Origin: an uncultured Chryseobacterium sp. | GTDB taxonomy: Bacteria > Bacteroidota > Bacteroidia > Flavobacteriales > Weeksellaceae | Length of the DNA: 64,000 bases | Direction: 5' to 3' | Assembly (NCBI GenBank): GCA_913778085.1 | Contig: CAJYXJ010000055.1 | Location: forward strand, 36,193 to 100,192 | Shown here: in pieces, positions 1 through 64,000 of the stretch | Position numbering within the stretch: the first letter of the stretch is position 1 | How the letters are laid out: each line of letters begins with the position of its first letter | Position numbers and translations under genes: made by a program | The notes under the pieces: model-generated | Told to the model about the DNA's origin: nothing | The model's input: the letters and a program-made list of their open reading frames with translations, nothing else | Databases searched by the model: none

Positions 1-1
1 A

Positions 2-706
2 CCTAACCTTTTACTTCTTGATTCGGGAGATATTTTTCAGGGAACTCCTTATTTCAACTTTTTCGGAGGTGAACTGGAGTTCAAACTGATGTCTATGATG
101 AAGTACGATGCTTCCACGATGGGAAATCATGATTTCGACAATGGGCTGAATGGATTTTTAAAAGTATTGCCTAATGCGCAGTTCCCTTTTATCTGCTCCA
201 ACTATGATTTTAAAAATACCGTGCTTGACGGCAAGACTTTACCTTATAAAATATTCAATAAAAACGGAATCAAAGTAGGGATTTTCGGAGTGGGAATCAA
301 GCTGGACGGGCTGGTCGGGAAAAAGCAGTACGGAGAAACCGTATATTCGGATCCTGTAGAGGTGGCACAGCACTATTCCGGCTTCCTGAAAAATGAACAG
401 AAATGCGATCTTGTAATCTGCCTTTCACATATCGGCTACGAATATGAAGACGAACCTAATAAACTCAATGATAAGATCCTGGCTGCCAAAACAGAAAACA
501 TCGATCTGATTCTGGGAGGGCATACCCATACCTTTTTGCCGGAACCACAGACTTTTACCAACAGGGCCGGCAAAAATGTACTCGTAAACCAGGTAGGATG
601 GGCAGGACTTTTGCTGGGCAGGATAGATTTCTTTTTCGATTCAGATAAAAACGTAAAACATATTTCCTGGAATAACCAGGCAATAGACAGCAGCATAATA
701 GCATAA
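2..706 (+). CDS. Metallophosphatase / 5'-nucleotidase catalytic domain (5' end outside window)
   Basis: The reading frame is open to the left edge, so the N-terminus is missing; an internal ATG at 89 is not the start because conserved sequence (DSGDIFQGTPYFN) precedes it. This is the calcineurin-like phosphoesterase domain of 5'-nucleotidases: GDIFQG, GNHDFDNG and GGHTH are the metal-binding motifs. These enzymes hydrolyse nucleotides or related phosphoesters, usually in the periplasm. No C-terminal substrate-binding domain follows; in Bacteroidota that domain is often a separate neighbouring gene, presumably just outside the window. It ends 2 bp before porZ. Family assignment is firm; substrate is not known. 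Confidence 0.9.
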   Translation, partial: PNLLLLDSGDIFQGTPYFNFFGGELEFKLMSMMKYDASTMGNHDFDNGLNGFLKVLPNAQFPFICSNYDFKNTVLDGKTLPYKIFNKNGIKVGIFGVGIKLDGLVGKKQYGETVYSDPVEVAQHYSGFLKNEQKCDLVICLSHIGYEYEDEPNKLNDKILAAKTENIDLILGGHTHTFLPEPQTFTNRAGKNVLVNQVGWAGLLLGRIDFFFDSDKNVKHISWNNQAIDSSIIA

Positions 707-708
707 GC

Positions 709-2991
709 ATGAAAAAACTCTCTTTAATTTCTCTTGGTATTCTCGCATCCCTGCACGTTGCAAATGCACAGACTATTTCTTCAAAAAAATGGGCCGACGT
801 ATTTTCGTACAATAATGTCCTTGCCATGAAGGAAGACAATGGAAAAATAGTTGCAGCAGCCGAAAACGGAATTTTTTATTATACCATTTCCACAGGCGAA
901 ATCACCAAGCTGTCCAAAGCAAATGGCCTGCATGAAGTTAAAATTTCAGCTTTCGACTATAACCCGCAGACGAAAATCGGGTTGGTGGGCTACCAGAACG
1001 GCTCTATGGATGTTATCACTCCGGAAGGCATCACCTATATTGTAGATATCCCTATTGCAACCGGCTATAACGGAAGCAAGAAAATCAATCACATTTCCAT
1101 TACGGGAGATCTGGCCGTTGTTTCGGTAGGCTATGGAGTATCCATTTTCGATTTAAAGAAAAAAGAGTTTAAAGATTCCGCATTCTTTCTGTCCGGCGGA
1201 GTATACGAAGCCAGCAACGAAGCCACTATTTTTGGCAATAAAGTATTTACCGTTACCAATACGGGCTTAAAAAGTCACGAAATGAATACCACCTTTCCTG
1301 TTTTTACGACATGGACGACAGAACTGGCAGGCTCATTTAAACATATCGATTCGGAAGGGGTTTTAAGTTTCTCTTCAGCCAATATGGCTTATGTATACAA
1401 TGGCGGAACCACAACTCCGATTGCACAGTCATTTACCAATGTGCATGACGTGGTCGTTACGGCCGGTAATATTGTGGTTACCGATCTCAGCAGGATCTAT
1501 ACCTTTAATACAAATGGAACATTTAATAGCAATGTTACGTTCGGAGAGGAATGCAATACGGCTACCAAAGTAGGAAGCAGCGTTTACGGAGGAACCGTCA
1601 TGTCGGGTATAAAGAATGAGGGCGGAACTTCTTTCAGACCGGACGGGCCGTATTTAAACTTTGCCTATAAGCTGAGTATTTATGGAGACAACCAGATTTT
1701 AGTTTCTACCGGTGCCCGGGAAAGCAGGTTCAATACAGCCGTTATCAACTATAAAAATCCAGGGTTCTACTATTTCACCGGAACCGAATGGGTGCATCCT
1801 TCATATTTTAAGCCGAATACCAATATATTCAACATATTGGATGTCGTATCCGACCCGGTAAACCAGAATGATGTTTTTCTCACGAATTATATGCAGGACG
1901 GAACACGCGGGGTCTATAAAATGAAATACGATCCGGCAGCTAAAGATTTCAGCCTCGTCAAAAGATACAACATGGGAACAGAAAACGACGCAAGACGTCC
2001 CGTAGGCCTTACCTTTGATGATGTGAATAACCTGTTTGTAACCCTTGCTTTCTCCAACGACGGTCCGACGTTCGGTCCATTTACGGCAGTAGGTGCTTAT
2101 GACAGGGGTACCGACGATTTCCTGATCCGCAATACGGCACAGAATTTCGGGGTAGCCCAAAAGCCTTTATATTACGAAGGACTGCTTTGGATTCCTACGC
2201 CAAGGGTTAATAACTTCATTGCTTATGATGCAAAAAAAACGGTTAATACATCGGATGATAAAGAATATATATTAACCCAGAACAACGGCTTTGCCCCTAC
2301 TTCCGGAGGTACCCTTTCCGTAGCTATTGATAAATCCGGTGATGCCTGGATTGGCGGCGACGTAGGCTTAAGGGTCCTGCCAAATGCGGTTACCGCTGTA
2401 AAAACGCCTGCAACTGCTAAGGTAGAACCAATCATCATCGAACAAAACGGGTTGGGTGAAGAACTTTTCCGCGATGGACAGATCCTGCAGATCGAAGTGG
2501 ATGCCGGAGACCATAAGTGGGTCTCGGTTGATGGCGGAGGAGTATATTATCTATCTTCAGACGGCCAACAGACCATCAAGCATTTTACCAAAGAAAATTC
2601 CCCGCTCCCGACCAATACCATTACCGACATCAAGGTTGATAAAAAAACCGGGAAAGTATATTTTGCTTCCTATGACGGTATTGTAACCTATCAGGGGGAT
2701 GTTTCGGATGTTACTTCAGATTTCGGAAATGTAATGGTGTATCCCAATCCGGTGGTTTACTCTAATTTTAAAGGTAAAGTGACCATCAAAGGACTTGCGG
2801 AAGTAACCAATATCAGAATTGTTGATGCGACAGGAAATATTGTACATTCTGCGGTGGCAAGAGGCGGATACTATGAGTGGGACCTTAATAACCAAAGAGC
2901 ACAACGCGTGGCTTCAGGCGTTTATTTTGTCCTGATGACCAATGAAGACGGCACCGATAAAGCGACGGCCAAGATCGCGGTAGTAAATTAA
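709..2991 (+). CDS. porZ: PorZ, type IX secretion system surface component
   Basis: The 760-residue protein has a signal peptide (residues 1-20, cleavage near VANA-Q), two beta-propeller-like regions built of repeats resembling two-component regulator propellers, and a C-terminal T9SS sorting domain (about residues 675-760, starting at YPNPV and ending in TAKIAVVN). PorZ acts at the cell surface with the sortase PorU and delivers anionic lipopolysaccharide for attachment of cargo. Length and the porZ-recO order match flavobacterial genomes. Its stop overlaps the recO start (TAATG), so the two are translationally coupled. The symbol rests on recognising the sequence and context, not on a search. 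Confidence 0.85.
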   Translation: MKKLSLISLGILASLHVANAQTISSKKWADVFSYNNVLAMKEDNGKIVAAAENGIFYYTISTGEITKLSKANGLHEVKISAFDYNPQTKIGLVGYQNGSMDVITPEGITYIVDIPIATGYNGSKKINHISITGDLAVVSVGYGVSIFDLKKKEFKDSAFFLSGGVYEASNEATIFGNKVFTVTNTGLKSHEMNTTFPVFTTWTTELAGSFKHIDSEGVLSFSSANMAYVYNGGTTTPIAQSFTNVHDVVVTAGNIVVTDLSRIYTFNTNGTFNSNVTFGEECNTATKVGSSVYGGTVMSGIKNEGGTSFRPDGPYLNFAYKLSIYGDNQILVSTGARESRFNTAVINYKNPGFYYFTGTEWVHPSYFKPNTNIFNILDVVSDPVNQNDVFLTNYMQDGTRGVYKMKYDPAAKDFSLVKRYNMGTENDARRPVGLTFDDVNNLFVTLAFSNDGPTFGPFTAVGAYDRGTDDFLIRNTAQNFGVAQKPLYYEGLLWIPTPRVNNFIAYDAKKTVNTSDDKEYILTQNNGFAPTSGGTLSVAIDKSGDAWIGGDVGLRVLPNAVTAVKTPATAKVEPIIIEQNGLGEELFRDGQILQIEVDAGDHKWVSVDGGGVYYLSSDGQQTIKHFTKENSPLPTNTITDIKVDKKTGKVYFASYDGIVTYQGDVSDVTSDFGNVMVYPNPVVYSNFKGKVTIKGLAEVTNIRIVDATGNIVHSAVARGGYYEWDLNNQRAQRVASGVYFVLMTNEDGTDKATAKIAVVN

Positions 2992-3677
2992 TGAATTCAC
3001 AGAACGGATTTTTATTATCATACATAAAATACGGTGAAAATGATGCGGTACTGCACTGTTTTACCGAGGAAGACGGGTTTCAGTCTTATTTTTTAAAAGG
3101 AATTTACACTAAGAAAAATAAGAAAAAAGCCCTTCTTCTGCCTTTAAGCAAACTCAGCTTTTCTTTAAATCCGCTCAAGGGAAACGGAATCCAGACGATT
3201 TCGAAGTTTGAAATGGTAAAAAGCAACGATATCTACATGGACATCCGTTGCAATACCGTCGTTTTTTTTATTTCAGATTTCCTGAACCAAAACCTGAGGC
3301 ACGAAAATAAAAACCATACGATCTTCTTCTGCCTGGAAGAGTTTATTGATGAGCTCCAGAACCGGAATTACCAGTCGCACCTTATCTTTTTAATGAAGAT
3401 CCTGAAAATCCAGGGGGTAGCTCCGCTGATGAATGAAAACAAATATCTAGATCCGGAAACCGGGACTTTTACATCCGAATCCATGCACCAGCTTTTTACA
3501 GGAGAAATCTCCGCGGTATGGAAAAGTATTCTTACAGCAGAAAATCCTTATCGGGTAAGAATTCCTTCCGGCCAGCGGAAAGACTTTTTAGACAGTCTCC
3601 TGGTGTACTATCATTATCATATCACGGAATTTAAGATCCCGGCTTCGCTGGAAGTCATCCAGCAGATTTTCGAGTAG
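2991..3677 (+). CDS. recO: DNA repair protein RecO
   Basis: This 228-residue protein has the RecO layout: an N-terminal OB fold (residues 1-80, with LLSYIKYGENDAVLHCFTEE) followed by a helical domain. RecO loads RecA onto SSB-coated single strands together with RecR in recombinational repair. The zinc-finger cysteines of many RecO proteins are absent, as is usual for Bacteroidota. The start ATG overlaps the porZ stop codon. The gene converges on the glucosidase with only 14 bp between the stops and no hairpin terminator visible. Confidence 0.88.
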   Translation: MNSQNGFLLSYIKYGENDAVLHCFTEEDGFQSYFLKGIYTKKNKKKALLLPLSKLSFSLNPLKGNGIQTISKFEMVKSNDIYMDIRCNTVVFFISDFLNQNLRHENKNHTIFFCLEEFIDELQNRNYQSHLIFLMKILKIQGVAPLMNENKYLDPETGTFTSESMHQLFTGEISAVWKSILTAENPYRVRIPSGQRKDFLDSLLVYYHYHITEFKIPASLEVIQQIFE

Positions 3678-3691
3678 ATTAAGATATTACA

Positions 3692-6358
3692 TTAGCCCTT
3701 TTCCGGTAGCGGTTTTTCCGGCATTTCGGTTTCCGATTCGGCAATTTGTTTCTTTGAGAATCTCGGCATCAGGATTTTCGCAATAAGTCCTGTCCATCCG
3801 GTCTGATGCGATGCTCCTACGCCACGGCCGCTGTCTCCGTGAAAATATTCATAAAATAAAATATAATCCTTAAAATCCGGATCGGTCTGGAACCTCGGGT
3901 ATTGCCCGTTGAAAGGACGCCTTCCATTTTCATCCATGAGAAATAATTTTGAAAGCCTATGGCTTAAAGCATCTGCAATCTCATCCAGATTAGAGTACTT
4001 TCCGCTTCCTGTGGGGAATTCTACCAGAAAATCGGGACTGTAATAAAAGAAAAAACGCTGCAGGCTTTCAATAATTAAAAAATTGATCGGAAACCAGATC
4101 GGCCCGCGCCAGTTGCTGTTGCCTCCGAAAAGCCCACTATCACTTTCTGCAGGAGTATATTTAACGGTGTAATCGTTACCGTTCAGCGTCATCGTATAAG
4201 GATTTTCTTCATATTCCTTAGATAAGGCACGAACACCGAAATCGCTCAGAAACTGATCAGGATCGAGCATTCTGCTCAACAGCCTTTTCAGCCGGTGACC
4301 GCGCAGCAGGGACAAAAGATGTTTGGAATCATCGCCCTTGACTTCCCAATGAGACACCAAAGCCGCCAGTTCCGGCTTGTTTTCCAATACCCAGTTCATC
4401 CTTTCCTTGAAATTAGGCAGTTTTTCAATCATTTCATCGTCGATCACCTCAACGGCAAACATGGGAATAAGCCCGACGATCGTCCGCAGTTTCAGGTACA
4501 TGTGGCTGCCGTCGTTTGAAGCAATGGCATCGTAGAAGAATTCATCTTCTTCATCCCAAAGGCTGAAGCACTCATCGCCCATGTTGTCGAGTGAATTGGC
4601 AATCGCCAGGAAATGCTCGAAGAATTTCATTGCCATTTCCTCGTAAATATTGTTATAAAGAGCGAGCTCAAGGGCAATCCGCATCATATTGAGCGCAAAC
4701 ATCGCCATCCAGCTGGTTCCATCGGATTGCTCCAGGTGTTCCCCGTTTGGGAGCGGTGCATTCCTGTCGAAGACTCCGATATTATCCAGTCCGAGAAATC
4801 CGCCTTCAAAAATATTATTCCCATTATGATCCTTTTTATTGACCCACCAGGTAAAATTCATCAATAGCTTCTGGAAAGCACTTTCAAGGAATTCGAGGTC
4901 GGGCTTCTGCTTCAGGTATTCATCGATTTTAAAAACCCGGAAAACCGCCCAGGCATGCACCGGCGGATTGACATCACTGAAATCCCATTCATACGCGGGA
5001 AGCTGTCCGTTCGGGTGCATATACCATTCAAAAAGGAATAATTTGAGCTGATGCTTTGCAAAATCCGGATCGATCAGGGAAAAGCTGATGGTGTGAAAGG
5101 CAAGGTCCCAGGTGGCATACCACGGATATTCCCATTTATCCGGCATCGAAATGATATGCTCGTTATTGAGATGCTTCCACTCATAATTTCGGATTTTCTC
5201 GCGGGATTTGGGCGGCGGAACTTCTGCGGGGTCGCCTTTGAGCCATTTTTCCACGTTATAATGGTAAAACATTTTGTTCCAAAGCATTCCGGCAAAAGCC
5301 TGCCGCTGGACCAGCTTTTCATCATCCGTCTTTATCCCGCACTGGATGTCAGCATAAAATTCATTGGCTTCTTTCTGCCTTAAATTAAAAGTATCCTCAA
5401 AATCTTCAAAAGGCTGCTTCAGATCTTGATCAGAAAGTCTGAATTGAAAAATTTTTGTTTCCTTAGGCTTAAAATTTTCATCGATAAAAAAGGCAGCTTT
5501 TGTCCCGAAGTCTTTGGGATTAACCGATTGTGAATTTCCGTTAATCACAAAATCATTAATCCCGTCTTTGGTATATTTTGAAACGTTTGCAGACCGGTAC
5601 AGCCTTTCATCATTGGTTTCGTTATCACAGAACAGTACTTTTTCAGACTGTTTCGCATATAAATTTTTAATTTCGAGGTCTTTGTGACTTATTTTTATAA
5701 TTCCCGCATCATCGGAATTCATCTGCGGTTTATAATCATTGTAACCCCAGCTCCAGGTATTCCTGAACCAGATTGTAGGCAATATAATCAGAGGGGCTTC
5801 ATTTTCGGATTTATTGACAACGGTAAGTTTTACCAGAATATCGTTCTGGTTTTCTTTAGCGTACTCTATAAAAATATCAAAGTATTCGTTCTGATCGAAA
5901 ATTCCGGTATCGATCAGTTCATATTCAGATTCCTGACGGCTGCGCTGCGCATTGGTGCGGATGAGATCATCATATGGAAAGGCATTCTGAGGATACTTAT
6001 ACAGCATTTTCATGTAAGAATGCGTCGGGGTTGCATCAAGATAATAAAAGTATTCCTTCACATCTTCCCCGTGGTTCCCCTGGCTGTTGGAAAGCCCGAA
6101 GAAGCGTTCCTTCACCATTTTATCTTTTTTATTCCAGAATCCGACAGAAAAAACAAGCTTCTGAAAGTCATCGCAAATCCCGCATATTCCTTCTTCGCCC
6201 CAACGGTAGGTTTTGGCTTCCGCAATATCATGGTTGGTATATTTCCAGGCTGTGCCGTCCGGGCTGTAATCTTCACGGACAACGCCCCATTCGCGGTTGC
6301 TGACGTAAGGTCCCCACTTTTTCCAGGTAACGTCGGATAATCTTTCTTTTTCTTTCAT
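3692..6358 (-). CDS. MGH1-like glycoside hydrolase (GH63-type glucosidase), cytosolic
   Basis: The frame is open to 6559, but I place the start at 6358 (MKEKERLSDVTWKKWGPYVS), giving 888 residues. The 67 residues upstream look like translated spacer DNA, rich in odd composition, and would overlap the next gene. The protein has no signal peptide. An N-terminal beta-rich part leads to an (alpha/alpha)6 barrel with blocks such as WDLAFHTISFSLIDPDFAKHQ and NSNWRGPIWFPINFL, typical of the MGH1/GH63 clade that removes glucosyl or mannosyl residues from glycosides. It probably shares a transcript with the upstream dehydrogenase, suggesting release and oxidation of a sugar. Exact substrate unknown. 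Confidence 0.82.
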   Translation of the reverse strand: MKEKERLSDVTWKKWGPYVSNREWGVVREDYSPDGTAWKYTNHDIAEAKTYRWGEEGICGICDDFQKLVFSVGFWNKKDKMVKERFFGLSNSQGNHGEDVKEYFYYLDATPTHSYMKMLYKYPQNAFPYDDLIRTNAQRSRQESEYELIDTGIFDQNEYFDIFIEYAKENQNDILVKLTVVNKSENEAPLIILPTIWFRNTWSWGYNDYKPQMNSDDAGIIKISHKDLEIKNLYAKQSEKVLFCDNETNDERLYRSANVSKYTKDGINDFVINGNSQSVNPKDFGTKAAFFIDENFKPKETKIFQFRLSDQDLKQPFEDFEDTFNLRQKEANEFYADIQCGIKTDDEKLVQRQAFAGMLWNKMFYHYNVEKWLKGDPAEVPPPKSREKIRNYEWKHLNNEHIISMPDKWEYPWYATWDLAFHTISFSLIDPDFAKHQLKLFLFEWYMHPNGQLPAYEWDFSDVNPPVHAWAVFRVFKIDEYLKQKPDLEFLESAFQKLLMNFTWWVNKKDHNGNNIFEGGFLGLDNIGVFDRNAPLPNGEHLEQSDGTSWMAMFALNMMRIALELALYNNIYEEMAMKFFEHFLAIANSLDNMGDECFSLWDEEDEFFYDAIASNDGSHMYLKLRTIVGLIPMFAVEVIDDEMIEKLPNFKERMNWVLENKPELAALVSHWEVKGDDSKHLLSLLRGHRLKRLLSRMLDPDQFLSDFGVRALSKEYEENPYTMTLNGNDYTVKYTPAESDSGLFGGNSNWRGPIWFPINFLIIESLQRFFFYYSPDFLVEFPTGSGKYSNLDEIADALSHRLSKLFLMDENGRRPFNGQYPRFQTDPDFKDYILFYEYFHGDSGRGVGASHQTGWTGLIAKILMPRFSKKQIAESETEMPEKPLPEKG

Positions 6359-6419
6359 GTGTTGGAATATGGATGATGATTGATTAATGATTGATTGATT
6401 TAAAAAACGTTGTTTATAC

Positions 6420-6535
6420 TTCGGCTGCGATGCGCCCCGGATTGAGCGGCCTGTCTGAGCTCTTTTTGTAAGCCCGGAAGAAGCCCAGGCACAAAAAAGC
6501 GAGTAGTGAAAGCCGGAAATGTGCGCCCTAAGCTT
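6420..6535. repeat. GC-rich dispersed intergenic repeat (fragment)
   Basis: A GC-rich, non-coding stretch between the glucosidase and the SDR gene with phrases such as AGCCCGGAAGAAGCCC and AAGCGAGTAGTGAAAGCCGG. On the opposite strand it resembles the element at 63660-63830 (GCTTTCCA, TTGTGCC-like blocks). Such pieces recur between genes in flavobacteria; assignment to one family is by eye. Confidence 0.45.
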
Positions 6536-7343
6536 ATCCGCCTGTTGAAAAGCTTTCAAAGGTCGTCATTCCGCCATCGACAAAAATGCTGGCTCCGGTA
6601 ATATAGTCTGCATGGTCGCTGGCCAGAAATACGGCTAAATTTCCTATATCCTGCGGCTGCCCGATACGGTTGTAGGGAATCAGGGTCATTAATGAATTCA
6701 AGGCTTCCGGCGTGCTCCATGCTCCTTTGTTGATCGGCGTCTGGATGGCTCCCGGACAAATGGAATTCACACGGATTTTATCAGCTCCATATTCCTGCGC
6801 CAGGGTCTGCATCAGCATCCGGATTGCACCTTTGCTGGCCGCATAATTGGCATGTCCCGCCCATGGAATCACTTCGTGTACCGAACTGATGTGAATGATC
6901 TTTCCGCAGGCTACGGAACGGGAAGTGTCAATACCGCGGCGAAGGAATTCTTTAATTGCTTCCCTGGCGCATAAGAACTGACCGGTAAGGTTGATGCCGA
7001 TGACAGTATTCCACTGATCAAGGGTCATTTCGGTAAATTTTGCGTCTTTTTGAACGCCGGCATTGTTTACAAGAATATCGACCGTTCCGAATTGTGCCAC
7101 CACATCGCCGAACATTTTGATGACTTCATCTTCGCTGGAAACATCGCACTGGTAAGTAATACCGCTTCCTCCGGCATCTGTAATTTCCTTTAAAACCGCT
7201 TTGGCATCATCCAACGAATGTTCGGAAGAGTGATTAACAACGACTGTAGCGCCTGCCGAACCCAAGGATTTTGCAATTCCTGATCCGATTCCGCTGGAGG
7301 CTCCTGTAATGATGGCCACCTGATTGTGAAGAGAGATTTCCAT
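6534..7343 (-). CDS. SDR-family oxidoreductase (glucose 1-dehydrogenase-like)
   Basis: A classical short-chain dehydrogenase of 269 residues. The NAD(P)-binding motif TGASSGIG is at residues 13-20, NNAG at 93-96, the catalytic Ser near 153, and YAASK with Tyr167 and Lys171. The C-terminal ICPGAIQTP and DGGMTTFESF blocks are like those of glucose 1-dehydrogenases. The acidic or basic residue that fixes NAD versus NADP preference was not resolved. It lies upstream of the glucosidase on the same strand, which makes sugar oxidation a reasonable guess; SDR substrates cannot be read from sequence alone. Confidence 0.88.
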   Translation of the reverse strand: MEISLHNQVAIITGASSGIGSGIAKSLGSAGATVVVNHSSEHSLDDAKAVLKEITDAGGSGITYQCDVSSEDEVIKMFGDVVAQFGTVDILVNNAGVQKDAKFTEMTLDQWNTVIGINLTGQFLCAREAIKEFLRRGIDTSRSVACGKIIHISSVHEVIPWAGHANYAASKGAIRMLMQTLAQEYGADKIRVNSICPGAIQTPINKGAWSTPEALNSLMTLIPYNRIGQPQDIGNLAVFLASDHADYITGASIFVDGGMTTFESFSTGG

Positions 7344-7483
7344 GTTTTATTATTTGATGTTACCCAAATTTAGCAGAAAGTTTCACGCCAAACCCGAAAA
7401 ACAGGGATTAAAATTTCTTAAAATTTTATAGATGACGATTCATCTGAGGTGAACGGTGAAGTACTGAGGGTGAATTTTCTACG

Positions 7484-7704
7484 CTGATGAATTGCCAGTG
7501 GTCATTTACCACTCACTGCAGAGCAAATTAACCATTTACTATCTTAACCACTTCGTCAAAAATTCTTTGAATTTTCGACACCCCTCCAGAAGAGAGGAAT
7601 TGTGGATAAGGGTATTGGTTTCAGGTTTTGATTGGAGGTTGATTTGCAAGATGCTGGTAAATTCACTCTTGACCATTAATTTTGCGAAGCAAATTCACCA
7701 TTGA
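7484..7704. repeat. Dispersed intergenic repeat block
   Basis: The 370-bp spacer 7344-7713 has no gene. It holds a degenerate copy of the GTGAATGGTCAATT / GCAAAATTCACCATTGACC family, and within it (about 7550-7613) a block containing CGTCAAAAATTC and CACCCCTCCAGA that recurs at 50228-50292. These look like non-autonomous short repeats. Confidence 0.6.
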
Positions 7705-7713
7705 TCTACGGGT

Positions 7714-8187
7714 TTAAATATATTTAGACATTAAATATTGCGGTCCGCTTCTGCCGATTCTTATTTTCCCTTCATACCGATAGCCGACTTTTTCGTAAAG
7801 CCTATAGGCGAAAACATTATTTTGGTTAACGGCAAGAACGATTTCATGGCAATCTCGAAAATGTTCACGTATAAAGTCATCTATCCGGATCATCGCCGCT
7901 TTACCGATTCCTTTGCCCTGCATTTCGGGATTGATGGATAATGATCGTAGTAAAACCGAATTTGGGTTATCGGTAAGCTCCATTTTATCGCCGCCGAAGT
8001 CCAGTGTGAAAAAACCCACAGGTATTTCGGTGTCGAATATCGTGACCGGAAATTCGAGTCCGGCGTTCCGGTCATTGATCCTTTTGAGCGCATTGGCTGC
8101 AGAAGAAGTATATTGTAGCTGGGTTTCATCCAACGTATAATTGACGCCGGCAAAATCTTCGGTCTTAAAAAACTGCAGTTTGACCAT
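7714..8187 (-). CDS. GNAT-family N-acetyltransferase
   Basis: The 157-residue protein shows the GNAT fold: a central beta strand with SLSINPEMQGKGIGKAAM (acetyl-CoA pyrophosphate loop, Q/R-x-x-G-x-G/A form, about residues 88-105) and a C-terminal NNVFAYRLYEKVGYRYEG motif. It probably transfers an acetyl group to an amine of a small molecule or protein; substrate not predictable. Start codon lies 4 bp downstream of the DUF1684 gene stop, so the pair is likely one transcript. Confidence 0.85.
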   Translation of the reverse strand: MVKLQFFKTEDFAGVNYTLDETQLQYTSSAANALKRINDRNAGLEFPVTIFDTEIPVGFFTLDFGGDKMELTDNPNSVLLRSLSINPEMQGKGIGKAAMIRIDDFIREHFRDCHEIVLAVNQNNVFAYRLYEKVGYRYEGKIRIGRSGPQYLMSKYI

Positions 8188-8190
8188 CTC

Positions 8191-8805
8191 TTAATGATGA
8201 TAAATGTCTTCGTACATCACGCCCGCCCGGATTTCAATGGGCAGCCGGTTTTCCTCAGGGACTACCGGGCAATTATAGTCATACGCATTATAGGCACAGT
8301 ACGGCTGGTAAGATTTATTAAAATCCAGAATGACGGTACTGCCTTTGGGAATCGTTAGATCCATATACTTCCCTCCGCCATAGGTTTCCTTTTCATTGGT
8401 GGTATCGCGGAATGGGAGGAACAGGTAATTTTTGTATTTTTTCTGTTTGACCAGATCCAGGCTTTGGTATAAAGTTAGGGTATAGGGTTTTCCGTCCAGG
8501 ATGAAACTGGCTTTTCCGTATTCTTTATACGCTTTTGTTTTCCCGGAAGAGGTCGGCAGGTCAAAAGGTTCGGCATTTTCCGTTTTTGTAAATTTTGCCG
8601 TCACCCTGTATTTCATGTTGACCGGAAAGAAAGGATGTTCTTTAAAGTTGGTAAAATTATCACCTCGTAAAGGAGTTTCTTTGGGATTCCGGTATTCGGC
8701 ATTCAGTTCCTGCTGAAATTTTTTAATTTCAGATTCTTCCTTAGACATCTTCTGCGGGAAAAATAGTGAAGGGATGATCAGAAACAGGAATAGGTATTTT
8801 TTCAT
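8191..8805 (-). CDS. DUF1684 family secreted protein
   Basis: A 204-residue protein with an N-terminal signal sequence (MKKYLFLFLIIPSLFF, cleavage near residue 18) and the DUF1684 signature GGGKYMDLTIPKG followed by SYQPYCAYNAYDYNCPVVP and a final IRAGVMY. The family is widespread in Bacteroidota and Actinobacteria; no biochemical role is established. Two Cys within CAYNAYDYNC could form a disulphide in the periplasm. It is the first gene of a probable two-gene unit with the GNAT protein. Confidence 0.85.
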   Translation of the reverse strand: MKKYLFLFLIIPSLFFPQKMSKEESEIKKFQQELNAEYRNPKETPLRGDNFTNFKEHPFFPVNMKYRVTAKFTKTENAEPFDLPTSSGKTKAYKEYGKASFILDGKPYTLTLYQSLDLVKQKKYKNYLFLPFRDTTNEKETYGGGKYMDLTIPKGSTVILDFNKSYQPYCAYNAYDYNCPVVPEENRLPIEIRAGVMYEDIYHH

Positions 8806-8850
8806 GACAGAGGTGAATTGGTATACATCAATTTAATGATCACTGATAAT

Positions 8851-9255
8851 TTAAATATAGGATTCTGAAATTTTTACCCGGTAGATATCAGAAGAATTTC
8901 TTTTGATGGATTCCACAAAAAAACCGCCTTCTTCGGGAATCACTTCTTTGAGATCAAAGCTTCTGCAGCCTTTCGGAAGGCCGGAAAAAACGAGCGTAAA
9001 CCAGAAATCCCGCATGAAGGGAACCGGTGTCCAATTGGGGTAAATGGTAATATTTTCTGCATGGATGAGCTCACTCCGGTGCTCCGACTGGTTATCGAAA
9101 AGATAAGTGGACTGCCAGATCCGGATGAGATTTCCCAGAAACGGTGAAGCGGGAAAACAGCAATGCACAATCACCTGCTGTTCCTCCTGCACTTCTGCCT
9201 GGAGGGATTCCAGTAGTTCTTTAACGATAATGGGTTTTACAATGGTTTCAGACAT
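8851..9255 (-). CDS. Unknown protein, about 134 residues
   Basis: The frame is open to 9288, but the first eleven codons lie in a dispersed repeat, so I choose the internal ATG at 9255 (MSETIVKPIIVKELL). The protein carries no motif I recognise; it is soluble, rich in aromatic and charged residues (IRIWQSTYLFD, YPNWTPVPFMRDFWFTLVFSGL). It stands alone between DUF1684 and mqo on the same strand. The regular codon use and the lack of a competing frame support a real gene. Confidence 0.65.
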   Translation of the reverse strand: MSETIVKPIIVKELLESLQAEVQEEQQVIVHCCFPASPFLGNLIRIWQSTYLFDNQSEHRSELIHAENITIYPNWTPVPFMRDFWFTLVFSGLPKGCRSFDLKEVIPEEGGFFVESIKRNSSDIYRVKISESYI

Positions 9256-9265
9256 GAATAACGGT

Positions 9266-9343
9266 AATAGTGAATTGTGAATGGTCAATTATTCTGCAAA
9301 TGTCAATTTTTTAATTCACAATTCACAATTGACCATTCACATT
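9266..9343. repeat. Inverted dispersed repeat upstream of the 8851-9255 gene
   Basis: Two inverted arms, GTGAATTGTGAATGGTCAAT at the left and AATTGACCATTCAC at the right, enclose a short core with further AATTCACAATT runs. It belongs to the family that recurs at 19708-19810 and in 50100-52040. It fills the gap to mqo. Confidence 0.65.
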
Positions 9344-10846
9344 TTAATATTCCAGCTCTAATTTTTCTTTGGAGTAGTTTCTAACTTTTTGGGTAAGTTC
9401 CGGGTTCCCGGCTAATTTCTGTCCGTATGACGGTACCATTTCCAGCAGTTTTTCTTTCCATTCGCCGTGCAATTTTTCAGGGAAGCATTTTTCCAGAACG
9501 TTCAGCATGGCATAAACCGCTGTGGAAGCTCCCGGTGAAGCCCCCAGCAAAGAAGCGATGGTTCCTTTCTTGTTAACTACTACTTCGGTTCCGAATTCCA
9601 GTTTGCCTCCTTCCTTTTCATCTTTTTTGATGACCTGCACGCGCTGTCCCGCCACTTTCAGTTCCCAATCCTCTTCTTTCGCATCTTTCACGAATTCCCT
9701 TAAATGCTGCAGCCTCTGGGCCTTATTCATGGCCACCTGCTGAATCAGGTATTTCGTTAAAGGAATGTTGTGCCACCACGCACCGAACAGCGAACGTATA
9801 TTTTTGACATTCACACTTTCCGGCAAATCCAGATAGCTTCCTTCTTTTAAAAATTTGGTGGAAAATCCGGCGAACGGCCCGAACAGCAATGCCTTTTCAC
9901 CATCGATGATCCGAAGGTCAAGGTGGGGAACGGACATCGGCGGTGCACCTACGGTAGCCTGTGTATATACTTTGGCCTGATGTTTTTCTACCAGTTCCTG
10001 GTTATGGCTAACCAGCCATTGTCCGGAAACCGGGAAACCTCCATAACCTTCGCTTTCTTTGATATCGGAACTGTCCAGCAACGGCAGTGCATATCCTCCG
10101 GCCCCAATAAATACAAAATCGGCTTCTACCTCCTGTTTATGATTGTTGATCCTGTCTTTCACCTTCATTTCCCAGGTTCCGTCTTCCTTCGGATCGATGT
10201 CTTTTACTTCATGGTACAGAAATACTTCTACATTGGAATCTTCCAGTAAATGCCTTCCCATTTTTCGGGTAAGCGTTCCGAAATTCACATCCGTTCCCAG
10301 ATCCATTTTAGTTGCCGCCATTACTTCAGACCGGTTCCTTTTCTGCATCACCAAAGGGATCCATTCTCTCAGTTTATCGTGGTCTGTGGTAAATTCCATT
10401 CCCTGAAAGAGAACGGATTCAGACATTTTATCGTGTCTTTTTTTCAGATATTCGGCATCTTTTTCACCGAAAACCAGGCTCATGTGCGGGCAGGAGTTAA
10501 TGAAATCCTTGGGATTCTGAAGGTATCCTTTATCGACGAGATATGACCAGAACTGTTTGGACATTTCAAATTGTTCGGCAATGCTTTCCGCTTTTGAAAT
10601 ATTGATAGACCCATCTGGCTGTTCAGGCGTATAATTAAGTTCACAAAACGCAGAATGCCCGGTGCCTGCATTGTTCCAAGCCGCGGTACTTTCTTTGGCA
10701 AACCGGCCCAATCTTTCGAAAATGGCAATTTCAAGATCCGGATCAAATTCATGAAGCAAGGTGGCCAGAGTAGCACTCATAATGCCTCCTCCAACTAAAA
10801 CCACATCATATTTGGGTTTGGGTGTTCTGCTGATAAGTTGTGACAT
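9344..10846 (-). CDS. mqo: Malate:quinone oxidoreductase
   Basis: At 500 residues this matches the usual length of Mqo. The N-terminal FAD-binding motif VLVGGGIMSATLA is at about residues 16-28, followed by AWNNAGTGHSAFCELNYTP, a hallmark of the family; later blocks GAGGYALPLL and GASPGASTAVYAML also fit. Mqo is a peripheral membrane FAD enzyme that oxidises malate to oxaloacetate and passes electrons to the quinone pool. It appears to be a single-gene unit. Confidence 0.95.
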   Translation of the reverse strand: MSQLISRTPKPKYDVVLVGGGIMSATLATLLHEFDPDLEIAIFERLGRFAKESTAAWNNAGTGHSAFCELNYTPEQPDGSINISKAESIAEQFEMSKQFWSYLVDKGYLQNPKDFINSCPHMSLVFGEKDAEYLKKRHDKMSESVLFQGMEFTTDHDKLREWIPLVMQKRNRSEVMAATKMDLGTDVNFGTLTRKMGRHLLEDSNVEVFLYHEVKDIDPKEDGTWEMKVKDRINNHKQEVEADFVFIGAGGYALPLLDSSDIKESEGYGGFPVSGQWLVSHNQELVEKHQAKVYTQATVGAPPMSVPHLDLRIIDGEKALLFGPFAGFSTKFLKEGSYLDLPESVNVKNIRSLFGAWWHNIPLTKYLIQQVAMNKAQRLQHLREFVKDAKEEDWELKVAGQRVQVIKKDEKEGGKLEFGTEVVVNKKGTIASLLGASPGASTAVYAMLNVLEKCFPEKLHGEWKEKLLEMVPSYGQKLAGNPELTQKVRNYSKEKLELEY

Positions 10847-11191
10847 AAACTAAATTTTCTATCAAATTTCGGGAAAAGTTTTAACAAACAATAGGACTTT
10901 GTTAAATTTTAACACCCTATTTTCTCCGGAAATACAAGTTTTTATTACGCGACAAATTCCAATGGAAATTATCAATAATTACCTATTGAAACGATTAATC
11001 ATTATCGAATAATTTAGTTGGGAATTAATTATTATGAAAACTCCAGTATGCATCAAAATTAGTTTGATGGTCTTCTTTTCGTTATAATCAGGTTAATCGG
11101 GTTATACCCGATTCTGTATTAAGCCGCCCCGTCGGGGCTTAGAGTATTAATTTTTAAATCAATGAAGTTGATAGCTGATCTGAATGGATCA
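10847..11191. other. Intergenic spacer between mqo and gpsA
   Basis: No gene is visible in these 345 bp. The stretch is AT-rich, presumably containing the mqo promoter (none of the TAnnTTTG type is clear on the minus strand), and ends with the gpsA terminator hairpin. Confidence 0.6.
11121..11140 (-). terminator. Hairpin downstream of gpsA
   Basis: GCCCC and GGGGC arms (126-130 and 134-138) around GTC, extended by AAG/CTT. A similar GCCCCTACGGGGC hairpin closes the window, so it may also be a small dispersed element serving as terminator. Confidence 0.5.
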
Positions 11192-12229
11192 TCAATCCAG
11201 TTTGGCCGTCAGTTTTTTGAATTGTTTTTCTGCGTTTTTGCCTTCATAAAGGATGCTGTAAATAGTATCGACGATCGGAAGTTTCAGCCCTTTTTCCTTT
11301 GAGGTTTTGTAAATGGAATCTGCGGCATAATATCCTTCAGCGACCATATTCATGGACTGGATCGCGGATTTCACCGTATATCCTTTTCCGATGAGGTTTC
11401 CGAGGTTCCTGTTTCTTGAGAAAAGAGAGTATGCAGTTACGAGCAAATCTCCTAAATAAGCACTTTCGTTCACATCCCGGGGTGCTTCATAAATGGCTTC
11501 CAGAAAAGTTTCCATTTCACGGATGGCATTGGAAACGAAAACCGCCGTAAAGTTGTCCCCGTAGCCCAGACCGCTGGCAATTCCTGCGCCGATGGCAAAG
11601 ATATTTTTCAGGATGGCACTGTATTCATTTCCTAAAATGTCCTTACTGGAGTGCATTTTGATAAAATCTGAATTGAAAATATTAACCAGTTTTGTGGAAA
11701 CTTCTTCTTCCACCGTCGCTACCGTAAGATAGGAAAGTCTTTCCATAGCCACTTCTTCCGCGTGACACGGCCCGGCAATGACCGCCTGGTTCCGGAAACC
11801 GATTTTGAATTCGTCCCTCAGGTAATGTGCCACGACATCATTTACTTTCGGGATGATCCCTTTGATTGCCGATACGAAGATCTTGTTTGTACAGTCAACC
11901 GTCATTTTTTCCATCGTATCCGAAAGATAAATGGAAGGGGTCGCCAGCACCACTACGTCACAAGCGAAAACCAGTTCGTTGATGTCTGTAGTCAGCTTTA
12001 AATTTTTAAGATTAAAATTCACCGCTGTAAGGTATGTCGGATTATGGCCTCTCTGCTCGATGGCGCCTTTTACATATTCGTTTCTTACGCACCAGTGTAC
12101 CACTTTACAGTTTTCCACCAGCATTTTCACGATAGCCGTAGCGAAACTTCCGCTTCCTACTACTCCTACCGGAAGGTCGTTTTTGCTTTTTTTAGGATTC
12201 GATTCTGTATTGGTTTTCTTTTTAGCCAT
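11192..12229 (-). CDS. gpsA: NAD(P)H-dependent glycerol-3-phosphate dehydrogenase
   Basis: A 345-residue GpsA. The Rossmann motif is VGSGSFATA (about residues 24-32; SFA replaces the more common SWGT), followed by VVLATPSIYLSD, the catalytic-region AIKGI and GPCHAEEVA, and FAIGAGIASGLGYGDN. It reduces dihydroxyacetone phosphate to sn-glycerol 3-phosphate for phospholipid synthesis. A lysine-rich N-terminal tail of about 20 residues precedes the fold. It appears monocistronic with a hairpin downstream. Confidence 0.93.
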   Translation of the reverse strand: MAKKKTNTESNPKKSKNDLPVGVVGSGSFATAIVKMLVENCKVVHWCVRNEYVKGAIEQRGHNPTYLTAVNFNLKNLKLTTDINELVFACDVVVLATPSIYLSDTMEKMTVDCTNKIFVSAIKGIIPKVNDVVAHYLRDEFKIGFRNQAVIAGPCHAEEVAMERLSYLTVATVEEEVSTKLVNIFNSDFIKMHSSKDILGNEYSAILKNIFAIGAGIASGLGYGDNFTAVFVSNAIREMETFLEAIYEAPRDVNESAYLGDLLVTAYSLFSRNRNLGNLIGKGYTVKSAIQSMNMVAEGYYAADSIYKTSKEKGLKLPIVDTIYSILYEGKNAEKQFKKLTAKLD

Positions 12230-12407
12230 AATAGAAATATGAACTGCAAATATATTAAAACAAAGATGGAAGAAAAATGTTTAGGGACATGATAAAACCC
12301 ATTTTATGTTAAATTAACACTTCTGAACAATTAAATAGCTAAACTTCCGTTAATTACCGATATACCTAAAATTCTGTTAAAAATAAACCGTAAAGTTTAT
12401 TTTTAAT

Positions 12408-12415
12408 TAAATTTG
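12408..12415 (+). promoter_or_regulatory. Bacteroidota -7 box for the M23 gene
   Basis: TAAATTTG matches TAnnTTTG, 39 bp upstream of the ATG at 12455. No clear -33 TTTG is present. Confidence 0.45.
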
Positions 12416-12454
12416 CACGCTTAAAACCGTTTTGTAATTACTAAGAGAAGAAAA

Positions 12455-13474
12455 ATGAAGAGATTTCTAAGCCGTAAAAAGAACGTAAACACGGTCCTTG
12501 GAGGGCTTTTACTAGTAGTTTTTGCCCAGGGGATTTTCATCGCAAAGCTGTACTCCGAGAAGGACAACAGAAACTATGAAGTAAACCTTGTAAAGATCAA
12601 CACTGAAAAAGACAGTGTGGATTACCTGAAGATGAAAACCGATCTCACTTTGATGGATCAGACCGTAGCCGAGCTGAATTCTTTCCTGAAATCCAAGGAC
12701 GTTCCGAACGAAAAAGTAACGATTCTCAGCAAAGACAGCATATCAAACTCCGTTTACCTCGCCAAGCAGGCGAACCGGTACAGCCAGTACCTGATGAATC
12801 TTCAGAACAAGCTGCTCCAGGTGCCGCTGGGAATGCCGACCGAAGGCTATATTTCCTCCAACTTCGGGGTACGTAAAAACCCGATCCCTTTCAAAACCGT
12901 TTTTGCGGCTGTAAAAACCGCGAGTAGTGCGAAACCGGCTGCTGCAGCCGTAGCCGCTCCGGAAGTAAAGGCTGAACCTGTGGAAAAAACCATTGAAGTG
13001 GCTGACAGCTACGGGAATAAAAGGGAAGTAAAAGTAATGGTGACTCCGAAAGTAGCATCTTCAACCCCTGCTCCTGCGACGGCCAATGCTACCTCAAAAG
13101 CAGTTGCTGCCAATACCGACAAACCGGCTGATAAAAACAATCCGCCTGCTGAAGCCGACCAGATGCAGTTCCACAAAGGGCTTGACATCGCCGTTGCCTT
13201 CGGCTCCGATGTGATAGCGACCGCCGCGGGCACCGTGATTTTCTCCGGACAGAAAGGAGGATACGGAAACTGTGTGATTGTTTCCCACGGAAACGGACTG
13301 GCTACGCTGTACGGACATTTATCCCAGCTGGTAGCCAAAGTAAATGATAAGGTCAAAGTAGGACAGGTAATCGCCAAATCCGGAAATTCGGGCCGCTCTA
13401 CCGGGCCGCATCTGCATTATGAAGTACATAAAAACAATACGCCGGTCAATCCGAGACTGTTTATGAACCTGTAA
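12455..13474 (+). CDS. M23-family LytM-type peptidase with split domain
   Basis: A 339-residue inner-membrane-anchored protein: a hydrophobic segment at residues 17-32, a coiled coil at about 45-85, then the start of the LytM fold (GYISSNFGVRKNPIPF, about 130-145). The fold is then interrupted by about 90 residues rich in Ala, Pro, Lys and Thr before resuming at HKGLD (His240, Asp244) and GPHLHYEVH (HxH at about 319-321). The zinc ligands H, D and HxH are all present, so it may be an active peptidoglycan endopeptidase or an amidase activator. Stop is followed by a 7-bp tandem repeat and a strong terminator. Confidence 0.88.
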   Translation: MKRFLSRKKNVNTVLGGLLLVVFAQGIFIAKLYSEKDNRNYEVNLVKINTEKDSVDYLKMKTDLTLMDQTVAELNSFLKSKDVPNEKVTILSKDSISNSVYLAKQANRYSQYLMNLQNKLLQVPLGMPTEGYISSNFGVRKNPIPFKTVFAAVKTASSAKPAAAAVAAPEVKAEPVEKTIEVADSYGNKREVKVMVTPKVASSTPAPATANATSKAVAANTDKPADKNNPPAEADQMQFHKGLDIAVAFGSDVIATAAGTVIFSGQKGGYGNCVIVSHGNGLATLYGHLSQLVAKVNDKVKVGQVIAKSGNSGRSTGPHLHYEVHKNNTPVNPRLFMNL

Positions 13475-13476
13475 CT

Positions 13477-13556
13477 GGCTTATGGCTTATGGCTTATGGC
13501 TTATGGCTTATGGCTTATGGCTTATGGCTTATGGCTTATGGCTTATGGCTTATGGC
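13477..13556 (+). repeat. Tandem repeat, unit GGCTTAT, about 11.4 copies
   Basis: Eighty base pairs of perfect 7-bp repeats begin 2 bp after the M23 stop codon and end 13 bp before the terminator. Perfect short repeats of this kind vary in copy number by slipped-strand mispairing. Here it lies in the 3' untranslated region. Confidence 0.95.
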
Positions 13557-13569
13557 AAAATTATAAAAA

Positions 13570-13602
13570 TAAAATAGGATGCTCTCAGGGCATCCTATTT
13601 TT
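13570..13602. terminator. Bidirectional intrinsic terminator
   Basis: Arms AAAATAGGATGC and GCATCCTATTTT around TCTCAGG, with A and T runs on both sides. It serves the M23 gene on plus and the oxidoreductase gene (ends 13644) on minus. Confidence 0.85.
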
Positions 13603-13643
13603 ATGACGAGCAATTTTGCTCCAATTCTTTTTATGGAACTGAA

Positions 13644-14294
13644 TTAATACGCTGCAGTAAAACGCTCCCGGATGTGATTGTTCTGCTCAAGTTCATCTAC
13701 CAGGACCACGGCTACATCTTCTACGGAAAGAACGCTTCTGCCGTTTTCATCAAATACCGGATTTTCAAGTGCTGTTCTGTATTTTCCCGTTCTCACGCCG
13801 GCTGTTCCCTGATGCATTTCGATGGCCGGGCTGAAGAATGTCCAGTCCAATGCGTTATTTTCTTTGATTTTATTTAAATAATCCCTCGCAGCAATGGCTC
13901 CCGGCTTGATGTCGGCAGGAAAATCGGGACCGTCTACCAACTGGTTTCCATCAATATACAGGCTACCAGCCCCCCCTACGGTAATGAATCTTTTCACGCC
14001 GGATTTTTCCACTGCTTTTTCGATATTCACCGAACCGTTCAGGAAATCATCATATAAATTTGGGTTGGTCCATCCGGCATTGAAGGCATTGATTACCGCA
14101 TCATTTCCTTTTAAAGCTTCTGCCAGTTCATCCACTTTATTTACATCCACGCTTTTGGCAGTTACTTTTTCGTTCTGCTCAACTTTTGAAGCATCTCTTA
14201 CAATCGCTTCGACTTCATACCCTCTGTTGGTTAATTCCTTTACCAATGGGGTTCCCACAAATCCTGTGGCTCCGATGACGGCTACTTTTTTCAT
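13644..14294 (-). CDS. NAD(P)-binding oxidoreductase, YwnB/NmrA-like
   Basis: An atypical SDR of 216 residues with GATGFVG at positions 8-14 and no YxxxK pair in the usual place. Blocks DAVINAFNAGW and RFITVGGAGSLYID resemble Bacillus subtilis YwnB and related NAD(P)H-binding proteins. It lies downstream of an Rrf2-type regulator, the same arrangement as ywnA-ywnB, and a palindrome matching the regulator's own promoter site lies just upstream. A redox-sensing or reductase role is likely, substrate unknown. Confidence 0.8.
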   Translation of the reverse strand: MKKVAVIGATGFVGTPLVKELTNRGYEVEAIVRDASKVEQNEKVTAKSVDVNKVDELAEALKGNDAVINAFNAGWTNPNLYDDFLNGSVNIEKAVEKSGVKRFITVGGAGSLYIDGNQLVDGPDFPADIKPGAIAARDYLNKIKENNALDWTFFSPAIEMHQGTAGVRTGKYRTALENPVFDENGRSVLSVEDVAVVLVDELEQNNHIRERFTAAY

Positions 14295-14316
14295 AGTAAT
14301 TTTATTTAAATTAAAT

Positions 14317-14335
14317 TGTAATAATATTTGTTACA
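14317..14335. promoter_or_regulatory. Probable Rrf2-protein operator in front of the oxidoreductase
   Basis: The 19-mer TGTAATAATATTTGTTACA is near-palindromic and matches, in reverse orientation, 18 of 19 positions of the site at 14799-14817. It lies 23 bp upstream of the oxidoreductase start and downstream of the regulator gene. Confidence 0.7.
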
Positions 14336-14352
14336 TTTATAGCTAAAAAATT

Positions 14353-14763
14353 TTATCTGAACTGATCGAAGAATTCTTTCAGGGATTTATGGCCTAAAAA
14401 ATTTAAAACCAGCTGATCGGTTTCAGAAAACAAAGTTTTTAAATGAACGTTGATCTCTTTTCCTACCGGACAAGCAGGATTCGGATGGTTGTTTTTTTTA
14501 CCTAAAACTTCCGTGTTCTTCACCGCCAGGTAAATTTCGGAAATACTGATCTCTTCTACATTCCGGGCCAACCGGCTCCCTCCTTCTTTCCCCTGCCGGC
14601 TGACGATCAATCCGGCTTTTCTCAGCACGCTTAATTCTTTACGCACCATCACAGGGTTGATATTGATACTTCCTGCCATCCATTCGGACGTCAGCCAATC
14701 CCGCGGGCTTTCCGCCAATAAGGTCATGATATGTATCGCCGTAGCAAATCTTGTATTGTTCAT
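14353..14763 (-). CDS. Rrf2-family transcriptional regulator
   Basis: A 136-residue winged-helix regulator: ATAIHIMTLLAES helix, WMAGSININPVMVRKELSVLRKAGLI recognition region and the RQGKEGGSRLARN wing typical of Rrf2 proteins. Only one Cys (NPACPVG) remains where iron-sulphur members such as IscR and NsrR have three, so it probably does not carry a cluster and is closer to YwnA. It is likely autoregulated: a 19-bp operator overlaps its own -33 promoter element, and the same site precedes the oxidoreductase. Confidence 0.87.
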   Translation of the reverse strand: MNNTRFATAIHIMTLLAESPRDWLTSEWMAGSININPVMVRKELSVLRKAGLIVSRQGKEGGSRLARNVEEISISEIYLAVKNTEVLGKKNNHPNPACPVGKEINVHLKTLFSETDQLVLNFLGHKSLKEFFDQFR

Positions 14764-14776
14764 GATAATAACAGGA

Positions 14777-14817
14777 CAAAGATAGGCAAATATTTTAATG
14801 TAACAAATTTTATTACA
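14777..14817 (-). promoter_or_regulatory. Promoter and overlapping operator of the Rrf2 gene
   Basis: On the minus strand, TTTG (14804-14807), exactly 19 bp, then TATCTTTG (14777-14784): a textbook Bacteroidota -33/-7 promoter. The operator TGTAATAAAATTTGTTACA (14799-14817) contains the -33 TTTG, so binding there would block sigma factor access. Confidence 0.8.
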
Positions 14818-14823
14818 TTAAAA

Positions 14824-16290
14824 TCATTCGGTCTCTATTTTTACTATTTTTTTCCCTGCTTCACCCAGGTACTGGCTAATCAGCGGTTCATACAACTGAT
14901 ATCCGTTATCTGCGTTGGTAAAAATCACCAATCCCTGTTTTGTTTCCGGCAGCATGACCACCAGCGTATTGACTCCTTTATCCGTACCACCGTGCGAAAG
15001 GGCTGTTTTCCCGTTTCCCAGATCATATATTTCAAAACCAAGACCGAAATATTTATCTTTTTTGGTTTTAACCTGCCCGGTTTTCATTTCTTTAAATACT
15101 TCTGCTGACAGCAGACCATTATTCATCACAGCGATCAGAAACCGGCTGTAATCCTCTACGGAGGTCGTAAGGTCATCCGCTGCGTTTGGCCGGGTGTTTT
15201 TCACAATATCATAAGGTTTACCATTCCTGTCATAACCGGTAACGATTTTTCCCGCATCTTTTTTTTCATTCCAGATATAGCTTGTATCCTGCATGCCTAC
15301 CGGTTGGAAAACCAGTTCTCTTGCCAGTTCTTCGAGGCTTTTATTGAATTTTTTTTCGATAGCTTTACGTAGATACTCATAGCCTTCGCCGGAATATTGA
15401 TATTTGGTACCGGGATCAAACTCAAAATTCAGCTGATGATCCGGCTTCTGCCATCTCCAGTTCGGAAAACCTGTCCGATGGCTCAAAATGATTCTGGTAG
15501 TTAATTTTTTATGCCTTGGATCTTTCGCAAGATCGGGATCGATCCAGTATCTGTCCAGCGGTTCATCAAGATTCCATTTCCCCAGGCTTACCAGACGTAA
15601 AACCGTGAGCGCAGTTACCGGTTTGGTAAGGGAAGCTACATTAAAAAGACTGTTGCAAGGTGCCGTCGCTTCCCCGTCAAGGGTTCCATACACTTTTATC
15701 TGTGTTAATTTTCCGTTTTCGATGATTCCTAATCCTAACGTTGGGATGTTATTGTCTTTCAACAACTGTTCAACAGGATCTTTTATTGTGGTATGGCCAG
15801 GACCTCCATGATCATAACTTAATACATCACTCATTATCCAGTTTCCGTCTTTCTTGGTCCAAACCGTCGTAAATTTTGCCCTTCCGCTCAAAACATCTTC
15901 CTTATGGGGTTCGCGGATGTAGAACTGATGTTCGCCGGTCTGTATTGCACCGTAGAGATTCCCATCGCTGTACAGAGGAAAAACTTCAAGGCTGCCCGAA
16001 ACCACCTTACGGACCGGCTTTTTTAGAGGGTCGGAACAGATGTTTTCCCGGGTTCTTTCCAGAAACAATTTTTTATCCTGAAAGCCGCCTTTATCATGAT
16101 AAAATTTCAGATTTTCATCCACAGCCTTTTCCAGATACGTCATGTCGCAGTTATTAAATCCTCTTTCGAAAAATATACTGTCCTGCTTTTTCAATTCTGA
16201 AAATAAGTCTGAATTTTTATCGATCTGGGCATCTACCGTCCCGGAGAAAAATAAGAAGATCATCACAGATGAAAAAAATCTTTTTGCCAT
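14824..16290 (-). CDS. Serine hydrolase (class C beta-lactamase-like) with NTF2-like N-terminal domain
   Basis: A 488-residue secreted protein: signal peptide 1-21, an NTF2/DUF4440-like domain at about 25-165 (ending FTTVWTKKDGNWIMSDVLSYDH), then a beta-lactamase/transpeptidase-like domain. The nucleophile motif SLTK is near residue 220, YSGEGYEYL takes the YxN place, and HGGTDKG stands for the KTG-like box. Proteins of this kind are peptidases or esterases rather than true beta-lactamases in most cases. The NTF2 fusion could act as a ligand-binding module. Substrate unknown. Confidence 0.85.
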   Translation of the reverse strand: MAKRFFSSVMIFLFFSGTVDAQIDKNSDLFSELKKQDSIFFERGFNNCDMTYLEKAVDENLKFYHDKGGFQDKKLFLERTRENICSDPLKKPVRKVVSGSLEVFPLYSDGNLYGAIQTGEHQFYIREPHKEDVLSGRAKFTTVWTKKDGNWIMSDVLSYDHGGPGHTTIKDPVEQLLKDNNIPTLGLGIIENGKLTQIKVYGTLDGEATAPCNSLFNVASLTKPVTALTVLRLVSLGKWNLDEPLDRYWIDPDLAKDPRHKKLTTRIILSHRTGFPNWRWQKPDHQLNFEFDPGTKYQYSGEGYEYLRKAIEKKFNKSLEELARELVFQPVGMQDTSYIWNEKKDAGKIVTGYDRNGKPYDIVKNTRPNAADDLTTSVEDYSRFLIAVMNNGLLSAEVFKEMKTGQVKTKKDKYFGLGFEIYDLGNGKTALSHGGTDKGVNTLVVMLPETKQGLVIFTNADNGYQLYEPLISQYLGEAGKKIVKIETE

Positions 16291-16377
16291 TGTTTAAATT
16301 TTGCAACAAAGATTCGGAAATATTGAATCCCTTTCAAAAACAGGACCCGACAAAAACCCGACAATCGCACGACCTGT

Positions 16378-16953
16378 TTATAAGATACTGAAATTCAACT
16401 TATAATAAAGACCCTGCTTCCTGTCTATTTCATAAGCATTTCTTAATATGATGTACATATTTACCAGTACCAATAAAATCATAACGGCCAAAACAGCGGA
16501 ATGCCCGGGTTTGAAAAGTATAGTTATCATAAAAATGACAGGCGAAATAATGGCTAAAAATATCTGGAGGGAAATAATCTGTTTGACGATCGGGGATTTC
16601 TCTTTTGTAAACAGCATGATCAATAAAGGCGGAAGCACATTGGCCACCGGAAACCACGCAAGAGGAATTGAAGAAAGATTGATGAGCTTCACCAAAGTGA
16701 AATTCACGGATTTTTCTTTTTCCGGTATTCCGGGAATTTCTTCCGCTTCAGTCTCTTCTTGAAATTGAATTTCAGGAATCCGCAAATCGCTTTCAGGAAC
16801 ATCCAGACTCAAAGCAAGTGTCTTCAAAGTATATCCTTTAGGCTGCACGCCAGCTTCGATGCGTTGAATAGTCCTTACGGAAAGCCCCGACTTTTCAGCC
16901 AGCTCTTCCTGAGTAAGATTCTTCAGTTCCCTTATTTTTTTTAATTCCGACAT
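16378..16953 (-). CDS. XRE-type helix-turn-helix protein with membrane segments
   Basis: The first 60 residues form a Cro/CI helix-turn-helix (LTQEELAEKSGLSVRTIQRIEAG). From about residue 85 on, three hydrophobic segments follow, resembling the DUF4870-type membrane domain. Such fusions place a DNA-binding domain on the membrane and may sense envelope state. The 191-residue protein is encoded alone; target genes cannot be inferred. Confidence 0.8.
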   Translation of the reverse strand: MSELKKIRELKNLTQEELAEKSGLSVRTIQRIEAGVQPKGYTLKTLALSLDVPESDLRIPEIQFQEETEAEEIPGIPEKEKSVNFTLVKLINLSSIPLAWFPVANVLPPLLIMLFTKEKSPIVKQIISLQIFLAIISPVIFMITILFKPGHSAVLAVMILLVLVNMYIILRNAYEIDRKQGLYYKLNFSIL

Positions 16954-16989
16954 AAAATATCAAGCTGACACAAATTTACAGTTTCAGGA

Positions 16990-17940
16990 TTATAAAATCA
17001 ATTTATCAAGATCCAGCAGCAAATAATTGATATTCTGGTTAATCGTCCTCGTTGCCGACTGCATCTGGTTAAGCATCGCCGCACGGTTGTGAAGGTCCTG
17101 CGACCGGTAAAAACCGCCGTCGCTGAAAATCACTGACTGATCGGCCTTCTGTTTATCGTCATCAAACTGGTAATGCAGCCAGCGTTCCTTCATGCTGGAA
17201 ATAATGGATTGTTTTTCCCTGTTTGAAAATCTTTTCTCTGTATACATATACCAAATGAACGGCGGAAAATTCGGGGATTCAAGTTTTTCTTTCCAGATGT
17301 CTCTCAGCAAGTTCCGCTGATGGATAAATTCCACTTTTTTGCCTTTAGGATTGAGAGTCGCTAATCCGAAACCGGCTCCCAATGCTCCTCCACCGATGTC
17401 GATCGCGTTGCTCCAGGTTTCATTTTTCACGATTCCTCCGGCAATTGATGCGGTGGCTCCTGCTACAATGGAGTAAAGAATAAGCCTGTTGTTTCTGGAA
17501 TCGTTCAGGTTATCCACGTAATTTCCGATCTGGGCTACCCGCTCTCCCTCACAGTCGAATTCAGCAGCCACAGCGTCCAGTTCGGTCAGGGCAATCGTTA
17601 TTTTGCTGTTGATCTTTGTTTTCAGCTGCAATACTTTTACCTGCGACTGTAAGGAAGAATCTTTCTTAAGCTCCATAATTTCATGTACTTCATCCAGATT
17701 ATCCAGCGCATTAAGGATCAGGATGCTCTGGTCGGAAAAAGTTCCTTTCAGGTCTTTATTGGCTGCAATGACGGAATCCGAATTATAGGAAGGTAATTTG
17801 TTATCGTAATCGTATTTAAACGGTGCTTTGCAGTAGCTGTCCCTGAGGGTAAGGATATTCTGCCTGATGGCCTGGTTCTTTTTTGAAACGCAGGAAACCA
17901 ACAGAAAGATCGCGGATAAGAAGTACAGTGCCTTTTTCAT
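16990..17940 (-). CDS. Putative lipoprotein of unknown function
   Basis: I take the start at 17940 (MKKALYFLSAIFLLVSC) because it gives a clean lipoprotein signal with Cys17 as the lipidated residue; an ATG eight codons earlier (17964) is also in frame. The mature part is helical, with a glycine-rich possible membrane segment (IVAGATASIAGGIV, then GGGALGAGFGLATLNPKG) in the middle. No family recognised. It is monocistronic and separated from FKBP by a strong terminator. Confidence 0.7.
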   Translation of the reverse strand: MKKALYFLSAIFLLVSCVSKKNQAIRQNILTLRDSYCKAPFKYDYDNKLPSYNSDSVIAANKDLKGTFSDQSILILNALDNLDEVHEIMELKKDSSLQSQVKVLQLKTKINSKITIALTELDAVAAEFDCEGERVAQIGNYVDNLNDSRNNRLILYSIVAGATASIAGGIVKNETWSNAIDIGGGALGAGFGLATLNPKGKKVEFIHQRNLLRDIWKEKLESPNFPPFIWYMYTEKRFSNREKQSIISSMKERWLHYQFDDDKQKADQSVIFSDGGFYRSQDLHNRAAMLNQMQSATRTINQNINYLLLDLDKLIL

Positions 17941-18001
17941 GCTGCATTTTAAAGATGAATCCATGTTTCTTCACAGTGAAACACTAAAATACATAAATAA
18001 A

Positions 18002-18032
18002 AAAAATTTACCCGGAATCCGGGTAAATTTTT
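18002..18032. terminator. Bidirectional terminator after the FKBP gene
   Basis: Perfect arms AAAAATTTACCCGG and CCGGGTAAATTTTT around AAT. It lies 20 bp past the FKBP stop on the minus strand. Confidence 0.85.
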
Positions 18033-18051
18033 AAGCTATTTTTAAGGAAAT

Positions 18052-18486
18052 TTATTTAATATCCAGTAATTCCACTTCAAAAACCAATGTGGAGTTCGGG
18101 CCGATTTCCTTGCTGATCTGCTGATCGCCATAGGCGAGATGCGGCGGGATAATCAGTCTCCACTTGCTTCCTACCGGCATCAGCTGAAGGGCTTCCGTCC
18201 ATCCCTTGATTACTTTATTTAAAGGAAACGAAGCCGGCGTCCCTCTTTTCACGGAGCTGTCGAATACTTTTCCGGTAATGGTAGTTCCGTGGTAGTGGCA
18301 TTTTACTGTAGATCTGGGTCCCGGTTTCGGCCCGTCGCCTTCGGTGATGATTTCATACTGCAATCCGCTTGGCAGTTCCACAACACTTTCTCTCTTGCCA
18401 TATTCTGCCATATATTCCTGGCCGTCTTTCAGGTTTTTCTCGGCCTGCTCTTTTTTACGTTTGAATAACATATCTGCTACGCCCAT
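18052..18486 (-). CDS. FKBP-type peptidyl-prolyl cis-trans isomerase
   Basis: A 144-residue cytosolic FKBP: an N-terminal charged helix (residues 8-35) and the FKBP fold with VKCHYHGTTITGKVFDSS, VIKGWTEALQLMPVGSKWRLIIP, AYGDQ and a final TLVFEVELLDI. These enzymes isomerise proline peptide bonds and act as folding helpers. All active-site aromatic positions appear kept (Y, F, W, Y, F). It has its own promoter and terminator. Confidence 0.92.
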   Translation of the reverse strand: MGVADMLFKRKKEQAEKNLKDGQEYMAEYGKRESVVELPSGLQYEIITEGDGPKPGPRSTVKCHYHGTTITGKVFDSSVKRGTPASFPLNKVIKGWTEALQLMPVGSKWRLIIPPHLAYGDQQISKEIGPNSTLVFEVELLDIK

Positions 18487-18499
18487 AATTATTTTTTTA

Positions 18500-18507
18500 C
18501 AAAGATA
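18500..18507 (-). promoter_or_regulatory. -7 box for FKBP
   Basis: Minus-strand TATCTTTG, a perfect TAnnTTTG, 14 bp upstream of the start codon. Confidence 0.55.
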
Positions 18508-18708
18508 GTGTTTTACGGCGCGAAGATAGAAAACGGATGACAGAAGTTTTTATTCATTGCCGATATAAAATATGTTTTATTTTTTTCTTCGATTTTTAAT
18601 CAGCTGACAATCAAATCACAAATTTCCTGCGCGGAAAGTTCAGATATGCTTAATACTGTATTAACACGTTTGCGGAAAGTTGGCGTTATAATTGGACTTA
18701 AAAACTAA

Positions 18709-19710
18709 ATGCCAAGTCCATTAAGATATAATAAAAGATTTGATAAGCTGACTGATGAGGAACAGGAACTCCTTGAAATCAACAAAAAAAGCATTGCCGA
18801 TTTTGTAGAGCAGTCATCTTCCGTAAGTGACGTCAGTTATGCAACCCGGAATGCTCATGCCAAAACCTATGCTGTTGCCAAAGGCAGATTCATTATTGCA
18901 GATGATCTTCCTGACTATTTACAACCGTTTTTCGATAAGAATCAGTATGATCTCATCCTACGCTTCTCTAATGCCCATCCCAAAATCATCAGGGGTAAAA
19001 GAGACATTCCGGCTTACGGATTCGCCGTAAAGATTAAAGATGAAAACGGGGTGCTGCTGGCAAATTATCCATTGGTAAATTTCCCTTTATTTCCAATCAG
19101 TTCCGTCAGTACCTTTCTGAGACTGTTTACTTCGGTAAACCGTTTTTTCATCAAGAAATGGAGTTCCTTTTCTTTAATGACGCAGGTAATTAAGGTCATT
19201 CCTTCAACATTTACAGCGTCGTTTGTAAAAAACATTTTTAAACTCTGGAGAAAGCGGAATGATTTTTTCCTTTCTTTCGACTATCATTCGGTAGGTGTAT
19301 ACCGCCTGGGCGATTATATGATGAAAATTAGGCTGAAGCCACAATCCGTCCCTAAAAATTTCGGAAAACGGCTGAAAGTAAAAGATGCTCTGGAAAGCTA
19401 CCTGAATACGAATGCTTTTACCGCTGATGTAATGGTTCAGCTTTGCTACGATCTGAAAGATCAGCCGGTCAACCAACTGAATGTAGAATGGAAAAATTCC
19501 CCTTTCATCAAAATCGGAGAAATAAAAATCAATCAGAATAACCTTCTTGATCCGTATGCATGCGAAAACGAAATGCTTTCTTTCAACCCTTTTGAGAGCA
19601 AAATATTCTTCCAGCCGGTCGGAAAATTACAGAAACTCCGTGAAGATGCCTATAAAGTTTCCATGCAGACGAGACTGAAAATCAATAAACTGTTGAAATA
19701 TAACAAGTGA
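18709..19710 (+). CDS. Catalase-superfamily protein (heme-dependent, short form)
   Basis: This 333-residue protein carries catalase-like blocks: TRNAHAKTYAVAKGRFII (the histidine corresponds to the catalytic region), LILRFSNAHPKI and KRDIPAYGFAVKI. It is much shorter than true catalases (about 480 residues) and lacks an obvious C-terminal heme-tyrosine motif of the RxxxY type. It belongs to the loosely defined catalase-like proteins whose activity may be peroxidatic or lost. Stand-alone gene, terminator shared with terC. Confidence 0.72.
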   Translation: MPSPLRYNKRFDKLTDEEQELLEINKKSIADFVEQSSSVSDVSYATRNAHAKTYAVAKGRFIIADDLPDYLQPFFDKNQYDLILRFSNAHPKIIRGKRDIPAYGFAVKIKDENGVLLANYPLVNFPLFPISSVSTFLRLFTSVNRFFIKKWSSFSLMTQVIKVIPSTFTASFVKNIFKLWRKRNDFFLSFDYHSVGVYRLGDYMMKIRLKPQSVPKNFGKRLKVKDALESYLNTNAFTADVMVQLCYDLKDQPVNQLNVEWKNSPFIKIGEIKINQNNLLDPYACENEMLSFNPFESKIFFQPVGKLQKLREDAYKVSMQTRLKINKLLKYNK

Positions 19711-19810
19711 ATGGTCAATTTTGCTCCGCAAGTGAATGATCAATCAAAAACTGATATGAAATTGACAAGCAAAGCGAATTAATCCGCAGGAATTCACCCA
19801 TTCATTATTC
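19708..19810. repeat. Dispersed intergenic repeat copy
   Basis: Contains GTGAATGGTCAATTTTGCTC, AATTGACAAGCAAAGCGAATT and GCAGGAATTCACCCATTC. Same family as 9266-9343 and the copies between tRNA genes at 50.1-52.0 kb. Confidence 0.7.
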
Positions 19811-19816
19811 ATTATA

Positions 19817-19850
19817 AAAAAGGCCTTACGTATTGTAAAGCCTTTATTTT
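19817..19850. terminator. Bidirectional terminator between the catalase-like gene and terC
   Basis: Arms AAAGGCCTTAC and GTAAAGCCTTT around GTATT with one unpaired base per side, A run before and T run after. Confidence 0.8.
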
Positions 19851-19865
19851 TAATAGTAAACCGGA

Positions 19866-20915
19866 TCAATCTTCGAGTTTTCCCTTTTCTTCTTTTTCTT
19901 CCTCTTTATCGGGAAAAATCAGTGACAGGATTACCGAGATCACCAGAACCCCGCCTACGATCCCCAAGGATACCGGGGATGGAATATGGATCCATGGCGC
20001 GATCAGCATTTTTACCCCGATGAACGTCAGGATGACAGCCAGACCGTAAGGCAGCTTGCTGAACATATGAATAAAATTCGCCAACAAGAAATACAGGGAT
20101 CGTAATCCTAAAATCGCAAAAATATTCGACGTATACAAGATGAACGGATCATTGGAGATGGCAAAGATCGCCGGAATAGAATCCACTGCGAAAAGCACAT
20201 CGGTGAATTCGATAACTGCTACCACCACCAAAAGCGGGGTGGCCATTTTTATTCCGTTCTGAACGGTGAAGAATTTATCGCCGACATAATTGTCGGAAAC
20301 TTTCCAGAATCTTTTGATCAATCGTGCTCCTGCGGTATTGCTGTAGTCTTCGTCTTCGTCATCGTCACCGCCGCCCCAGGATTTGATTCCCGCGTACACC
20401 AGAAAGAAACCGAACAGAGCCATCACAATGTTGATTTTTACAGGATGCCCGAATATATTCATTTCCGGCAGGTAAGTAAGATCAATCAGACCGACTCCTG
20501 CAAAAATGAAAATCGCCCTGAAGATCAATGCCCCGATAATCCCCCAGAACAGCACTTTATGGTGCAGATACTTCGGAACCTTAAAGAATCCGAACACCAG
20601 GATGAAGACAAAGAGATTGTCTACCGAAAGCGCCTTTTCAATCCAATAGGCTGCCTGATATTCTGTAAATTTTGTTATAGCAATTTCATGGCTGCCAGGC
20701 CCCAGATCCGAGTTATATACCCAGTAAACAACACCGGAAAAGACCATGGACAGCGAGATCCATACAATTGACCAGATTGTGGCCTCTTTGGAAGAAACCT
20801 CATGACTCTTTTTGTTGAAAACCCCTAAATCAAGGAGCAACATGATAACTACCGTTACCGCAAATCCCCAAACCAGACCGGGATGAAGATCTAAAATACT
20901 CGTATTTTGTCCCAC
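19866..20915 (-). CDS. terC: TerC-family integral membrane protein
   Basis: A 349-residue polytopic protein with TerC hallmarks: the acidic YWIEKALSVDNLFVFILVFGFF segment after the third membrane helix, FTDVLFAVDSIPAIFAIS, and a cytosolic acidic loop (GGGDDDEDEDYS). TerC/Alx proteins act in metal ion (manganese) homeostasis and associate with the Ter stress system. It closes the Ter cluster on the same strand, after a 155-bp gap. Confidence 0.92.
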   Translation of the reverse strand: MGQNTSILDLHPGLVWGFAVTVVIMLLLDLGVFNKKSHEVSSKEATIWSIVWISLSMVFSGVVYWVYNSDLGPGSHEIAITKFTEYQAAYWIEKALSVDNLFVFILVFGFFKVPKYLHHKVLFWGIIGALIFRAIFIFAGVGLIDLTYLPEMNIFGHPVKINIVMALFGFFLVYAGIKSWGGGDDDEDEDYSNTAGARLIKRFWKVSDNYVGDKFFTVQNGIKMATPLLVVVAVIEFTDVLFAVDSIPAIFAISNDPFILYTSNIFAILGLRSLYFLLANFIHMFSKLPYGLAVILTFIGVKMLIAPWIHIPSPVSLGIVGGVLVISVILSLIFPDKEEEKEEKGKLED

Positions 20916-20994
20916 TTTTTACTCTATGTTGTTATATGATAAAAGCAATAGCTGTACAGGATACAGATATTGCTATTGATTGATAGACCGATTT

Positions 20995-21056
20995 AAACTT
21001 TGGCTAAAGCCTTATTGAAAATCATCCTATACAAACGGGCTAAAGCCCGTTCCTAT
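20995..21056. repeat. Dispersed repeat with AACGGGC/GCCCGTT hairpin
   Basis: ACTTTGGCTAAAGCC followed by AACGGGCTAAAGCCCGTT. A related, diverged copy lies at 29868-29932 (GCTTTAAAGCC, GCGGACTGAAATCCGC). It also acts as a possible terminator of the terD gene ending at 21071. Confidence 0.6.
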
Positions 21057-21070
21057 CGATTCTGCCTATT

Positions 21071-21682
21071 CTATAAATATTTTTGCTTTACCGTTTCTAT
21101 CGTTTCCTGCAGTTTTCTATCAGCGGTCGGATCTCCGATGGCGTTGAATTTCCATTCGCCGTTTCTTCTATAAAAAACGCCCATCACCATGGCAACATGG
21201 CCTTTGAAAGAAGCGTCGTTCGCGATGTCATATTTAGCGAAAACCTCTCTTACATTGGTTGGCGTTCCTTCATAAATCCTGATGGAAGCAAAAGGAATCG
21301 TCCCGAAATCCTGGCCTTTGTAGCTATTCAGCACCAGGGCCACATGTTCTACGTTAGAATCCAGATTGCTGAAATCTACAGTGATTACTTCGTTATCCAG
21401 TCCGTCGTTTCCGTTTACGTCACCGGTTAAATCGTCCCCGCTGTGTCTTACGGCACCATTCTTAGACTTCAGGTTTCCGAAATAAATGATTTCTGTAGCA
21501 TTTTTGTTAGCGTCATATAAAATACAGCTTCCGTCCAGGTCTACCGCCTCTCTGGTGATGCCTCCGAAAAATCCTTTTTTCTCAATTGCTCCCCAGTTGA
21601 TTCCCACACAGGCCTGAGAAAGCTGGGTTCCGTTTTCCTTGGTAAGGTTTATTCTCTGACCTTTTTGTAAGTTAATAGCCAT
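21071..21682 (-). CDS. TerD-family protein
   Basis: A 203-residue TerD-fold protein starting MAINLQKGQRINL, with the calcium-binding signature HSGDDLTGDVNGNDG and the family motif VALVLNSYKGQDF. TerD proteins bind Ca2+ and are part of a membrane-linked stress complex with TelA and TerC. It is the last gene of the HAD-PRTase-TerD-TelA-TerD series and differs in length from its paralogue at 23882-24436 (184 residues). Confidence 0.92.
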   Translation of the reverse strand: MAINLQKGQRINLTKENGTQLSQACVGINWGAIEKKGFFGGITREAVDLDGSCILYDANKNATEIIYFGNLKSKNGAVRHSGDDLTGDVNGNDGLDNEVITVDFSNLDSNVEHVALVLNSYKGQDFGTIPFASIRIYEGTPTNVREVFAKYDIANDASFKGHVAMVMGVFYRRNGEWKFNAIGDPTADRKLQETIETVKQKYL

Positions 21683-21738
21683 CTTTTTATGTTTAGTTTG
21701 TTAATTTGTTTTTTGCAAAGCATCAATATGATCTTCGC

Positions 21739-22689
21739 TTAGTTGTTATTTAAATTTAAATTCAGCATCGCACGGAGAATATTCGTTTCTTCGTTAATGT
21801 CGAACATTTTACTCATAATATCGGTATTTTCCAGATTTTTAATATAATCTTTCAGCACACCGGTTACCTGTTCGGGCAATACTTTTTTCCGTTCATTCAT
21901 CGCTTCTTCAAGCTGCTCGTTTTTCCTTCTGAGCTGATAGACGATGGTTCCCCGGTTCGATTCATTGGGCGAAGTATCAAGTTTTTCCAGCTTTTTAGGC
22001 TCGAGCAGATACATTTTCCGGCCTTCGACATCAAAGATAAAATAATCTTCAGACTGGAAAATTTTAAAAAGCTCATACTCGTTACCTGAAATCGCATAAC
22101 CACAGACAAAACGGACTTTAAAATTCTGAATATTCAGCCGTCCCAGCAACTTTCTTTCGATCCGGTACTCCTGATACTGATAGGCCGGAAAGTTCCCGGA
22201 TTTCAGCAGTTCTTCGTCAACATCCGGTCGGTAGAATTCAGCCGCATACTTTTTATGAAAATCCAGTATATGATCCCAGTTCAGCCGGAATTTATCTTCC
22301 GTAAGATCAGTGTACAGGTTTTTCAGCTGACTGGAAAAAGTACCGCTGTACATTTTCCGATCGGTCTCGAAACCGTCTGCCCGTTTTTCCTCAAATCCGG
22401 AGATGTATTTGCTGTTGACCTCCATCTCGTTGATCACCGCCAGCATATCATTTTCCTTCTGCCTTTTGATCTTCGTGAGAAGCTCGATCAGGCTGTCGGT
22501 AAACTGCAGGTGAAAAAGTTCAAGCTTGCTGTAATCCAGCCCTTTGTTTTCCTGAAAAAGGTTGTGGATAATATCCGTCTTGATGTAGATGGAAATGATA
22601 TCGACATTTTCAAAAAAATTCGCGAGAAGTTTAAGTTTCGTTAATCTTCTCTTGCTTTGGGACATGATATTTACGGCATCTTCATTCAC
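21739..22689 (-). CDS. Unnamed Ter-cluster protein
   Basis: A 316-residue soluble protein with no domain I can name. It is rich in charged residues, with a predicted coiled coil near the C-terminus (QLRRKNEQLEEAMNERKKVL) and a central GRLNIQNFKVRFVCGYAISG beta region. It starts 13 bp after the telA stop on the same strand and 56 bp before the next terD, so it is almost certainly part of the Ter operon. A second ATG eight codons in (MSQSKRRLTK) is an alternative start. Confidence 0.75.
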   Translation of the reverse strand: MNEDAVNIMSQSKRRLTKLKLLANFFENVDIISIYIKTDIIHNLFQENKGLDYSKLELFHLQFTDSLIELLTKIKRQKENDMLAVINEMEVNSKYISGFEEKRADGFETDRKMYSGTFSSQLKNLYTDLTEDKFRLNWDHILDFHKKYAAEFYRPDVDEELLKSGNFPAYQYQEYRIERKLLGRLNIQNFKVRFVCGYAISGNEYELFKIFQSEDYFIFDVEGRKMYLLEPKKLEKLDTSPNESNRGTIVYQLRRKNEQLEEAMNERKKVLPEQVTGVLKDYIKNLENTDIMSKMFDINEETNILRAMLNLNLNNN

Positions 22690-22702
22690 TTTGCTGCTGC
22701 GG

Positions 22703-23881
22703 TTATCCTCTTACGTTGGCTTTCAGTTCGTGTTCCAGAGTCATCAGATCCTGATCCAGCTTTCTTCGTCCTTCGGCACCCTGCTTCTGGATCTGTTTTA
22801 CTTCGTTCAGCGTATTGATCAGTTTTGAAGTTGTTTCCCTTAAAACGTCTACTGAAACGATGGTCTGTTCGTTGGCTCGTGCTACGTTCACGGAATTCTG
22901 CCCCAGACGCTCAGCGTTTTTCCTAAGAATATCTTCGGTGGTTGCTGAAACCTTCTGCTGGATTTCAATACTCTGCTGCTGCCTGTACATTGCCACAGCC
23001 AGTGAAAGCTGATTTTTCCATAGCGGCAGTGTGGTCGTCAGGATCGTCTGTGCTTTTTCGGCAATCGAAACGTTGTTGTTCTGAACCAATCGGATCTGCG
23101 GAAGCGACTGCATCATGATCAGGCGAACCACTTTCAGGTCGGCCAGTCTACGGTCCAGTCTTGCAATGAAATCCCTTTTGTCGGCAATCTGGTAATCCTG
23201 GAATTCCTGCGTATTGGCTTCCATGTGGGCAAGTTCGGCACCGGCCTTTTCGATCCTCAGGTTTCCGATAATCACAAGTTCCTCAATCTGTTTGATGGCG
23301 TTCACATTGCTATCGAAAATGGTCTGCAGAACGGCATTATCCTTCGTGGAAGTAATGATTCCTGCGTTTACTTTATAGGCAATCTGATCGATGTTGTTGA
23401 TGATCTTATCATATTTGGCAAATAAATTCTCAATCTGCGTCATCACACTTTTCATGAAAGGCAGTTTGCTTAAGAAGCTCTTGAATTTATTCTGATTCAA
23501 TTCTTCAACATCCACATAGTTCAGCTCGACCAATAGATTATTGATCAGCTCTCCCACTTCCCCGGAATTGGATCTCCTTACGTTTCCTAAGAAACTGTCG
23601 CTCTGGTTGGAAAGCGTTCTCTGAAGATCCGCCCCGAAGTTCACGATCGATCCAGGATTGGTTTCATCGATGGAATCGGCCAGGGCTTCATATTTCTGAC
23701 GTTCTTCCGATTGCAGCTGGGTAAGGTTTACGTTTCCGTCACGGTCTACCAGAGGAGCCGGCGGCGTACTCGGTGTTGCCATACCTGGCGGCGGTGCCAT
23801 CGGCGTCGGTTCGAAGGTTTTTAAGGGCTCGATGGATCCAAGAGGATCGATAGGTTGATTTTCCTGATTGTCCATGGTCAA
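22703..23881 (-). CDS. TelA-like toxic-anion resistance protein
   Basis: A 392-residue protein with a proline-rich N-terminal tail (PTPMAPPPGMATPSTPP) and a long helical body typical of TelA/KlaA (YEALADSIDETNPGSIVNFG, then MQSLPQIRLVQ and LPLWKNQLSLAVAMYRQQQS). TelA works with TerD proteins in resistance to tellurite, colicins and phage in other bacteria. The start codon directly abuts the terD stop at 23882. Confidence 0.92.
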   Translation of the reverse strand: MTMDNQENQPIDPLGSIEPLKTFEPTPMAPPPGMATPSTPPAPLVDRDGNVNLTQLQSEERQKYEALADSIDETNPGSIVNFGADLQRTLSNQSDSFLGNVRRSNSGEVGELINNLLVELNYVDVEELNQNKFKSFLSKLPFMKSVMTQIENLFAKYDKIINNIDQIAYKVNAGIITSTKDNAVLQTIFDSNVNAIKQIEELVIIGNLRIEKAGAELAHMEANTQEFQDYQIADKRDFIARLDRRLADLKVVRLIMMQSLPQIRLVQNNNVSIAEKAQTILTTTLPLWKNQLSLAVAMYRQQQSIEIQQKVSATTEDILRKNAERLGQNSVNVARANEQTIVSVDVLRETTSKLINTLNEVKQIQKQGAEGRRKLDQDLMTLEHELKANVRG

Positions 23882-24436
23882 TTATTGATAGATTGCTACA
23901 AATTTTTCAAGGCCTTCCCTTTGTCCGGAACCTACAGCTTCAAACTTCCACTCTCCGTTTCTGTTGTAAATCCTTCCGAATTCCACTGCGGTTTCGATGG
24001 AGAAGTCTTCATCCAGTTCGTATTTAAGAATTTCTTCGTTGGTATCGGTATTGAAAATTCTGATGAATGAGTTTCTTACCTGTCCGAAGTTCTGTCTTCT
24101 TGCATCGGCCTCGTGAATCGTTACTACTACGGTAATCTCTTTTACGGCAGGATCAATTTTAGTTAAATCGATTTTAATCTGCTCATCATCCCCGTTTCCA
24201 TCTCCTGTCAGGTTATCCCCAGAGTGGATCACGGCTTTATCCGGAGATTCCAGGTTGTTGTAAAAGATAAAGTGGTTATCGGAAACGAGCTTCTTGTTTT
24301 CGCCCAATAAAAATAAGGAAGCATCAAGATCAAAAGCCGTTCCCGTCGATGTATTATTGGTATCCCATCCTAAACCTACGGTGAATTTCGGTGCATTTAT
24401 ATTTTCTCTCTGTCCTTTCTGTAAGTTAATAGCCAT
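23882..24436 (-). CDS. TerD-family protein
   Basis: A 184-residue TerD protein (MAINLQKGQRENI) with HSGDNLTGDGNGDDEQI for calcium binding and FVAIYQ at the end. Its start overlaps the end of the PRTase gene by 11 bp, and its stop touches telA, indicating one transcript. It is the canonical-length member of the two TerD copies. Confidence 0.93.
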   Translation of the reverse strand: MAINLQKGQRENINAPKFTVGLGWDTNNTSTGTAFDLDASLFLLGENKKLVSDNHFIFYNNLESPDKAVIHSGDNLTGDGNGDDEQIKIDLTKIDPAVKEITVVVTIHEADARRQNFGQVRNSFIRIFNTDTNEEILKYELDEDFSIETAVEFGRIYNRNGEWKFEAVGSGQREGLEKFVAIYQ

Positions 24437-25250
24437 AATATAATTCGGTTTGTGTTAAAGTGTTTATGTTGTTTTCGTATTCTTTTATTAAATGATAATT
24501 GTTGCTGATGGCCAGCTCCAGGAGCTGATCCATCTGCTCTTTCTTTACTTTAGACGTAAGATACTCAAAATTACCTGAATCCAGGCCTAAAATATATTTT
24601 ACGATCCTTGTATTGAACTGAAAGCTTGGTTTTTCCATAACTTCCGTGATATGCTGAACATTTTTCACCGCATAATAATTGAAATAGTTTTCAATTTTGG
24701 GATCGAGTTCAAAATTCATCAGCTCTGCATAATACATGAATAAAAAATCGGCTTCCACCTGGTATTCATCGAGAATTTTGTTCACGGTAAACTCATGGCT
24801 TCCGGTAATTTTAATATCATCAATAAAAATACAAAGTTTTCCCCGAAGAAAATCCTTATCCAGGTAATAAGTATCGTTGGCAATTAAATTTTTACGGTCT
24901 TCGAAGCTCAGGTTCCCGTAATCTGTCGTATAAGTGTGGTTCCTGTTGATTTTTGAGAGAATGCTCGATCTTTTCCCTTTCTGAAACAGATAGAAATCCA
25001 GATGCTTCTTAAAGTAAAAGCAGAGGAAATTGGAAGCGGTGGGAATGGCCATGTAAGGGCTCGGCAGCACCACGATCTCTTTATCGGTATTTAAAACTGA
25101 TTCATTTTCAGAAATAAATCCTACAAACAGGTCTTTGGCAAATTTCTCAGCATAGGAGGTATCGCCATATTTAAAAAAGCTGTATTCGCCGGGCGAAAAT
25201 GTAAATTCATCGGCTGAATGAATATGGTGTAAGCTGTATCTTTTGTTCAT
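24426..25250 (-). CDS. Phosphoribosyltransferase-like protein of the Ter cluster
   Basis: A 274-residue protein with the PRPP-binding loop LCIFIDDIKITGSHEFTV (acidic pair followed by TG, about residues 140-157), the hallmark of type I phosphoribosyltransferases. Anantharaman, Iyer and Aravind described PRTase plus HAD enzymes next to TerD/TelA genes as a possible nucleotide-like biosynthetic or processing branch of the Ter system. It lies 2 bp after the HAD gene and overlaps terD. Substrate not known. Confidence 0.8.
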   Translation of the reverse strand: MNKRYSLHHIHSADEFTFSPGEYSFFKYGDTSYAEKFAKDLFVGFISENESVLNTDKEIVVLPSPYMAIPTASNFLCFYFKKHLDFYLFQKGKRSSILSKINRNHTYTTDYGNLSFEDRKNLIANDTYYLDKDFLRGKLCIFIDDIKITGSHEFTVNKILDEYQVEADFLFMYYAELMNFELDPKIENYFNYYAVKNVQHITEVMEKPSFQFNTRIVKYILGLDSGNFEYLTSKVKKEQMDQLLELAISNNYHLIKEYENNINTLTQTELYYGY

Positions 25251-25252
25251 CG

Positions 25253-25927
25253 TTATATTTTGTGGGTAATAAGGTGTGCATTGAAGCCGAAATCTTTTGC
25301 GCCTTTGTAGTCGGCTATCGGATTGTCGCCGATGTGGAGAATCTGCTGTAAGTCCAGTTCAGGGTTTTTGATGAGGCTTTTTACCTGCTGAAAGATCTTC
25401 GGATCCGGTTTGGAACAGTTGGTCTCATCGGAATAGATATGGAAATCGATATACTGATCTAGGTTTTCACTAATCAGGAATTTCCTCATGGTTTTCCCTT
25501 TGATGAATCCTGTATTGCTCAGGATGTTAATGGTTTTCCCCTGATTTTTGATTTCATCAAAAAACCGGTGCAGGTCTTCAAAAATCACTACAGGTCTGTA
25601 TTCAAGGAATAGATCTTCGCTTTTCTGGTAAAACTCGTTCAGCTGATCTTTACGGATTGTTTTTAAATCTATGTCAAGCGCATTTAAAATCAGCAAATAA
25701 ATTTCAAAGGTATCTACGTTTCCGCCAATGACTTCATTGATGGTGTTGCACAGGTCATCGTAGTACTTTACAACTTTCGCTACTTCATCAAGCGGCTTAT
25801 CCACCTCAAAAAACGAAGCGAACAGCTCCACTCTTTTTGCTTTGAATTCAGGGTGAGATTTTATTAAGGTAAGCCACAGATCAAAAGAAAAATGGGAATG
25901 ACTGCGGATGTCTATATCTGTTTTCAA
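25253..25927 (-). CDS. HAD-superfamily hydrolase of the Ter cluster
   Basis: A 224-residue HAD phosphatase: motif I SFDLWLTLI (nucleophile Asp, with W in place of the second acid), motif II ILSNTGF, motif III KPDPKIF and motif IV HIGDNPIADYKGA. The change of the second Asp of DxD to Trp is known in some dehalogenase- or phosphonatase-like members and may affect phosphatase activity. It is the first gene of the Ter operon. Confidence 0.85.
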   Translation of the reverse strand: MKTDIDIRSHSHFSFDLWLTLIKSHPEFKAKRVELFASFFEVDKPLDEVAKVVKYYDDLCNTINEVIGGNVDTFEIYLLILNALDIDLKTIRKDQLNEFYQKSEDLFLEYRPVVIFEDLHRFFDEIKNQGKTINILSNTGFIKGKTMRKFLISENLDQYIDFHIYSDETNCSKPDPKIFQQVKSLIKNPELDLQQILHIGDNPIADYKGAKDFGFNAHLITHKI

Positions 25928-26277
25928 AATGTTACAAGTTAAAATTCATTTAGCTTTTCCTGAAAAAGATCGATGGTTCATGCTTTTTCATCATTAGTTT
26001 TAACGAATGGTTTCCAATTCTCTCCAAAGATAGAATTTTCTCCCTTATCCTGTTTTTTTTTAAGAATATTTAAGATACTGATGGGGAAGAATTCTGACAA
26101 AATGGATAGAGCTTATCATCAATTACGCAGTATTAATTATTCAAAATATGATAAGTTTAAATGATTATTATCTAAATTTTAGACATTAAGATTAAATAAA
26201 TCACACGAATAATACCACATACGATTAATTTTTATCATTTATTATTTCTATATTTGAATTGTTAAAATAAATAATCT
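25928..26277 (+). promoter_or_regulatory. Promoter-bearing spacer with -7 box TATATTTG at 26249-26256
   Basis: The 350-bp spacer separates the divergent Ter operon and LamG gene. A perfect TAnnTTTG box sits 21 bp before the LamG start; the -33 element is weak. No gene is visible in the spacer. Confidence 0.5.
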
Positions 26278-27216
26278 ATGAAAAAAATTTATCTGTTAGC
26301 CTGTGCTTTTCTTGCAGGACTTTCTCAGGCACAAACGCCGGTTTATGTTCCTGCCTCAGGATTGGTAGCGTGGTGGGGATTCAGCGGAAATGCCAATGAT
26401 TCCAGCGGCAACAACAATACCCTTACCGTAAACGGTGCTACCCTTACTGCCGACCGTTACGGAAATGCCAATTCTGCTTATTCCTTCAACGGGACCAGCA
26501 GCTACTTAACCAACAGTGCCTTATCATTTGCCTTCTCTCAATCAGGAGCCCACAGCATCTCTTTCTGGATCAACAGAACGGGAACTTCCGATGGAGTAGC
26601 GATGATGAGCGGATCCAATGCTTCTTCCAATTTTATCTGGCTGATCCAGTCGGACACTTCAAAAATCGTTTACGGAACCAACAAGCAGGGAGCATCATGG
26701 ACGTGGGTAAACAGCCCGACTTATGCGGCAGGTTCCCAATGGGACCATTATGTTGCGGTATACAACAACCAGAGCATGACACTTTACAAAAACGGCGTAT
26801 CGGTAGGTACCAATACCAATGCCTATACCGGTACCACACAGGCTGCCTTGCCGATCTATATCGGAAGAGCCATCAGCGGAGGTTATATTGCGGCCAATAT
26901 AGATGATGTAGGGATCTGGAGCAGGGCACTTACCGCAGGAGAGATCAACCAGCTTTACAGCTCCACCCTTTCTACCAAGGAGGTAAAAACACAAACGGCT
27001 GCAGGCAGCATCGCTCCGAATCCGGCCAAAGATTATATCGAACTTCATGCCCCGATCAAAGGCTCAAAAGCTTATACCATTACTGATGCCACCGGAAGAC
27101 TTTTATCCAAAGGACAGGTTTCAGACAAAGAAAAAGTAGATGTATCCGCCCTTTCCAAAGGAATTTATTTTATGGAAATCGAGGGAGTGAAAACTTTAAA
27201 ATTCATTAAAGAATAA
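26278..27216 (+). CDS. Secreted LamG-domain protein with T9SS sorting tail
   Basis: A 312-residue surface or secreted protein: signal peptide 1-18 (AGLSQA-Q), a LamG/concanavalin-like jellyroll at about 25-225 (LVAWWGFSGNANDSSGNNN at its start, IDDVGIWSRALTAGEI near its end) and a type A T9SS sorting domain (IAPNPAKDYIELHAP to the end, about 240-312). LamG domains bind glycans or proteins. It is monocistronic with its own promoter and terminator, as expected for a cargo of the T9SS that PorZ serves. Confidence 0.88.
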   Translation: MKKIYLLACAFLAGLSQAQTPVYVPASGLVAWWGFSGNANDSSGNNNTLTVNGATLTADRYGNANSAYSFNGTSSYLTNSALSFAFSQSGAHSISFWINRTGTSDGVAMMSGSNASSNFIWLIQSDTSKIVYGTNKQGASWTWVNSPTYAAGSQWDHYVAVYNNQSMTLYKNGVSVGTNTNAYTGTTQAALPIYIGRAISGGYIAANIDDVGIWSRALTAGEINQLYSSTLSTKEVKTQTAAGSIAPNPAKDYIELHAPIKGSKAYTITDATGRLLSKGQVSDKEKVDVSALSKGIYFMEIEGVKTLKFIKE

Positions 27217-27235
27217 TTCTGGCTATTAATACATT

Positions 27236-27264
27236 AAGCCGTCCCGTTTTACAGGACGGCTTTT
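27236..27264 (+). terminator. Terminator of the LamG gene
   Basis: Arms AAGCCGTCC and GGACGGCTT around CGTTTTACA, then T run. Confidence 0.85.
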
Positions 27265-27316
27265 CTTTTTCACCTTCTTTTCTTACCGGAATCGTAAAAA
27301 AATTGAAAATTATTTT

Positions 27317-27344
27317 TTGATTTTTAAAAATTTTGCTAATTTCG
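27317..27344 (+). promoter_or_regulatory. Probable promoter of the leader/EF-G transcript
   Basis: TTG at 27317-27319 and TAATTTCG at 27337-27344 approximate -33 and -7 boxes with 17 bp between. It would start transcription about 15 bp before the leader ATG. Confidence 0.45.
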
Positions 27345-27364
27345 CAACCGATTAACAATCAGTA

Positions 27365-27451
27365 ATGTCAACAAAAATGATAAATATTATAACTTTAAGC
27401 AATCCTATCAGAGCAGTGTACTTTGGTAGCACTGAATATTTATCTGAATAA
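27365..27451 (+). CDS. 28-residue leader peptide ahead of the EF-G paralogue
   Basis: ATG at 27365 to TAA at 27449-27451 encodes MSTKMINIITLSNP followed by a 14-residue tail ending TEYLSE. Its codons 17-23 include a small hairpin (CAGTG/CACTG), and a terminator-like hairpin follows 33 bp past the stop. This is the layout of ribosome-mediated attenuation, as found before Erm, ABC-F and Tet-type resistance genes. The peptide itself would be dispensable; its translation state would be the signal. Confidence 0.6.
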   Translation: MSTKMINIITLSNPIRAVYFGSTEYLSE

Positions 27452-27483
27452 CGATCGACCTTTATACAACAACAATATAACGA

Positions 27484-27511
27484 AGGCCTGTCTGTTCAGA
27501 TAGGTCTTTTT
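27484..27511 (+). terminator. Attenuator hairpin before the EF-G paralogue
   Basis: AGGCCTGTCT and AGATAGGTCT pair over 10 bp (two G-U) around GTTC and are followed by five T. An upstream GACCT (27457-27461) could pair with the 3' arm AGGTC and form an antiterminator. The coding start is 157 bp further on. Confidence 0.7.
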
Positions 27512-27667
27512 GCTACCCTACTTTCAGCACATCCTTCCCAAGAGCTGCCTGAAATTTTACCGGAAAAACAGAATTCCATTCTTTCTGACCTTCAGATAAG
27601 AACAGGAGATATCTTTGCTCTGCCGTTAAAGATGCAGCCTTAAAATCAAACATTTAAAACAAACAAA

Positions 27668-29734
27668 ATGAAATACAACACACGGAATATAGGGATTATA
27701 GCACACGTCGATGCAGGAAAAACCACCTTAACGGAACGGCTGCTTTATTATACGGGGATGATCCACAAAATAGGAAATGTAGACGAAGGAAACACCACAA
27801 TGGATAAAGACGTCCAGGAGAAAAACCGGGGCATTACCATTTCTTCTGCAGCCATTTCCACGCAGTGGAAAAAAGACGACCAGGTTTGTCATATCAACAT
27901 TATTGATACGCCGGGGCATATTGATTTCGCCGTAGAGGTAGAACGTTCCTTAAGGGTGCTGGACAGTGTGGTTGCCGTTTTCTGCGCTTCTTCAGGGGTT
28001 CAACCGCAAACCGAAAACGTCTGGTTCCAGGCAGAAAAACATGGCATTTCCAAAATCTGCTTCATTAATAAGATGGACAGAATCGGTGCCGATCTCTTTG
28101 CCGTAGTCAATGAAATAAGGACAAAGCTGAATGCTGTTCCTTTGGTTCTTCAAATTCCGATTGGTGCAGAAGACCATTTTGAAGGCATCATCGATCTGAT
28201 TTCACAAAAGGCTCTTTATTGGGTTGATGAAAACGGAGAAACCATTGTGGAAAAAGAGATTCCGGAACATTATCGGCCGGAAGCCGGAGAATACCGGCTG
28301 CAGTTAATGGAAACCCTTGCCGGATCTGATGAAGCTTTCTTTGAAGCATTCATGGAAACGGAAGCAGGAATTACGGAAGAGATGATTGTAAATGCCATCA
28401 GAAGAACCTGCCATTCAGGAAGTCTGGTTCCCGTTCTTTGCGGTTCCGCTTTCAAGAACAAAGGGGTTCAGCCGTTACTGGATGCCGTGGTAACCTACCT
28501 TCCGGCTCCGGACCAGCTGCCTGCTGTGAAAGCAAAAGATGCCGGAACGGGAGATGCCGTTGTACTGGAAAGAAATGAAGACGAGACTTTTTCCGGGCTG
28601 GTTTTCAAAGTGGTCATTGATAAGCATATGGGGAAACTGGCGATGCTGAGAATCTATTCGGGAAGCATCCGGCCCGGTGATGCGGTACAGAACGTAAGAA
28701 CCGGTGAAAATTTCCGGATTTCAAGGATCCTGCAGATGCATTCGGACAAAACGTTATCGGTGGAAAAAGGAAAAGCAGGTGATATTGTGGCCCTAACCGG
28801 GATTAAGGATGCAAAAACAGGAGATTCCTTGTCTGCCTACGGACATTCCGTGCTGCTCGAATCCATTACGATTCCGGCTCCTGTGATCCGTGTTTCGATT
28901 GAGCCGAAAACCAATGCTGCTGAAAAATCGTTCGGCCTGGTATTGGCGAAGATCCAGGAGGAAGACCCTTCCCTGGTTGTTGAGCGAGACTCGCAGACCG
29001 GAGAAACCCTGCTGAGCGGATTGGGAGAGCTGCATCTTGAAGTGACGCTGGAAAAAATCCGCCTGAACCATGGGATTGAAATCAACCAGGGAAAACCAAA
29101 GGTTTCTTACCGGGAAATTTTAACGGAAACCCGGAGGCACCGGGAAAAGCTCTCTAAGCAGAATGGCGGAAGCGGACAGTTTGCCGACCTCACGTTCGAG
29201 ATCGGGCCCCGTGAGAACAATGAACCCGGCTTGGAATTCATCAATCAGATTAAAGGCGGTGTCATTCCCGGTGAATTTATCCCGTATATAGAGAAAGGGT
29301 TCCGGGAAGCAATGGAAAGCGGACCCATCGGCGGCAATCCGCTGGAAAGCATGAAGGTCGTGCTTCTGGATGGATCAACGCACAGCAATGATTCCCATGC
29401 CCAGGATTTTGAAACTGCTGCCAGAGACGGCTTCAGGACTATTGGAGCAGCGTGCAAACCGAAATTAACTGAGCCGGTGATGCAGGTGGAAATCCAGACC
29501 ATCGAGGATTATACCGGTGTGGTGACAGCGGATATCAATAAACGGAGGGGAATGATCATCTCAATTGATGAAAAATCAGGAAGGAAGATCTTCACCGCTG
29601 AAGTTCCTCTGGCTTCCACCTTCGGATATATCTCCGACCTGAGGACGTTGACAAGCGGAAGGGCTTCCATCAGCATGAAGCTGTCGCACTATGCTTTGGT
29701 GCCGGATTTCATGGTCAATACTTTAATCACCTAA
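27668..29734 (+). CDS. Elongation factor G paralogue (EF-G2 or ribosome-protection type)
   Basis: A 688-residue translational GTPase with AHVDAGKTTLTERLL (G1), IIDTPGHIDFAVEVERSL (G3) and NKMD (G4), then EF-G domains II to V. It starts MKYNTRNIGIIAHVDAGKT, unlike housekeeping flavobacterial FusA, and is preceded by a leader peptide and attenuator rather than by rpsL/rpsG. That setting suggests a stress- or antibiotic-induced paralogue that rescues stalled ribosomes, such as Tet(M)/Tet(Q)-like or fusidic-acid-protection factors. Sequence alone does not separate EF-G2 from a protection factor. Confidence 0.85.
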   Translation: MKYNTRNIGIIAHVDAGKTTLTERLLYYTGMIHKIGNVDEGNTTMDKDVQEKNRGITISSAAISTQWKKDDQVCHINIIDTPGHIDFAVEVERSLRVLDSVVAVFCASSGVQPQTENVWFQAEKHGISKICFINKMDRIGADLFAVVNEIRTKLNAVPLVLQIPIGAEDHFEGIIDLISQKALYWVDENGETIVEKEIPEHYRPEAGEYRLQLMETLAGSDEAFFEAFMETEAGITEEMIVNAIRRTCHSGSLVPVLCGSAFKNKGVQPLLDAVVTYLPAPDQLPAVKAKDAGTGDAVVLERNEDETFSGLVFKVVIDKHMGKLAMLRIYSGSIRPGDAVQNVRTGENFRISRILQMHSDKTLSVEKGKAGDIVALTGIKDAKTGDSLSAYGHSVLLESITIPAPVIRVSIEPKTNAAEKSFGLVLAKIQEEDPSLVVERDSQTGETLLSGLGELHLEVTLEKIRLNHGIEINQGKPKVSYREILTETRRHREKLSKQNGGSGQFADLTFEIGPRENNEPGLEFINQIKGGVIPGEFIPYIEKGFREAMESGPIGGNPLESMKVVLLDGSTHSNDSHAQDFETAARDGFRTIGAACKPKLTEPVMQVEIQTIEDYTGVVTADINKRRGMIISIDEKSGRKIFTAEVPLASTFGYISDLRTLTSGRASISMKLSHYALVPDFMVNTLIT

Positions 29735-30083
29735 ATGACAAGGGCTGTAAAATTTATTTTTGCAGTCCTTGTTGGGTTTTATAAAGTGAATGATCAATGG
29801 TGAATGGTGAATTTTTCCCACGGATTTCACAGATTGACAAAGATGTTTGCGTTCTATTTAAAGTCCTTATCGGTAAGTTTGCTTTAAAGCCAATTGATAT
29901 TATTTGAAAGCGGACTGAAATCCGCTTCTATTTATGGAGTATTTATATTGTAATATGGTAAACTTCCGATTTCAGGCATTCGACTATTATCTGCAAAAGA
30001 GTATTCCGATTATTTTAAACCTTATACTATCTTTATTACCAGTTCCCAAACCTCAAACCTTAAAACCTCAAACCCAACATTCC
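29735..30083. other. Spacer with dispersed repeats
   Basis: This 349-bp spacer lies between two convergent genes. It contains a short GTGAATGATCAATGGTGAAT repeat piece (about 29787-29812) and a diverged copy of the hairpin repeat at 29868-29932. No gene is supported. Confidence 0.6.
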
Positions 30084-31622
30084 CTACTTCTCCGGCATCA
30101 CCTTGTACGTTGGGTCTTCCTGGATATTCACTTCGATAACAGCTTGCGCATTTTTGAGCATTTTCCGGCAGTCTTCGCTGAGGTGTTTTAAATGAAGCTG
30201 CTTGTTATACTGGGCATATCGTTTTGACAATTTATCCAAAGCGTCAATAGCACTCATATCCACAATCCGGCTTTCTTTGAAATCAATCACCGTCTGTTCA
30301 GGATCATTCACCGGATCAAATTTATCGGTAAAAGCCGTAACAGAGCCGAAAAAAAGCGGTCCGAAGATTTCGTAATATTTAATTCCTTTATCATCCGTGT
30401 ATTTCCGGGCACGGATTCTTTTGGCATTATCCCAGGCAAAAACCAGAGCGGAAATCACCACACCTACCAAAACCGCCAGAGCCAGATTATGTAAAACAAT
30501 CGTTACCAGCGCAACCGTCATTCCCACAAAAATATCCGATTTCGGCATTTTGTTGATGATGCTGATAGAGACCCATTGAAAGGTACTTATGGCCACCATC
30601 ATCATCACCCCTACCAATGCGGCCATTGGAATCTTTTCAATGAACGGGGCACCGACCAAAATAATGATCAGGATGGTGATGGAGGCAATAATTCCGGAAA
30701 GCCTGACCCTTGATCCCGCATTTAAATTCACAAGGGTCTGGGCGACCATGGCACAACCGCCCATGCCGCCGAAAAATCCATTGGCAATATTGGCGAGTCC
30801 CTGCGCTACCGATTCTTTGTTTGCATTTCCTTTGGAATTGGTAATTTCATCCACCATCGATAAGGTTAAAAGCGACTCTATTAATCCCACGCCGGCCATG
30901 ATCAGGGCGTACGGAAAGATAATCTGAAGGGTTTCCAGGGAAAAAGGGATTCCGGGAATATGAAAATCGGGAAGGCTTCCGCTGATGCTGGCAATATCGG
31001 CTACGGTTTTGGTTTGAATTCCGAATCCGGAAACTAGCGCAAAGACCATGACAATAGCAATCAGGGAAGCTGGAACGGCTTTTGTTATTTTAGGAAAGAA
31101 GTAAACAATGGCAATCGTAAGTGCAACAAGTCCGGACATAATATATAACGGTGTGCCCTGCAACCAGCCGGCAACACCATTTGTACCGGTAATTTTAAAC
31201 TGCTCAACCTGCGCCATAAAAATAATAACTGCCAGGCCATTAAGAAAACCGTACATTACAGGCTGCGGAATGAGGCGGACAAATTTTCCCCATTTAAAGA
31301 TGCCCACCAGTGCCTGAAGGATACCCGCCAGTATAACGGTAGCAAAAAGATAGTCTAGGCCATGGCTTTTAATCAGGGCGATCAGGACGACGATGGTGGC
31401 GCCTGCCCCGCCGGACACCATTCCGGGACGTCCGCCGAAAACAGCGGTAACCAGCCCCATCATAAAAGCCGCATATAATCCCGTAAGAGGAGAAAGTCCG
31501 GCCAGAATGGCAAAGGAAAGCGATTCGGGAATCATGGTCATAGCCACGGTAAGGCCCGCCAAGAGTTCATTTTTGTAATTGATTTTCTTGGAAAAATTGA
31601 ATAAGGCGATGGAATTTTTCAT
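30084..31622 (-). CDS. SulP-family inorganic anion transporter with STAS domain
   Basis: I use the ATG at 31622 (MKNSIALFNFSKKINY), three codons after an alternative. About 10-12 membrane helices carry the SulP motifs LAGLTVAMTMIPESLSFA and GGMGGCAMVAQTLVNLNAG; residues from about 415 form a STAS domain (FKESRIVDMSAIDALDKL). SulP proteins import sulfate, bicarbonate or other anions. The position of the conserved STAS Ser/Asp is kept (DMSAID). It is monocistronic. Confidence 0.93.
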   Translation of the reverse strand: MKNSIALFNFSKKINYKNELLAGLTVAMTMIPESLSFAILAGLSPLTGLYAAFMMGLVTAVFGGRPGMVSGGAGATIVVLIALIKSHGLDYLFATVILAGILQALVGIFKWGKFVRLIPQPVMYGFLNGLAVIIFMAQVEQFKITGTNGVAGWLQGTPLYIMSGLVALTIAIVYFFPKITKAVPASLIAIVMVFALVSGFGIQTKTVADIASISGSLPDFHIPGIPFSLETLQIIFPYALIMAGVGLIESLLTLSMVDEITNSKGNANKESVAQGLANIANGFFGGMGGCAMVAQTLVNLNAGSRVRLSGIIASITILIIILVGAPFIEKIPMAALVGVMMMVAISTFQWVSISIINKMPKSDIFVGMTVALVTIVLHNLALAVLVGVVISALVFAWDNAKRIRARKYTDDKGIKYYEIFGPLFFGSVTAFTDKFDPVNDPEQTVIDFKESRIVDMSAIDALDKLSKRYAQYNKQLHLKHLSEDCRKMLKNAQAVIEVNIQEDPTYKVMPEK

Positions 31623-31631
31623 GCAGCGCAA

Positions 31632-32408
31632 AGGTAGCGGTAAGATTTCTTCCGCACAATCTTTTTGAACATTCTGGTATTCCTTCTTTACTTCAGCATC
31701 CGATAAGTTTCAATTTGTGTCTGATCCTTAATTGAATTAACTACGTTTCTGTGAGTTTAAAATAGAAAACGAATTAAAAGCAGGAAAGGATAAAACAGAA
31801 TGCAGAAATTTCTCCTGTCAATATATTCGGTAAAAATATGCCGGTAACGTTTCGGTTTTTTTCTATACCTATTATGGGTGAACGTTCGGTTCAGTCGTCT
31901 ATCTTTCGAGACATGTTAAAAATTTGCTAAATAAACGATACGATACCATAATTTTTTCACTAAATATGGATTATTTAATATCATTTTTAATGTTTTTTCA
32001 AGTTTAGATAAATTTCGGACTTATTTTTTTTGAGAAAGTATATAAATTTTTTCTATATTTGACTTTGTAAAGAAACATAGTGCACGGAAAAATTTTTAGG
32101 AAGCATATATTATTATCCATAACTTTAAAAAAGTTGGAATAGTATGTTTTAGGGCAAATTGATGATGGATGGGAATGAAAACTCGGAATATTGCCGCGAT
32201 ATGAGCAACATGCAAATTTCTTTATGATTTGAAAGACAGATTGTACCCGTCAGCATTTTTTGGTAATCCAAAAATCTGATTTTGTCGTATTTATTACACT
32301 TCATAATTTCCATCAACTTTTTTAATGCCTGCTAAATAGAAATGAAAATAACATAACCTTTTGGTTAGATCGAAAATTGTTTATAACACCTAGATTTATT
32401 AATAAATA
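31632..32408 (+). promoter_or_regulatory. Long non-coding spacer with promoter at 32030-32061
   Basis: No gene is visible in these 777 bp. On the plus strand TTG (32030-32032) and TATATTTG (32054-32061, perfect TAnnTTTG) are 21 bp apart. A transcript from there would have about 340 nt of untranslated leader before the ATG at 32409, including an ATTTTTTGG/CCAAAAAT inverted repeat near 32260. It could be a long 5' leader or a separate small RNA. Confidence 0.5.
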
Positions 32409-32825
32409 ATGTTGTACAAAGAAATACATATCGGAAAGTTTATTAAAGAGAGAGTTAATGAACTGGAAATGAGCTTAGAGAGAGTATGCAGCTTCCTGAA
32501 AAAAGATGAAGAAGCCGTGGAAAAGATGTTTGAAAGCCAATCGATAGAGACAGATCTTCTATTGAGATGCTCGAAATTACTGGAATATGATTTTTTCAGA
32601 ATCTACAGTTCCCACCTGATCCTGTATTCTCCTCCTTCGGCGGTGGATAAGACCAAAAATCCGAAATCCGATAAGATTCCTTATTTCAGGAAAAACATCT
32701 ATACCCAGGAGATTAAAGATTTTATCATCGGGAAAATCCAGTCCGGCGAAATGACGCACAGTGAGATTATCGAGGAGTATTCCATTCCAAAAAGTACGCT
32801 GCACCGTTGGCTTCAAAAAATTTAA
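32409..32825 (+). CDS. Helix-turn-helix protein, possibly regulatory
   Basis: A 138-residue protein in two parts: an XRE-like N-terminal helical region (IKERVNELEMSLERVCSFLKK) and a C-terminal helix-turn-helix of the transposase-orfA or Psq type (GEMTHSEIIEEYSIPKSTLHRWLQK). No catalytic transposase domain, inverted repeats or target duplication are seen. It is followed 12 bp later by another small HTH protein, so the two act together. I cannot say if they regulate the adjacent RNA array. Confidence 0.75.
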   Translation: MLYKEIHIGKFIKERVNELEMSLERVCSFLKKDEEAVEKMFESQSIETDLLLRCSKLLEYDFFRIYSSHLILYSPPSAVDKTKNPKSDKIPYFRKNIYTQEIKDFIIGKIQSGEMTHSEIIEEYSIPKSTLHRWLQKI

Positions 32826-32837
32826 ACCCAGAAAAAA

Positions 32838-33185
32838 ATGAAGCGCCCTAATTATACGAAAATCTATCAAGACATGCTGAAAGAAAGGGATCCGGAAAAG
32901 CTGGAAGATCCTAAAGTGCAGCGTCTTATAAAGAACCTGAAAACAACGGAAGATATCCTGAAGTTTAACGAACTGGTTTTTGAATCATCAAAAGAAAGCC
33001 TGAGGAACAACCAGAAGCTGAAAACGTATGATAAGAAAACCATGCTGAAGCTCCTTCAGTATCAGGAAAAACATGGCCTGTCTACGAATTTTATGTCGAA
33101 GAAGTATAAAATCAGCAGAACGACCATTGCCAAGTGGAAGAAAACCTTCGAAGAAGAGTATCAGAAAATAACTTCAAAAAAATAA
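32838..33185 (+). CDS. Second small helix-turn-helix protein
   Basis: A 115-residue basic protein ending in a helix-turn-helix (LLQYQEKHGLSTNFMSKKYKISRTTIAKWKK) similar in type to the C-terminus of the preceding protein. It is the second gene of a two-gene unit closed by the terminator at 33209-33240, directly beside the tRNA-like array. A regulator or a remnant of a mobile element are both possible. Confidence 0.75.
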   Translation: MKRPNYTKIYQDMLKERDPEKLEDPKVQRLIKNLKTTEDILKFNELVFESSKESLRNNQKLKTYDKKTMLKLLQYQEKHGLSTNFMSKKYKISRTTIAKWKKTFEEEYQKITSKK

Positions 33186-33208
33186 TTCAGGCTTATATCC
33201 TGAAAAAA

Positions 33209-33240
33209 AATCCGGTGAAATTAGTTCACCGGATTTTTTT
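33209..33240 (+). terminator. Strong intrinsic terminator after the HTH pair
   Basis: Perfect 11-bp arms (ATCCGGTGAA / TTCACCGGAT core) around ATTAG and a run of T. It isolates the HTH unit from the array. Confidence 0.92.
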
Positions 33241-33404
33241 GTGTAAAGGGAATTGTGGGAAAAAGAAAAAGCAGGGCACTGTTATGCCGGAGTCGAACCG
33301 GATCGCCTTGCAGGAATAATCTGCTGCGCGATTCCTCCCCTTTCAATGGTAACGAAGGATCTTTTCCCTACGCCACTTTGTGTTAAAAACAACAAGGCAA
33401 TAAC

Positions 33405-33494
33405 CGAAAAGCGCATTTGCGTGCTCTAACCAACTGAGCTACTTTTCCTGTTTGATCTGTGTTTTATGGTGGAAAAGGCGGGAATCGAACCCGC
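33405..33494 (-). ncRNA. Capped tRNA-like unit with 22-nt acceptor loop
   Basis: Minus-strand order: T arm GCGGGTTCGATTCCCGC (33478-33494), acceptor 3' strand CTTTTCC, loop of 22 nt starting ACCA, acceptor 5' strand GGAAAAG (33442-33448), D arm AGCTCAGTTGGTTAGAGC, then a mini-hairpin CGCAAATGCG. The seven acceptor pairs are perfect. The encoded ACCA (discriminator plus CCA) right after the 3' strand is just what a circularly permuted tRNA gene would have. Confidence 0.75.
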
Positions 33495-33714
33495 GACCCC
33501 GTCGTAATGAGCGAAGTAGCACTGTTCTACGGCACTTGTTTTTATTTCATTACAAATAAGGTAAAAAGCGAAAAAAGTATGCTCTTTTCAGAGCGCCGCT
33601 CTTACCCGTTATGGGCAGTGAGCCGGCAATTCTACATCTGCGGGAGACTTGCGCTTTCTTATGAAAACTTTTGCCCGGTTGGTTTTCAACCCAACTTCGC
33701 TGGTTCGGTCGCCC

Positions 33715-33747
33715 GAATGTCGCTACCTTAGGACCGTTATAGTTACG
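33715..33747 (-). rRNA. 33-nt fragment matching 23S rRNA domain IV
   Basis: On the minus strand, 33 nt beginning CGTAACTATAACGG and ending CCTAAGGTAGCGACATTC match, with one mismatch (at 33719), the near-universal 23S segment around E. coli 1924-1956 (helices 69-71) as I remember it, the core of the I-CeuI recognition sequence. Similarity stops at both ends, so it is an isolated fragment inside the array between boxes 2 and 3, not part of an rRNA operon. Next to it are hairpins TTCGG/CCGAA with a GCGA loop (33704-33717) and GTTGG/CCAAC (33678-33695). Confidence 0.85.
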
Positions 33748-33793
33748 AAGGAACTTTTTTCTACGACACTTATCCGTAAATTTTTAATTAAAA

Positions 33794-33860
33794 AGAGGCA
33801 ACAGGCGGAAAAACTCTTATAAACCAGGTGAGGTTTATCATGGAGTCGAACCAACATCAT
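33794..33860 (-). ncRNA. Degenerate capped tRNA-like unit
   Basis: Minus strand: a weak T arm with GGTTCGACTCC (33838-33860), then a 7-bp acceptor ATAAACC/GGTTTAT closed by the 6-nt loop TCACCT (33819-33838), then a loose D-arm-like AGAG/CTCT stem. The T stem has lost most pairs while the capped acceptor is perfect. Confidence 0.6.
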
Positions 33861-33924
33861 AAAGATTAACCGAAGTAAGTTTTCCCTACGGCACTCCTTG
33901 TTTTAAATCAAGGTAATACTACCA

Positions 33925-33998
33925 GAATCTTCCGTTCATCTGCTCTACCTGCTGAGCTACTTCTCCTTTTCGAGGGAAAAGGCAGGAATCGAACCTGC
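33925..33998 (-). ncRNA. Capped tRNA-like unit with 8-nt acceptor loop
   Basis: Minus strand: T arm GCAGGTTCGATTCCTGC (33982-33998), acceptor CTTTTCC/GGAGAAG (7 pairs, one G-U) closed by CTCGAAAA, D arm AGCTCAGCAGGTAGAGC (33942-33958) and an anticodon-arm remnant. It sits between boxes 4 and 5. Confidence 0.72.
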
Positions 33999-34099
33999 GA
34001 CCCAATGGTTAATATCGAAGTATGATTCTGAAACGACACTTGATTTTTGTATTTTTTTAAAATTACAAGGCAAACACTAATAAAAGTTGTCTTAAAAAC

Positions 34100-34145
34100 G
34101 TCTAGCCACTCGACCACACCTTCCGGCGAAAGGATTTGAACCTTT
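34100..34145 (-). ncRNA. Capped tRNA-like unit closed by a GGAA tetraloop
   Basis: Minus strand: T arm AAAGGTTCAAATCCTTT (34129-34145), four acceptor pairs CGCC/GGTG closed by the GNRA tetraloop GGAA, then a D-arm-like GGTCGAGTGGCTAGACG resembling Leu/Ser tRNAs. The acceptor is shortened relative to the other units. Confidence 0.6.
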
Positions 34146-34263
34146 GTAAAAATCGAAGTAACTTTTATTTACGGCACTTGTAAGTAATGGTAAACCGAGC
34201 AAAATTCAGGAAGAGGCTTTTTTCAATTTGGATTCGAAGGAACTCTTTCGTACAGCATCGATT

Positions 34264-34720
34264 GTTTTAAGTTTTTATGGTTATTGTTTTAAAGTTATTG
34301 CTTTAGTGCGCATTTTTTACGCCATTAAATGTATTAAAAAAACCAAGTAACAGGTTATAAAAGTTTTTGAATTCAGTTCAAATTAAAAGTTTGACGATGG
34401 AACTCTTATGATAACGACATTGGTTTATTCAAACCGGGCGATGCAGCGAAAAGATTCTTATTCAAGTCGAAATCGAAGGAATTCTTTTCTTACGGCACCG
34501 GTTATTTTTAAGCAAGGTAAAAAAGCAAACAGAGACTTACTGATGGAGTGATTATTACACTATCCCGGAACTTCCGGGAGCAGGATTCGAACCTGCATTG
34601 CCACCCCCAAAACGAAGAAATTCTATTTTACGACACTTGCTTTTTTAAGTTCTCATGGTTGTTGTTTTTGTTGAAGCAAAGTTATTGCCTAAGTACGCAT
34701 TCTTTTTACGCAGTTAAATT
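34264..34720. repeat. Duplicated 65-75-bp segment inside array 1
   Basis: 34264-34330 and 34643-34720 share, in order, TTTTAAGTT, ATGGTTrTTG, AAAGTTATTGC, TACGCATT-like and TTTTTACGC blocks with few gaps. Each copy directly follows a Ro-binding-like box, so box plus segment was duplicated as a unit. Confidence 0.65.
34547..34596 (-). ncRNA. Capped tRNA-like unit closed by a triloop
   Basis: Minus strand: T arm GCAGGTTCGAATCCTGC (34580-34596), 7-bp acceptor TCCCGGA/TCCGGGA closed by AGT (34563-34579) and a D-arm-like AGTG/CACT hairpin (34547-34561). The acceptor helix is a perfect GC-rich hairpin in AT-rich surroundings. Confidence 0.7.
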
Positions 34721-35248
34721 TTATCTGAAAAATATGGAATCGATAATTTCACCCAGTTTGACAAGTCCTAAAAAAGGCAGTAAAATAATGGCTGCAATAA
34801 GCAGTACAAATCCGGCTTTACTTAAAAAACTATCTTCAGATTCTGTATAATTTCCTTTTTCTCTTCTCTTTCTTTTAAAGTCGGGAATGTGTTTCGTCTT
34901 CTTAAAACTATCAGCTTCAAGTTCTTTAATGATGTTCAAAGCATAAACCGGAAGCTTGTTTTTATCTCCCCGGAAGATTATGTCTTTAAGAATAGCATTC
35001 CCGGAATTGCTTAACGAGCATCTGTAGAGCTCAACGGCTTCTTTCATCTCAAAATTCTGAGGTTCAGATAAAATCCAGAATTTTCCGGCTTCATCCTTAA
35101 ATCCTGCCTCATAATAGATCTGTGCCAGCTTTTCCCTTAACGAGAGATCATCCGGATATTCATTGATAAGGTTCCGCAGCCGGTCGCAGGCTTTTTTCTT
35201 CTTTCCTGTCTTAAGATCCTGTTCGATTTTGTAAAAATGATTTCCCAT
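34721..35248 (-). CDS. DUF6584-like protein with C-terminal membrane anchor
   Basis: A 175-residue protein. The first 60 residues (KACDRLRNLINEYPDDLSLR, then AQIYYEAGFKDEAGKFWIL) look like the TPR-like DUF6584 family; a basic stretch (KHIPDFKRKRREKG) precedes one hydrophobic helix (AGFVLLIAAIILLPFLGLV) near the C-terminus. It lies between the TROVE gene and array 1 on the same strand, so it may anchor an RNA-protein complex to the membrane; that role is a guess. The DUF name is from memory of the sequence pattern. Confidence 0.7.
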   Translation of the reverse strand: MGNHFYKIEQDLKTGKKKKACDRLRNLINEYPDDLSLREKLAQIYYEAGFKDEAGKFWILSEPQNFEMKEAVELYRCSLSNSGNAILKDIIFRGDKNKLPVYALNIIKELEADSFKKTKHIPDFKRKRREKGNYTESEDSFLSKAGFVLLIAAIILLPFLGLVKLGEIIDSIFFR

Positions 35249-35522
35249 GTGTTTATCTGTTTGTGAAAATGACGCAGCAATATTCTGTTCATTTTGCCTT
35301 TAAGAGAAGAATCAAAATTGAAATCTTTACCTGATTTAACCCTTGTTCTCCGTTTCTGCTTTTGGGTCTTTTTTAGCCCCGATTGCAACGACATCCTTTT
35401 TCTGCAAGGCTTAAAAAAAAAGCGTTGGCGAAAAAGATACAGTGGAAAGCGGGATTAAGCTCCTGATCGAATCAATCCTTCAAATTATTTATAACTTATA
35501 ACTCATTTAAAAGCAGTGCCTT

Positions 35523-37064
35523 TTACAGCACTACTTTTTTAATCATTTCCACGGCCGATTTCCGGTCTTCCAGGGCATTCAGCACATCGAAAATCTTATC
35601 GGACCAGCCGGCGATCAGATAGACATCATTTTTTCTGACATCCAGGGGTTGTCTTCTATAACCTGCCAGATCAAAGATATACAGTTTGGCCTTCGGGTTG
35701 AATTTTTTATACCGATTCCATGAATCTTCAAAAGAGTTCCGGGTCCCGTTGCTGTTCCACATCTGCGTATCGGTGAAAAGCATCACTTTGTCCGCTTTTT
35801 CACTTCTGTTCAACAAGTCTTCGATCACCAGGTAACCGTTGGTAGAATACCCTACTTCGCCTTCCCTTTTATAAAAGGCATCAACGTTTCTCAGGATTCC
35901 ACTTTTAGGCATGGCAACCCTCTTCCAGGTATCGCCGAACATTCCCGCGATAACATTGCTGCACTGCGACTGCAGCATCATCGACATCAGCAGTCCGATA
36001 TCGTACAGCAATACTTTGGATTTCGGGGAAACCGGCTGTTGCATCGATCCCGATACATCAGCCGCAATCACTACGGAAGTATTAAAACCAAAGCCTTTGA
36101 TATTCCCCGCACTTATCGCCACCGCATCTTCCAATGCTTCCAGAACAGACGGCAGATAAGGGGAATCAATGGCTTTCAGTTCCCTGTAAGCTGCCAGAAA
36201 CCTGAACGGCAGCTGCTTTGAATTCCTTACGGCTTTTTCATCAGACAGGTACCTGCAAACTCTTTCCATCGCCCGGGAAGAAACATTTGCTTCCAGAATA
36301 TTCCTTAGGTTTCTCAGGGTCGCCATATATCCAAGCTTGTTGCTGAAGATCAGTTCTTCCCATTTGGTCTTGAAAGCGGCCTTTCTTTCGGCATCATCCG
36401 CAAATCGGGTCTGGCCCAGTACGGAAAGTTCCACTTCCCAGGTGTAAGGTGTTTCCAATGAATCATTGACGATTTTGTTGAAAATAGCCTGCTGGTTTTC
36501 ATCTTTTGCCTTCGGGTGAACGAGGAACAGAGCATCTTTCAGGGTAACCTCAGCTTTCCGGTTGTATTTGGCAAACTGGTATTCGTCAAATTTATTAAAG
36601 GATTTTACCAGGCCTTTCTGAATCTGTTTTGAAAGCCTGTTCAGCTTTTTAAGATCCGTTCTCTCGTTGGCCATCTGGTAGTAGGCCAGCAATTCGGTGA
36701 TTTCATCCGCTCTCTGGATGACCCCATCCACTGTTCTGCTTACCAGGTCGGTACCCGAAGCCTGCTTCGCCAACTCGGTCGTCAGTACCAAAGGCACCGA
36801 ACGCAGATACATTTCTTTTCTTGCATAAACAGCCAGCCTGGCTACGAATTCCGGATCGTTTTTCTGAATCAGAGACTGAATTCTCGCCAGTCTTTCATTT
36901 CCTTTTTCATATGTTGTGTTTGATAATCCTGTTGTTACCACAGCACTATATAGTTCTTCGGCAGGAGTCATTGTGTATGCTTTGGCACCTTCGTAATTCA
37001 TCACTGCTTTATTTTCTTTTTTTAAAAAATTAAATTTCATGGTTACTGTTTTATTGTTAAACAT
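35523..37064 (-). CDS. TROVE-domain protein, bacterial Ro60
   Basis: A 505-513-residue Ro60 orthologue; MKFNFLKKENKAVMNYEG (37040) and MFNNKT (37064) are both possible starts. The HEAT-like TROVE ring spans about 15-330 (LYSAVVTTGLSNTTYEK, RLARIQSLIQKNDPEFVARLAVYAR, GYMATLRNLRNIL), followed by a vWA domain with MIDAS DVSGS at about 336-340 and FTDTQMW. Ro60 binds Y RNAs on the outside of the ring and single-stranded 3' ends of misfolded RNA in the hole, and with nucleases takes part in rRNA maturation and stress RNA decay. A Y-like array lies just downstream. Confidence 0.95.
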   Translation of the reverse strand: MFNNKTVTMKFNFLKKENKAVMNYEGAKAYTMTPAEELYSAVVTTGLSNTTYEKGNERLARIQSLIQKNDPEFVARLAVYARKEMYLRSVPLVLTTELAKQASGTDLVSRTVDGVIQRADEITELLAYYQMANERTDLKKLNRLSKQIQKGLVKSFNKFDEYQFAKYNRKAEVTLKDALFLVHPKAKDENQQAIFNKIVNDSLETPYTWEVELSVLGQTRFADDAERKAAFKTKWEELIFSNKLGYMATLRNLRNILEANVSSRAMERVCRYLSDEKAVRNSKQLPFRFLAAYRELKAIDSPYLPSVLEALEDAVAISAGNIKGFGFNTSVVIAADVSGSMQQPVSPKSKVLLYDIGLLMSMMLQSQCSNVIAGMFGDTWKRVAMPKSGILRNVDAFYKREGEVGYSTNGYLVIEDLLNRSEKADKVMLFTDTQMWNSNGTRNSFEDSWNRYKKFNPKAKLYIFDLAGYRRQPLDVRKNDVYLIAGWSDKIFDVLNALEDRKSAVEMIKKVVL

Positions 37065-37095
37065 TCAGAGGATTATCATTTCCTCCCTGATTTCT

Positions 37096-37137
37096 GATGC
37101 AAAGTAACCACATCATTACGCAATGTTTCTGCGTAGT
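37096..37137 (-). promoter_or_regulatory. Promoter-operator block of the TROVE gene
   Basis: On the minus strand a palindrome ACGCAGAAACATTGCGT lies upstream of a -7-like TTACTTTG followed by CATC. The same 42-bp arrangement occurs before the Cys-rich gene at 40574-40615 with 34 of 42 positions identical and no gaps. The palindrome sits where an activator would bind (roughly -30 to -50), and no -33 TTTG at proper spacing is seen. Confidence 0.75.
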
Positions 37138-37308
37138 TTATTTTTTATGCGAAAAAGTTTATTTTTTTTGTTTAAAAACGAATGACTGTAATTTTTTCAC
37201 GAATAACACAATGATTGGAAACAACCGTGCAAACAAAGAATATAATTTGTCTATCATTCATTTTATGTAAAGGAATTGAGGATTTAAAATTTTTAAAAAT
37301 GCATTTTA

Positions 37309-37316
37309 TAGCTTTG
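37309..37316 (+). promoter_or_regulatory. -7 box for the VOC gene
   Basis: TAGCTTTG, a perfect TAnnTTTG, 17-20 bp before the VOC start codon. Confidence 0.5.
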
Positions 37317-37332
37317 TTTTATTCAAATTAAA

Positions 37333-37800
37333 GTGATGATTAAAGGATTGTATGAAACCCACATTCAGTTAAGCGACCTGGAAAAAGCAGTTGCCTTTTA
37401 TATAGAAATTTTAGGATTGGAACTGGCGCACCGGGATGAAACCCGTCCGATCGTTTTTTTATGGATCGGCAATAACAAAACATCGATGCTGGGTTTATGG
37501 GAACAGAAAGAAAACCTGCAGACGCGGCATTTTGCCTTTACCGCAGAAAAGGACGATATTTTGAATTTCTCCTCTGAATTCCTGAAAAGTAAAAACCTGA
37601 AACCCTACAATTTCCTGAAAGACGGGAGCGAAAAACCGATGGTTTTTGCCTGGATGCCGGCTGTGGCGATTTATTTCAACGATCCGGACGGCAACCAGCT
37701 GGAATTTATTTCTGTTCTGCAAGGCGAAGGCCGGCCTGAGCTGGGGGTGGTTTCGTATGAAGAGTGGCAGGAAAAAAATCAAAACAGATTTAAAGTTTAA
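37333..37800 (+). CDS. VOC-family protein (glyoxalase/bleomycin-resistance fold)
   Basis: A 155-residue single VOC domain: IKGLYETHIQLSDLEKAVAF at the start, a second half with PAVAIYFNDPDGNQLEFISVL that supplies the usual metal-ligand glutamate region. The start may be ATG 37333 or 37336. Members include dioxygenases, glyoxalases and binding proteins, and the substrate is not predictable. It is the only plus-strand gene inside the RNA island and is probably unrelated to it. Confidence 0.85.
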   Translation: MMIKGLYETHIQLSDLEKAVAFYIEILGLELAHRDETRPIVFLWIGNNKTSMLGLWEQKENLQTRHFAFTAEKDDILNFSSEFLKSKNLKPYNFLKDGSEKPMVFAWMPAVAIYFNDPDGNQLEFISVLQGEGRPELGVVSYEEWQEKNQNRFKV

Positions 37801-37947
37801 ATTTGTTTTGATTGCTTATTATTGAATTTATTAATCGGATTAGCATCCGATTTCGGTGTAAATCGTCCCTTCGGAACTTTTTTGATTTTAAAACAAGACA
37901 GGTTTTGCTTTTGCAAAACCCGTCTCTATAATAACAGTTATCAGTTT

Positions 37948-39459
37948 TTATTTTGTGAAGATTTCTTTCAACTGAGAAACAATGCTGCTGTTTCCGGAAA
38001 CGGTAATATCTCCAATTTTGTCGGCGATTTTTTCCATATATTCCATTTCTTTCAGCTTCCAAAGCACTTCGTTTTCTTCCATTAGTTTCGCTGTATTCAG
38101 CAAACTTCTCGTGGAAGCGGTTTCTTCACGTCTCATAATGCTGTTGGCCTGGGCTTTTTTTTCGGCAATCAAAACCTGATTCATGATTTCCTTCATTTCA
38201 CCTGTCAAAATCACGTCCCTGATTCCCGCGTCGGAAGTTTTCAAGCCCAGTTCCTGGGCCTTGTTTCCCAGATTTTCGAGGATTTCTTTTCCTACGGAAT
38301 CTTTTTTCAACAGCAATTCATCCAGCGTCAAAGCTCCGACGAATTCACGCAAAGCCAGCTGCATCAGAATATACAATTGCTTATCGTATTCTTTATTTTC
38401 CATCAGCGCTTTCCCGATGTTTTCCACCTGAAAACGAACATAGAAATTAATACGAAGCATCGCTTTATCTTTTGTTAATAATTCCTGTCCTGCAATTTCC
38501 ATCTGCTGCATTCTCATATCTGCCGATTTTACTTCAATTGAAGTTTCGTTGTTCCAGAAGTAGTATGTTCCGGCTTCAAGAATTTTGGTTAGCTTTCCGT
38601 CAATTAACAGTAATCCTTCATGTTGATTGGAGACAATAAATTTTCTTACATAATTTCTCAATTTTACATTTTCCAGGATCGTATTCGAAATGGCTTCTGT
38701 AATTTCAACTTTCATCAAATTCACCTTTTGAAATTCTCTATCTACAAGATCTACCCAAAATGCATGCTGACCCACGTTCAATACATCCTTCAAACTTCCG
38801 TTTTCATATAGCAAAATAATTTCTCCGTCTTTTACCTCTATAATTTTCAAAAAATCTTTAAGCGGCTCGGATTTTATCAAAACAGTTCCGTTTTCATGGG
38901 ATCCGAACTGTGATTTTATTTCGTAGTTTGGATCTATGGTTTTAATTTCAATAGAAGATTCATTATTCCAGAAAGAGTAAATACCACCTTCCAAAACTTG
39001 ACTTACTTTTCCGTCAATTAACAGCAAGCCTCTATATTGAAATGGCACGACAAACTTTCTTATCAAGCTTTTTAATTTCATATTTTCCAAAACTGTCTTT
39101 GAAATTCCTTGCGGAATCTCAACTTTTGTCAGGTCGATTTTTTGAAACTCTCTGTTAGAAATTCCTTTCCAAAAAGCATATTGACCGACATTCAGAACTT
39201 CTTTAAAAATTTCGTTTTCGTACATCAGAACGATTTCACCGTCTTTTACCTCAACGACTTCCAATAGAGATTTCAGGCTTTCATCTTTCAACAAAATATT
39301 AAGATCCGTATTAGATTTAAATAGAGATTTCATATCATAAATTTCCACAGACTTATTTCCAAAAATCCAGAAATTGCCTTCTTTCAAAATATCAATCAGT
39401 TTTCCGTTTTTGAAAACCAAACCCGTTTCATAAGCCTTAATCCGTACATTTTTTATCAT
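37948..39459 (-). CDS. Slipin/Band-7 (SPFH) protein with duplicated N-terminal module
   Basis: I start at 39459 (MIKNVRIKAYETGLVFKNGK); the open frame goes back to 39549 but those 30 residues look like spacer. The 503-residue protein lacks the N-terminal membrane hairpin of typical slipins. Instead a module of about 140 residues occurs twice (VEVKDGEIVLMYENE...GQYAFW...LLIDGKVSQVLEGGIYSFW, then VKDGEIILLYENG...GQHAFW...LLIDGKLTKILEAGTYYFW), followed by the SPFH core (LRINFYVRFQV) and a long C-terminal helix. Band-7 proteins with tRNA-like RNAs are proposed scaffolds in bacterial RNA repair; a tRNA-like array lies directly upstream here. Confidence 0.88.
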   Translation of the reverse strand: MIKNVRIKAYETGLVFKNGKLIDILKEGNFWIFGNKSVEIYDMKSLFKSNTDLNILLKDESLKSLLEVVEVKDGEIVLMYENEIFKEVLNVGQYAFWKGISNREFQKIDLTKVEIPQGISKTVLENMKLKSLIRKFVVPFQYRGLLLIDGKVSQVLEGGIYSFWNNESSIEIKTIDPNYEIKSQFGSHENGTVLIKSEPLKDFLKIIEVKDGEIILLYENGSLKDVLNVGQHAFWVDLVDREFQKVNLMKVEITEAISNTILENVKLRNYVRKFIVSNQHEGLLLIDGKLTKILEAGTYYFWNNETSIEVKSADMRMQQMEIAGQELLTKDKAMLRINFYVRFQVENIGKALMENKEYDKQLYILMQLALREFVGALTLDELLLKKDSVGKEILENLGNKAQELGLKTSDAGIRDVILTGEMKEIMNQVLIAEKKAQANSIMRREETASTRSLLNTAKLMEENEVLWKLKEMEYMEKIADKIGDITVSGNSSIVSQLKEIFTK

Positions 39460-39885
39460 CGTTTTATATTTTAAATAGTTATTAATTTCAATTAAAAAAG
39501 AAAATCCGGAATCTTTTCTTCCAAAAAATGCGGAAGGAAAGCAATTCATAAAAATTCATTGAGCTTAGAATCTTATTTTCAAATTCAGTTTCCAATTATT
39601 CAGATTTTGGGCGTGTCCCTCGCTTCGGCTTTACCAGCAGCTCGGGCCGCTATGTTCACTTCTATCTTTTTGCAAGCGAAAAAGGATATCCGTTACCATC
39701 GCTCACGCAGACGATCGTCCTTTTTTAAAAAAATTCATCCAAAGAATTATTGATTCTTAGTCTCCATTTCATTTTCAGAAAACATCTTTTCTTACAGGCT
39801 TTTTCAAAATGTTGATTCAACAACTGAAAAAATCCCGGATTTTTCCATAAATATTTTTTAATGAGAATATTCAAAACTCTAATAA
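39460..39885. other. Spacer with a dispersed repeat
   Basis: No gene is supported. At about 39607-39712 lies a block with GGGCGTGTCCCTCGCTTCGG and AAAAAGGATATCCGTTACC, a type of GC-rich repeat often seen between flavobacterial genes. The slipin promoter should also be here. Confidence 0.55.
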
Positions 39886-39908
39886 AAAATAGATTTTGAG
39901 TCTATTTT
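39886..39908. terminator. Hairpin ending array 2
   Basis: AAAATAGA and TCTATTTT pair perfectly around a 7-nt loop, with A/T runs on both sides. It follows the last tRNA-like unit on the minus strand. Confidence 0.7.
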
Positions 39909-39910
39909 CA

Positions 39911-40066
39911 ACCTACATTAAAAGTGTAGTGCTCTAACCGGACTGAGCTACCTCATTTGAAGTGAGGGTGGGAGTCGAACCCACGCATAAATCTATTGTT
40001 CTACCATTTGAACTATATCCTTTTTCAGAGACAGAAGGACTCGAACCTTCAACCTATAGAATCGTA
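39911..40066 (-). ncRNA. Two tandem capped tRNA-like units upstream of the slipin gene (array 2)
   Basis: Minus-strand order. Unit 1: T arm GAAGGTTCGAGTCCTTC, acceptor CTGTCTC/GATATAG (one mismatch) closed by a loop rich in A, D arm GTTCAAATGGTAGAAC. Unit 2: T arm GTGGGTTCGACTCCCAC, acceptor CCTCA/TGAGG closed by CTTCAAA, D arm GCTCAGTCCGGTTAGAGC, then an intact anticodon arm CTACACTTTTAATGTAG with anticodon TTT (Lys). The order T arm, capped acceptor, D arm is the same as in array 1, without Ro boxes. This fits the tRNA-like RNA reported beside Band-7 genes. Confidence 0.75.
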
Positions 40067-40204
40067 CGAGATTTTTTGGAAAACCTCAAACCTTTAAGCG
40101 AAGTTGAACAGAACAAAATCATGTTTCTCAACAAATTCTTCTGCAATAGTGTTATACAGAAACACCGAACAAGACCCGCCTGATATTTTTACAGAAATAT
40201 CTTT

Positions 40205-40558
40205 TTAAAGTATTTCTTTCATTATTATATGATCCAGACTAAAATGTAAATAGTTAGAAGTGCAGCAATCTGAACTTTCAGTTGCTACTTCATGTCCGTT
40301 TTTACACAACTTATTTACGCCATTTGATCCTGAACTTCCGCAACAACCTGAAAATCTCCCAGAATCACGATGGTCAATTAATTTTTCATCATCAAGATTT
40401 GTTAAAACGGAATTTTTATAATCCAAATGGACAACAGCTTCTTTGTTTTCCAGAATGTCATATCCGGGCTTCCATTTCAATCGGGATTCGGGAACAACAG
40501 TTAAAATGCCGGTTAATCCTACCTTACAAGATTTACATAAAAGCTGAATATTTTTCAT
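40205..40558 (-). CDS. Small Cys-rich protein, probable zinc binding
   Basis: Start at 40558 (MKNIQLLCKSCKVGLTG); ATG 40567 is an alternative, and the longer open frame to 40660 covers the promoter. About 117 residues with CKSC near the start, then FSGCCGSSGSNGVNKLCKNGHEVATESSDCC, which looks like a zinc-ribbon pair. No family recognised. It shares a 42-bp promoter-operator block with the TROVE gene and so probably belongs to the same response. Confidence 0.7.
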   Translation of the reverse strand: MKNIQLLCKSCKVGLTGILTVVPESRLKWKPGYDILENKEAVVHLDYKNSVLTNLDDEKLIDHRDSGRFSGCCGSSGSNGVNKLCKNGHEVATESSDCCTSNYLHFSLDHIIMKEIL

Positions 40559-40573
40559 ATGTTTCATTTTGAT

Positions 40574-40615
40574 GATGCAAAGTAAACAGGGAATTGCGCA
40601 ATGTTTTTGCGTTGT
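40574..40615 (-). promoter_or_regulatory. Promoter-operator block of the Cys-rich gene
   Basis: Minus-strand ACGCAAAAACATTGCG palindrome upstream of TTACTTTG and CATC, matching the TROVE block at 37096-37137 over 42 ungapped positions (34 identical). Changes concentrate in the spacer between palindrome and -7 box. Confidence 0.75.
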
Positions 40616-40801
40616 AAAAAAATTGTGATCTTTTGTCTTTGCAAACTGAAAGCGAAACAATCTGTTCTTTAATTAAGATTACTTCGTCGTTTTGCCTTTC
40701 GCAATGACATGGTCGGAAATAAAAAACTCCCTTAAAAAAGAGAGTTCCGTTGTTCTGTTTACAATATTTTTACATTGTCACATTGTTACATTGTTACCTC
40801 A

Positions 40802-41353
40802 TTAATATTGTTTGAGGCACCAGTGCAGAATTTTCGCAATGTTTTTCGCATCATCTACGCCCCGATGATGAGTTCCATCAAGCGTGAGGTTCAGTTCGCC
40901 CAGGGCGCGGGCCATGCCTACACTTTTACGGATGGTAGGATGCAGTTCTCCGAATAAGGTTTTCACATTGATGTGGTCATCACTCAGCGGATAATCCACG
41001 TTGAAACGGCGTGCCTGGTTCTGAAGCATGTTCAGGTCGTAGTTTCCGTAACTGGCCCAGGTAAGGTTCTCGGAATCGTATTCCGCTCTCAGGATGTCGA
41101 GAGCATCTTCCAGCAGAATGCCTTCATCATCGAGCATCTGTTGGGTAATGGAAGTGAGTTCCGTACAGAACGGGCTTACTTTGGAGTATTGAGGTTTTAC
41201 TAAAATGCCCTCACTTTTAGAAGTCTTACCGGTTCCGGCATCCATAAGGCACACCCCGATTTCAATAATTTCACTTTCCTGACCCCTTGGCTGCCGGTCG
41301 TTCCAGCACGTCGCTTCAAGGTCTATAATTAATATGTTGTCTGTTGTTTTCAT
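40802..41353 (-). CDS. DEDDh 3'-5' exonuclease, ERI-1-like (copy A)
   Basis: A 183-residue RNase T/DnaQ-fold enzyme: Exo I IIDLEATCW (D, E), Exo II NLTWASYGNYD, and Exo III HHRGVDDAKNIAKIL (H and D). The motif CWNDRQPRGQESEIIEIG is typical of the ERI-1/KapD group, which trims 3' ends of RNA such as rRNA and small RNAs. A paralogue lies 260 bp upstream (41616-42161). In this island a role in 3'-end trimming of damaged RNA is plausible. Confidence 0.88.
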   Translation of the reverse strand: MKTTDNILIIDLEATCWNDRQPRGQESEIIEIGVCLMDAGTGKTSKSEGILVKPQYSKVSPFCTELTSITQQMLDDEGILLEDALDILRAEYDSENLTWASYGNYDLNMLQNQARRFNVDYPLSDDHINVKTLFGELHPTIRKSVGMARALGELNLTLDGTHHRGVDDAKNIAKILHWCLKQY

Positions 41354-41615
41354 TTGTTTAAAATTTAATTTGTTAATGGCTTGAAGATGGATGATGGAAG
41401 CTGGAAGTCAGGAGTTGTTATCAACTTCCGGATTCCTATATCCACTTCTTACCAGATTGATTGTAAATGTGAAAGCTGATGTTAAGACAGAATGCATTTT
41501 AACACCGTAAAAACTTCCAGCATCCGGCATCCCGCTTCTCTACTCTACTGCTGAAGACTGGACTTCATTCCACACTACCATAACTTCCAGCTTCCAGCAC
41601 CCATTTTCCTACCTT

Positions 41616-42161
41616 TTATCTCAGCATTTCCCGTAAAATCCGGGCGGCATTATAGGCATCATCGGCTCCGCTGTGGTGGCTGCCTTCAAATTCCATATTC
41701 AGGGCTTTCAGGGCTCTTTTCAGACCCATCATTTTGTACAGGCCGTTGTAGGCTTTGAAGCGGTGCATGATGTTGATGTAATTTTCAGAAAATGGGTTTT
41801 CGATGCCGAGATAATCGCACTGTTCAACGATCTGCTCCTTGTCAAAGGCTCCGAATCCCGCCCATGCGAGTGACTCAGAATGGTATTCATCCCGGATTTT
41901 CTCGCAGGCTTCTTCAAAATAAATTCCTTTTTCTTCAATCAGTTTTGGCGTAATTCCGGTAAGTTGCGTACAAAATTTGTTGATTTTGGAACGTTCGGGA
42001 ATGACATAAATGCTCTGCTTGTTGGAAATTATTCTTGTATCCGTATCTAATGTGCAGATTCCTATTTCTATGATATCGGTTTTCTGGCCAGGAGGGATTT
42101 TATCGTATTCCCAGCACGTGGCTTCTAAATCGATAACGATTATTTTGCTGTTTGTTTTCAT
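41616..42161 (-). CDS. DEDDh 3'-5' exonuclease, ERI-1-like (copy B)
   Basis: A 181-residue paralogue of the preceding enzyme with VIDLEATCW, SLAWAGFGAFD and HHSGADDAYNAARIL; all four acidic residues and the histidine are kept. The central CTQLTGITPKLIEEKGI block aligns with CTELTSITQQMLDDEGI of copy A. Spacer repeats (GGAAGATGGATG family) flank both copies, so they arose by an old duplication. Likely RNA substrate. Confidence 0.88.
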   Translation of the reverse strand: MKTNSKIIVIDLEATCWEYDKIPPGQKTDIIEIGICTLDTDTRIISNKQSIYVIPERSKINKFCTQLTGITPKLIEEKGIYFEEACEKIRDEYHSESLAWAGFGAFDKEQIVEQCDYLGIENPFSENYINIMHRFKAYNGLYKMMGLKRALKALNMEFEGSHHSGADDAYNAARILREMLR

Positions 42162-42312
42162 TTTGTTGGGTTGGCTGGAAGATGGATGCGGGATGATGGA
42201 AGTTTATTGATTGCATCAACTCCGGTTTCCATTTTATAGCCCCTGTCTTGATTTTTAATGTAATGGCACTAAATGATGGAGACATCCGCCTCCATCACCA
42301 GCATCCGATTTT

Positions 42313-42876
42313 TTAATTTCTCGGGGCAAACGGCGGAGTCCATTTTTTCTTTTTCATCATTTCTTTTACTTCTTCATAGGAAACGGGATAGAAATTATGG
42401 CAATCTACACCTACATCAAAGCTCAATGCCGCTTCATCATCCGGCAAGGTTCCGTGCGAATGCCCGTAAAGCTGCCAGACGCCGCGGTGGGAGCCGTTCC
42501 AGGTCCGCATGGCATAATGGAAAAGAATGATTTTCTGTTTGCCGTTGCTGTTTTCCGGTTCGTCGATTCTTAGTTCATGGTAATCCCGTATCGAAGCAAA
42601 ACGCTTAGGATATGTGAGTGCCGCCCCTTCGTGATTGCCTTTGATGAGATGGATGTGACCGTTCAGCCGGTCCAGAATTTCTCTTGTGAAATCCGGTTTG
42701 CCCAGACTAATGTCTCCTAAGTGGTAAACGGTATCTCCTGGACCGATTTTCTCATTCCATCTTTTAATAAGCTCTTCATTCATCTGCTCCAGAGACTCAA
42801 AAGGCCTATCGGAGAATTTGATGATATTTTCGTGACCGAAATGGTGGTCTGCCGTAAAAAATATATTAGGTTTCAT
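42313..42876 (-). CDS. Calcineurin-like metallophosphoesterase
   Basis: A compact 187-residue phosphoesterase: FFTADHHFGHENII (DxH), YHLGDISLG (GD), LIKGNHE (GNHE), LFHYAM and LYGHSHG (GHxH). All metal ligands are present. Enzymes of this size include phage-type and RNA-repair-associated phosphatases that remove 2' or 3' phosphates before ligation. Substrate is inferred only from the neighbouring RNA ligases. Confidence 0.87.
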   Translation of the reverse strand: MKPNIFFTADHHFGHENIIKFSDRPFESLEQMNEELIKRWNEKIGPGDTVYHLGDISLGKPDFTREILDRLNGHIHLIKGNHEGAALTYPKRFASIRDYHELRIDEPENSNGKQKIILFHYAMRTWNGSHRGVWQLYGHSHGTLPDDEAALSFDVGVDCHNFYPVSYEEVKEMMKKKKWTPPFAPRN

Positions 42877-43002
42877 TTTTTCAATTTTTTTATTTACCAG
42901 TTGAATGCTGTTATTCGTCTCAATTTTCAGATTGATAACAACAATACTTAACCAGCTGATTTAATATGTTGCTTGTCTTTAAAACTTTTTACTCTGAAAG
43001 TT

Positions 43003-43872
43003 TTAAGGTTTGATTAACATCCAAAGATCTTTCAGATCAGGAATGAATGTGGTAATCAATGAAGGACTTTTTCCGGGATTTTCCTGCGCTTTCCACAAGC
43101 CCCATTCGCCACGGGTCCGGTAAGGAATGACCTCTGCCCAAAGCGCTTTTGAAGGATCGATGGCCAGTAAAGCCGCTACCGTATCATGCAGTGCTTTCTC
43201 TTTCAGCTCTACTGCTTTCAAAAAGAGGTTCAGCCCTTTATTATGGTTTCTAAACGGGATCAGCATTTCCGCGTCAGCTTTGGTGAAGACCGCTGCATGG
43301 CAGACATTTTTACTGATCAGGCGCCTTTCGGTCATCGGGATCGAAAAAAGCTTTTCAGCAGCCAGCGGATTTCCGTTCAGATTAAAGGTTGCACAGGTTG
43401 TTTTCCCATTAAATTTTTCTATTCGGTGCTCTTTTGGAACGATATTGTCCCCGGCAAAACCTCCCTGGCAGAACCAGCGGTCGAAAAAGACACCGGTTTC
43501 GTATAAGGTATACGGATTTGTTAGGGCCGCTCCTGTCAACAGCGTGCTATCCGGAAACTGATGTAGGGTCTCCGCCATAATTTCTACGGCAGAACCGTCT
43601 GCTTCCGAATCTTTAAAACCTCCGACCCAATCCCGGTGAAATACTGATACACGCGGGGCATCAGATTTGGGAGTGCCGGCTCCGATACGGATATCTTCGC
43701 GGTCCAGCATATTGAGGATCTTTCTCACAAAACCGATCTGATCCTTTCCTCCCGGATGTACGGAAACGCTTACAAGATGAACCCTGGGATGTGTTGCCAG
43801 AATAGCCAACGTCATCGCATCATCAGGATCAGCCGTTTCCATATCAAAATGAAAAGGTATTTTATATTGCAT
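43003..43872 (-). CDS. Nucleoside hydrolase-like protein
   Basis: A 289-residue protein of the inosine/uridine nucleoside N-ribohydrolase fold. The N-terminal calcium site reads FHFDMETADPDDAMTLAIL in place of the standard DTDxGxDD, keeping Asp10, Asp15 and Asp17-18; LTGAALTNP stands for the GPLTN region. Such enzymes cleave ribose from bases or related compounds. Its position between phosphoesterase and RNase Z-like genes suggests turnover of nucleosides from RNA breakdown, or a modified role. Confidence 0.8.
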   Translation of the reverse strand: MQYKIPFHFDMETADPDDAMTLAILATHPRVHLVSVSVHPGGKDQIGFVRKILNMLDREDIRIGAGTPKSDAPRVSVFHRDWVGGFKDSEADGSAVEIMAETLHQFPDSTLLTGAALTNPYTLYETGVFFDRWFCQGGFAGDNIVPKEHRIEKFNGKTTCATFNLNGNPLAAEKLFSIPMTERRLISKNVCHAAVFTKADAEMLIPFRNHNKGLNLFLKAVELKEKALHDTVAALLAIDPSKALWAEVIPYRTRGEWGLWKAQENPGKSPSLITTFIPDLKDLWMLIKP

Positions 43873-43916
43873 AGTTTATTTTTTAGTTATTAGTTTCAGC
43901 TTTAAAATAATCCGGA

Positions 43917-44861
43917 CTAATCTACTCCGAATGCTTTATAAAAAGCCGACTCAATCTCCAGCCTGTCGATTTCCATGTACCTTCTTGAAAAATGCACCGG
44001 TACGGCTTTCTTTACTCCGCAATCCTTCATGATTTTTCCGGATGCCGAAGCGTAGCTGTGGTAATTCAATTTTGCGAATTCTTGGTCTTCATCTTTGTAG
44101 AAGGTTTCGATGTACACCAGATCCGCATTCCCGAAAACAGTTTTTATCTTTTCATAATTGCCTTTCTCTGCTGCATGATCCATGATAATACCGAGTTTAT
44201 AGCCTTCATTTCTGGTAAGCAGATGGAATAAATCCGAAGCTTTGTAAACCGTTCCTTCGATTTCAATCTCCTTATCGTTTTCACTTCTTTCAAAAGCGGC
44301 CTTCAGTTCGCTGATCCATTTTCCTTTTTTAAATTCGGAGCCGTTTTCATTAAAACTCACTGAATCTTTCTCTTTGAAAAGATAAGCGATGGAATCGGTC
44401 TTGTGGTCCAGAATCGCGAAATCCACCTTTACATATTCATCTTCAAAGAGGAAATCCTGGCTTTTTACAAATTCAACATTCCACTTGGGCGGACGGATTT
44501 TATAAACATTAATTTCTTTTTCGGAAACAATTTCACGGATTTCATATTCAATAGCGTTTTCATCAATCAGGTTCCAGGTGTAGGATTTCAATCGTGCTTC
44601 AATCTGCTGCTGGATATTCTCCGGCCCGCAGATCACCACTTTTTCACCGCTTCCGATCTGATGCCTGAAAATGCCGTCAAAATTGGAAAAATGATCGATA
44701 TGGGTATGGCTGATGAATACTGCCGATACCGATTGCACTTCTTTTACCGTCAGCAAGCTTGCTTCACCGCAATCACACAGGTAATGCTTCGCTGAATTCG
44801 GGACTTTTATCAATATACTGATGTCTTCTTTAAAAAGACTTTTTATCTCTGCCTGTAACAT
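43917..44861 (-). CDS. RNase Z-like metallo-beta-lactamase-fold hydrolase
   Basis: A 314-residue MBL protein with HTHIDHFSNFDG (HxHxDH) and, near the C-terminus, VPVHFSRRYMEID, matching the HFSxRY motif that marks RNase Z/ElaC-type enzymes. IIMDHAAEKG and NYHSYASASG supply further ligands. RNase Z cleaves the 3' trailer of tRNA precursors. Many tRNAs in this window lack an encoded CCA, the normal RNase Z substrate class. An insertion of about 70 residues in the middle differs from canonical ElaC, so the target may be special. Confidence 0.78.
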   Translation of the reverse strand: MLQAEIKSLFKEDISILIKVPNSAKHYLCDCGEASLLTVKEVQSVSAVFISHTHIDHFSNFDGIFRHQIGSGEKVVICGPENIQQQIEARLKSYTWNLIDENAIEYEIREIVSEKEINVYKIRPPKWNVEFVKSQDFLFEDEYVKVDFAILDHKTDSIAYLFKEKDSVSFNENGSEFKKGKWISELKAAFERSENDKEIEIEGTVYKASDLFHLLTRNEGYKLGIIMDHAAEKGNYEKIKTVFGNADLVYIETFYKDEDQEFAKLNYHSYASASGKIMKDCGVKKAVPVHFSRRYMEIDRLEIESAFYKAFGVD

Positions 44862-45149
44862 TTTTTTAAGTTTCTATTTTGATGATCTGTTATTAATCCT
44901 TATTGGTCATTTAACACAAAGTTTACGAAGATTTTCTTATTACTAACTGTTTTTAAGTTCACAAAGCTACTTCGACAGGCTCAGCATAAACTTTTCCACT
45001 TAGCAAAGCACTATTTTTTCAGTAAAATTTATCCCATCAATCATATTTCAATAACCGTTTTCTTCGTTAGCGTACCAATATCAGAAGAAAATCTAAGGAT
45101 GATTAAACACATAAAAAGTCCCGGTAAAGGTATTACCGAAACTTAATTC

Positions 45150-45749
45150 TTATTTAAAAGCCGATTCTTTTGCCGCTTTTCTACGGATCCCGAAATCGGA
45201 TTTCCTGATTTTACACATACGGTCATCAGCGGTGTGATGGAAAACAATCCCTTCCATATTATTGTCGGGATTACTCAAAAAGCTTTTGATCCATTCAAAA
45301 TCCAGGCTTGCCAGATTAAGGATCTCGCTTCCGTGCTTTACCAGCAAATGGCCTTTGATGTTTTCGGGATTTCCCTGCACCTTTTCACCGATCAGTTCGT
45401 AGGTACCGTCTTCTACTTTGCCCGATTCTGCCAAAGCATGAAAGCCTTCCCAGAAGTAAACATCTCCTTTTCCGGCAGGGTCGCAGGCCACCCAATGCGG
45501 ATGATGCCCGGTTACCGGATCCGCTTCCTGACACGGGATTGCCCCTTCCGGAGCCGTTTTGCCTCTTTTGGCATCGTATCTTTTGAACAGCTTTCCGTTG
45601 ATTACTGCACATGCGGAACCGTCGAATTTCTGCGTTGCTACCGCTTCGCCGTCAAAAACCCACCGGTTTTCGGGATTGATTTCGTTAATCACCCGTCCTA
45701 AATTATGGATATCTTTTTTAAATAAAGTACTTATCTTTTTCATTTTCAA
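45150..45749 (-). CDS. RNA ligase, short Rnl-like nucleotidyltransferase
   Basis: A 199-residue protein made of little more than the adenylyltransferase domain: motif I TQKFDGSACAV with the adenylated Lys41, motif III-like GTYELIGEKV, motif IV MEGIVFHH and motif V DRMCKIRKSDF. No C-terminal domain is present, so RNA binding must come from a partner. It is 14 bp downstream of the second RNA ligase gene. I recall this short family being listed as DUF5565 or RNA ligase 1-like; that label needs a search. Confidence 0.82.
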   Translation of the reverse strand: MKMKKISTLFKKDIHNLGRVINEINPENRWVFDGEAVATQKFDGSACAVINGKLFKRYDAKRGKTAPEGAIPCQEADPVTGHHPHWVACDPAGKGDVYFWEGFHALAESGKVEDGTYELIGEKVQGNPENIKGHLLVKHGSEILNLASLDFEWIKSFLSNPDNNMEGIVFHHTADDRMCKIRKSDFGIRRKAAKESAFK

Positions 45750-45763
45750 TCGTCTTTTAATGA

Positions 45764-46777
45764 TTATTCAGAAACGGCCAACGCTGTTTTCACTGTATCA
45801 ATAACTACGGTATTCAGCTTTTTGTTGATTCTTTTCTGTTCTTCTTTTTCGATGCTGTCGAAAGCTTCCGGGAAATCTTTTCCAAAATCTTCCAGGATGT
45901 CCTTTGCGAAAAGGCCGATCACTTTTCCAGCCATTGTAGATTCAAATTCACCAATTTTGCTGATGACATTGTTCAGCCTGTTAACGGTTGCATATTGCTC
46001 AAGCTCTTCCCAAATTCGCTGGGCATCTTCGCCAAACCGGATCTGCTTCTGAACTTTTTTCTCCTGTTTTCTTACCACTTTGGATTTCTCGATCCACTTT
46101 TCATTTTTATTTTTCAGAATAATCCTCGCGCCGTTTCCGAAGTAGCGGGTTTCCAGGGTCTTTATAATGGTTCCCTCGCACCTATTGTCTTCAAGTTCAG
46201 GAAGGCCCAGCCAGCCGGGAATTTTGGAATTGAATATATTTGGGAAAGCTAAAACTTCTTCCAGTGTTCCCTGGAAAAGGGTCTTTGCATAGAAAAATCC
46301 GGTTTCCTCAAAAATATTGTTAATCAACTCCGTATTCAGATAGGTGGTCCCGTTCAGCTTAATGTCGAATGCATAAAATTCATTCTGTGGCGCATATTCA
46401 ATACCTTTCTGCACTTTTACCGCGTCCGTCACCGGTTCCACTTCTTTATGCTTATATCCTCCTCCGAATATTTCCCCATAGATCACTACGGTTTCAGCGT
46501 CCGGATACAAAGCTTTCACTTTACCGAAAACCTCAATTACATTTTTCCTGTAACGCTCAAGGACCTGAACGGCATTGAAAAATTTTTCATTATCCTGAAT
46601 AAAAGCGGTTCTTTTTGCGATTTTAATTTCCTTTCCGTCGGTGAAGAAAGAGAAATTGGCACCGTGAACCTTTTCCTGCACGATAAAAACCTCATCCCCA
46701 AAGCCCTGGATCCTGATCTGTTCGATCACGCGGGCCTGGTAAGCATTTTCTATCGAGTTATATGTTTTAAAAATCAT
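45764..46777 (-). CDS. RNA ligase of the T4 Rnl2 type
   Basis: A 337-residue ligase: motif I EKVHGANFSF (Lys36), motif Ia/III VVIYGEIFGG, YAFDIKLNG, motif IV CEGTIIKT and motif V RIILKNKNEKW. The remaining 110 residues form a helical C-terminal domain as in T4 Rnl2, which seals nicks with 3'-OH and 5'-phosphate ends in double-stranded RNA. Paired with the short ligase just downstream, and flanked by tRNA-like arrays, it is the strongest single sign of an RNA-repair function. Confidence 0.92.
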   Translation of the reverse strand: MIFKTYNSIENAYQARVIEQIRIQGFGDEVFIVQEKVHGANFSFFTDGKEIKIAKRTAFIQDNEKFFNAVQVLERYRKNVIEVFGKVKALYPDAETVVIYGEIFGGGYKHKEVEPVTDAVKVQKGIEYAPQNEFYAFDIKLNGTTYLNTELINNIFEETGFFYAKTLFQGTLEEVLAFPNIFNSKIPGWLGLPELEDNRCEGTIIKTLETRYFGNGARIILKNKNEKWIEKSKVVRKQEKKVQKQIRFGEDAQRIWEELEQYATVNRLNNVISKIGEFESTMAGKVIGLFAKDILEDFGKDFPEAFDSIEKEEQKRINKKLNTVVIDTVKTALAVSE

Positions 46778-46892
46778 TTTTTTTAGTTTTTATTTAGCCA
46801 TAAACTTTAACTTTCTGGAATGAAAAACCCAAGATCTCCAGATTATCCTGTCTTCTCTATTCCGTTTAACATCAAATCATGGATGGTATATT

Positions 46893-47456
46893 TTAAAGCT
46901 TATCAAGTTCTGATTCATTATTTTCCATCTGCTTAAGGTGTCTCCGGGCATGCAGAGAAAGAAAATAAATGTACTCGTAGACATTGATTTTCCCTAATCC
47001 GTTCACCGTCATAGTCGTTTTGCAGAGCAGTCCTTCGCCATTTTTCATCCGGTCGAGATAAATGAAGCACTGATGATACTGCATGGACATCAGGCTTGTG
47101 ATTTCATCCAATCTCATCTCACCTTTCGGTTCCATGTGGTGTGGCCTGATCCACTCAAAAGCACCGTACTCCCCTATTTCTTCAAACTTTTTCCTGTCGA
47201 AAACATAATTTCGTATTTCAGCTTCCAGGTCCTGACCTCCGGAATTCCGAAGTGCCTTTTTTGAACCTTTTTCAATAAGGATTAGCAGGTAGAAGTTCGT
47301 CAGATAAATATGTTCCAGAATCTGCCGGACCGTCCAGCCTCCGTTAGAAGGCCGATAATCCAACGTTATCCTGTCTTTCTCAAACCATCGGTCCACCTCA
47401 TCAAAGCTGTATTTCAGATGGTCTCTTATCTCTTGTATGAATCCAAAAATATTCAT
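46893..47456 (-). CDS. DinB-family four-helix protein
   Basis: A 187-residue DinB/YfiT-type protein: SNGGWTVRQILEHIYLTNFY and a C-terminal YFLSLHARRHLKQME with the metal-ligand histidines. DinB proteins are putative metal-dependent transferases linked to bacillithiol or damage response. The start codon overlaps the stop of the cyclic-phosphate receiver gene (TAATG), so the two are coupled; a link to RNA ends would be new. Confidence 0.82.
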   Translation of the reverse strand: MNIFGFIQEIRDHLKYSFDEVDRWFEKDRITLDYRPSNGGWTVRQILEHIYLTNFYLLILIEKGSKKALRNSGGQDLEAEIRNYVFDRKKFEEIGEYGAFEWIRPHHMEPKGEMRLDEITSLMSMQYHQCFIYLDRMKNGEGLLCKTTMTVNGLGKINVYEYIYFLSLHARRHLKQMENNESELDKL

Positions 47457-47827
47457 TACTGTTTTTTAAAATTATTTAAAAGGCTCTCAATATTCTGCTT
47501 CCCGACCGGATTCATGGAATGGCAATAATATTCCGGCAGATCTAAACAATGATCCATGCAATATTCCACCAGCCATTTGGCACAGTCGTAGCCTGTTTTC
47601 TCGACATATTCCCGGGAATTCGGTTCCAAGTAATGTTCATCTGCGAGGTCATGATCAAAAGAGATCATTTCCGGAAGCCCTTTTTCCAAAATTCGGTCAA
47701 CAAATGCCTGATAGTTCCGTGCAATATACCAGCCCTCTTTTTGGAAAATCTCCTGCTTCGTATATGGGTAGGCGTTCTTAGGATATCTTATATCATCCAG
47801 GAACAATAATCTTTTGGTCAGTTCCAT
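47456..47827 (-). CDS. Cyclic-phosphate-processing receiver-like protein
   Basis: Start at 47827 (MELTKRLLFLDDIRYPKN); the ATG 11 codons earlier overlaps the previous gene. The 123-residue receiver fold has LLFLDDIR (Asp11-Asp12) and ISFDHDLADEHY. Burroughs and Aravind named such stand-alone receivers in RNA-repair operons as candidate processors of 2',3'-cyclic phosphates at RNA ends. The DDxR and DHDL motifs fit that family rather than phospho-relay receivers, which have K at the end. Confidence 0.82.
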   Translation of the reverse strand: MELTKRLLFLDDIRYPKNAYPYTKQEIFQKEGWYIARNYQAFVDRILEKGLPEMISFDHDLADEHYLEPNSREYVEKTGYDCAKWLVEYCMDHCLDLPEYYCHSMNPVGKQNIESLLNNFKKQ

Positions 47828-47840
47828 TGCTTTATTATTT

Positions 47841-48617
47841 TTAATTTGAAAAGTAAACATTCAAAGCTTTGATGATACTTTTCACGTTGGTATTGGGATA
47901 AAATCCCGAACTGTTGATGCAGTTGACCTCAACAATCTTCCAGCCTTCATCCGTTAAACAGATGTCCATCACGAAAGCTTCCTCAAGGTTGAAGAGCCAC
48001 AGCATTTCCCTGGCAAATGTGAGTCCTTCTTCCGAAACTTTTTCCTCAAAAGGAGCCTGGTTATTAAATTTATAATATCCGGCATCGATGATCTGCCCGC
48101 CTACGATCCAGAGCCTGGCTTCCTTCAATGTCCTTTTTGCTTCGGAAACCTGGATGAGAGAATCTTCCGTAATCCGGTTGGATGAATTTTTCAGGGCTTC
48201 AAATACAAAATCCTCCCATTCCGTTTCGCTGAATACCCTGCCCGTAAAAATCTTGGCTTCATTGTAGGGCTTGATGAATTTCTTTTCATCTTTTTCCCAA
48301 ATAAGCTTGTCCGAAATTTTGTGAACCGTAACTTCATGATTCAGAAGATGCGCCCCGTAATATTTTGAATAGATTTCATAAAGATGATTGCCTCCGTAAA
48401 ATGAGCCCGGGAACCAGTGGGTGTTCTGTCTTCCCAGTCTGGCAATGGTTACGGATCCGTAAACGAACACATCTGTCCGGGCGGTTTTAAAATCTATTTT
48501 CTCTGCCGTTGGAGGAATATTGATCACCTGGTAATCGATATTAAATTCTTCCAGGGCATCAAAGATCTTATAATGATCTGGATCGTGATATACGTTTGCC
48601 TGAACTAAAAAAAACAT
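47841..48617 (-). CDS. ATP-grasp protein, R2K-like
   Basis: A 258-residue protein with a non-classical N-terminal half (FFLVQANVYHDPDHYKIFD) and ATP-grasp features at the end (EEAFVMDICLTDEG, KIVEVNCINSSGFYPN). It resembles the R2K clade seen in phages and RNA-repair neighbourhoods, which attach amino acids or similar groups. It is 13 bp upstream of the receiver gene and 15 bp downstream of another ATP-grasp gene. Confidence 0.75.
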   Translation of the reverse strand: MFFLVQANVYHDPDHYKIFDALEEFNIDYQVINIPPTAEKIDFKTARTDVFVYGSVTIARLGRQNTHWFPGSFYGGNHLYEIYSKYYGAHLLNHEVTVHKISDKLIWEKDEKKFIKPYNEAKIFTGRVFSETEWEDFVFEALKNSSNRITEDSLIQVSEAKRTLKEARLWIVGGQIIDAGYYKFNNQAPFEEKVSEEGLTFAREMLWLFNLEEAFVMDICLTDEGWKIVEVNCINSSGFYPNTNVKSIIKALNVYFSN

Positions 48618-48632
48618 GGTTATCGGTTTTTA

Positions 48633-49451
48633 TTATTTTAATTTACTTTTTACAATCTCTGACAATTCTGTTTTTGCCTCTTCAGGAAATCCTGACAATC
48701 CCGGAATATCGTTATATTCCAGAATAAACCGTTCTCCGTTTTCCGTCTGAAGGACGTCAATCGCCACGATATCAGCCTTGATGTTCTCCTGTATCTGCTT
48801 TACTTTTTCAATCCACTCTTCTTCCGGACTTATCAGCTGATATTCCCGGGTTAAAGAATTGGCTTTCCAGTACTTACCTTTTCGTTTCATCGCCCAAACT
48901 TTATCATTTACCGCAAGGTAGCGGATATCATCCTGATAGTCGATAAATTGTTCCGTAGTCACATAATCGTTGTGAATAAACAGCAGGTCTTTGAGTTCCT
49001 CCCATTGTTCTTCGCCTGTAATAAGGCTTTTTCCGTACCCGCCGTGATGGTTTCCCACTTTAACAACGAAAGGAAACTCCATTTCAAGGTTTTTGAGCAG
49101 AGTGGTGGCGGTAGCCACATTAAAATCAATAACGGGTAAGCCGAGCTTCTTTAACCTGTTCAGCGTAGACAACCGGTCGTATCCCATCAGTAAGGAGGAA
49201 GCGGAATTTACGCAGGGAATTCCAGAATATTCAATCAATTTCAATATATTCCGGTGTTTTGCTTCAGGATTTACAGCACCCAACCGCCAGAAAATAACAT
49301 CCGGCTTACAGGCTCCATCCGTATTGATAAAATATAAAGACGAATCTTTTACTATACATTCCAATGTCTGGATTTTCTTCTGAACCACATCATACCCTGC
49401 GAAATAATCCGGCCAGTACTTTTCTCCGCTGATGATTAAAATGGTTTTCAT
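48633..49451 (-). CDS. ATP-grasp ligase, RimK-like
   Basis: A 272-residue ATP-grasp enzyme: NRLKKLGLPVIDFNVA, FPFVVKVGNHHGGYGKSLI (ATP lysine and glycine loop), VTTEQFIDYQDDIRYLAV, and ADIVAIDVLQTENGERFILEYNDIPGLSGF (metal-binding E and N). RimK-type enzymes ligate amino acids or peptides to a carboxylate. Together with the next ATP-grasp gene it suggests a peptide- or amino-acid-like modification step coupled to RNA repair; substrate unknown. Confidence 0.85.
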   Translation of the reverse strand: MKTILIISGEKYWPDYFAGYDVVQKKIQTLECIVKDSSLYFINTDGACKPDVIFWRLGAVNPEAKHRNILKLIEYSGIPCVNSASSLLMGYDRLSTLNRLKKLGLPVIDFNVATATTLLKNLEMEFPFVVKVGNHHGGYGKSLITGEEQWEELKDLLFIHNDYVTTEQFIDYQDDIRYLAVNDKVWAMKRKGKYWKANSLTREYQLISPEEEWIEKVKQIQENIKADIVAIDVLQTENGERFILEYNDIPGLSGFPEEAKTELSEIVKSKLK

Positions 49452-49550
49452 GGTTTTTATTTTTTTTTAGATTGATAATAAAAGCCGGATGATGAAAATC
49501 AGATTACGGTTAAAAAACTATCAATCTTCATCATCCTGCTTCCCGCTTTC

Positions 49551-50036
49551 TTACACCATCATATCGGCACAATTGGAACTTGCGAAGGCAAAAGGTTTCG
49601 CTTTGAAGACATACCCCATCCCCAGAATGTATCCCATTGCATCTCTCAGAGCGGCATTGGATTTAAAATCCGGGTCGGTATTGATGTCTGCGTGTACCTC
49701 CATTTCAACTCCATAAGCATCCAGCAGCGCACAGATCGTATAAGCAATCTCTACGGATTTGTTGACTTCATTCAGCATCCGTTCTTTGATGCTGATGCGC
49801 TGGAATTCTTTTTCTTTTCTGATAAAGGTAAACGCTCCTTTTCCTTCGCGAACCAATACAACGGCAGTTGCATAGCTGATCACCTCCCCATATACGTGGG
49901 AGTCTGATCCTACACACACTTTGAGCCGGTGCCCATTGGCCTGTTCCCGGATGATGGCTTCTTCTACCAGCTGCGTGATAGGGTTTCGGAAAATTTTTCC
50001 GTTCATGTTCTGCCATGTTTCTTGTTGCGTTTCCAT
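49551..50036 (-). CDS. RNase H-fold protein of the YkuK (DUF458) family
   Basis: A 161-residue protein with LKVCVGSDSHVYGEVISYATAVV (first strands with catalytic-type Asp) and VEMEVHADINTDPDFKSNAAL, typical of YkuK-like RNase H-fold proteins whose activity is untested. Alternative start at 50006 (MNGKIFRNPITQLV). It is the first protein gene downstream of the tRNA array on the same strand and so may start the ATP-grasp to DinB unit. Confidence 0.82.
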   Translation of the reverse strand: METQQETWQNMNGKIFRNPITQLVEEAIIREQANGHRLKVCVGSDSHVYGEVISYATAVVLVREGKGAFTFIRKEKEFQRISIKERMLNEVNKSVEIAYTICALLDAYGVEMEVHADINTDPDFKSNAALRDAMGYILGMGYVFKAKPFAFASSNCADMMV

Positions 50037-50099
50037 TTTTTCTACATGTTTGTTTAATGTTAATTTATTACTGTTTTAATTGGCAATTTTAGCCTGAAA

Positions 50100-50450
50100 T
50101 TTACTATTTGTATATTGTCAATTGTGAATTCCTGCGGGTCAATTCGCTGCGCTTGTCAATTTTTTATGCTGACGTTTAATTGACCATTCACTTGCAGAGC
50201 AAAATTCACTATTGACCATTCACATTTAAAAACCACCCCGTCAAAAATTCCTTCGGAATTTTCGCCACCCCTCCAGAGGAGTGGAATTGCGGTTAAGGTT
50301 TTGCCGGATGTGCTTTTGACTAAACTTTAGCCTTTACTTTTGTCAATTGTGAATTCCTGCGGGTCAATCCGCTGCGCTTGTCAATTTTTTATGTTGACGT
50401 TTAATTGACCATTCACTTGCGGAGCAAAATTGACCATTCACTTTTTTTGA
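50100..50450. repeat. Cluster of dispersed repeats upstream of YkuK gene
   Basis: Two head-to-tail copies of the GTGAATTCCTGCGGGTCAAT / GCAAAATTGACCATTCAC family (about 50117-50225 and 50340-50440) enclose the CGTCAAAAATTCC block found also at 7550-7613. No gene is visible in this 415-bp spacer. Confidence 0.75.
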
Positions 50451-50521
50451 CCGTCTGACCGGGAATCGAACCCGAACAACAAGAGTACATTTCCTGCATG
50501 CTGCCGTTACATTATCAGCGG
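50451..50521 (-). tRNA. Degenerate tRNA-like gene
   Basis: Seventy-one nt on the minus strand. The T arm CGGGTTCGATTCCCG is sound, acceptor CCG-CTGA/TCAG-A-CGG pairs with one bulge, and a D-arm-like TGTAACGGCAGCA is present, but no 5-bp anticodon stem can be drawn. It follows the Tyr-like gene by 1 nt. I see no usable anticodon. Confidence 0.55.
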
Positions 50522-50522
50522 T

Positions 50523-50607
50523 TGGTGGAAGCAGCAGGATTTGAACCTGCTCAGCAAAAGCAACGGTGTTACAGACCGCCCCGACTCTCCAGCTTCGGCG
50601 TGCTTCC
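50523..50607 (-). tRNA. tRNA-Tyr-like (GTA), class II, encoded CCA
   Basis: Acceptor GGAAGCA/TGCTTCC is perfect, discriminator A, CCA encoded (plus TGG at 50523-50525). D arm GCCGAAGCTGGAGAGTCGGGGC, anticodon loop CTGTAAC (GTA) on a GCGGT/ACCGT stem, a long variable region as in bacterial tRNA-Tyr, and T arm GCAGGTTCAAATCCTGC. Position 38 is C rather than the usual A. It is the only gene of this array with an encoded CCA. Confidence 0.78.
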
Positions 50608-50686
50608 TTTTTTATGAGTAATAAGTAATTGGCAATATTTTATACTAAATTTCCTATTCTAATTTTAATTTCTTGTGAAGAAAAAT

Positions 50687-50740
50687 AAAGCCTGTCTAAT
50701 TTTTTGTTTGATATAAGAACTTCTGCGCCCGACAGGCTTT
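50687..50740. repeat. 54-bp hairpin element, copy 1
   Basis: Arms AAAGCCTGTC (50687-50696) and GACAGGCTTT (50731-50740) enclose a 34-nt loop with GATATAAGAACTTCTGCGC. Flanked by runs of T. Could be a small RNA, or a terminator for either strand. Confidence 0.75.
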
Positions 50741-50778
50741 TTCTTTTTCTCCGGAACTATCTCATTTTAGTTACTTGA

Positions 50779-50859
50779 GATGGCTATGGGATTCGAACCC
50801 ACTCAGCTGATGCAGCGGTGTTGCAGACCGCCCCGACTCTCCTGCTTCGGCGAACCATC
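50779..50859 (-). tRNA. tRNA-like with anticodon GCA (Cys) in a Tyr-like class II body
   Basis: Acceptor GATGGTT/AGCCATC (one wobble), D arm and anticodon arm nearly identical to the Tyr-like gene at 50523-50607, but loop CTGCAAC gives GCA. A GCTG/CAGC variable arm is present; normal tRNA-Cys is class I. No CCA. It looks like a copy of the Tyr-like gene whose anticodon changed from GTA to GCA. Confidence 0.72.
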
Positions 50860-50961
50860 GTTTTTATAAGTAATAAGCAGTGGGGTAATAAGTAATTTTT
50901 ACCTCTTTCTAATTTTTTATAATTAATAAATAATCAATAATGGTTGATCTTTATTAAAAAC

Positions 50962-51016
50962 AAAGCCTGTCTTATTTTTTATTTGATGTAAGAACTTCTG
51001 CGCTTGGACAGACTTT
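50962..51016. repeat. 54-bp hairpin element, copy 2
   Basis: Arms AAAGCCTGTC (50962-50971) and GACAGACTTT (51007-51016, one mismatch); loop again holds TTTGATGTAAGAACTTCTGC. Confidence 0.75.
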
Positions 51017-51076
51017 ATTTCACTAAAAATTATATTATGTCACTGTATTCCTCTTTTTTTGTTTCCGAGTTTAGAA

Positions 51077-51134
51077 AAAGCCTGCCTGTATTTTGTGTTT
51101 TTTGGCTAAAGATCATCTGCGCTCGGCAGGCTTT
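51077..51134. repeat. 54-bp hairpin element, copy 3
   Basis: Arms AAAGCCTGCC (51077-51086) and GGCAGGCTTT (51125-51134). Relative to copy 1 a T-A pair became C-G on both arms, a compensatory change that supports selection for the helix. The loop has diverged except for ATCTGCGC. Confidence 0.75.
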
Positions 51135-51273
51135 TCTCTTCTCTCTTTTTTTACAATCAATGGTGAAGGGTCAATTCGCTGCGTTTGTCAATTCCTTCGG
51201 GGCAATGGTCAGTCTACATTTATTCTCGAATTCGCTTGCTAAGCAAAAGTCACCATTGACTATTCACTCTTTG

Positions 51274-51345
51274 TACTCCATAAGGGAATCGAACCCTTGT
51301 TTTCTGCTCGAAAGGCAGGCGTCCTAACCGTTAGACGAATGGAGC
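51274..51345 (-). tRNA. tRNA-Glu-like (TTC), copy 1
   Basis: Acceptor GCTCCAT/ATGGAGT, D arm GTCTAACGGTTAGGAC, anticodon loop CTTTCGA (TTC) on a four-pair stem, T arm AAGGGTTCGATTCCCTT, no CCA. Position 37 is G, where Glu tRNAs normally carry A. The gene and about 110 bp of flank are duplicated at 51732-51914. Confidence 0.8.
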
Positions 51346-51434
51346 GTTTGTATGAAGGGTTAATTCCTTCGGGGCAATAGTCTATTTCCAATTCACTTGT
51401 GAAGCAAAATTCACCATTGACCATTCACTTTTTG

Positions 51435-51506
51435 TCTGGAAAGCAGGGTTCGAACCTGCGACCTCCCGCGTCCAAGGCGGGTAAACAACCACCGTTATCT
51501 TTCCAG
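51435..51506 (-). tRNA. tRNA-Pro-like (TGG) with odd D arm and A37
   Basis: Acceptor CTGGAAA/TTTCCAG and T arm GCAGGTTCGAACCCTGC are perfect, and the anticodon arm CCCGC-CTTGGAC-GCGGG gives TGG. Position 37 is A; bacterial tRNA-Pro needs G37 for m1G methylation. The D arm (TAACGGTGGTTGTTTA) is irregular. No CCA. Confidence 0.68.
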
Positions 51507-51530
51507 TTTTCCAGATTCACTTCAAAAATC

Positions 51531-51570
51531 TTTTCCGAGAGACAGTCGGATCGAAAATTTGCCGTGAACC
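51531..51570 (-). pseudogene. Fragment of an Asp-like tRNA
   Basis: CCGAGAGACAGTCGG at 51536-51550 repeats the anticodon arm of the Asp-like gene just downstream (51603-51620) but is followed by no D arm or acceptor. A truncated duplicate. Confidence 0.6.
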
Positions 51571-51574
51571 TTTG

Positions 51575-51646
51575 CGGTCTATGCGGGAATCGAACCCGCA
51601 GTACCCGAGAGACAGTCGGGAAGGTTAGCCATTACCTCAATAGACC
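51575..51646 (-). tRNA. tRNA-Asp-like (GTC) with unusual loop
   Basis: Acceptor GGTCTAT/ATAGACC perfect, D stem AGGT/ACCT, anticodon arm CCCGA-CTGTCTC-TCGGG giving GTC, T arm GCGGGTTCGATTCCCGC. Position 37 is T, against a purine in ordinary tRNA-Asp; no CCA. Discriminator is G. Confidence 0.72.
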
Positions 51647-51652
51647 TTTTTG

Positions 51653-51726
51653 TGACTCCGACAGGATTCGAACCTGTAACCCTGGGTTTAGAAAACCCAT
51701 GCTCTATCCGGTTGAGCTACGGAACC
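51653..51726 (-). tRNA. tRNA-Arg (TCT)
   Basis: Acceptor GGTTCCG/CGGAGTC (two wobbles), D arm AGCTCAACCGGATAGAGC, anticodon arm TGGGT-TTTCTAA-ACCCA giving TCT with normal A37, T arm ACAGGTTCGAATCCTGT, discriminator A, no CCA. It looks functional. Confidence 0.85.
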
Positions 51727-51842
51727 TTTGACGTGAAGGGTCAATTCGCTGCGCATGTCAATTCCTTCGGGGCACGGTCAGTCTTCATTTATTCTCGAAT
51801 TCGCTTGCTAAGCAAAATTCACTATTGACTATTCACTCTTTG

Positions 51843-51914
51843 TACTCCATAAGGGAATCGAACCCTTGTTTTCTGCTCGAAAGGCAGGCGTCCTAACCGT
51901 TAGACGAATGGAGC
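51843..51914 (-). tRNA. tRNA-Glu-like (TTC), copy 2
   Basis: Identical in its 72 nt to the gene at 51274-51345, including G37 and the four-pair anticodon stem. Confidence 0.8.
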
Positions 51915-52047
51915 TTTTGGTGTGAAAGGTCAGTCCGCTTCGCTTGTCAATTCCTTCGGGGTAATAATCAATTTTAATTTATTCTAAAAATTCACCATTC
52001 ACTTGCGAAGCAAAATTCACTATTGACCATTGACCAATTCACTTTTG

Positions 52048-52121
52048 TAATCCCGGAAGGACTCGAACCTTTAGCCTTCGACGTATCAGGTCGACGCTCT
52101 AACCTATTGAGCTACGGGATC
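52048..52121 (-). tRNA. tRNA-Ile (GAT)
   Basis: Acceptor GATCCCG/CGGGATT (one wobble), D arm AGCTCAATAGGTTAGAGC, anticodon arm TCGAC-CTGATAC-GTCGA giving GAT, T arm AAAGGTTCGAGTCCTTC with a wobble, discriminator A, no CCA. Ile-GAT normally lies inside rRNA operons, so an isolated copy is unusual. It is the first gene of the array. Confidence 0.82.
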
Positions 52122-52140
52122 ATTTTAAATTCTGAAGCAT

Positions 52141-52169
52141 AAAAAAAGCGCCTCTTTTCGGGAGGCGCT
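52141..52169 (-). terminator. Terminator of small gene 1
   Basis: AGCGCCTC/GAGGCGCT arms with loop of 7 and a T run on the minus strand, between the small gene and the tRNA array. Confidence 0.85.
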
Positions 52170-52194
52170 CTATATTTTTATACGTGTCAGTCTA

Positions 52195-52329
52195 TTAGCT
52201 GACCCATTTATATAAGCACCTTTTACCCATTTCACTATCAAGAAGAATATCACACGCATATCCCTGCCCCATCGGCTGTAAACCGTGTTCTCTTGAAGAT
52301 AAATTGAATATGTTGTTAAATTGTTTCAT
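52195..52329 (-). CDS. Small protein 1 (44 residues)
   Basis: ATG at 52329 to TAA at 52195. The peptide starts MKQFNNIFNLSSREHG and continues with GQGYACDILLDSEMGKRCLY, ending KWVS. It has its own -7 box (52398-52405) and terminator, so it is a complete transcription unit. It is not homologous to anything I recognise. A second tiny gene of the same design lies 390 bp upstream; both have GxGY or FGY followed by an acidic stretch and a Cys. Confidence 0.65.
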   Translation of the reverse strand: MKQFNNIFNLSSREHGLQPMGQGYACDILLDSEMGKRCLYKWVS

Positions 52330-52397
52330 TTTATTTTTCTTGTTTTAAAAAAGTTTTTTTGAAAATCTGAAAACCTGTTGCTTTCAATTTTCGGTTG

Positions 52398-52405
52398 CAA
52401 AGTAA
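52398..52405 (-). promoter_or_regulatory. -7 box of small gene 1
   Basis: Minus-strand TTACTTTG followed by GCAACC, the same -7 variant as in the TROVE and Cys-rich promoters. The ACGCA palindrome of those promoters is absent. Confidence 0.5.
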
Positions 52406-52656
52406 GGACGAAATTTTTTAATCCGCAAATTTATTTTCAAATTAAATAATTGAAAATCAGCACTTTAATTTCATTTTTTAGGGTAGAGAATTTCCGTCCG
52501 CAATATCCTGCAGATGTCTTATATACCTAAATGACTGTCTCTCATTGGGTTACTGATCACGCTTTATTTTCGTATTAATTGTTCATTTGTTATTAAAAAT
52601 TTTTCACTTTTATGGTTATTTTTTTTCATTCTAAATAATTTCTGCTCTACAAATGC

Positions 52657-52686
52657 AAAAAACGCCCCGGTAACCGAGGCGTTTTT
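52657..52686. terminator. Terminator of small gene 2
   Basis: AAAAAACGCC and GGCGTTTTT arms with a CGG/CCG inner stem around TAA. Confidence 0.85.
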
Positions 52687-52715
52687 GCTGTATTTTGATT
52701 TAATTTTTTACGAGA

Positions 52716-52844
52716 TTAATGTAAATAATTTTCAAAGCAAGCACTGTTCGCCTCATCCGATACCATTCTTTCATACCCAAACGATCCCTTTAGTACAGGG
52801 CGATCGCATAGATTTAAACTGATATGTGCTCTTTGTATTGTCAT
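52716..52844 (-). CDS. Small protein 2 (42 residues)
   Basis: ATG at 52844 to TAA at 52716. The peptide begins MTIQRAHISLNLCDRPVLKG and continues SFGYERMVSDEANSACFENY, ending LH. It has a perfect -7 box 14 bp upstream and a terminator 30 bp downstream. No known family. It could be a small secreted or regulatory peptide, or a modified-peptide precursor, but no leader or modification enzyme is seen nearby. Confidence 0.65.
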   Translation of the reverse strand: MTIQRAHISLNLCDRPVLKGSFGYERMVSDEANSACFENYLH

Positions 52845-52857
52845 AAATTTGTTGCGG

Positions 52858-52865
52858 CAAAGATA
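52858..52865 (-). promoter_or_regulatory. -7 box of small gene 2
   Basis: Minus-strand TATCTTTG, perfect TAnnTTTG, 14 bp before the start. Confidence 0.55.
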
Positions 52866-53223
52866 AATATTTTTCTGAAGCCAGAGAAGCGTTTATTGAT
52901 CATGGTCATAAACAGCAGGTAACTTCGGTACTTCTGTTAACTGCTTTTTATGAATTTTGATTTCCGTTTTTTTCAATAGGTATTCTGTCTAATTCTTCCA
53001 GGTCGGGAAACAGGCTTCCCTGATGATCATACCGACTTTTATGTTAGGTAATCTCAATAATTACAAGTTCTTTTGCTTCGATCAGGGAAAGGTGTGGAAC
53101 TATTTCTTTTATCCTTTTTTATGAATATAATGGAGTTATGGCTGAAGCGGCAATTTCCTCGGCGATTTCGATTGCATTTCTGCCATCATGTTTTAAATGA
53201 AAATATTTATCGGTATTATCCAT
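52866..53223. other. Spacer without a supported gene
   Basis: These 358 bp between small gene 2 and the bpX operon end contain no convincing frame; a plus-strand frame at 53073-53309 runs into the 118-residue gene and has poor coding character. Confidence 0.5.
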
Positions 53224-53580
53224 CTATGAAATATTTATTCCCAGGTCATTTTTATTTTTTAACGCGGTTTCAACAAATTTTAGCAAATTATTCACTCTTA
53301 TTTCAATAAAGATTTCTGAATAATTTGTCACTGAACTGATTTCGCTGATATTTTGCAAGATTATCAGGCAGTCTTCATAAGCTGCTTCAAGTTCTTCATT
53401 TACTATAAAAAGGTCTTTTTCATTTAATGCCGGAATAACTTTACAGCCGAGATCTTTCAGTATTTTATGTCCCCAAAGTTCTTTTCGACAAATCTCAAAA
53501 CCAAACAAATCACTTGCAGGATTAAGAAATTCACCCTTAAAATTTTCAGATAAATAGATAAATGATATGGTAATACTCAT
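53224..53580 (-). CDS. Unknown protein, last gene of the ternary-system operon
   Basis: A 118-residue acidic protein (SITISFIYLSENFKGEFLNP, then LEAAYEDCLIILQNISEISS) with no family I can name. It begins 2 bp after the TPR gene stop, so it is co-transcribed. Codon use is AT-richer than in its neighbours. An immunity-type or accessory role is only a guess. Confidence 0.65.
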   Translation of the reverse strand: MSITISFIYLSENFKGEFLNPASDLFGFEICRKELWGHKILKDLGCKVIPALNEKDLFIVNEELEAAYEDCLIILQNISEISSVTNYSEIFIEIRVNNLLKFVETALKNKNDLGINIS

Positions 53581-53581
53581 C

Positions 53582-54598
53582 TCAATTTCTGAACATCCTG
53601 TTCCTTCCTGTTTTATATCGGGAAATATCTTTAAGGATCACTTCGTCATCCGGGTTGAAATGCTTTAATTCATTGACAATTTCCGACCGGGTGGCTATTT
53701 TTTCCGCGATGATCTCGTAAGCGATGTTTCTTGTGGTAGACTGAAGTTTTGGATCTTTTTTAAATTCATGTTTCAAGGCTTCCAGATAAGTGATCTTTTT
53801 CTCGGAAGGGGTATTTCGATAAATCTCCTGAATCTTCCGGTCGAGCTTATTAACCTCAAAAATATTGGCAAAATAGTTATTCAGGCAATTAAATGCATCA
53901 TGGTCTTCTTCCCAGCCTTTCAGGAGAATCTCCTGTGCAGCGTCGGGCATTTCCATTTTTTTCCGGTAGATCAGGGAGCCTTTTACCATTTGGTTGTTTT
54001 TTACGTAATCGTCCACGACCATCTGGTAATAGGTATTGGCCTGATGACGGTCGTTCATTTGAAGGTAGAGGTCTCCTACTTTTTCTTTTTGTCCGAGTTC
54101 TTTGTACAGGTCAATCGCTTTTTTATATTGCTTGGCTTTTTCATAGCAATGGGCTGCTTCGGATTTGTTTTTGAGTTTATTGAGGTAGATAACGGCCGCC
54201 TCGTTGTACAGTCCGCCCTCTTCAAAGGTCTTCGCACCACGATAATAGTCGCGGAGGAGGTTCATATAGACTTTTGCGGCTCTGCGGTAATCTTTTTCGC
54301 TGATGTATTGCTGGGCGAGGGTTTCGTACTTATTTCTGATCTTATCGAAAACTGAAGCTTCCAGGTAGAAGTTTCCACCGCCTTTTCCGCCTCCGGTTCG
54401 GGAGGAATTCTTTTCCTTTTTTTCCAGCTGCAGCAGGACGGCAAGGATGATGAGGGCGATTATTACAAATACCACCAGTGTACCGATGACGCTCCAGAAA
54501 CTTTCATGGAAGAGCTGTGCAATAATTCCGATCACCTTAATGATGACCAGAATAAAAAAGGCGGCCATAAATTTTTCGGTAAACTTCTGCCTATTCAT
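53582..54598 (-). CDS. TPR-repeat protein with two N-terminal membrane helices
   Basis: A 338-residue protein: membrane segments at about 10-32 and 38-58, a glycine-rich linker (TGGGKGGGN) and at least four TPR-like helical pairs (YISEKDYRRAAKVYMNLL, GGLYNEAAVIYLNKL, KSEAAHCYEKAKQYKKAIDLY, YYQMVVDDYVKNNQ). It is part of the bpX operon (start overlaps the previous gene by 8 bp) and probably scaffolds the complex at the inner membrane. Confidence 0.8.
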   Translation of the reverse strand: MNRQKFTEKFMAAFFILVIIKVIGIIAQLFHESFWSVIGTLVVFVIIALIILAVLLQLEKKEKNSSRTGGGKGGGNFYLEASVFDKIRNKYETLAQQYISEKDYRRAAKVYMNLLRDYYRGAKTFEEGGLYNEAAVIYLNKLKNKSEAAHCYEKAKQYKKAIDLYKELGQKEKVGDLYLQMNDRHQANTYYQMVVDDYVKNNQMVKGSLIYRKKMEMPDAAQEILLKGWEEDHDAFNCLNNYFANIFEVNKLDRKIQEIYRNTPSEKKITYLEALKHEFKKDPKLQSTTRNIAYEIIAEKIATRSEIVNELKHFNPDDEVILKDISRYKTGRNRMFRN

Positions 54599-56294
54599 TT
54601 TTGTCTGATTTTAAAATGGTTTTGTCTTCACTAAAAAGACGGTACAAGAGCAGAATGACACCGATGATAAGCAGCCAGACAAACCAGTTATAGCCATATG
54701 TTTCAATCAATGGATAAAAAATATAAGCCAGCATTGCAATGAGAATGCCCATCAGGAAAATTTTAGTACCGCCCGGGACATTTTCGCCGCCTACATTCAG
54801 CGCTTTTCTTTTAATGAAAAAAGAATATAATCCTACCGCTCCCGTCATGGCCACGATCAGCCAGAAAATCTCTGCTACTGAAGTGGTATGTACGGCATCT
54901 TTTTCAAATGTTTCTGCCTTGATGGCTTGAGATGGATCTATTGTCGGAGGCGGCAATTCTTTGGTACCGTAGAGGCGTCCAAGCGAATCTTCGATCAAAA
55001 TCGCTCTTTTTTTCAGAATTGTCTTTACTACACCCTCATCAGCAAGCTTCCCAGAACCTGTTTTTTTCAGGGAATCCTTAATTTTAGTTTTTTCCAATTC
55101 TTCATTTTGGGCCAGGTAGTTCACAATTTTCTTTCGGTATACCCTTCGCAGAGAATCGGTGGCGGCATTTGTTTCATCATTCAGTTTAAAAATATCCTCC
55201 TGAATTTTACCAATCGGCCTTCCTCCGTTCTTCAGATATTCCTGATACTCTTTTTCACCGGGTTTACTGTACTTCAATGAAGCGTTCAGGTGTTCTTTCA
55301 TCAGCTTTCTTCGTTTTGCTCCGTACATCGAATCAATTTTCATATCAATGTCGGTGACACCGGACTGATACGCAACGACAGGTTTCATCATCGGTTTTTC
55401 AGCGGTCTGTACTTTGCCGGAAGAGATTTCAGATAGTTCTTCAGGTTTATCTCTGTTAAAATGTATAAAAACTCTGGCTAAACCGATCATTAAAAGGACA
55501 GTCCAGAATACCCAGCCATAGTTTCTTCCTGAATATTTCCCATCAGAACCGCCTTCCTGTTTTTTGCCGAAAAGCTTTTCCAGCCATGAATTTTTAAATC
55601 TGAAAATCCCGAAGCCGTCGCCTCTTGAAGTTCCCAGAGTGTCCAGCGGAACTCCCAGATCCAGAGCCCGTTCAGGATATTTTTCAATGTATTGCAAGTA
55701 TTTTTCAACTTCTTTTTTGTTGCCGGCCATTACTTTTTTCAGGTCGAAAGGAAGGTTTTTCATCCATTCTTCTTCGGTTTGCGGCTGCTGAAGATTTTCC
55801 AGAATCTGCTGATCGTCGATTTCCACCGTGTAGCTGGTAATGTGCTGAGGGATTTTTACGCCATTCAGGGGCTTTCTTATTTTTGCTCCGGATGGTTTCG
55901 GGCTCTGAATAACGGAAAGCCAGTCGATTTCTTCATTTAATTTCACCCATCCGAAATCTGGATGCATAATCACATATTCCGCGTCAATATGCTGCCATTC
56001 TTCAGGATTTACTTTCGGATAAAAGACGGTGTTCTCAGGAATGAAAAGTTTATTACCGACCTCTTGGAAATAAGCATTTCTTCCGATTTCCCTGGGAGCC
56101 GCATCCTGAAAAATAAGAAAACATCCGTACAGCACATTCGGCTCACGGGAAGGAACCGGAAAAGTACGTACCTGATCCAGATTTACTCCTAAAGTTTCCA
56201 TTTCACAAAGCCATACCAAAGGTGAAGTGCCTTTAATTAAAACACCTTTTTTCGGGTAACTGTTTTTCGGAAAAGGTTTGATTCTAAGCTCCAT
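54591..56294 (-). CDS. bpX-domain membrane protein of the ternary system
   Basis: A 567-residue protein: an N-terminal bpX-like domain (RIKPFPKNSYPKKGVLIKGT to about 190, with VLYGCFLIFQD), a membrane helix near 270 (GWVFWTVLLMIGLARVFIHF), a charged middle with coiled coils, and three C-terminal membrane helices. Matches by pattern the bpX proteins that Kaur, Burroughs, Iyer and Aravind placed with MoxR and vWA proteins. It overlaps the vWA gene by 11 bp. Confidence 0.72.
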   Translation of the reverse strand: MELRIKPFPKNSYPKKGVLIKGTSPLVWLCEMETLGVNLDQVRTFPVPSREPNVLYGCFLIFQDAAPREIGRNAYFQEVGNKLFIPENTVFYPKVNPEEWQHIDAEYVIMHPDFGWVKLNEEIDWLSVIQSPKPSGAKIRKPLNGVKIPQHITSYTVEIDDQQILENLQQPQTEEEWMKNLPFDLKKVMAGNKKEVEKYLQYIEKYPERALDLGVPLDTLGTSRGDGFGIFRFKNSWLEKLFGKKQEGGSDGKYSGRNYGWVFWTVLLMIGLARVFIHFNRDKPEELSEISSGKVQTAEKPMMKPVVAYQSGVTDIDMKIDSMYGAKRRKLMKEHLNASLKYSKPGEKEYQEYLKNGGRPIGKIQEDIFKLNDETNAATDSLRRVYRKKIVNYLAQNEELEKTKIKDSLKKTGSGKLADEGVVKTILKKRAILIEDSLGRLYGTKELPPPTIDPSQAIKAETFEKDAVHTTSVAEIFWLIVAMTGAVGLYSFFIKRKALNVGGENVPGGTKIFLMGILIAMLAYIFYPLIETYGYNWFVWLLIIGVILLLYRLFSEDKTILKSDKNE

Positions 56295-58671
56295 ATTCTA
56301 AAACATGCTTGATAAAAGCTTCCATATAATCCCTGTACATTTCGTCTGTTTCCCTTATTTTAAGTTTTGAGTCCTTGGGAAGATAATATTCCGACCCTCC
56401 GAATTCTTTTTCCGTAGCCATTGCCATATATCCGTAATGGGTGGAAGGCATGTAGAATACCGGGATTTTTTTATTACTGCTGATAAAAGTAAGCATTCCT
56501 CGGGGATCCGTTATAATTTCGCTGCCATCATCGAAGGTGAATTTATTTTTATTCCGATTGGCAAGGATCTGTATTTTCTCATAATTTCTTGCTAAACTGT
56601 ATACATTCTCACTGCGAAGTCCTAAAGCAAATTTATCGATCACCAATTCCTCCACGCTGTTGATCCCGATATGGTTGAAATTATTTAAAATCTTGGTTCC
56701 TTTGTTTTTGAGTTTACGGAGCTCAACTTCAGTCTTCATTCCGCTTTTTAGGATTTCATTATGGCTCTTTTCGCTTTCTATGGAAAGTTCGCCTTCTATA
56801 TTAATTTTAAAAATGTTGAATGCCTCAGTGTTGTACAGATAAAAATTCCGGTTAAAATAAATCAGGTTGAAATTCTGAGGGATATTCTGCCCCGTCAGGT
56901 TCATTTCGGAATACTCCTTTTCATCAAGGTTAAGCTTGGACAGGATCTTTTTATCCGGCTGGTATTGTGCCAGAATATAATGGCCGGCTTTGTCTTTGGC
57001 CAGCGCAAACTGGCCCCTGGGCTTTACAGATATTTTTTCGGCAATAACCTCACATCCCTTTTGGGTACTGATGTTCTGATAAATATTCCGATTGTAATAA
57101 TTGTCTGAAAGATAGGTTTTCAAAAGCTGTTTCTTATTGCTCAGGATATAAAAATCCCCTTCATAAAGAAACGTTTTGATCCTGTCTTTGGGCGTAGGAA
57201 ATAAAAGAGGGTAATTTTTTGGAACCAGGGTTTTGATCCCGTTGTCATGAAGATCGGCTTTCCGGCTCTTCTTCGGAGGGTGGGCCCACAATTCTTTTAG
57301 AGGAAGCATCATTTTCTGAATATGCTTTCTCGTTCCCTGATGGTGCTTGTAGAAATTCAGCTCGCCGTCTGCAGAAGTCGTGATGAGAAATTTAAGGCGG
57401 TCACGGTTTTCATGGATTATTTTCTGAAGGTTCTGTTCTGCCAAATTTTCCTGGTGGGTGATGAAAAAAACTTCAAGGTCCTTTTGCGGATGTTCTTCAT
57501 TCAGAAACCGGTCGAGCGCGTGAGAGACTTCCAGCATGGAGCTCACCTGATTCAGAGCGTCTATAACGTTATCAACGTTATCCAGTGAAACGGGAATGTT
57601 GTTTTGTCCCAGTGCAAAGACCTCACATTCCGAATGGGCTTTGGGATGTTTGATAACCGCAATCGCCGATGCGAATGCCAAAACTTTCGGTGTTCCCCAG
57701 TTTTTGAGGGAAGTATCAATGAGAATTACCCGCTGAAAGATATTTTCTTCGGGCGGAATTTCCCGCTGGATATACAACGATTCATTGTTGGCAATACGGC
57801 TGACGAATATTTCGTCTTCGTGGGCAAACTCCGACAACAGCATCCGGTGCAGCTCGCCTTTATTGGTCATATCAGAAATCCCTCCGATCGGCTGTTCGCC
57901 CGGTGAAAGGTGACGCATGGGAATTTTGAGTCCGCTCCAGATTCTTTTAATAAGACTTCCTACCTGAAAGGTTTTGGGTTCTTCGATAAGTTCCCGAATA
58001 AAATCTTTGCCCGTTTCTACAGTAGCTTCTTCCTGAACGACTTCATCTTCCGGTTCAGGAATGTTTTTGAAACCTTTTATAACTTTGATAATGACGGAGG
58101 CGGAAGGAAATTCATCATTTAATGCCGCCAAAATATTCAGATGCTTTGAAAATACGGAGACCGTAAGTTCATTTTTCCGGGCAGCGTCAACAATTTTCTG
58201 AGGGTTTCTCAGATAAGTTTTTAATATATATTCAGACTGTTTTGCAGAAACCGCAACAGGCACCCGGGAAAACAGGGTCTGTAATAGAAGAATTCTTTTT
58301 CTGCCCCTTTTGTAATGTGCCGGTAAAGATTTCAGCGTTTCCAGAAACTGAAATGCAGGGCTTATGGTATGCTTGGTATATTCATGCGCAGCCAAAGGAT
58401 GTCTGCGTATCCGTGTTTTAATCCCCTTAATATCCAGATATCCTTCATTTGTTGCATAAAGGGCTAATAGAAGAGGCGTTAAAAACGGCAGACCCGTCAG
58501 CTGAAATTCCTTCAGAACTTCGATCAGATAAGCCCTGTAAACCACCGCCCCTACTTCGGGAATCGAAATAAGGTTGTTTTCATGATACCCGGTATCATCG
58601 GGAACATCTTCATCGGTCGTCCACTCCCAGAAATAATCCCGGTAGGACTGGAAATAATCATTCAGTTCCAT
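56284..58671 (-). CDS. vWA and beta-propeller protein of the ternary system
   Basis: A 795-residue protein. A helical N-terminus (1-290) precedes a vWA domain whose MIDAS is IFQRVILIDTSLKNW (D, S kept), ending around 470; from about 500 on, repeated beta units (GDFYILSNKKQLL, GQFALAKDKAGHYILAQ, FTFDDGSEIITDP) resemble a propeller. In ternary systems the vWA protein is the client of the MoxR ATPase and the propeller is the sensor or effector platform. Overlaps both neighbours. Confidence 0.8.
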   Translation of the reverse strand: MELNDYFQSYRDYFWEWTTDEDVPDDTGYHENNLISIPEVGAVVYRAYLIEVLKEFQLTGLPFLTPLLLALYATNEGYLDIKGIKTRIRRHPLAAHEYTKHTISPAFQFLETLKSLPAHYKRGRKRILLLQTLFSRVPVAVSAKQSEYILKTYLRNPQKIVDAARKNELTVSVFSKHLNILAALNDEFPSASVIIKVIKGFKNIPEPEDEVVQEEATVETGKDFIRELIEEPKTFQVGSLIKRIWSGLKIPMRHLSPGEQPIGGISDMTNKGELHRMLLSEFAHEDEIFVSRIANNESLYIQREIPPEENIFQRVILIDTSLKNWGTPKVLAFASAIAVIKHPKAHSECEVFALGQNNIPVSLDNVDNVIDALNQVSSMLEVSHALDRFLNEEHPQKDLEVFFITHQENLAEQNLQKIIHENRDRLKFLITTSADGELNFYKHHQGTRKHIQKMMLPLKELWAHPPKKSRKADLHDNGIKTLVPKNYPLLFPTPKDRIKTFLYEGDFYILSNKKQLLKTYLSDNYYNRNIYQNISTQKGCEVIAEKISVKPRGQFALAKDKAGHYILAQYQPDKKILSKLNLDEKEYSEMNLTGQNIPQNFNLIYFNRNFYLYNTEAFNIFKINIEGELSIESEKSHNEILKSGMKTEVELRKLKNKGTKILNNFNHIGINSVEELVIDKFALGLRSENVYSLARNYEKIQILANRNKNKFTFDDGSEIITDPRGMLTFISSNKKIPVFYMPSTHYGYMAMATEKEFGGSEYYLPKDSKLKIRETDEMYRDYMEAFIKHVLEYGA

Positions 58672-59405
58672 TCTTGTGATTTTTCAGTCAGACGGAAAGA
58701 GCTTACGGATAGCTTCCTGAGATTTTCTTTATTAAGATGGAGCATAGTTCCCTCTTCATTCCAAAAGAGCCATGCATTGTTATCTGCGTTATATTTTCTC
58801 TGTAGCAAACTGCTCATATTTTTAAATTCAAAATCATAACCTGCCGGTAAAAGATGACCGTCCTTTGACCAAAATGTTTTTCCGGGCAGGCTCAGCAGCG
58901 GGGTTCCGATGAAAAGTGCGTGATCATCAATCATCAGCCAATCCATTTTTTCCAGCTTAAACTTCGGAAGCGTTATTATACTGTTTTTAATTTCGGTAAT
59001 CGGGCATAACAGAGCAGCTGCCGGCTGTTCTTCCTCGATGGTTTTTAACTTAACTTCCACTTTTTCATCAATTCCGAAAAAGTTGTTATTGGAAACCGGA
59101 AAAGTAAGCTTCAATGCTTTATCAAGAGGCGTCCACAACAGTCCGGTTCTTATTTTTTTAGCAGGCACCAGCGCATCTTTCCTGAATAACAGGCCTTCTT
59201 TTAGTTCGTACAGTAAAAAATCCGGCAATTGCTGCAGTTCCGGTGAAACAGCCTGTTCTTCGGTGAATCCTTTCAGCCAGATTATATTTTCTTCCCCTGC
59301 GACCTGAACGTTTTTCCAGTCACGAACCGCACCTAAAAAATCTTCATTCGCACGGGGGATTTCCGCCCAGTATTCTTTTATACCGTCTGAAGGATCTTTT
59401 GCCAT
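58662..59405 (-). CDS. Small bpX-like protein of the ternary system
   Basis: I prefer the ATG at 59405 (MAKDPSDGIKEYWAEIPRAN), 247 residues, over 59465; both overlap the MoxR gene end. The protein is beta-rich (NIIWLKGFTEEQA, MIDDHALFIGTPLL, AWLFWNEEGTMLHL) and fits the bpX protein type by context and pattern, although no subfamily could be fixed. No membrane helix. Confidence 0.68.
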   Translation of the reverse strand: MAKDPSDGIKEYWAEIPRANEDFLGAVRDWKNVQVAGEENIIWLKGFTEEQAVSPELQQLPDFLLYELKEGLLFRKDALVPAKKIRTGLLWTPLDKALKLTFPVSNNNFFGIDEKVEVKLKTIEEEQPAAALLCPITEIKNSIITLPKFKLEKMDWLMIDDHALFIGTPLLSLPGKTFWSKDGHLLPAGYDFEFKNMSSLLQRKYNADNNAWLFWNEEGTMLHLNKENLRKLSVSSFRLTEKSQEWN

Positions 59406-60511
59406 AGATTTTCGATTTCCTGTTGGATATATTGTTTCTGTTCCGGATTTCTGATCCAGTCGCAACGGGTCTGAAGGTATCTTAATTTATCTTTGATAAC
59501 GTTCTGTTCCTCAAAACTCAAAGATCCTCCATTCCATTTTTCCATTAAGATTTTTACATCTTTCATCACTTCTTCCGGATTTGGGGTTTTGTTCTGTAAG
59601 GCCTGTGGATGGGATTTCGGGTGATCATCTTTTTCAATGGTCCTGTTGATAATGCCCTCAAGGATTTCAATCTGTTCTTCCGTATCCCAGATATTTTTTA
59701 ATACCCATAAATCGGATAATACCGCTTCATTTCTACCGCAGATTAAAGCACTTGCTGCAATGAGATTCTGAAGTTTTACTGCTCTACGGTCGGATATTGC
59801 GATTCCCGTGTTGCGAAGATTGATAATGGTATTTAAATATACGTCATATATCGGTTTCAGATCTACTGTCTTGCAAAGTTCCTGCAGTTCGCGGATTTCA
59901 TGGGAAAGAATTTCGGGTGTTTCGGTTTCCATATTGCTTTCGAGTTTTCTTCCGGCTAAGAGAACCTGATGAAGAAGATCGGGATTTACATAGTCTACGC
60001 TGATCCTGATCAGGAAACGGTCGAACAGGGCGTTCAATGCTTCGTCTTCAGGAAGGACGTTGCTGGCTCCGACAAACATCAATGCAGGAAGATGCCTGGT
60101 TTCTTTTCCTCTTTTGAAGATCTTTTCATTTAAAGCCATCAGGAGCGAGTTCAGAATCGCTGAATTGGCATTGAAAATTTCATCCAGGAACACAAGTGAA
60201 GCTTCCGGCATCATGCCTTCGGTATTCGTAAGCAATTCCCCTTCTTTTAATTTACGGATATCGAAAGGGCCGAAAATTTCATTCGGTTCGGTAAAGCGGG
60301 TGAGAAGGTACTCAAAGTTTTTGCCGTCTTTCAGGGTTTTGGCCAGAGTCCTTACAATAGCGGATTTTGCAGTTCCGGGAGGCCCGTATAAAAAGGCGTT
60401 TTCTCTTGCGAGAAGGCAGATCCCCAATAGATCCACCACCTCATTTTTCCCTACAAAAGTGTCTTTTACAAAAGTGAGAACCTTGTTTAATTTTTCTATA
60501 TTTTGAGTCAT
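59378..60511 (-). CDS. MoxR-family AAA+ ATPase
   Basis: A 377-residue MoxR/RavA-type ATPase: Walker A YGPPGTAKSAIVRTLAK, Walker B ASLVFLDEIFNANSAIL, sensor 1 FVGASNVLP, arginine-finger region ALFDRFLIRI and a C-terminal lid. MoxR ATPases remodel vWA-containing partners, and the partner is the gene at 56284-58671. The first 116 bp upstream carry no gene and may hold an internal promoter. Confidence 0.92.
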   Translation of the reverse strand: MTQNIEKLNKVLTFVKDTFVGKNEVVDLLGICLLARENAFLYGPPGTAKSAIVRTLAKTLKDGKNFEYLLTRFTEPNEIFGPFDIRKLKEGELLTNTEGMMPEASLVFLDEIFNANSAILNSLLMALNEKIFKRGKETRHLPALMFVGASNVLPEDEALNALFDRFLIRISVDYVNPDLLHQVLLAGRKLESNMETETPEILSHEIRELQELCKTVDLKPIYDVYLNTIINLRNTGIAISDRRAVKLQNLIAASALICGRNEAVLSDLWVLKNIWDTEEQIEILEGIINRTIEKDDHPKSHPQALQNKTPNPEEVMKDVKILMEKWNGGSLSFEEQNVIKDKLRYLQTRCDWIRNPEQKQYIQQEIENLWQKILQTV

Positions 60512-60627
60512 TCGTTTTTTGTATTATAATTTTTTTGTTGCCTTTTTAACGCAAAGCGTACAGAATTTATTCTGAAGATTGGCGGTTTCTAATTTCGCAA
60601 AGGGGTTTGACTTAATAAAATTTAATT

Positions 60628-61335
60628 CTACTTAATAAAAAATCTTAGTAACGGAAAGAAGATAAATCCGCTTAACGTCATTGCCAGTAAGATATCAATA
60701 TAAAATGACAACGGAAACATAAAATACGTTAAATCACAGATAAAGTAAAGCAAAACCAAAACTGCCACACTAATAAATCCCAGATACTTCCCAAATGATG
60801 AAATTAAATTTAATCCCCAGGAAAAAATCATCATTAACAAAACGGTAAAACAAAGAAATAGGATTCTTCCGTACATCCCGTAATTTTCTGAAACAACAGG
60901 AATCAGTTGGTTATAATCTATCTTTTTCGTAATGAGTTCAAATGCTTTTACTGAAATATATTTACAGATTCTGATCGGATCATATCCCAAAATTAAAGCT
61001 ATCGAGAAAAGTATAAGAATAAGCAGGGCATGATAGATTATGTTGATGATATTTGATCTTTTCCGAGCATATTTTATCTCTTCTCCCTCAGATGATCCCT
61101 CTTCCTCTTCATCTTTAAATTCTACAGCACTCCCGGGAAAGTATCCAAAGTTAATTCTAATGCCGTTTTTCAAAGTATAGCCATATAAAGGCTTTCCCAA
61201 ATGGATAAACATAGAAATACTTTTTATCTCTTTTCTGAATAAAAAAATATTAATATAGTAAGAAATAACACAAAACAGAAACATGTAGGAAGCAATGAGA
61301 AAACCTACAATAAGTGCCGAATTTACTGCCATCAT
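60628..61335 (-). CDS. Membrane protein resembling site-2 proteases without HExxH
   Basis: A 235-residue protein with about five membrane helices. After the first helix, KSISMFIHLGKPLYGYTLKNGIRINFGYFPGSAVEF resembles the region after HExxH in RseP-like site-2 proteases (FGIGFGP, PLGGYV), but the helix reads FCVISYYINIFLF with no HExxH. It could be a dead protease that senses or binds substrates. Its start overlaps the preceding gene stop by 1 bp. Low certainty on the homology. Confidence 0.65.
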   Translation of the reverse strand: MMAVNSALIVGFLIASYMFLFCVISYYINIFLFRKEIKSISMFIHLGKPLYGYTLKNGIRINFGYFPGSAVEFKDEEEEGSSEGEEIKYARKRSNIINIIYHALLILILFSIALILGYDPIRICKYISVKAFELITKKIDYNQLIPVVSENYGMYGRILFLCFTVLLMMIFSWGLNLISSFGKYLGFISVAVLVLLYFICDLTYFMFPLSFYIDILLAMTLSGFIFFPLLRFFIK

Positions 61336-61931
61336 CAGTTTTTACTTAAAAAATTCCACCAGCTTTTCTTTTTTGGCTTTTCTGTGCCCTGTTCTTTTTT
61401 AAGATCTTCATTTCTTTTTTGAAACGAAAAAGCGATTCTCCGGTAAGGTGCTGTAATATCAAAATATATATCGGAGCGATCGGTTAAGGTGAGAACATCC
61501 AAGATCCTGTCCTCCTCTTTAATCAATCGCTGCATAGTGTCTTCTTTTTTCAGATGATATCTTATCAGATCTCTTTCATCAGAAATTCTCGTAACGATAT
61601 ATGGGGATTCTCTTGTTCCGTCGCCGGTTTTTTCAATACATTCAAAAATAATCTGTGCGATCGTCATTTCAATGTTCATGGCTTTTTCGTCGCCCAGCTC
61701 TTTATAAGCAAAAAATTTAAAGATATGAGCACTGGGGCTGAGCAGAATGTTTACGTTGACATACTTTACGACTTCCTCAAATTTTCCCTCATTCAATAAT
61801 TTCTGAACGTTTCCCGTATCTTCGGAATAAGGATCATATTCGGGATTGTTGATAACAAGATCTCTACATTTCAAAAAAGTTTCTTTTGTAGGATCGCTTA
61901 AAAATTCAAATAATTTTTCGTAAGTTTCCAT
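61335..61931 (-). CDS. Unnamed operon protein, family copy 1 (198 residues)
   Basis: A 198-residue protein homologous along its length to the next gene: both have SDPTKE/ADPTKE, INNPEYDP, LLSPxA, ECIEKTGDGT and RISDERDL and IYFDITAPYRR. The C-terminus is a lysine-rich tail ending KSWWNFLSKN. Function unknown; the duplicated presence inside a bpX operon suggests partner or immunity roles. It is separated by 179 bp from the copy upstream. Confidence 0.75.
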   Translation of the reverse strand: METYEKLFEFLSDPTKETFLKCRDLVINNPEYDPYSEDTGNVQKLLNEGKFEEVVKYVNVNILLSPSAHIFKFFAYKELGDEKAMNIEMTIAQIIFECIEKTGDGTRESPYIVTRISDERDLIRYHLKKEDTMQRLIKEEDRILDVLTLTDRSDIYFDITAPYRRIAFSFQKRNEDLKKEQGTEKPKKKSWWNFLSKN

Positions 61932-62057
61932 TTTATCCGGTTATTATTTTTGGTTCTTTTCCAATAAACATTTTTTTTACAAAATATATTTACTGTAGAT
62001 AAAAACTTTTTTAGGTTATTGTTGTGGTTTATATCTGATTATTTTTTCACTAAAATT

Positions 62058-62110
62058 CTACCAGATTTTCTTTTCCGGCTTCTTAGCGTCCGTTTCTTCT
62101 TTCTCAGCGG
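62058..62110 (-). pseudogene. Decayed C-terminal tail of copy 2
   Basis: After the TGA at 62111-62113 another frame reads MTAEKEETDAKKPEKKIW then TAG (62058-62060) and NF. Compared with KEQGTEKPKKKSWWNF of copy 1, this is the old tail: adding one A to the run at 62119-62122 restores it, and TGG to TAG explains the second stop. Confidence 0.6.
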
Positions 62111-62632
62111 TCATGTCCTTTTACCCGAAAGAAAGAGAGATCTTCTATAAGCGTCGGTAATATCAAAATACATCTCGGAACCGTCTTCCAATGTTAAAAC
62201 ATCAAGATATTTATCTCCATCCTGCATGAATCTTTGCTGGATATGCTTTTTGCCCAGACGAAGTTCTAAAAGATCTCTTTCGTCCGAAATCCGGATGATA
62301 ATATAAGGGTTATTTATGGTTCCGTCTCCTGTCTTTTCAATACAATTCAGAATAGTGTGGCATAAAAACATTATGCTATCCGCCGCTTTTTCATTTCCTA
62401 TTTGCTTCAAAGAAATATATTTAAAAAAATACGCTCTGGGGCTTAATAAGACATTAACCGTAACGTAATAATTTAACTTTTCGTACTGCCTGTCCGCATA
62501 CAATTGTTCCATGATCTCCAGATCATCGGAATCGGGATCATATTCCGGATTGGTAATAATCATTTCCCGATGTTTCAGAAAATTTTCTTTAGTGGGATCC
62601 GCCACAAAATCAAATACGGTCTTTTGCCTCAT
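62111..62632 (-). CDS. Unnamed operon protein, family copy 2 (173 residues, truncated tail)
   Basis: A 173-residue paralogue of the gene at 61335-61931, alignable throughout until GKRT, where a one-base loss in an A run cuts off the lysine-rich tail. The conserved core (LSPRAYFFKYISLKQIGNEKA, ISDERDLLELRLGKK) is intact, so it may still work. It overlaps the first operon gene by 23 bp. Confidence 0.75.
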   Translation of the reverse strand: MRQKTVFDFVADPTKENFLKHREMIITNPEYDPDSDDLEIMEQLYADRQYEKLNYYVTVNVLLSPRAYFFKYISLKQIGNEKAADSIMFLCHTILNCIEKTGDGTINNPYIIIRISDERDLLELRLGKKHIQQRFMQDGDKYLDVLTLEDGSEMYFDITDAYRRSLFLSGKRT

Positions 62633-63275
62633 TTTCTTCGATTACGGTTTTTAGCTCTTTCCAAAATACATCTTTATGCAATCCGAATTCGGCCATCAGC
62701 AACTGATTGATGTAAGGAATTTCAGCAAGTTTGTATGATTTTCTTTCGACAATCCTTTCCAGATACAGTTTCCGGTAAGCACTGTCTCTTAATTCTTCTT
62801 CCCAATTGATATGCTCCAGTTCCACATCAGATCCAATGGCAGAATAGTGGAATTGCCGGACAATTGTTTCCAGCATGCCAAGTAAGGGATCTTCCGGATC
62901 TGCACTGTGCAAAACCGAGATCACCTCTGGTAAAAACCTTAACGAAAGATCAGCAGATAATATAGCCGGGATATTTCTCTTTCCATTAAAAGGAGGAATT
63001 AATTTATTCAGATCCTTTGCTGTATTTTCTCTTATCAGGTGGAGCTGGGCACTGTGATATACTATTTTTGCAGCCCACACCGCCGTTTCTTTATCGAAAC
63101 GGATCTCATCAGAAAGAAATTCCAGCCGTTCCCTTTCAAACTCGGCCTCAAAATAATCTGCAGCATCCCGTTCTTCCTTTTCGGAAATTTCCTGAAGATT
63201 TGTAAAAATGGTTATACACTCTTCTTTCCTCAGTAAAAATAAAGTGTCTAAAAATGGAGATTTCGATTCCGGCAT
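62610..63275 (-). CDS. First gene of the ternary-system operon, unknown
   Basis: A 221-residue helical, acidic protein (EEERDAADYFEAEFERERLEF is split here only by charge clusters) with FNGKRNIPAILSADLSLRFLPEVISVL in the centre. No family recognised. As the first gene, its upstream region should carry the operon promoter, but no good -7 box was found in the 60 bp before it. Confidence 0.65.
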   Translation of the reverse strand: MPESKSPFLDTLFLLRKEECITIFTNLQEISEKEERDAADYFEAEFERERLEFLSDEIRFDKETAVWAAKIVYHSAQLHLIRENTAKDLNKLIPPFNGKRNIPAILSADLSLRFLPEVISVLHSADPEDPLLGMLETIVRQFHYSAIGSDVELEHINWEEELRDSAYRKLYLERIVERKSYKLAEIPYINQLLMAEFGLHKDVFWKELKTVIEENEAKDRI

Positions 63276-63911
63276 CCCACAAAAATAGAAATATTATTTA
63301 TGTATTTTAAATTTTATTTGTGAATCGGGAGATAAATTAAACTGAATTAGATTAAAAGACCGGAAGATGGAAGCCCGGTGCCGGAATTTTTTCTTTCTCC
63401 GCATCAAGACCAGTCTGTAAACCTGCTTAATTTTTATCATTAAGTGATTAAAATATTGTAGCTAAAAAATAAATTTATGGATTACGATTTTCATTCATTA
63501 ATTCATTGAAATTGGGCAAGAGGTTCTCCAATAGTAAAAATTAAGAACAAACCAAGTTAATTTTGATAGATAAGATTAAGAGTAAGATACATCACGGAAA
63601 ATTTCCGAGTGATAATACAGATAGGCTCTAAAATCTCAAATGTCTTCTTGAATTTCAAAAGGATTTTTTCAGGAGCCTGATCCCGCTATCCACTGCTACT
63701 CCTCACGCCTTTGCTTTCCATTGCTGGTGCCTTTATTTCCCTCCGCCTGCTGCGGGGTATCCGTTTCTATCGGGGCTAGGGCGGCGGCCTGTATTGCAGT
63801 ACCCGGCTGCCAAAGTAACTTTTCGGCTGGAAATAACTATGGGTAACAAGTGATGAGTGGTAAGTGATAAGTTAAATTACGGTTTATAGACTTATCTTCA
63901 GATGGCCGGAG
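63276..63911. other. Repeat-rich spacer at the right edge
   Basis: No gene is supported. It includes GGAAGATGGAAGCCCGG (a piece of the spacer family also at 41383 and 42174) and a GC-rich block at about 63660-63830 with CTATCCACTGCTACTCCTC, GCTTTCCATTGCTGG and TCTATCGGGGCTAGGGCGG, a common flavobacterial dispersed repeat. Confidence 0.6.
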
Positions 63912-63957
<46 letters not shown>

Positions 63958-64000
63958 TCCGGATCGTGCATTTGACAGGCCGCCCCTACGGGGCTTGTGG

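What the first reader, a model, noticed from the sequence alone, without database searches (positions are those of the whole stretch)
33287..34720. Large Y-RNA-like / tRNA-like array next to a Ro60 gene
Ten near-constant 27-bp boxes on the plus strand match the Ro-binding core of animal Y RNAs (CGAAG plus TACnGCACTTG), alternating with tRNA-like units, directly downstream of TROVE. Known bacteria usually encode one to a few Y RNAs. An array of about ten modules suggests a multi-site RNA scaffold or a set of diversified Ro60 gates. Seen: the boxes and arms. Established: TROVE proteins bind Y RNAs, and YrlA RNAs carry tRNA-like parts. Inferred: function as a Ro60-binding array.
Basis: partly seen in the sequence, partly recalled or inferred. 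Interest (0 to 1): 0.95.

Follow-up and report, generated by a model that had tools for sequence, protein, structure and literature searches.

The report
Tandem array of diversified Y RNAs
Next to a bacterial Ro60-like gene lies a row of about ten small structured RNAs that share one predicted protein-binding stem but carry different heads imitating pieces of transfer RNA and, in one case, ribosomal RNA; they may let one ring protein work with many RNA partners.

Summary
The array is real but runs on the opposite strand from the one named. On the minus strand, the strand of the Ro60-like TROVE gene, 33245-34639 holds ten tandem Y-RNA-like units. Each "box" is the reverse complement of one unit's 5' arm. 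A unit has an end stem with a constant U and core (NNRR-U-GY-CGUA ... UU-RC-YYNN), a second stem, then a variable head. Heads include circularly permuted tRNA-like domains (T arm, acceptor, D arm), short hairpins, and one 216-nt head with a near-exact copy of 23S rRNA H69/H70.

Such units lie downstream of TROVE in all 37 close-type TROVE genomes among 197 sampled from the family, and in 15 of 17 more distant Bacteroidia TROVE loci; one family genome has two units without TROVE. A promoter motif precedes TROVE (36 of 41 loci) and units (30 of 37), only on this strand. The protein model matches Ro60/Rsr folds.

Most likely this is a Bacteroidota branch of the Ro60/Y RNA system with an expanded, diversified Y RNA set (new variant of a known kind). 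Ro60 binding and adaptor function are inferred, not shown. Rfam's YrlA model matches two stretches of the array, both below its cut-off.

The parts
34513..34639 (-). Unit 1 (class 4): T arm, closed acceptor-like stem, D-arm-like part (the last by eye)
34434..34501 (-). Unit 2 (class 0): short unit, no tRNA-like motif
   Evidence: R1 E 4e-19; the model was built with this unit
34343..34423 (-). Unit 3 (class 2): short unit, no tRNA-like motif
34195..34261 (-). Unit 4: short class-0-like unit, missed by the stricter detector
   Evidence: R1 E 3e-14; this unit was not in the model
34066..34180 (-). Unit 5 (class 9): T-arm-bearing unit, permuted by eye
33909..34042 (-). Unit 6 (class 1): permuted tRNA-like head (T arm, acceptor, D arm)
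   Evidence: (YrlA 38.6 bits)
33794..33897 (-). Unit 7 (class 3): T-arm-bearing unit
33557..33772 (-). Unit 8 (class 7): 216-nt unit whose head starts with a copy of 23S rRNA H69/H70 (32 of 33 bases)
33393..33538 (-). Unit 9 (class 6): permuted tRNA-like head with CCA-like linker
   Evidence: (YrlA 37.8 bits over part of it)
33245..33379 (-). Unit 10 (class 5): last unit; T-arm-like hairpin and two further hairpins, not permuted
34677..34711 (-). Promoter motif upstream of the array (inverted-repeat-like block, then TAACTTTG)
   Evidence: (1 mismatch; 0 in 100 shuffles)
34307..34322 (-). Second, weaker copy of the motif block ahead of unit 4 (followed by TAACTTTA)
   Evidence: relaxed pattern only
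37100..37134 (-). Same promoter motif upstream of TROVE
35523..37064 (-). TROVE/Ro60-like ring protein gene
34721..35248 (-). DUF6584 gene between TROVE and the array; found in part of the relatives only
33204..33240 (.). Perfect 16-bp inverted repeat with T runs after the last unit; terminator-like

Best explanation
The locus encodes a tandem array of about ten Y RNAs for the neighbouring Ro60-like ring protein, read from the minus strand. Shown here by computation: the shared end stem with a constant U and core, a second stem, nearly constant 5'-arm length, covariation, diversified heads, a largely kept order, a shared promoter motif and linkage to close-type TROVE. Inferred: the constant end stem docks each RNA on the Ro60 ring, and the head then sticks out and recruits an RNA enzyme (as PNPase is tethered in D. 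radiodurans) or gates the ring. Because heads copy different RNAs (several tRNA-like types, 23S H69/H70), one Ro60 could be paired with several RNA-processing, modifying or repair enzymes under RNA stress. Whether the transcript is cut into single Y RNAs is unknown.
For: Shared core and covariation; permuted T-before-D order in 58 of 58 units with both motifs; sub-threshold YrlA matches on this strand; minus-strand evidence; units in 37 of 37 close-type TROVE genomes; units downstream of TROVE in 15 of 17 distant loci with 0 antisense and 0 upstream detections; promoter motif shared with TROVE; Ro60-like fold. Passages read: Rsr tethered by Y RNA to PNPase (PMC7790460); YrlA head modified by DusA and TruB and binding PNPase (PMC8394870).
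Against: No expression or binding data. Rfam YrlA stays below its cut-off (38.6 against 69 bits). Classes 0, 2 and 8 matched no tRNA-like motif. One genome (G111) has two units and no TROVE match. L158 (cut by the contig end) and L160 showed no unit. The NCBIfam Rsr cut-off is far from met. The count of further pair types did not exceed shuffles in classes 1 and 6 (177 and 444 of 500 reach it). The end stem was used to find the units, so its pairing is partly by construction.
Confidence: 0.65

Rival explanations
1. Decoy set: the units imitate targets of tRNA- and rRNA-cleaving enzymes and soak these up or sense them, with Ro60 holding the decoys.
For: Neighbourhood of RNA ligases, exonucleases and a cREC domain. 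PMC7790460 (passage) proposes that the YrlA tRNA-like domain might competitively inhibit an anticodon nuclease. Heads copy tRNA-like and 23S pieces.
Against: The permuted heads of classes 1 and 6 keep T and D arms, with no ordinary anticodon loop seen by eye; short classes 0 and 2 imitate nothing that I could identify.
Confidence: 0.2
2. The array acts as one long scaffold RNA that lines up many Ro60 rings rather than a set of separate Y RNAs.
For: In the window neighbouring units are 10-23 nt apart, except one gap of 81 nt, in one direction behind one strong and one weaker promoter motif.
Against: Each unit is closed by its own end stem; many loci have wide gaps or extra promoter motifs between units.
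Confidence: 0.1
3. Plus-strand array of animal-like Ro-binding hairpins.
For: On plus, the boxes read CGAAG...TACGRCACTTG, close to the animal Y RNA motif (recalled), and some can form short hairpins.
Against: T and D loops, YrlA matches, all window matches of R1 and R2, and the promoter motif are on minus; G-U outnumber A-C changes 106 to 47.
Confidence: 0.03
4. Decaying tRNA gene copies with no function of their own.
For: Several units resemble tRNA halves; distant arrays lie among true tRNA genes.
Against: Compensatory changes, a kept core across the class, kept order and a conserved promoter motif.
Confidence: 0.02

Closest known systems
YrlA / bacterial Y RNA (Rfam RF02553)
   Same: Linked to a Ro60/Rsr gene; end stem around a head; in classes 1 and 6 a permuted tRNA-like head (T arm, closed acceptor, D arm).
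Ro60-Y RNA-PNPase complex (RYPER) of Deinococcus radiodurans
   Same: A Ro60-fold protein that could carry head-bearing Y RNAs as adaptors.
   Different: Many heads, so possibly many partners; no partner known here.
Salmonella rsr-yrlBA-rtcBA RNA repair operon
   Same: Ro60 gene followed by Y RNA genes in an RNA-repair setting.
   Different: Neighbours identified here are Rnl2- and RLIG1-type ligases, exonucleases and a cREC domain; rtcA, rtcB and rtcR were not searched for by themselves; far more Y RNA units; another promoter motif.
RNA-repair systems with TROVE and SPFH/Band-7 modules and cognate noncoding RNAs (Burroughs and Aravind 2016; recalled, not held in the library)
   Same: TROVE, Band-7 (slipin), ligases and tRNA-like RNAs in one neighbourhood.
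   Different: I could not check whether that paper describes multi-unit arrays or rRNA-like heads.

Membership tests
YrlA (RF02553) | Rfam gathering score (69 bits) | tested here: not met
   Best 38.6 bits in the array; no YrlA at gathering score in 17 of the 18 further loci L148 and L152-L167 (L168 not scanned)
YrlA (RF02553) | Gene next to a Ro60/Rsr gene | tested here: met
   exception G111
YrlA (RF02553) | Permuted tRNA-like head | tested here: inconclusive
   Met in 58 of the 60 units of classes 1 and 6; the other classes lack the D-arm motif or both motifs
Y RNA in general | Bound by Ro60 through the end stem | not testable with these tools
   Needs a binding experiment
Animal Y RNA | Match to the animal Y RNA family of Rfam | tested here: not met
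   No such match listed up to E 5 for 32300-42300
Ro60/Rsr protein | Ro60 fold (ring plus vWA domain) | tested here: met
   All 13 structural matches with E up to 0.001 are Ro60/TROVE entries, TMq 0.52-0.68; Pfam TROVE 106.5 bits; vWA_Ro60 22.9 bits is under its 27.7 cut-off
Ro60/Rsr protein | NCBIfam Rsr equivalog cut-off (900 bits) | tested here: not met
   32.9 bits: a divergent branch

The most novel reading that the evidence does not exclude
Bacteroidota Ro60 works with a swappable rack of substrate mimics. Each Y RNA head is a molecular copy of one enzyme's target (tRNA T and D arms, acceptor, 23S rRNA sites), so the ring can be handed to a set of RNA-modifying, decay and repair enzymes. 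Unit 8 would combine both 23S sites of one m5U methyltransferase, H70 (U1939) and the H35 loop (U747), the two targets of a dual RlmCD-type enzyme (site numbers and enzyme recalled).
Probability: 0.2. Interest if true: 0.9.

Novelty: new variant of a known kind. Interest (0 to 1): 0.74.

Why it matters
What bacterial Y RNAs do beyond tethering PNPase is largely open. A conserved array in which one end stem is paired with many different heads, across dozens of genomes, makes the adaptor hypothesis directly testable: pull down each head and identify its enzyme. It also gives covariance models and a core motif for Y-like RNAs in Bacteroidota that Rfam's YrlA model does not reach at its cut-off, and a candidate promoter motif for the regulon.

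Tried and rejected
Plus-strand reading: rejected. RNAalifold on A1 (class 0) gave no pairs; I then supplied the two stems by hand, so rests on a structure I chose.

H35 mimicry in unit 8: gapped local alignment of the rest of the head with the rRNA operon was not significant (97, 44, 15, 83, 5 and 87 of 100 shuffles at least as good for the six sequences). Two exact words (GACCGAACC, in one sequence longer, and GTTGAAAA) in the right order pass my test in 2 of 6 sequences, against 20 and 16 of 1000 shuffles; 4 of 6 do not pass. Suggestive only. The home genome has one rumA-type gene over the cut-off and two weak matches under it.

rRNA likeness of the other classes: none at E up to 1 for classes 0, 2, 3 and 9; only E above 0.1 for 4, 5 and 8; the better matches of classes 1 and 6 fall on the two tRNA genes between the rRNA genes (places). 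tRNA identity of the heads: best matches spread over several isoacceptors, so none is assigned. A first version ran copies of tRNAs together; its tRNA tables are withdrawn and replaced (its promoter counts stand). PADLOC: one weak CARF3 match to the HTH protein at 32409-32825, otherwise nothing for the 9 proteins given. 23S was not found in the home assembly, so a relative's operon was used.

The loose box pattern (up to 4 substitutions) also gives scattered hits away from the arrays and on the antisense strand, some with 2-3 substitutions (L073 for one); R1 found nothing in L070-L073. Of 237 detections, seven singletons (classes 10-16) are left out of the 230; by eye at least five are spurious. 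L067 holds only singletons, one of them confirmed by R1. One over-long class 6 unit (L059) was left out of A4 (19 of 20 used). For the protein alignment 21 of 25 computed frames were used: two came out empty (L067, L155) and two distant-type proteins were left out. The scans of genome contigs and viral contigs were not used.

Full report
What was claimed and what is there. The finding described ten plus-strand boxes like the Ro-binding core of animal Y RNAs, alternating with tRNA-like units beside TROVE. The boxes exist: at up to one mismatch a consensus finds 8 in the window, all inside the array and all on the minus strand, and two more are longer by one and two bases. The TROVE gene (35523-37064) is on the minus strand, so the array is downstream of it, past a DUF6584 gene. 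T loops, D loops and two sub-threshold Rfam YrlA matches (33920-34030 and 33420-33501, E about 1e-5) are on minus.

Anatomy. Read on minus, each box is the 5' arm of a unit: NNRR, a constant U, GY, CGUA, a strand of the second stem, then UNCWUCG. Then come a head, the partner strand of the second stem, and a 3' arm UU-RC-YYNN. In 237 detected units position 3 with -3 is AU 177 and GC 52; 4 with -4 is GC 179 and AU 55; 7 with -6 is CG 118 and UA 102. The detector asked for 3 of 4 end pairs, so the first two counts are partly by construction; pairing of 7 with -6 was not asked for, though its pattern favoured Y and R there. In the window there are ten units from 34639 down to 33245, 10-23 nt apart except one gap of 81 nt, followed by a terminator-like inverted repeat at 33204-33240.

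Classes. 230 units from 36 of the 37 sources (window and L034-L069; L067 has only singletons) fall into ten classes in a largely kept order, often 0-2-(4)-1-3-(7)-6-5. Classes 1 and 6 have T arm, closed acceptor and D arm in permuted order, in 58 of the 58 units that hold both motifs, of 60. Classes 3, 4, 7 and 9, and 23 of 25 units of class 5, match the T-arm motif without the D-arm motif; classes 0, 2 and 8 match neither. Class 7 (six loci, mean column identity 90%) begins its head with 23S rRNA H69/H70: 32 of 33 bases in the window (E 4e-12), shorter or less exact in the other five, profile E 3.4e-7. A second 23S piece, the H35 loop, is suggested but not established.

Structure test. The covariation score, percentage paired and cells changed on both sides exceed all 500 shuffles in classes 0, 1, 5 and 6, and slid controls are far lower. 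The count of further pair types does not: 4, 177, 2 and 444 of 500 shuffles reach it. Class 0 used a structure given by hand, the others RNAalifold's. In stacked column pairs chosen on Watson-Crick content in classes 1, 5 and 6, which include some pairs outside the structure, G-U cells outnumber A-C 106 to 47, as expected for RNA of this strand.

Who has it. In 197 genomes of the family, 43 have TROVE. I of them close-type (best E 1.4e-14 or better) and 6 distant-type only (E 9.6e-9 or weaker); the four distant-type copies fetched are about 28-30% identical to the window protein. R1 (class 0, E up to 1e-3) hits 36 genomes and R2 (class 1, E up to 1e-10) 37. Together they cover 37 of 37 close-type genomes, 0 of the 6 distant-type-only ones, and one further genome, G111, which has two units and no TROVE match. 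By their places, the hits in TROVE genomes lie on the TROVE contig within about 5 kb. The models were built from units of these same loci, so the informative parts are the absence elsewhere and the distant hits. R2 also gives weaker matches (E 1e-10 to 1e-4) in 20 more genomes; many cover only the tRNA-like middle, and in the three I fetched (L149-L151) the match lies upstream of a slipin gene.

Beyond the family. Of 395 genomes sampled from the class, 18 have TROVE, one being the home genome. In the 17 other loci R2 finds full-length units at E below 1e-8 in 14, and a generic detector finds 41 units in 14, with 0 in the antisense and 0 in the upstream control; 15 of 17 by either. That detector fixed UG-N-CGU, four end pairs, U-8 and C-5; purines at 3-4, Y at position 7 (41 of 41), its pairing with -6 (37 Watson-Crick, 3 G-U) and the TNCWTCG offset (38 of 41 at one place) were not asked for. 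Of the two misses, L158 ends at its contig end just past TROVE. Several distant arrays are mixed with true tRNA genes, 28 in L166.

Promoter. The motif (RCGYAAAAA, NN, WTGCGYA, a spacer and TWANTTTG, up to 2 substitutions) ends within 200 nt upstream of TROVE in 36 of 41 loci and within 120 nt upstream of a detected unit in 30 of 37. In the 41 loci there are no antisense hits, and none in one shuffle of each; a few sense hits lie elsewhere. TAnnTTTG is the Bacteroidetes -7 element (recalled). In the window the block is at 40612, 37134, 34711 and 34322 going down, the last by the relaxed pattern only.

Protein. The 513-aa product has Pfam TROVE (106.5 bits) and a model (mean pLDDT 80.9, pTM 0.71) whose 13 structural matches at E up to 0.001 are all Ro60/TROVE entries, among them 1yvp (Ro with RNAs) and 2nvo (D. 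radiodurans Rsr); superposition is moderate (rmsd 6-10). It is far from the NCBIfam Rsr cut-off.

Mechanism. From passages read: Rsr is tethered by Y RNA to PNPase in D. radiodurans, and the YrlA tRNA-like domain might inhibit an anticodon nuclease (PMC7790460); the YrlA head is modified by DusA and TruB and binds PNPase (PMC8394870). The simplest extension is that the constant stem docks on the ring and each head recruits or mimics a different partner. Docking and recruitment are inferred. A decoy role is the main rival and fits the neighbourhood of ligases, exonucleases and a cREC domain.

Literature. Searches (listings and starts of abstracts; passages of four papers) showed me no description of such arrays in the held open-access library. 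Chen 2014, Burroughs and Aravind 2016, and the Sim reviews of 2018 and 2020 were not read (two look-ups found nothing held), so an earlier mention is possible.

Verdict. A conserved, diversified Y-RNA-like array: a new variant of the Ro60/Y RNA system.

Noticed in passing
window 39880-40128 (-), upstream of the slipin gene 37948-39549 (-): Permuted tRNA-like RNA without the UGYCGUA core (R2 39966-40092, E 2e-7; YrlA 37.9 bits at 39902-40014). The same kind of match lies upstream of slipin in L149, L150 and L151, genomes without a TROVE match; a copy of the promoter motif lies at 40612.
   Followed up: partly
L166 (9742-15975 +), also L154, L165, L167: Distant TROVE loci have runs of true tRNA genes beside or among the Y-like units (28 in L166).
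   Followed up: no
window 50523-52121 (-): Eight further tRNA genes in the same direction as TROVE, with repeated spacer sequences between them.
   Followed up: no
window 35371-35460 (+) and 39641-39717 (-): Flavo-1 RNA over its Rfam cut-off (63.7 bits) on the strand opposite to TROVE and the array, just downstream of TROVE; a weaker one (29.5 bits) near slipin.
   Followed up: no
window 40802-48617 and 54591-60511 (-): RNA-repair-like neighbourhood: two RNase_T exonucleases, Rnl2 and RLIG1-type ligases, cREC receiver domain, R2K ATP-grasp, and a MoxR-vWA-beta-propeller ternary system; TelA and TerD-like genes at 22703-24436.
   Followed up: partly
L070, L071, L072, L073: A distant TROVE type (about 28-30% identical to the window protein) without detectable array units (R1, E up to 0.1).
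   Followed up: partly
L148 10279-10503 (+), genome G111: Two units (class 0 and class 1 like) with no TROVE match in the genome or within the 18 kb fetched: an orphan or remnant array.
   Followed up: partly
window 32409-33185 (+): Two small HTH genes convergent with the array, kept at this place in many relatives; candidates for a regulator, untested.
   Followed up: no
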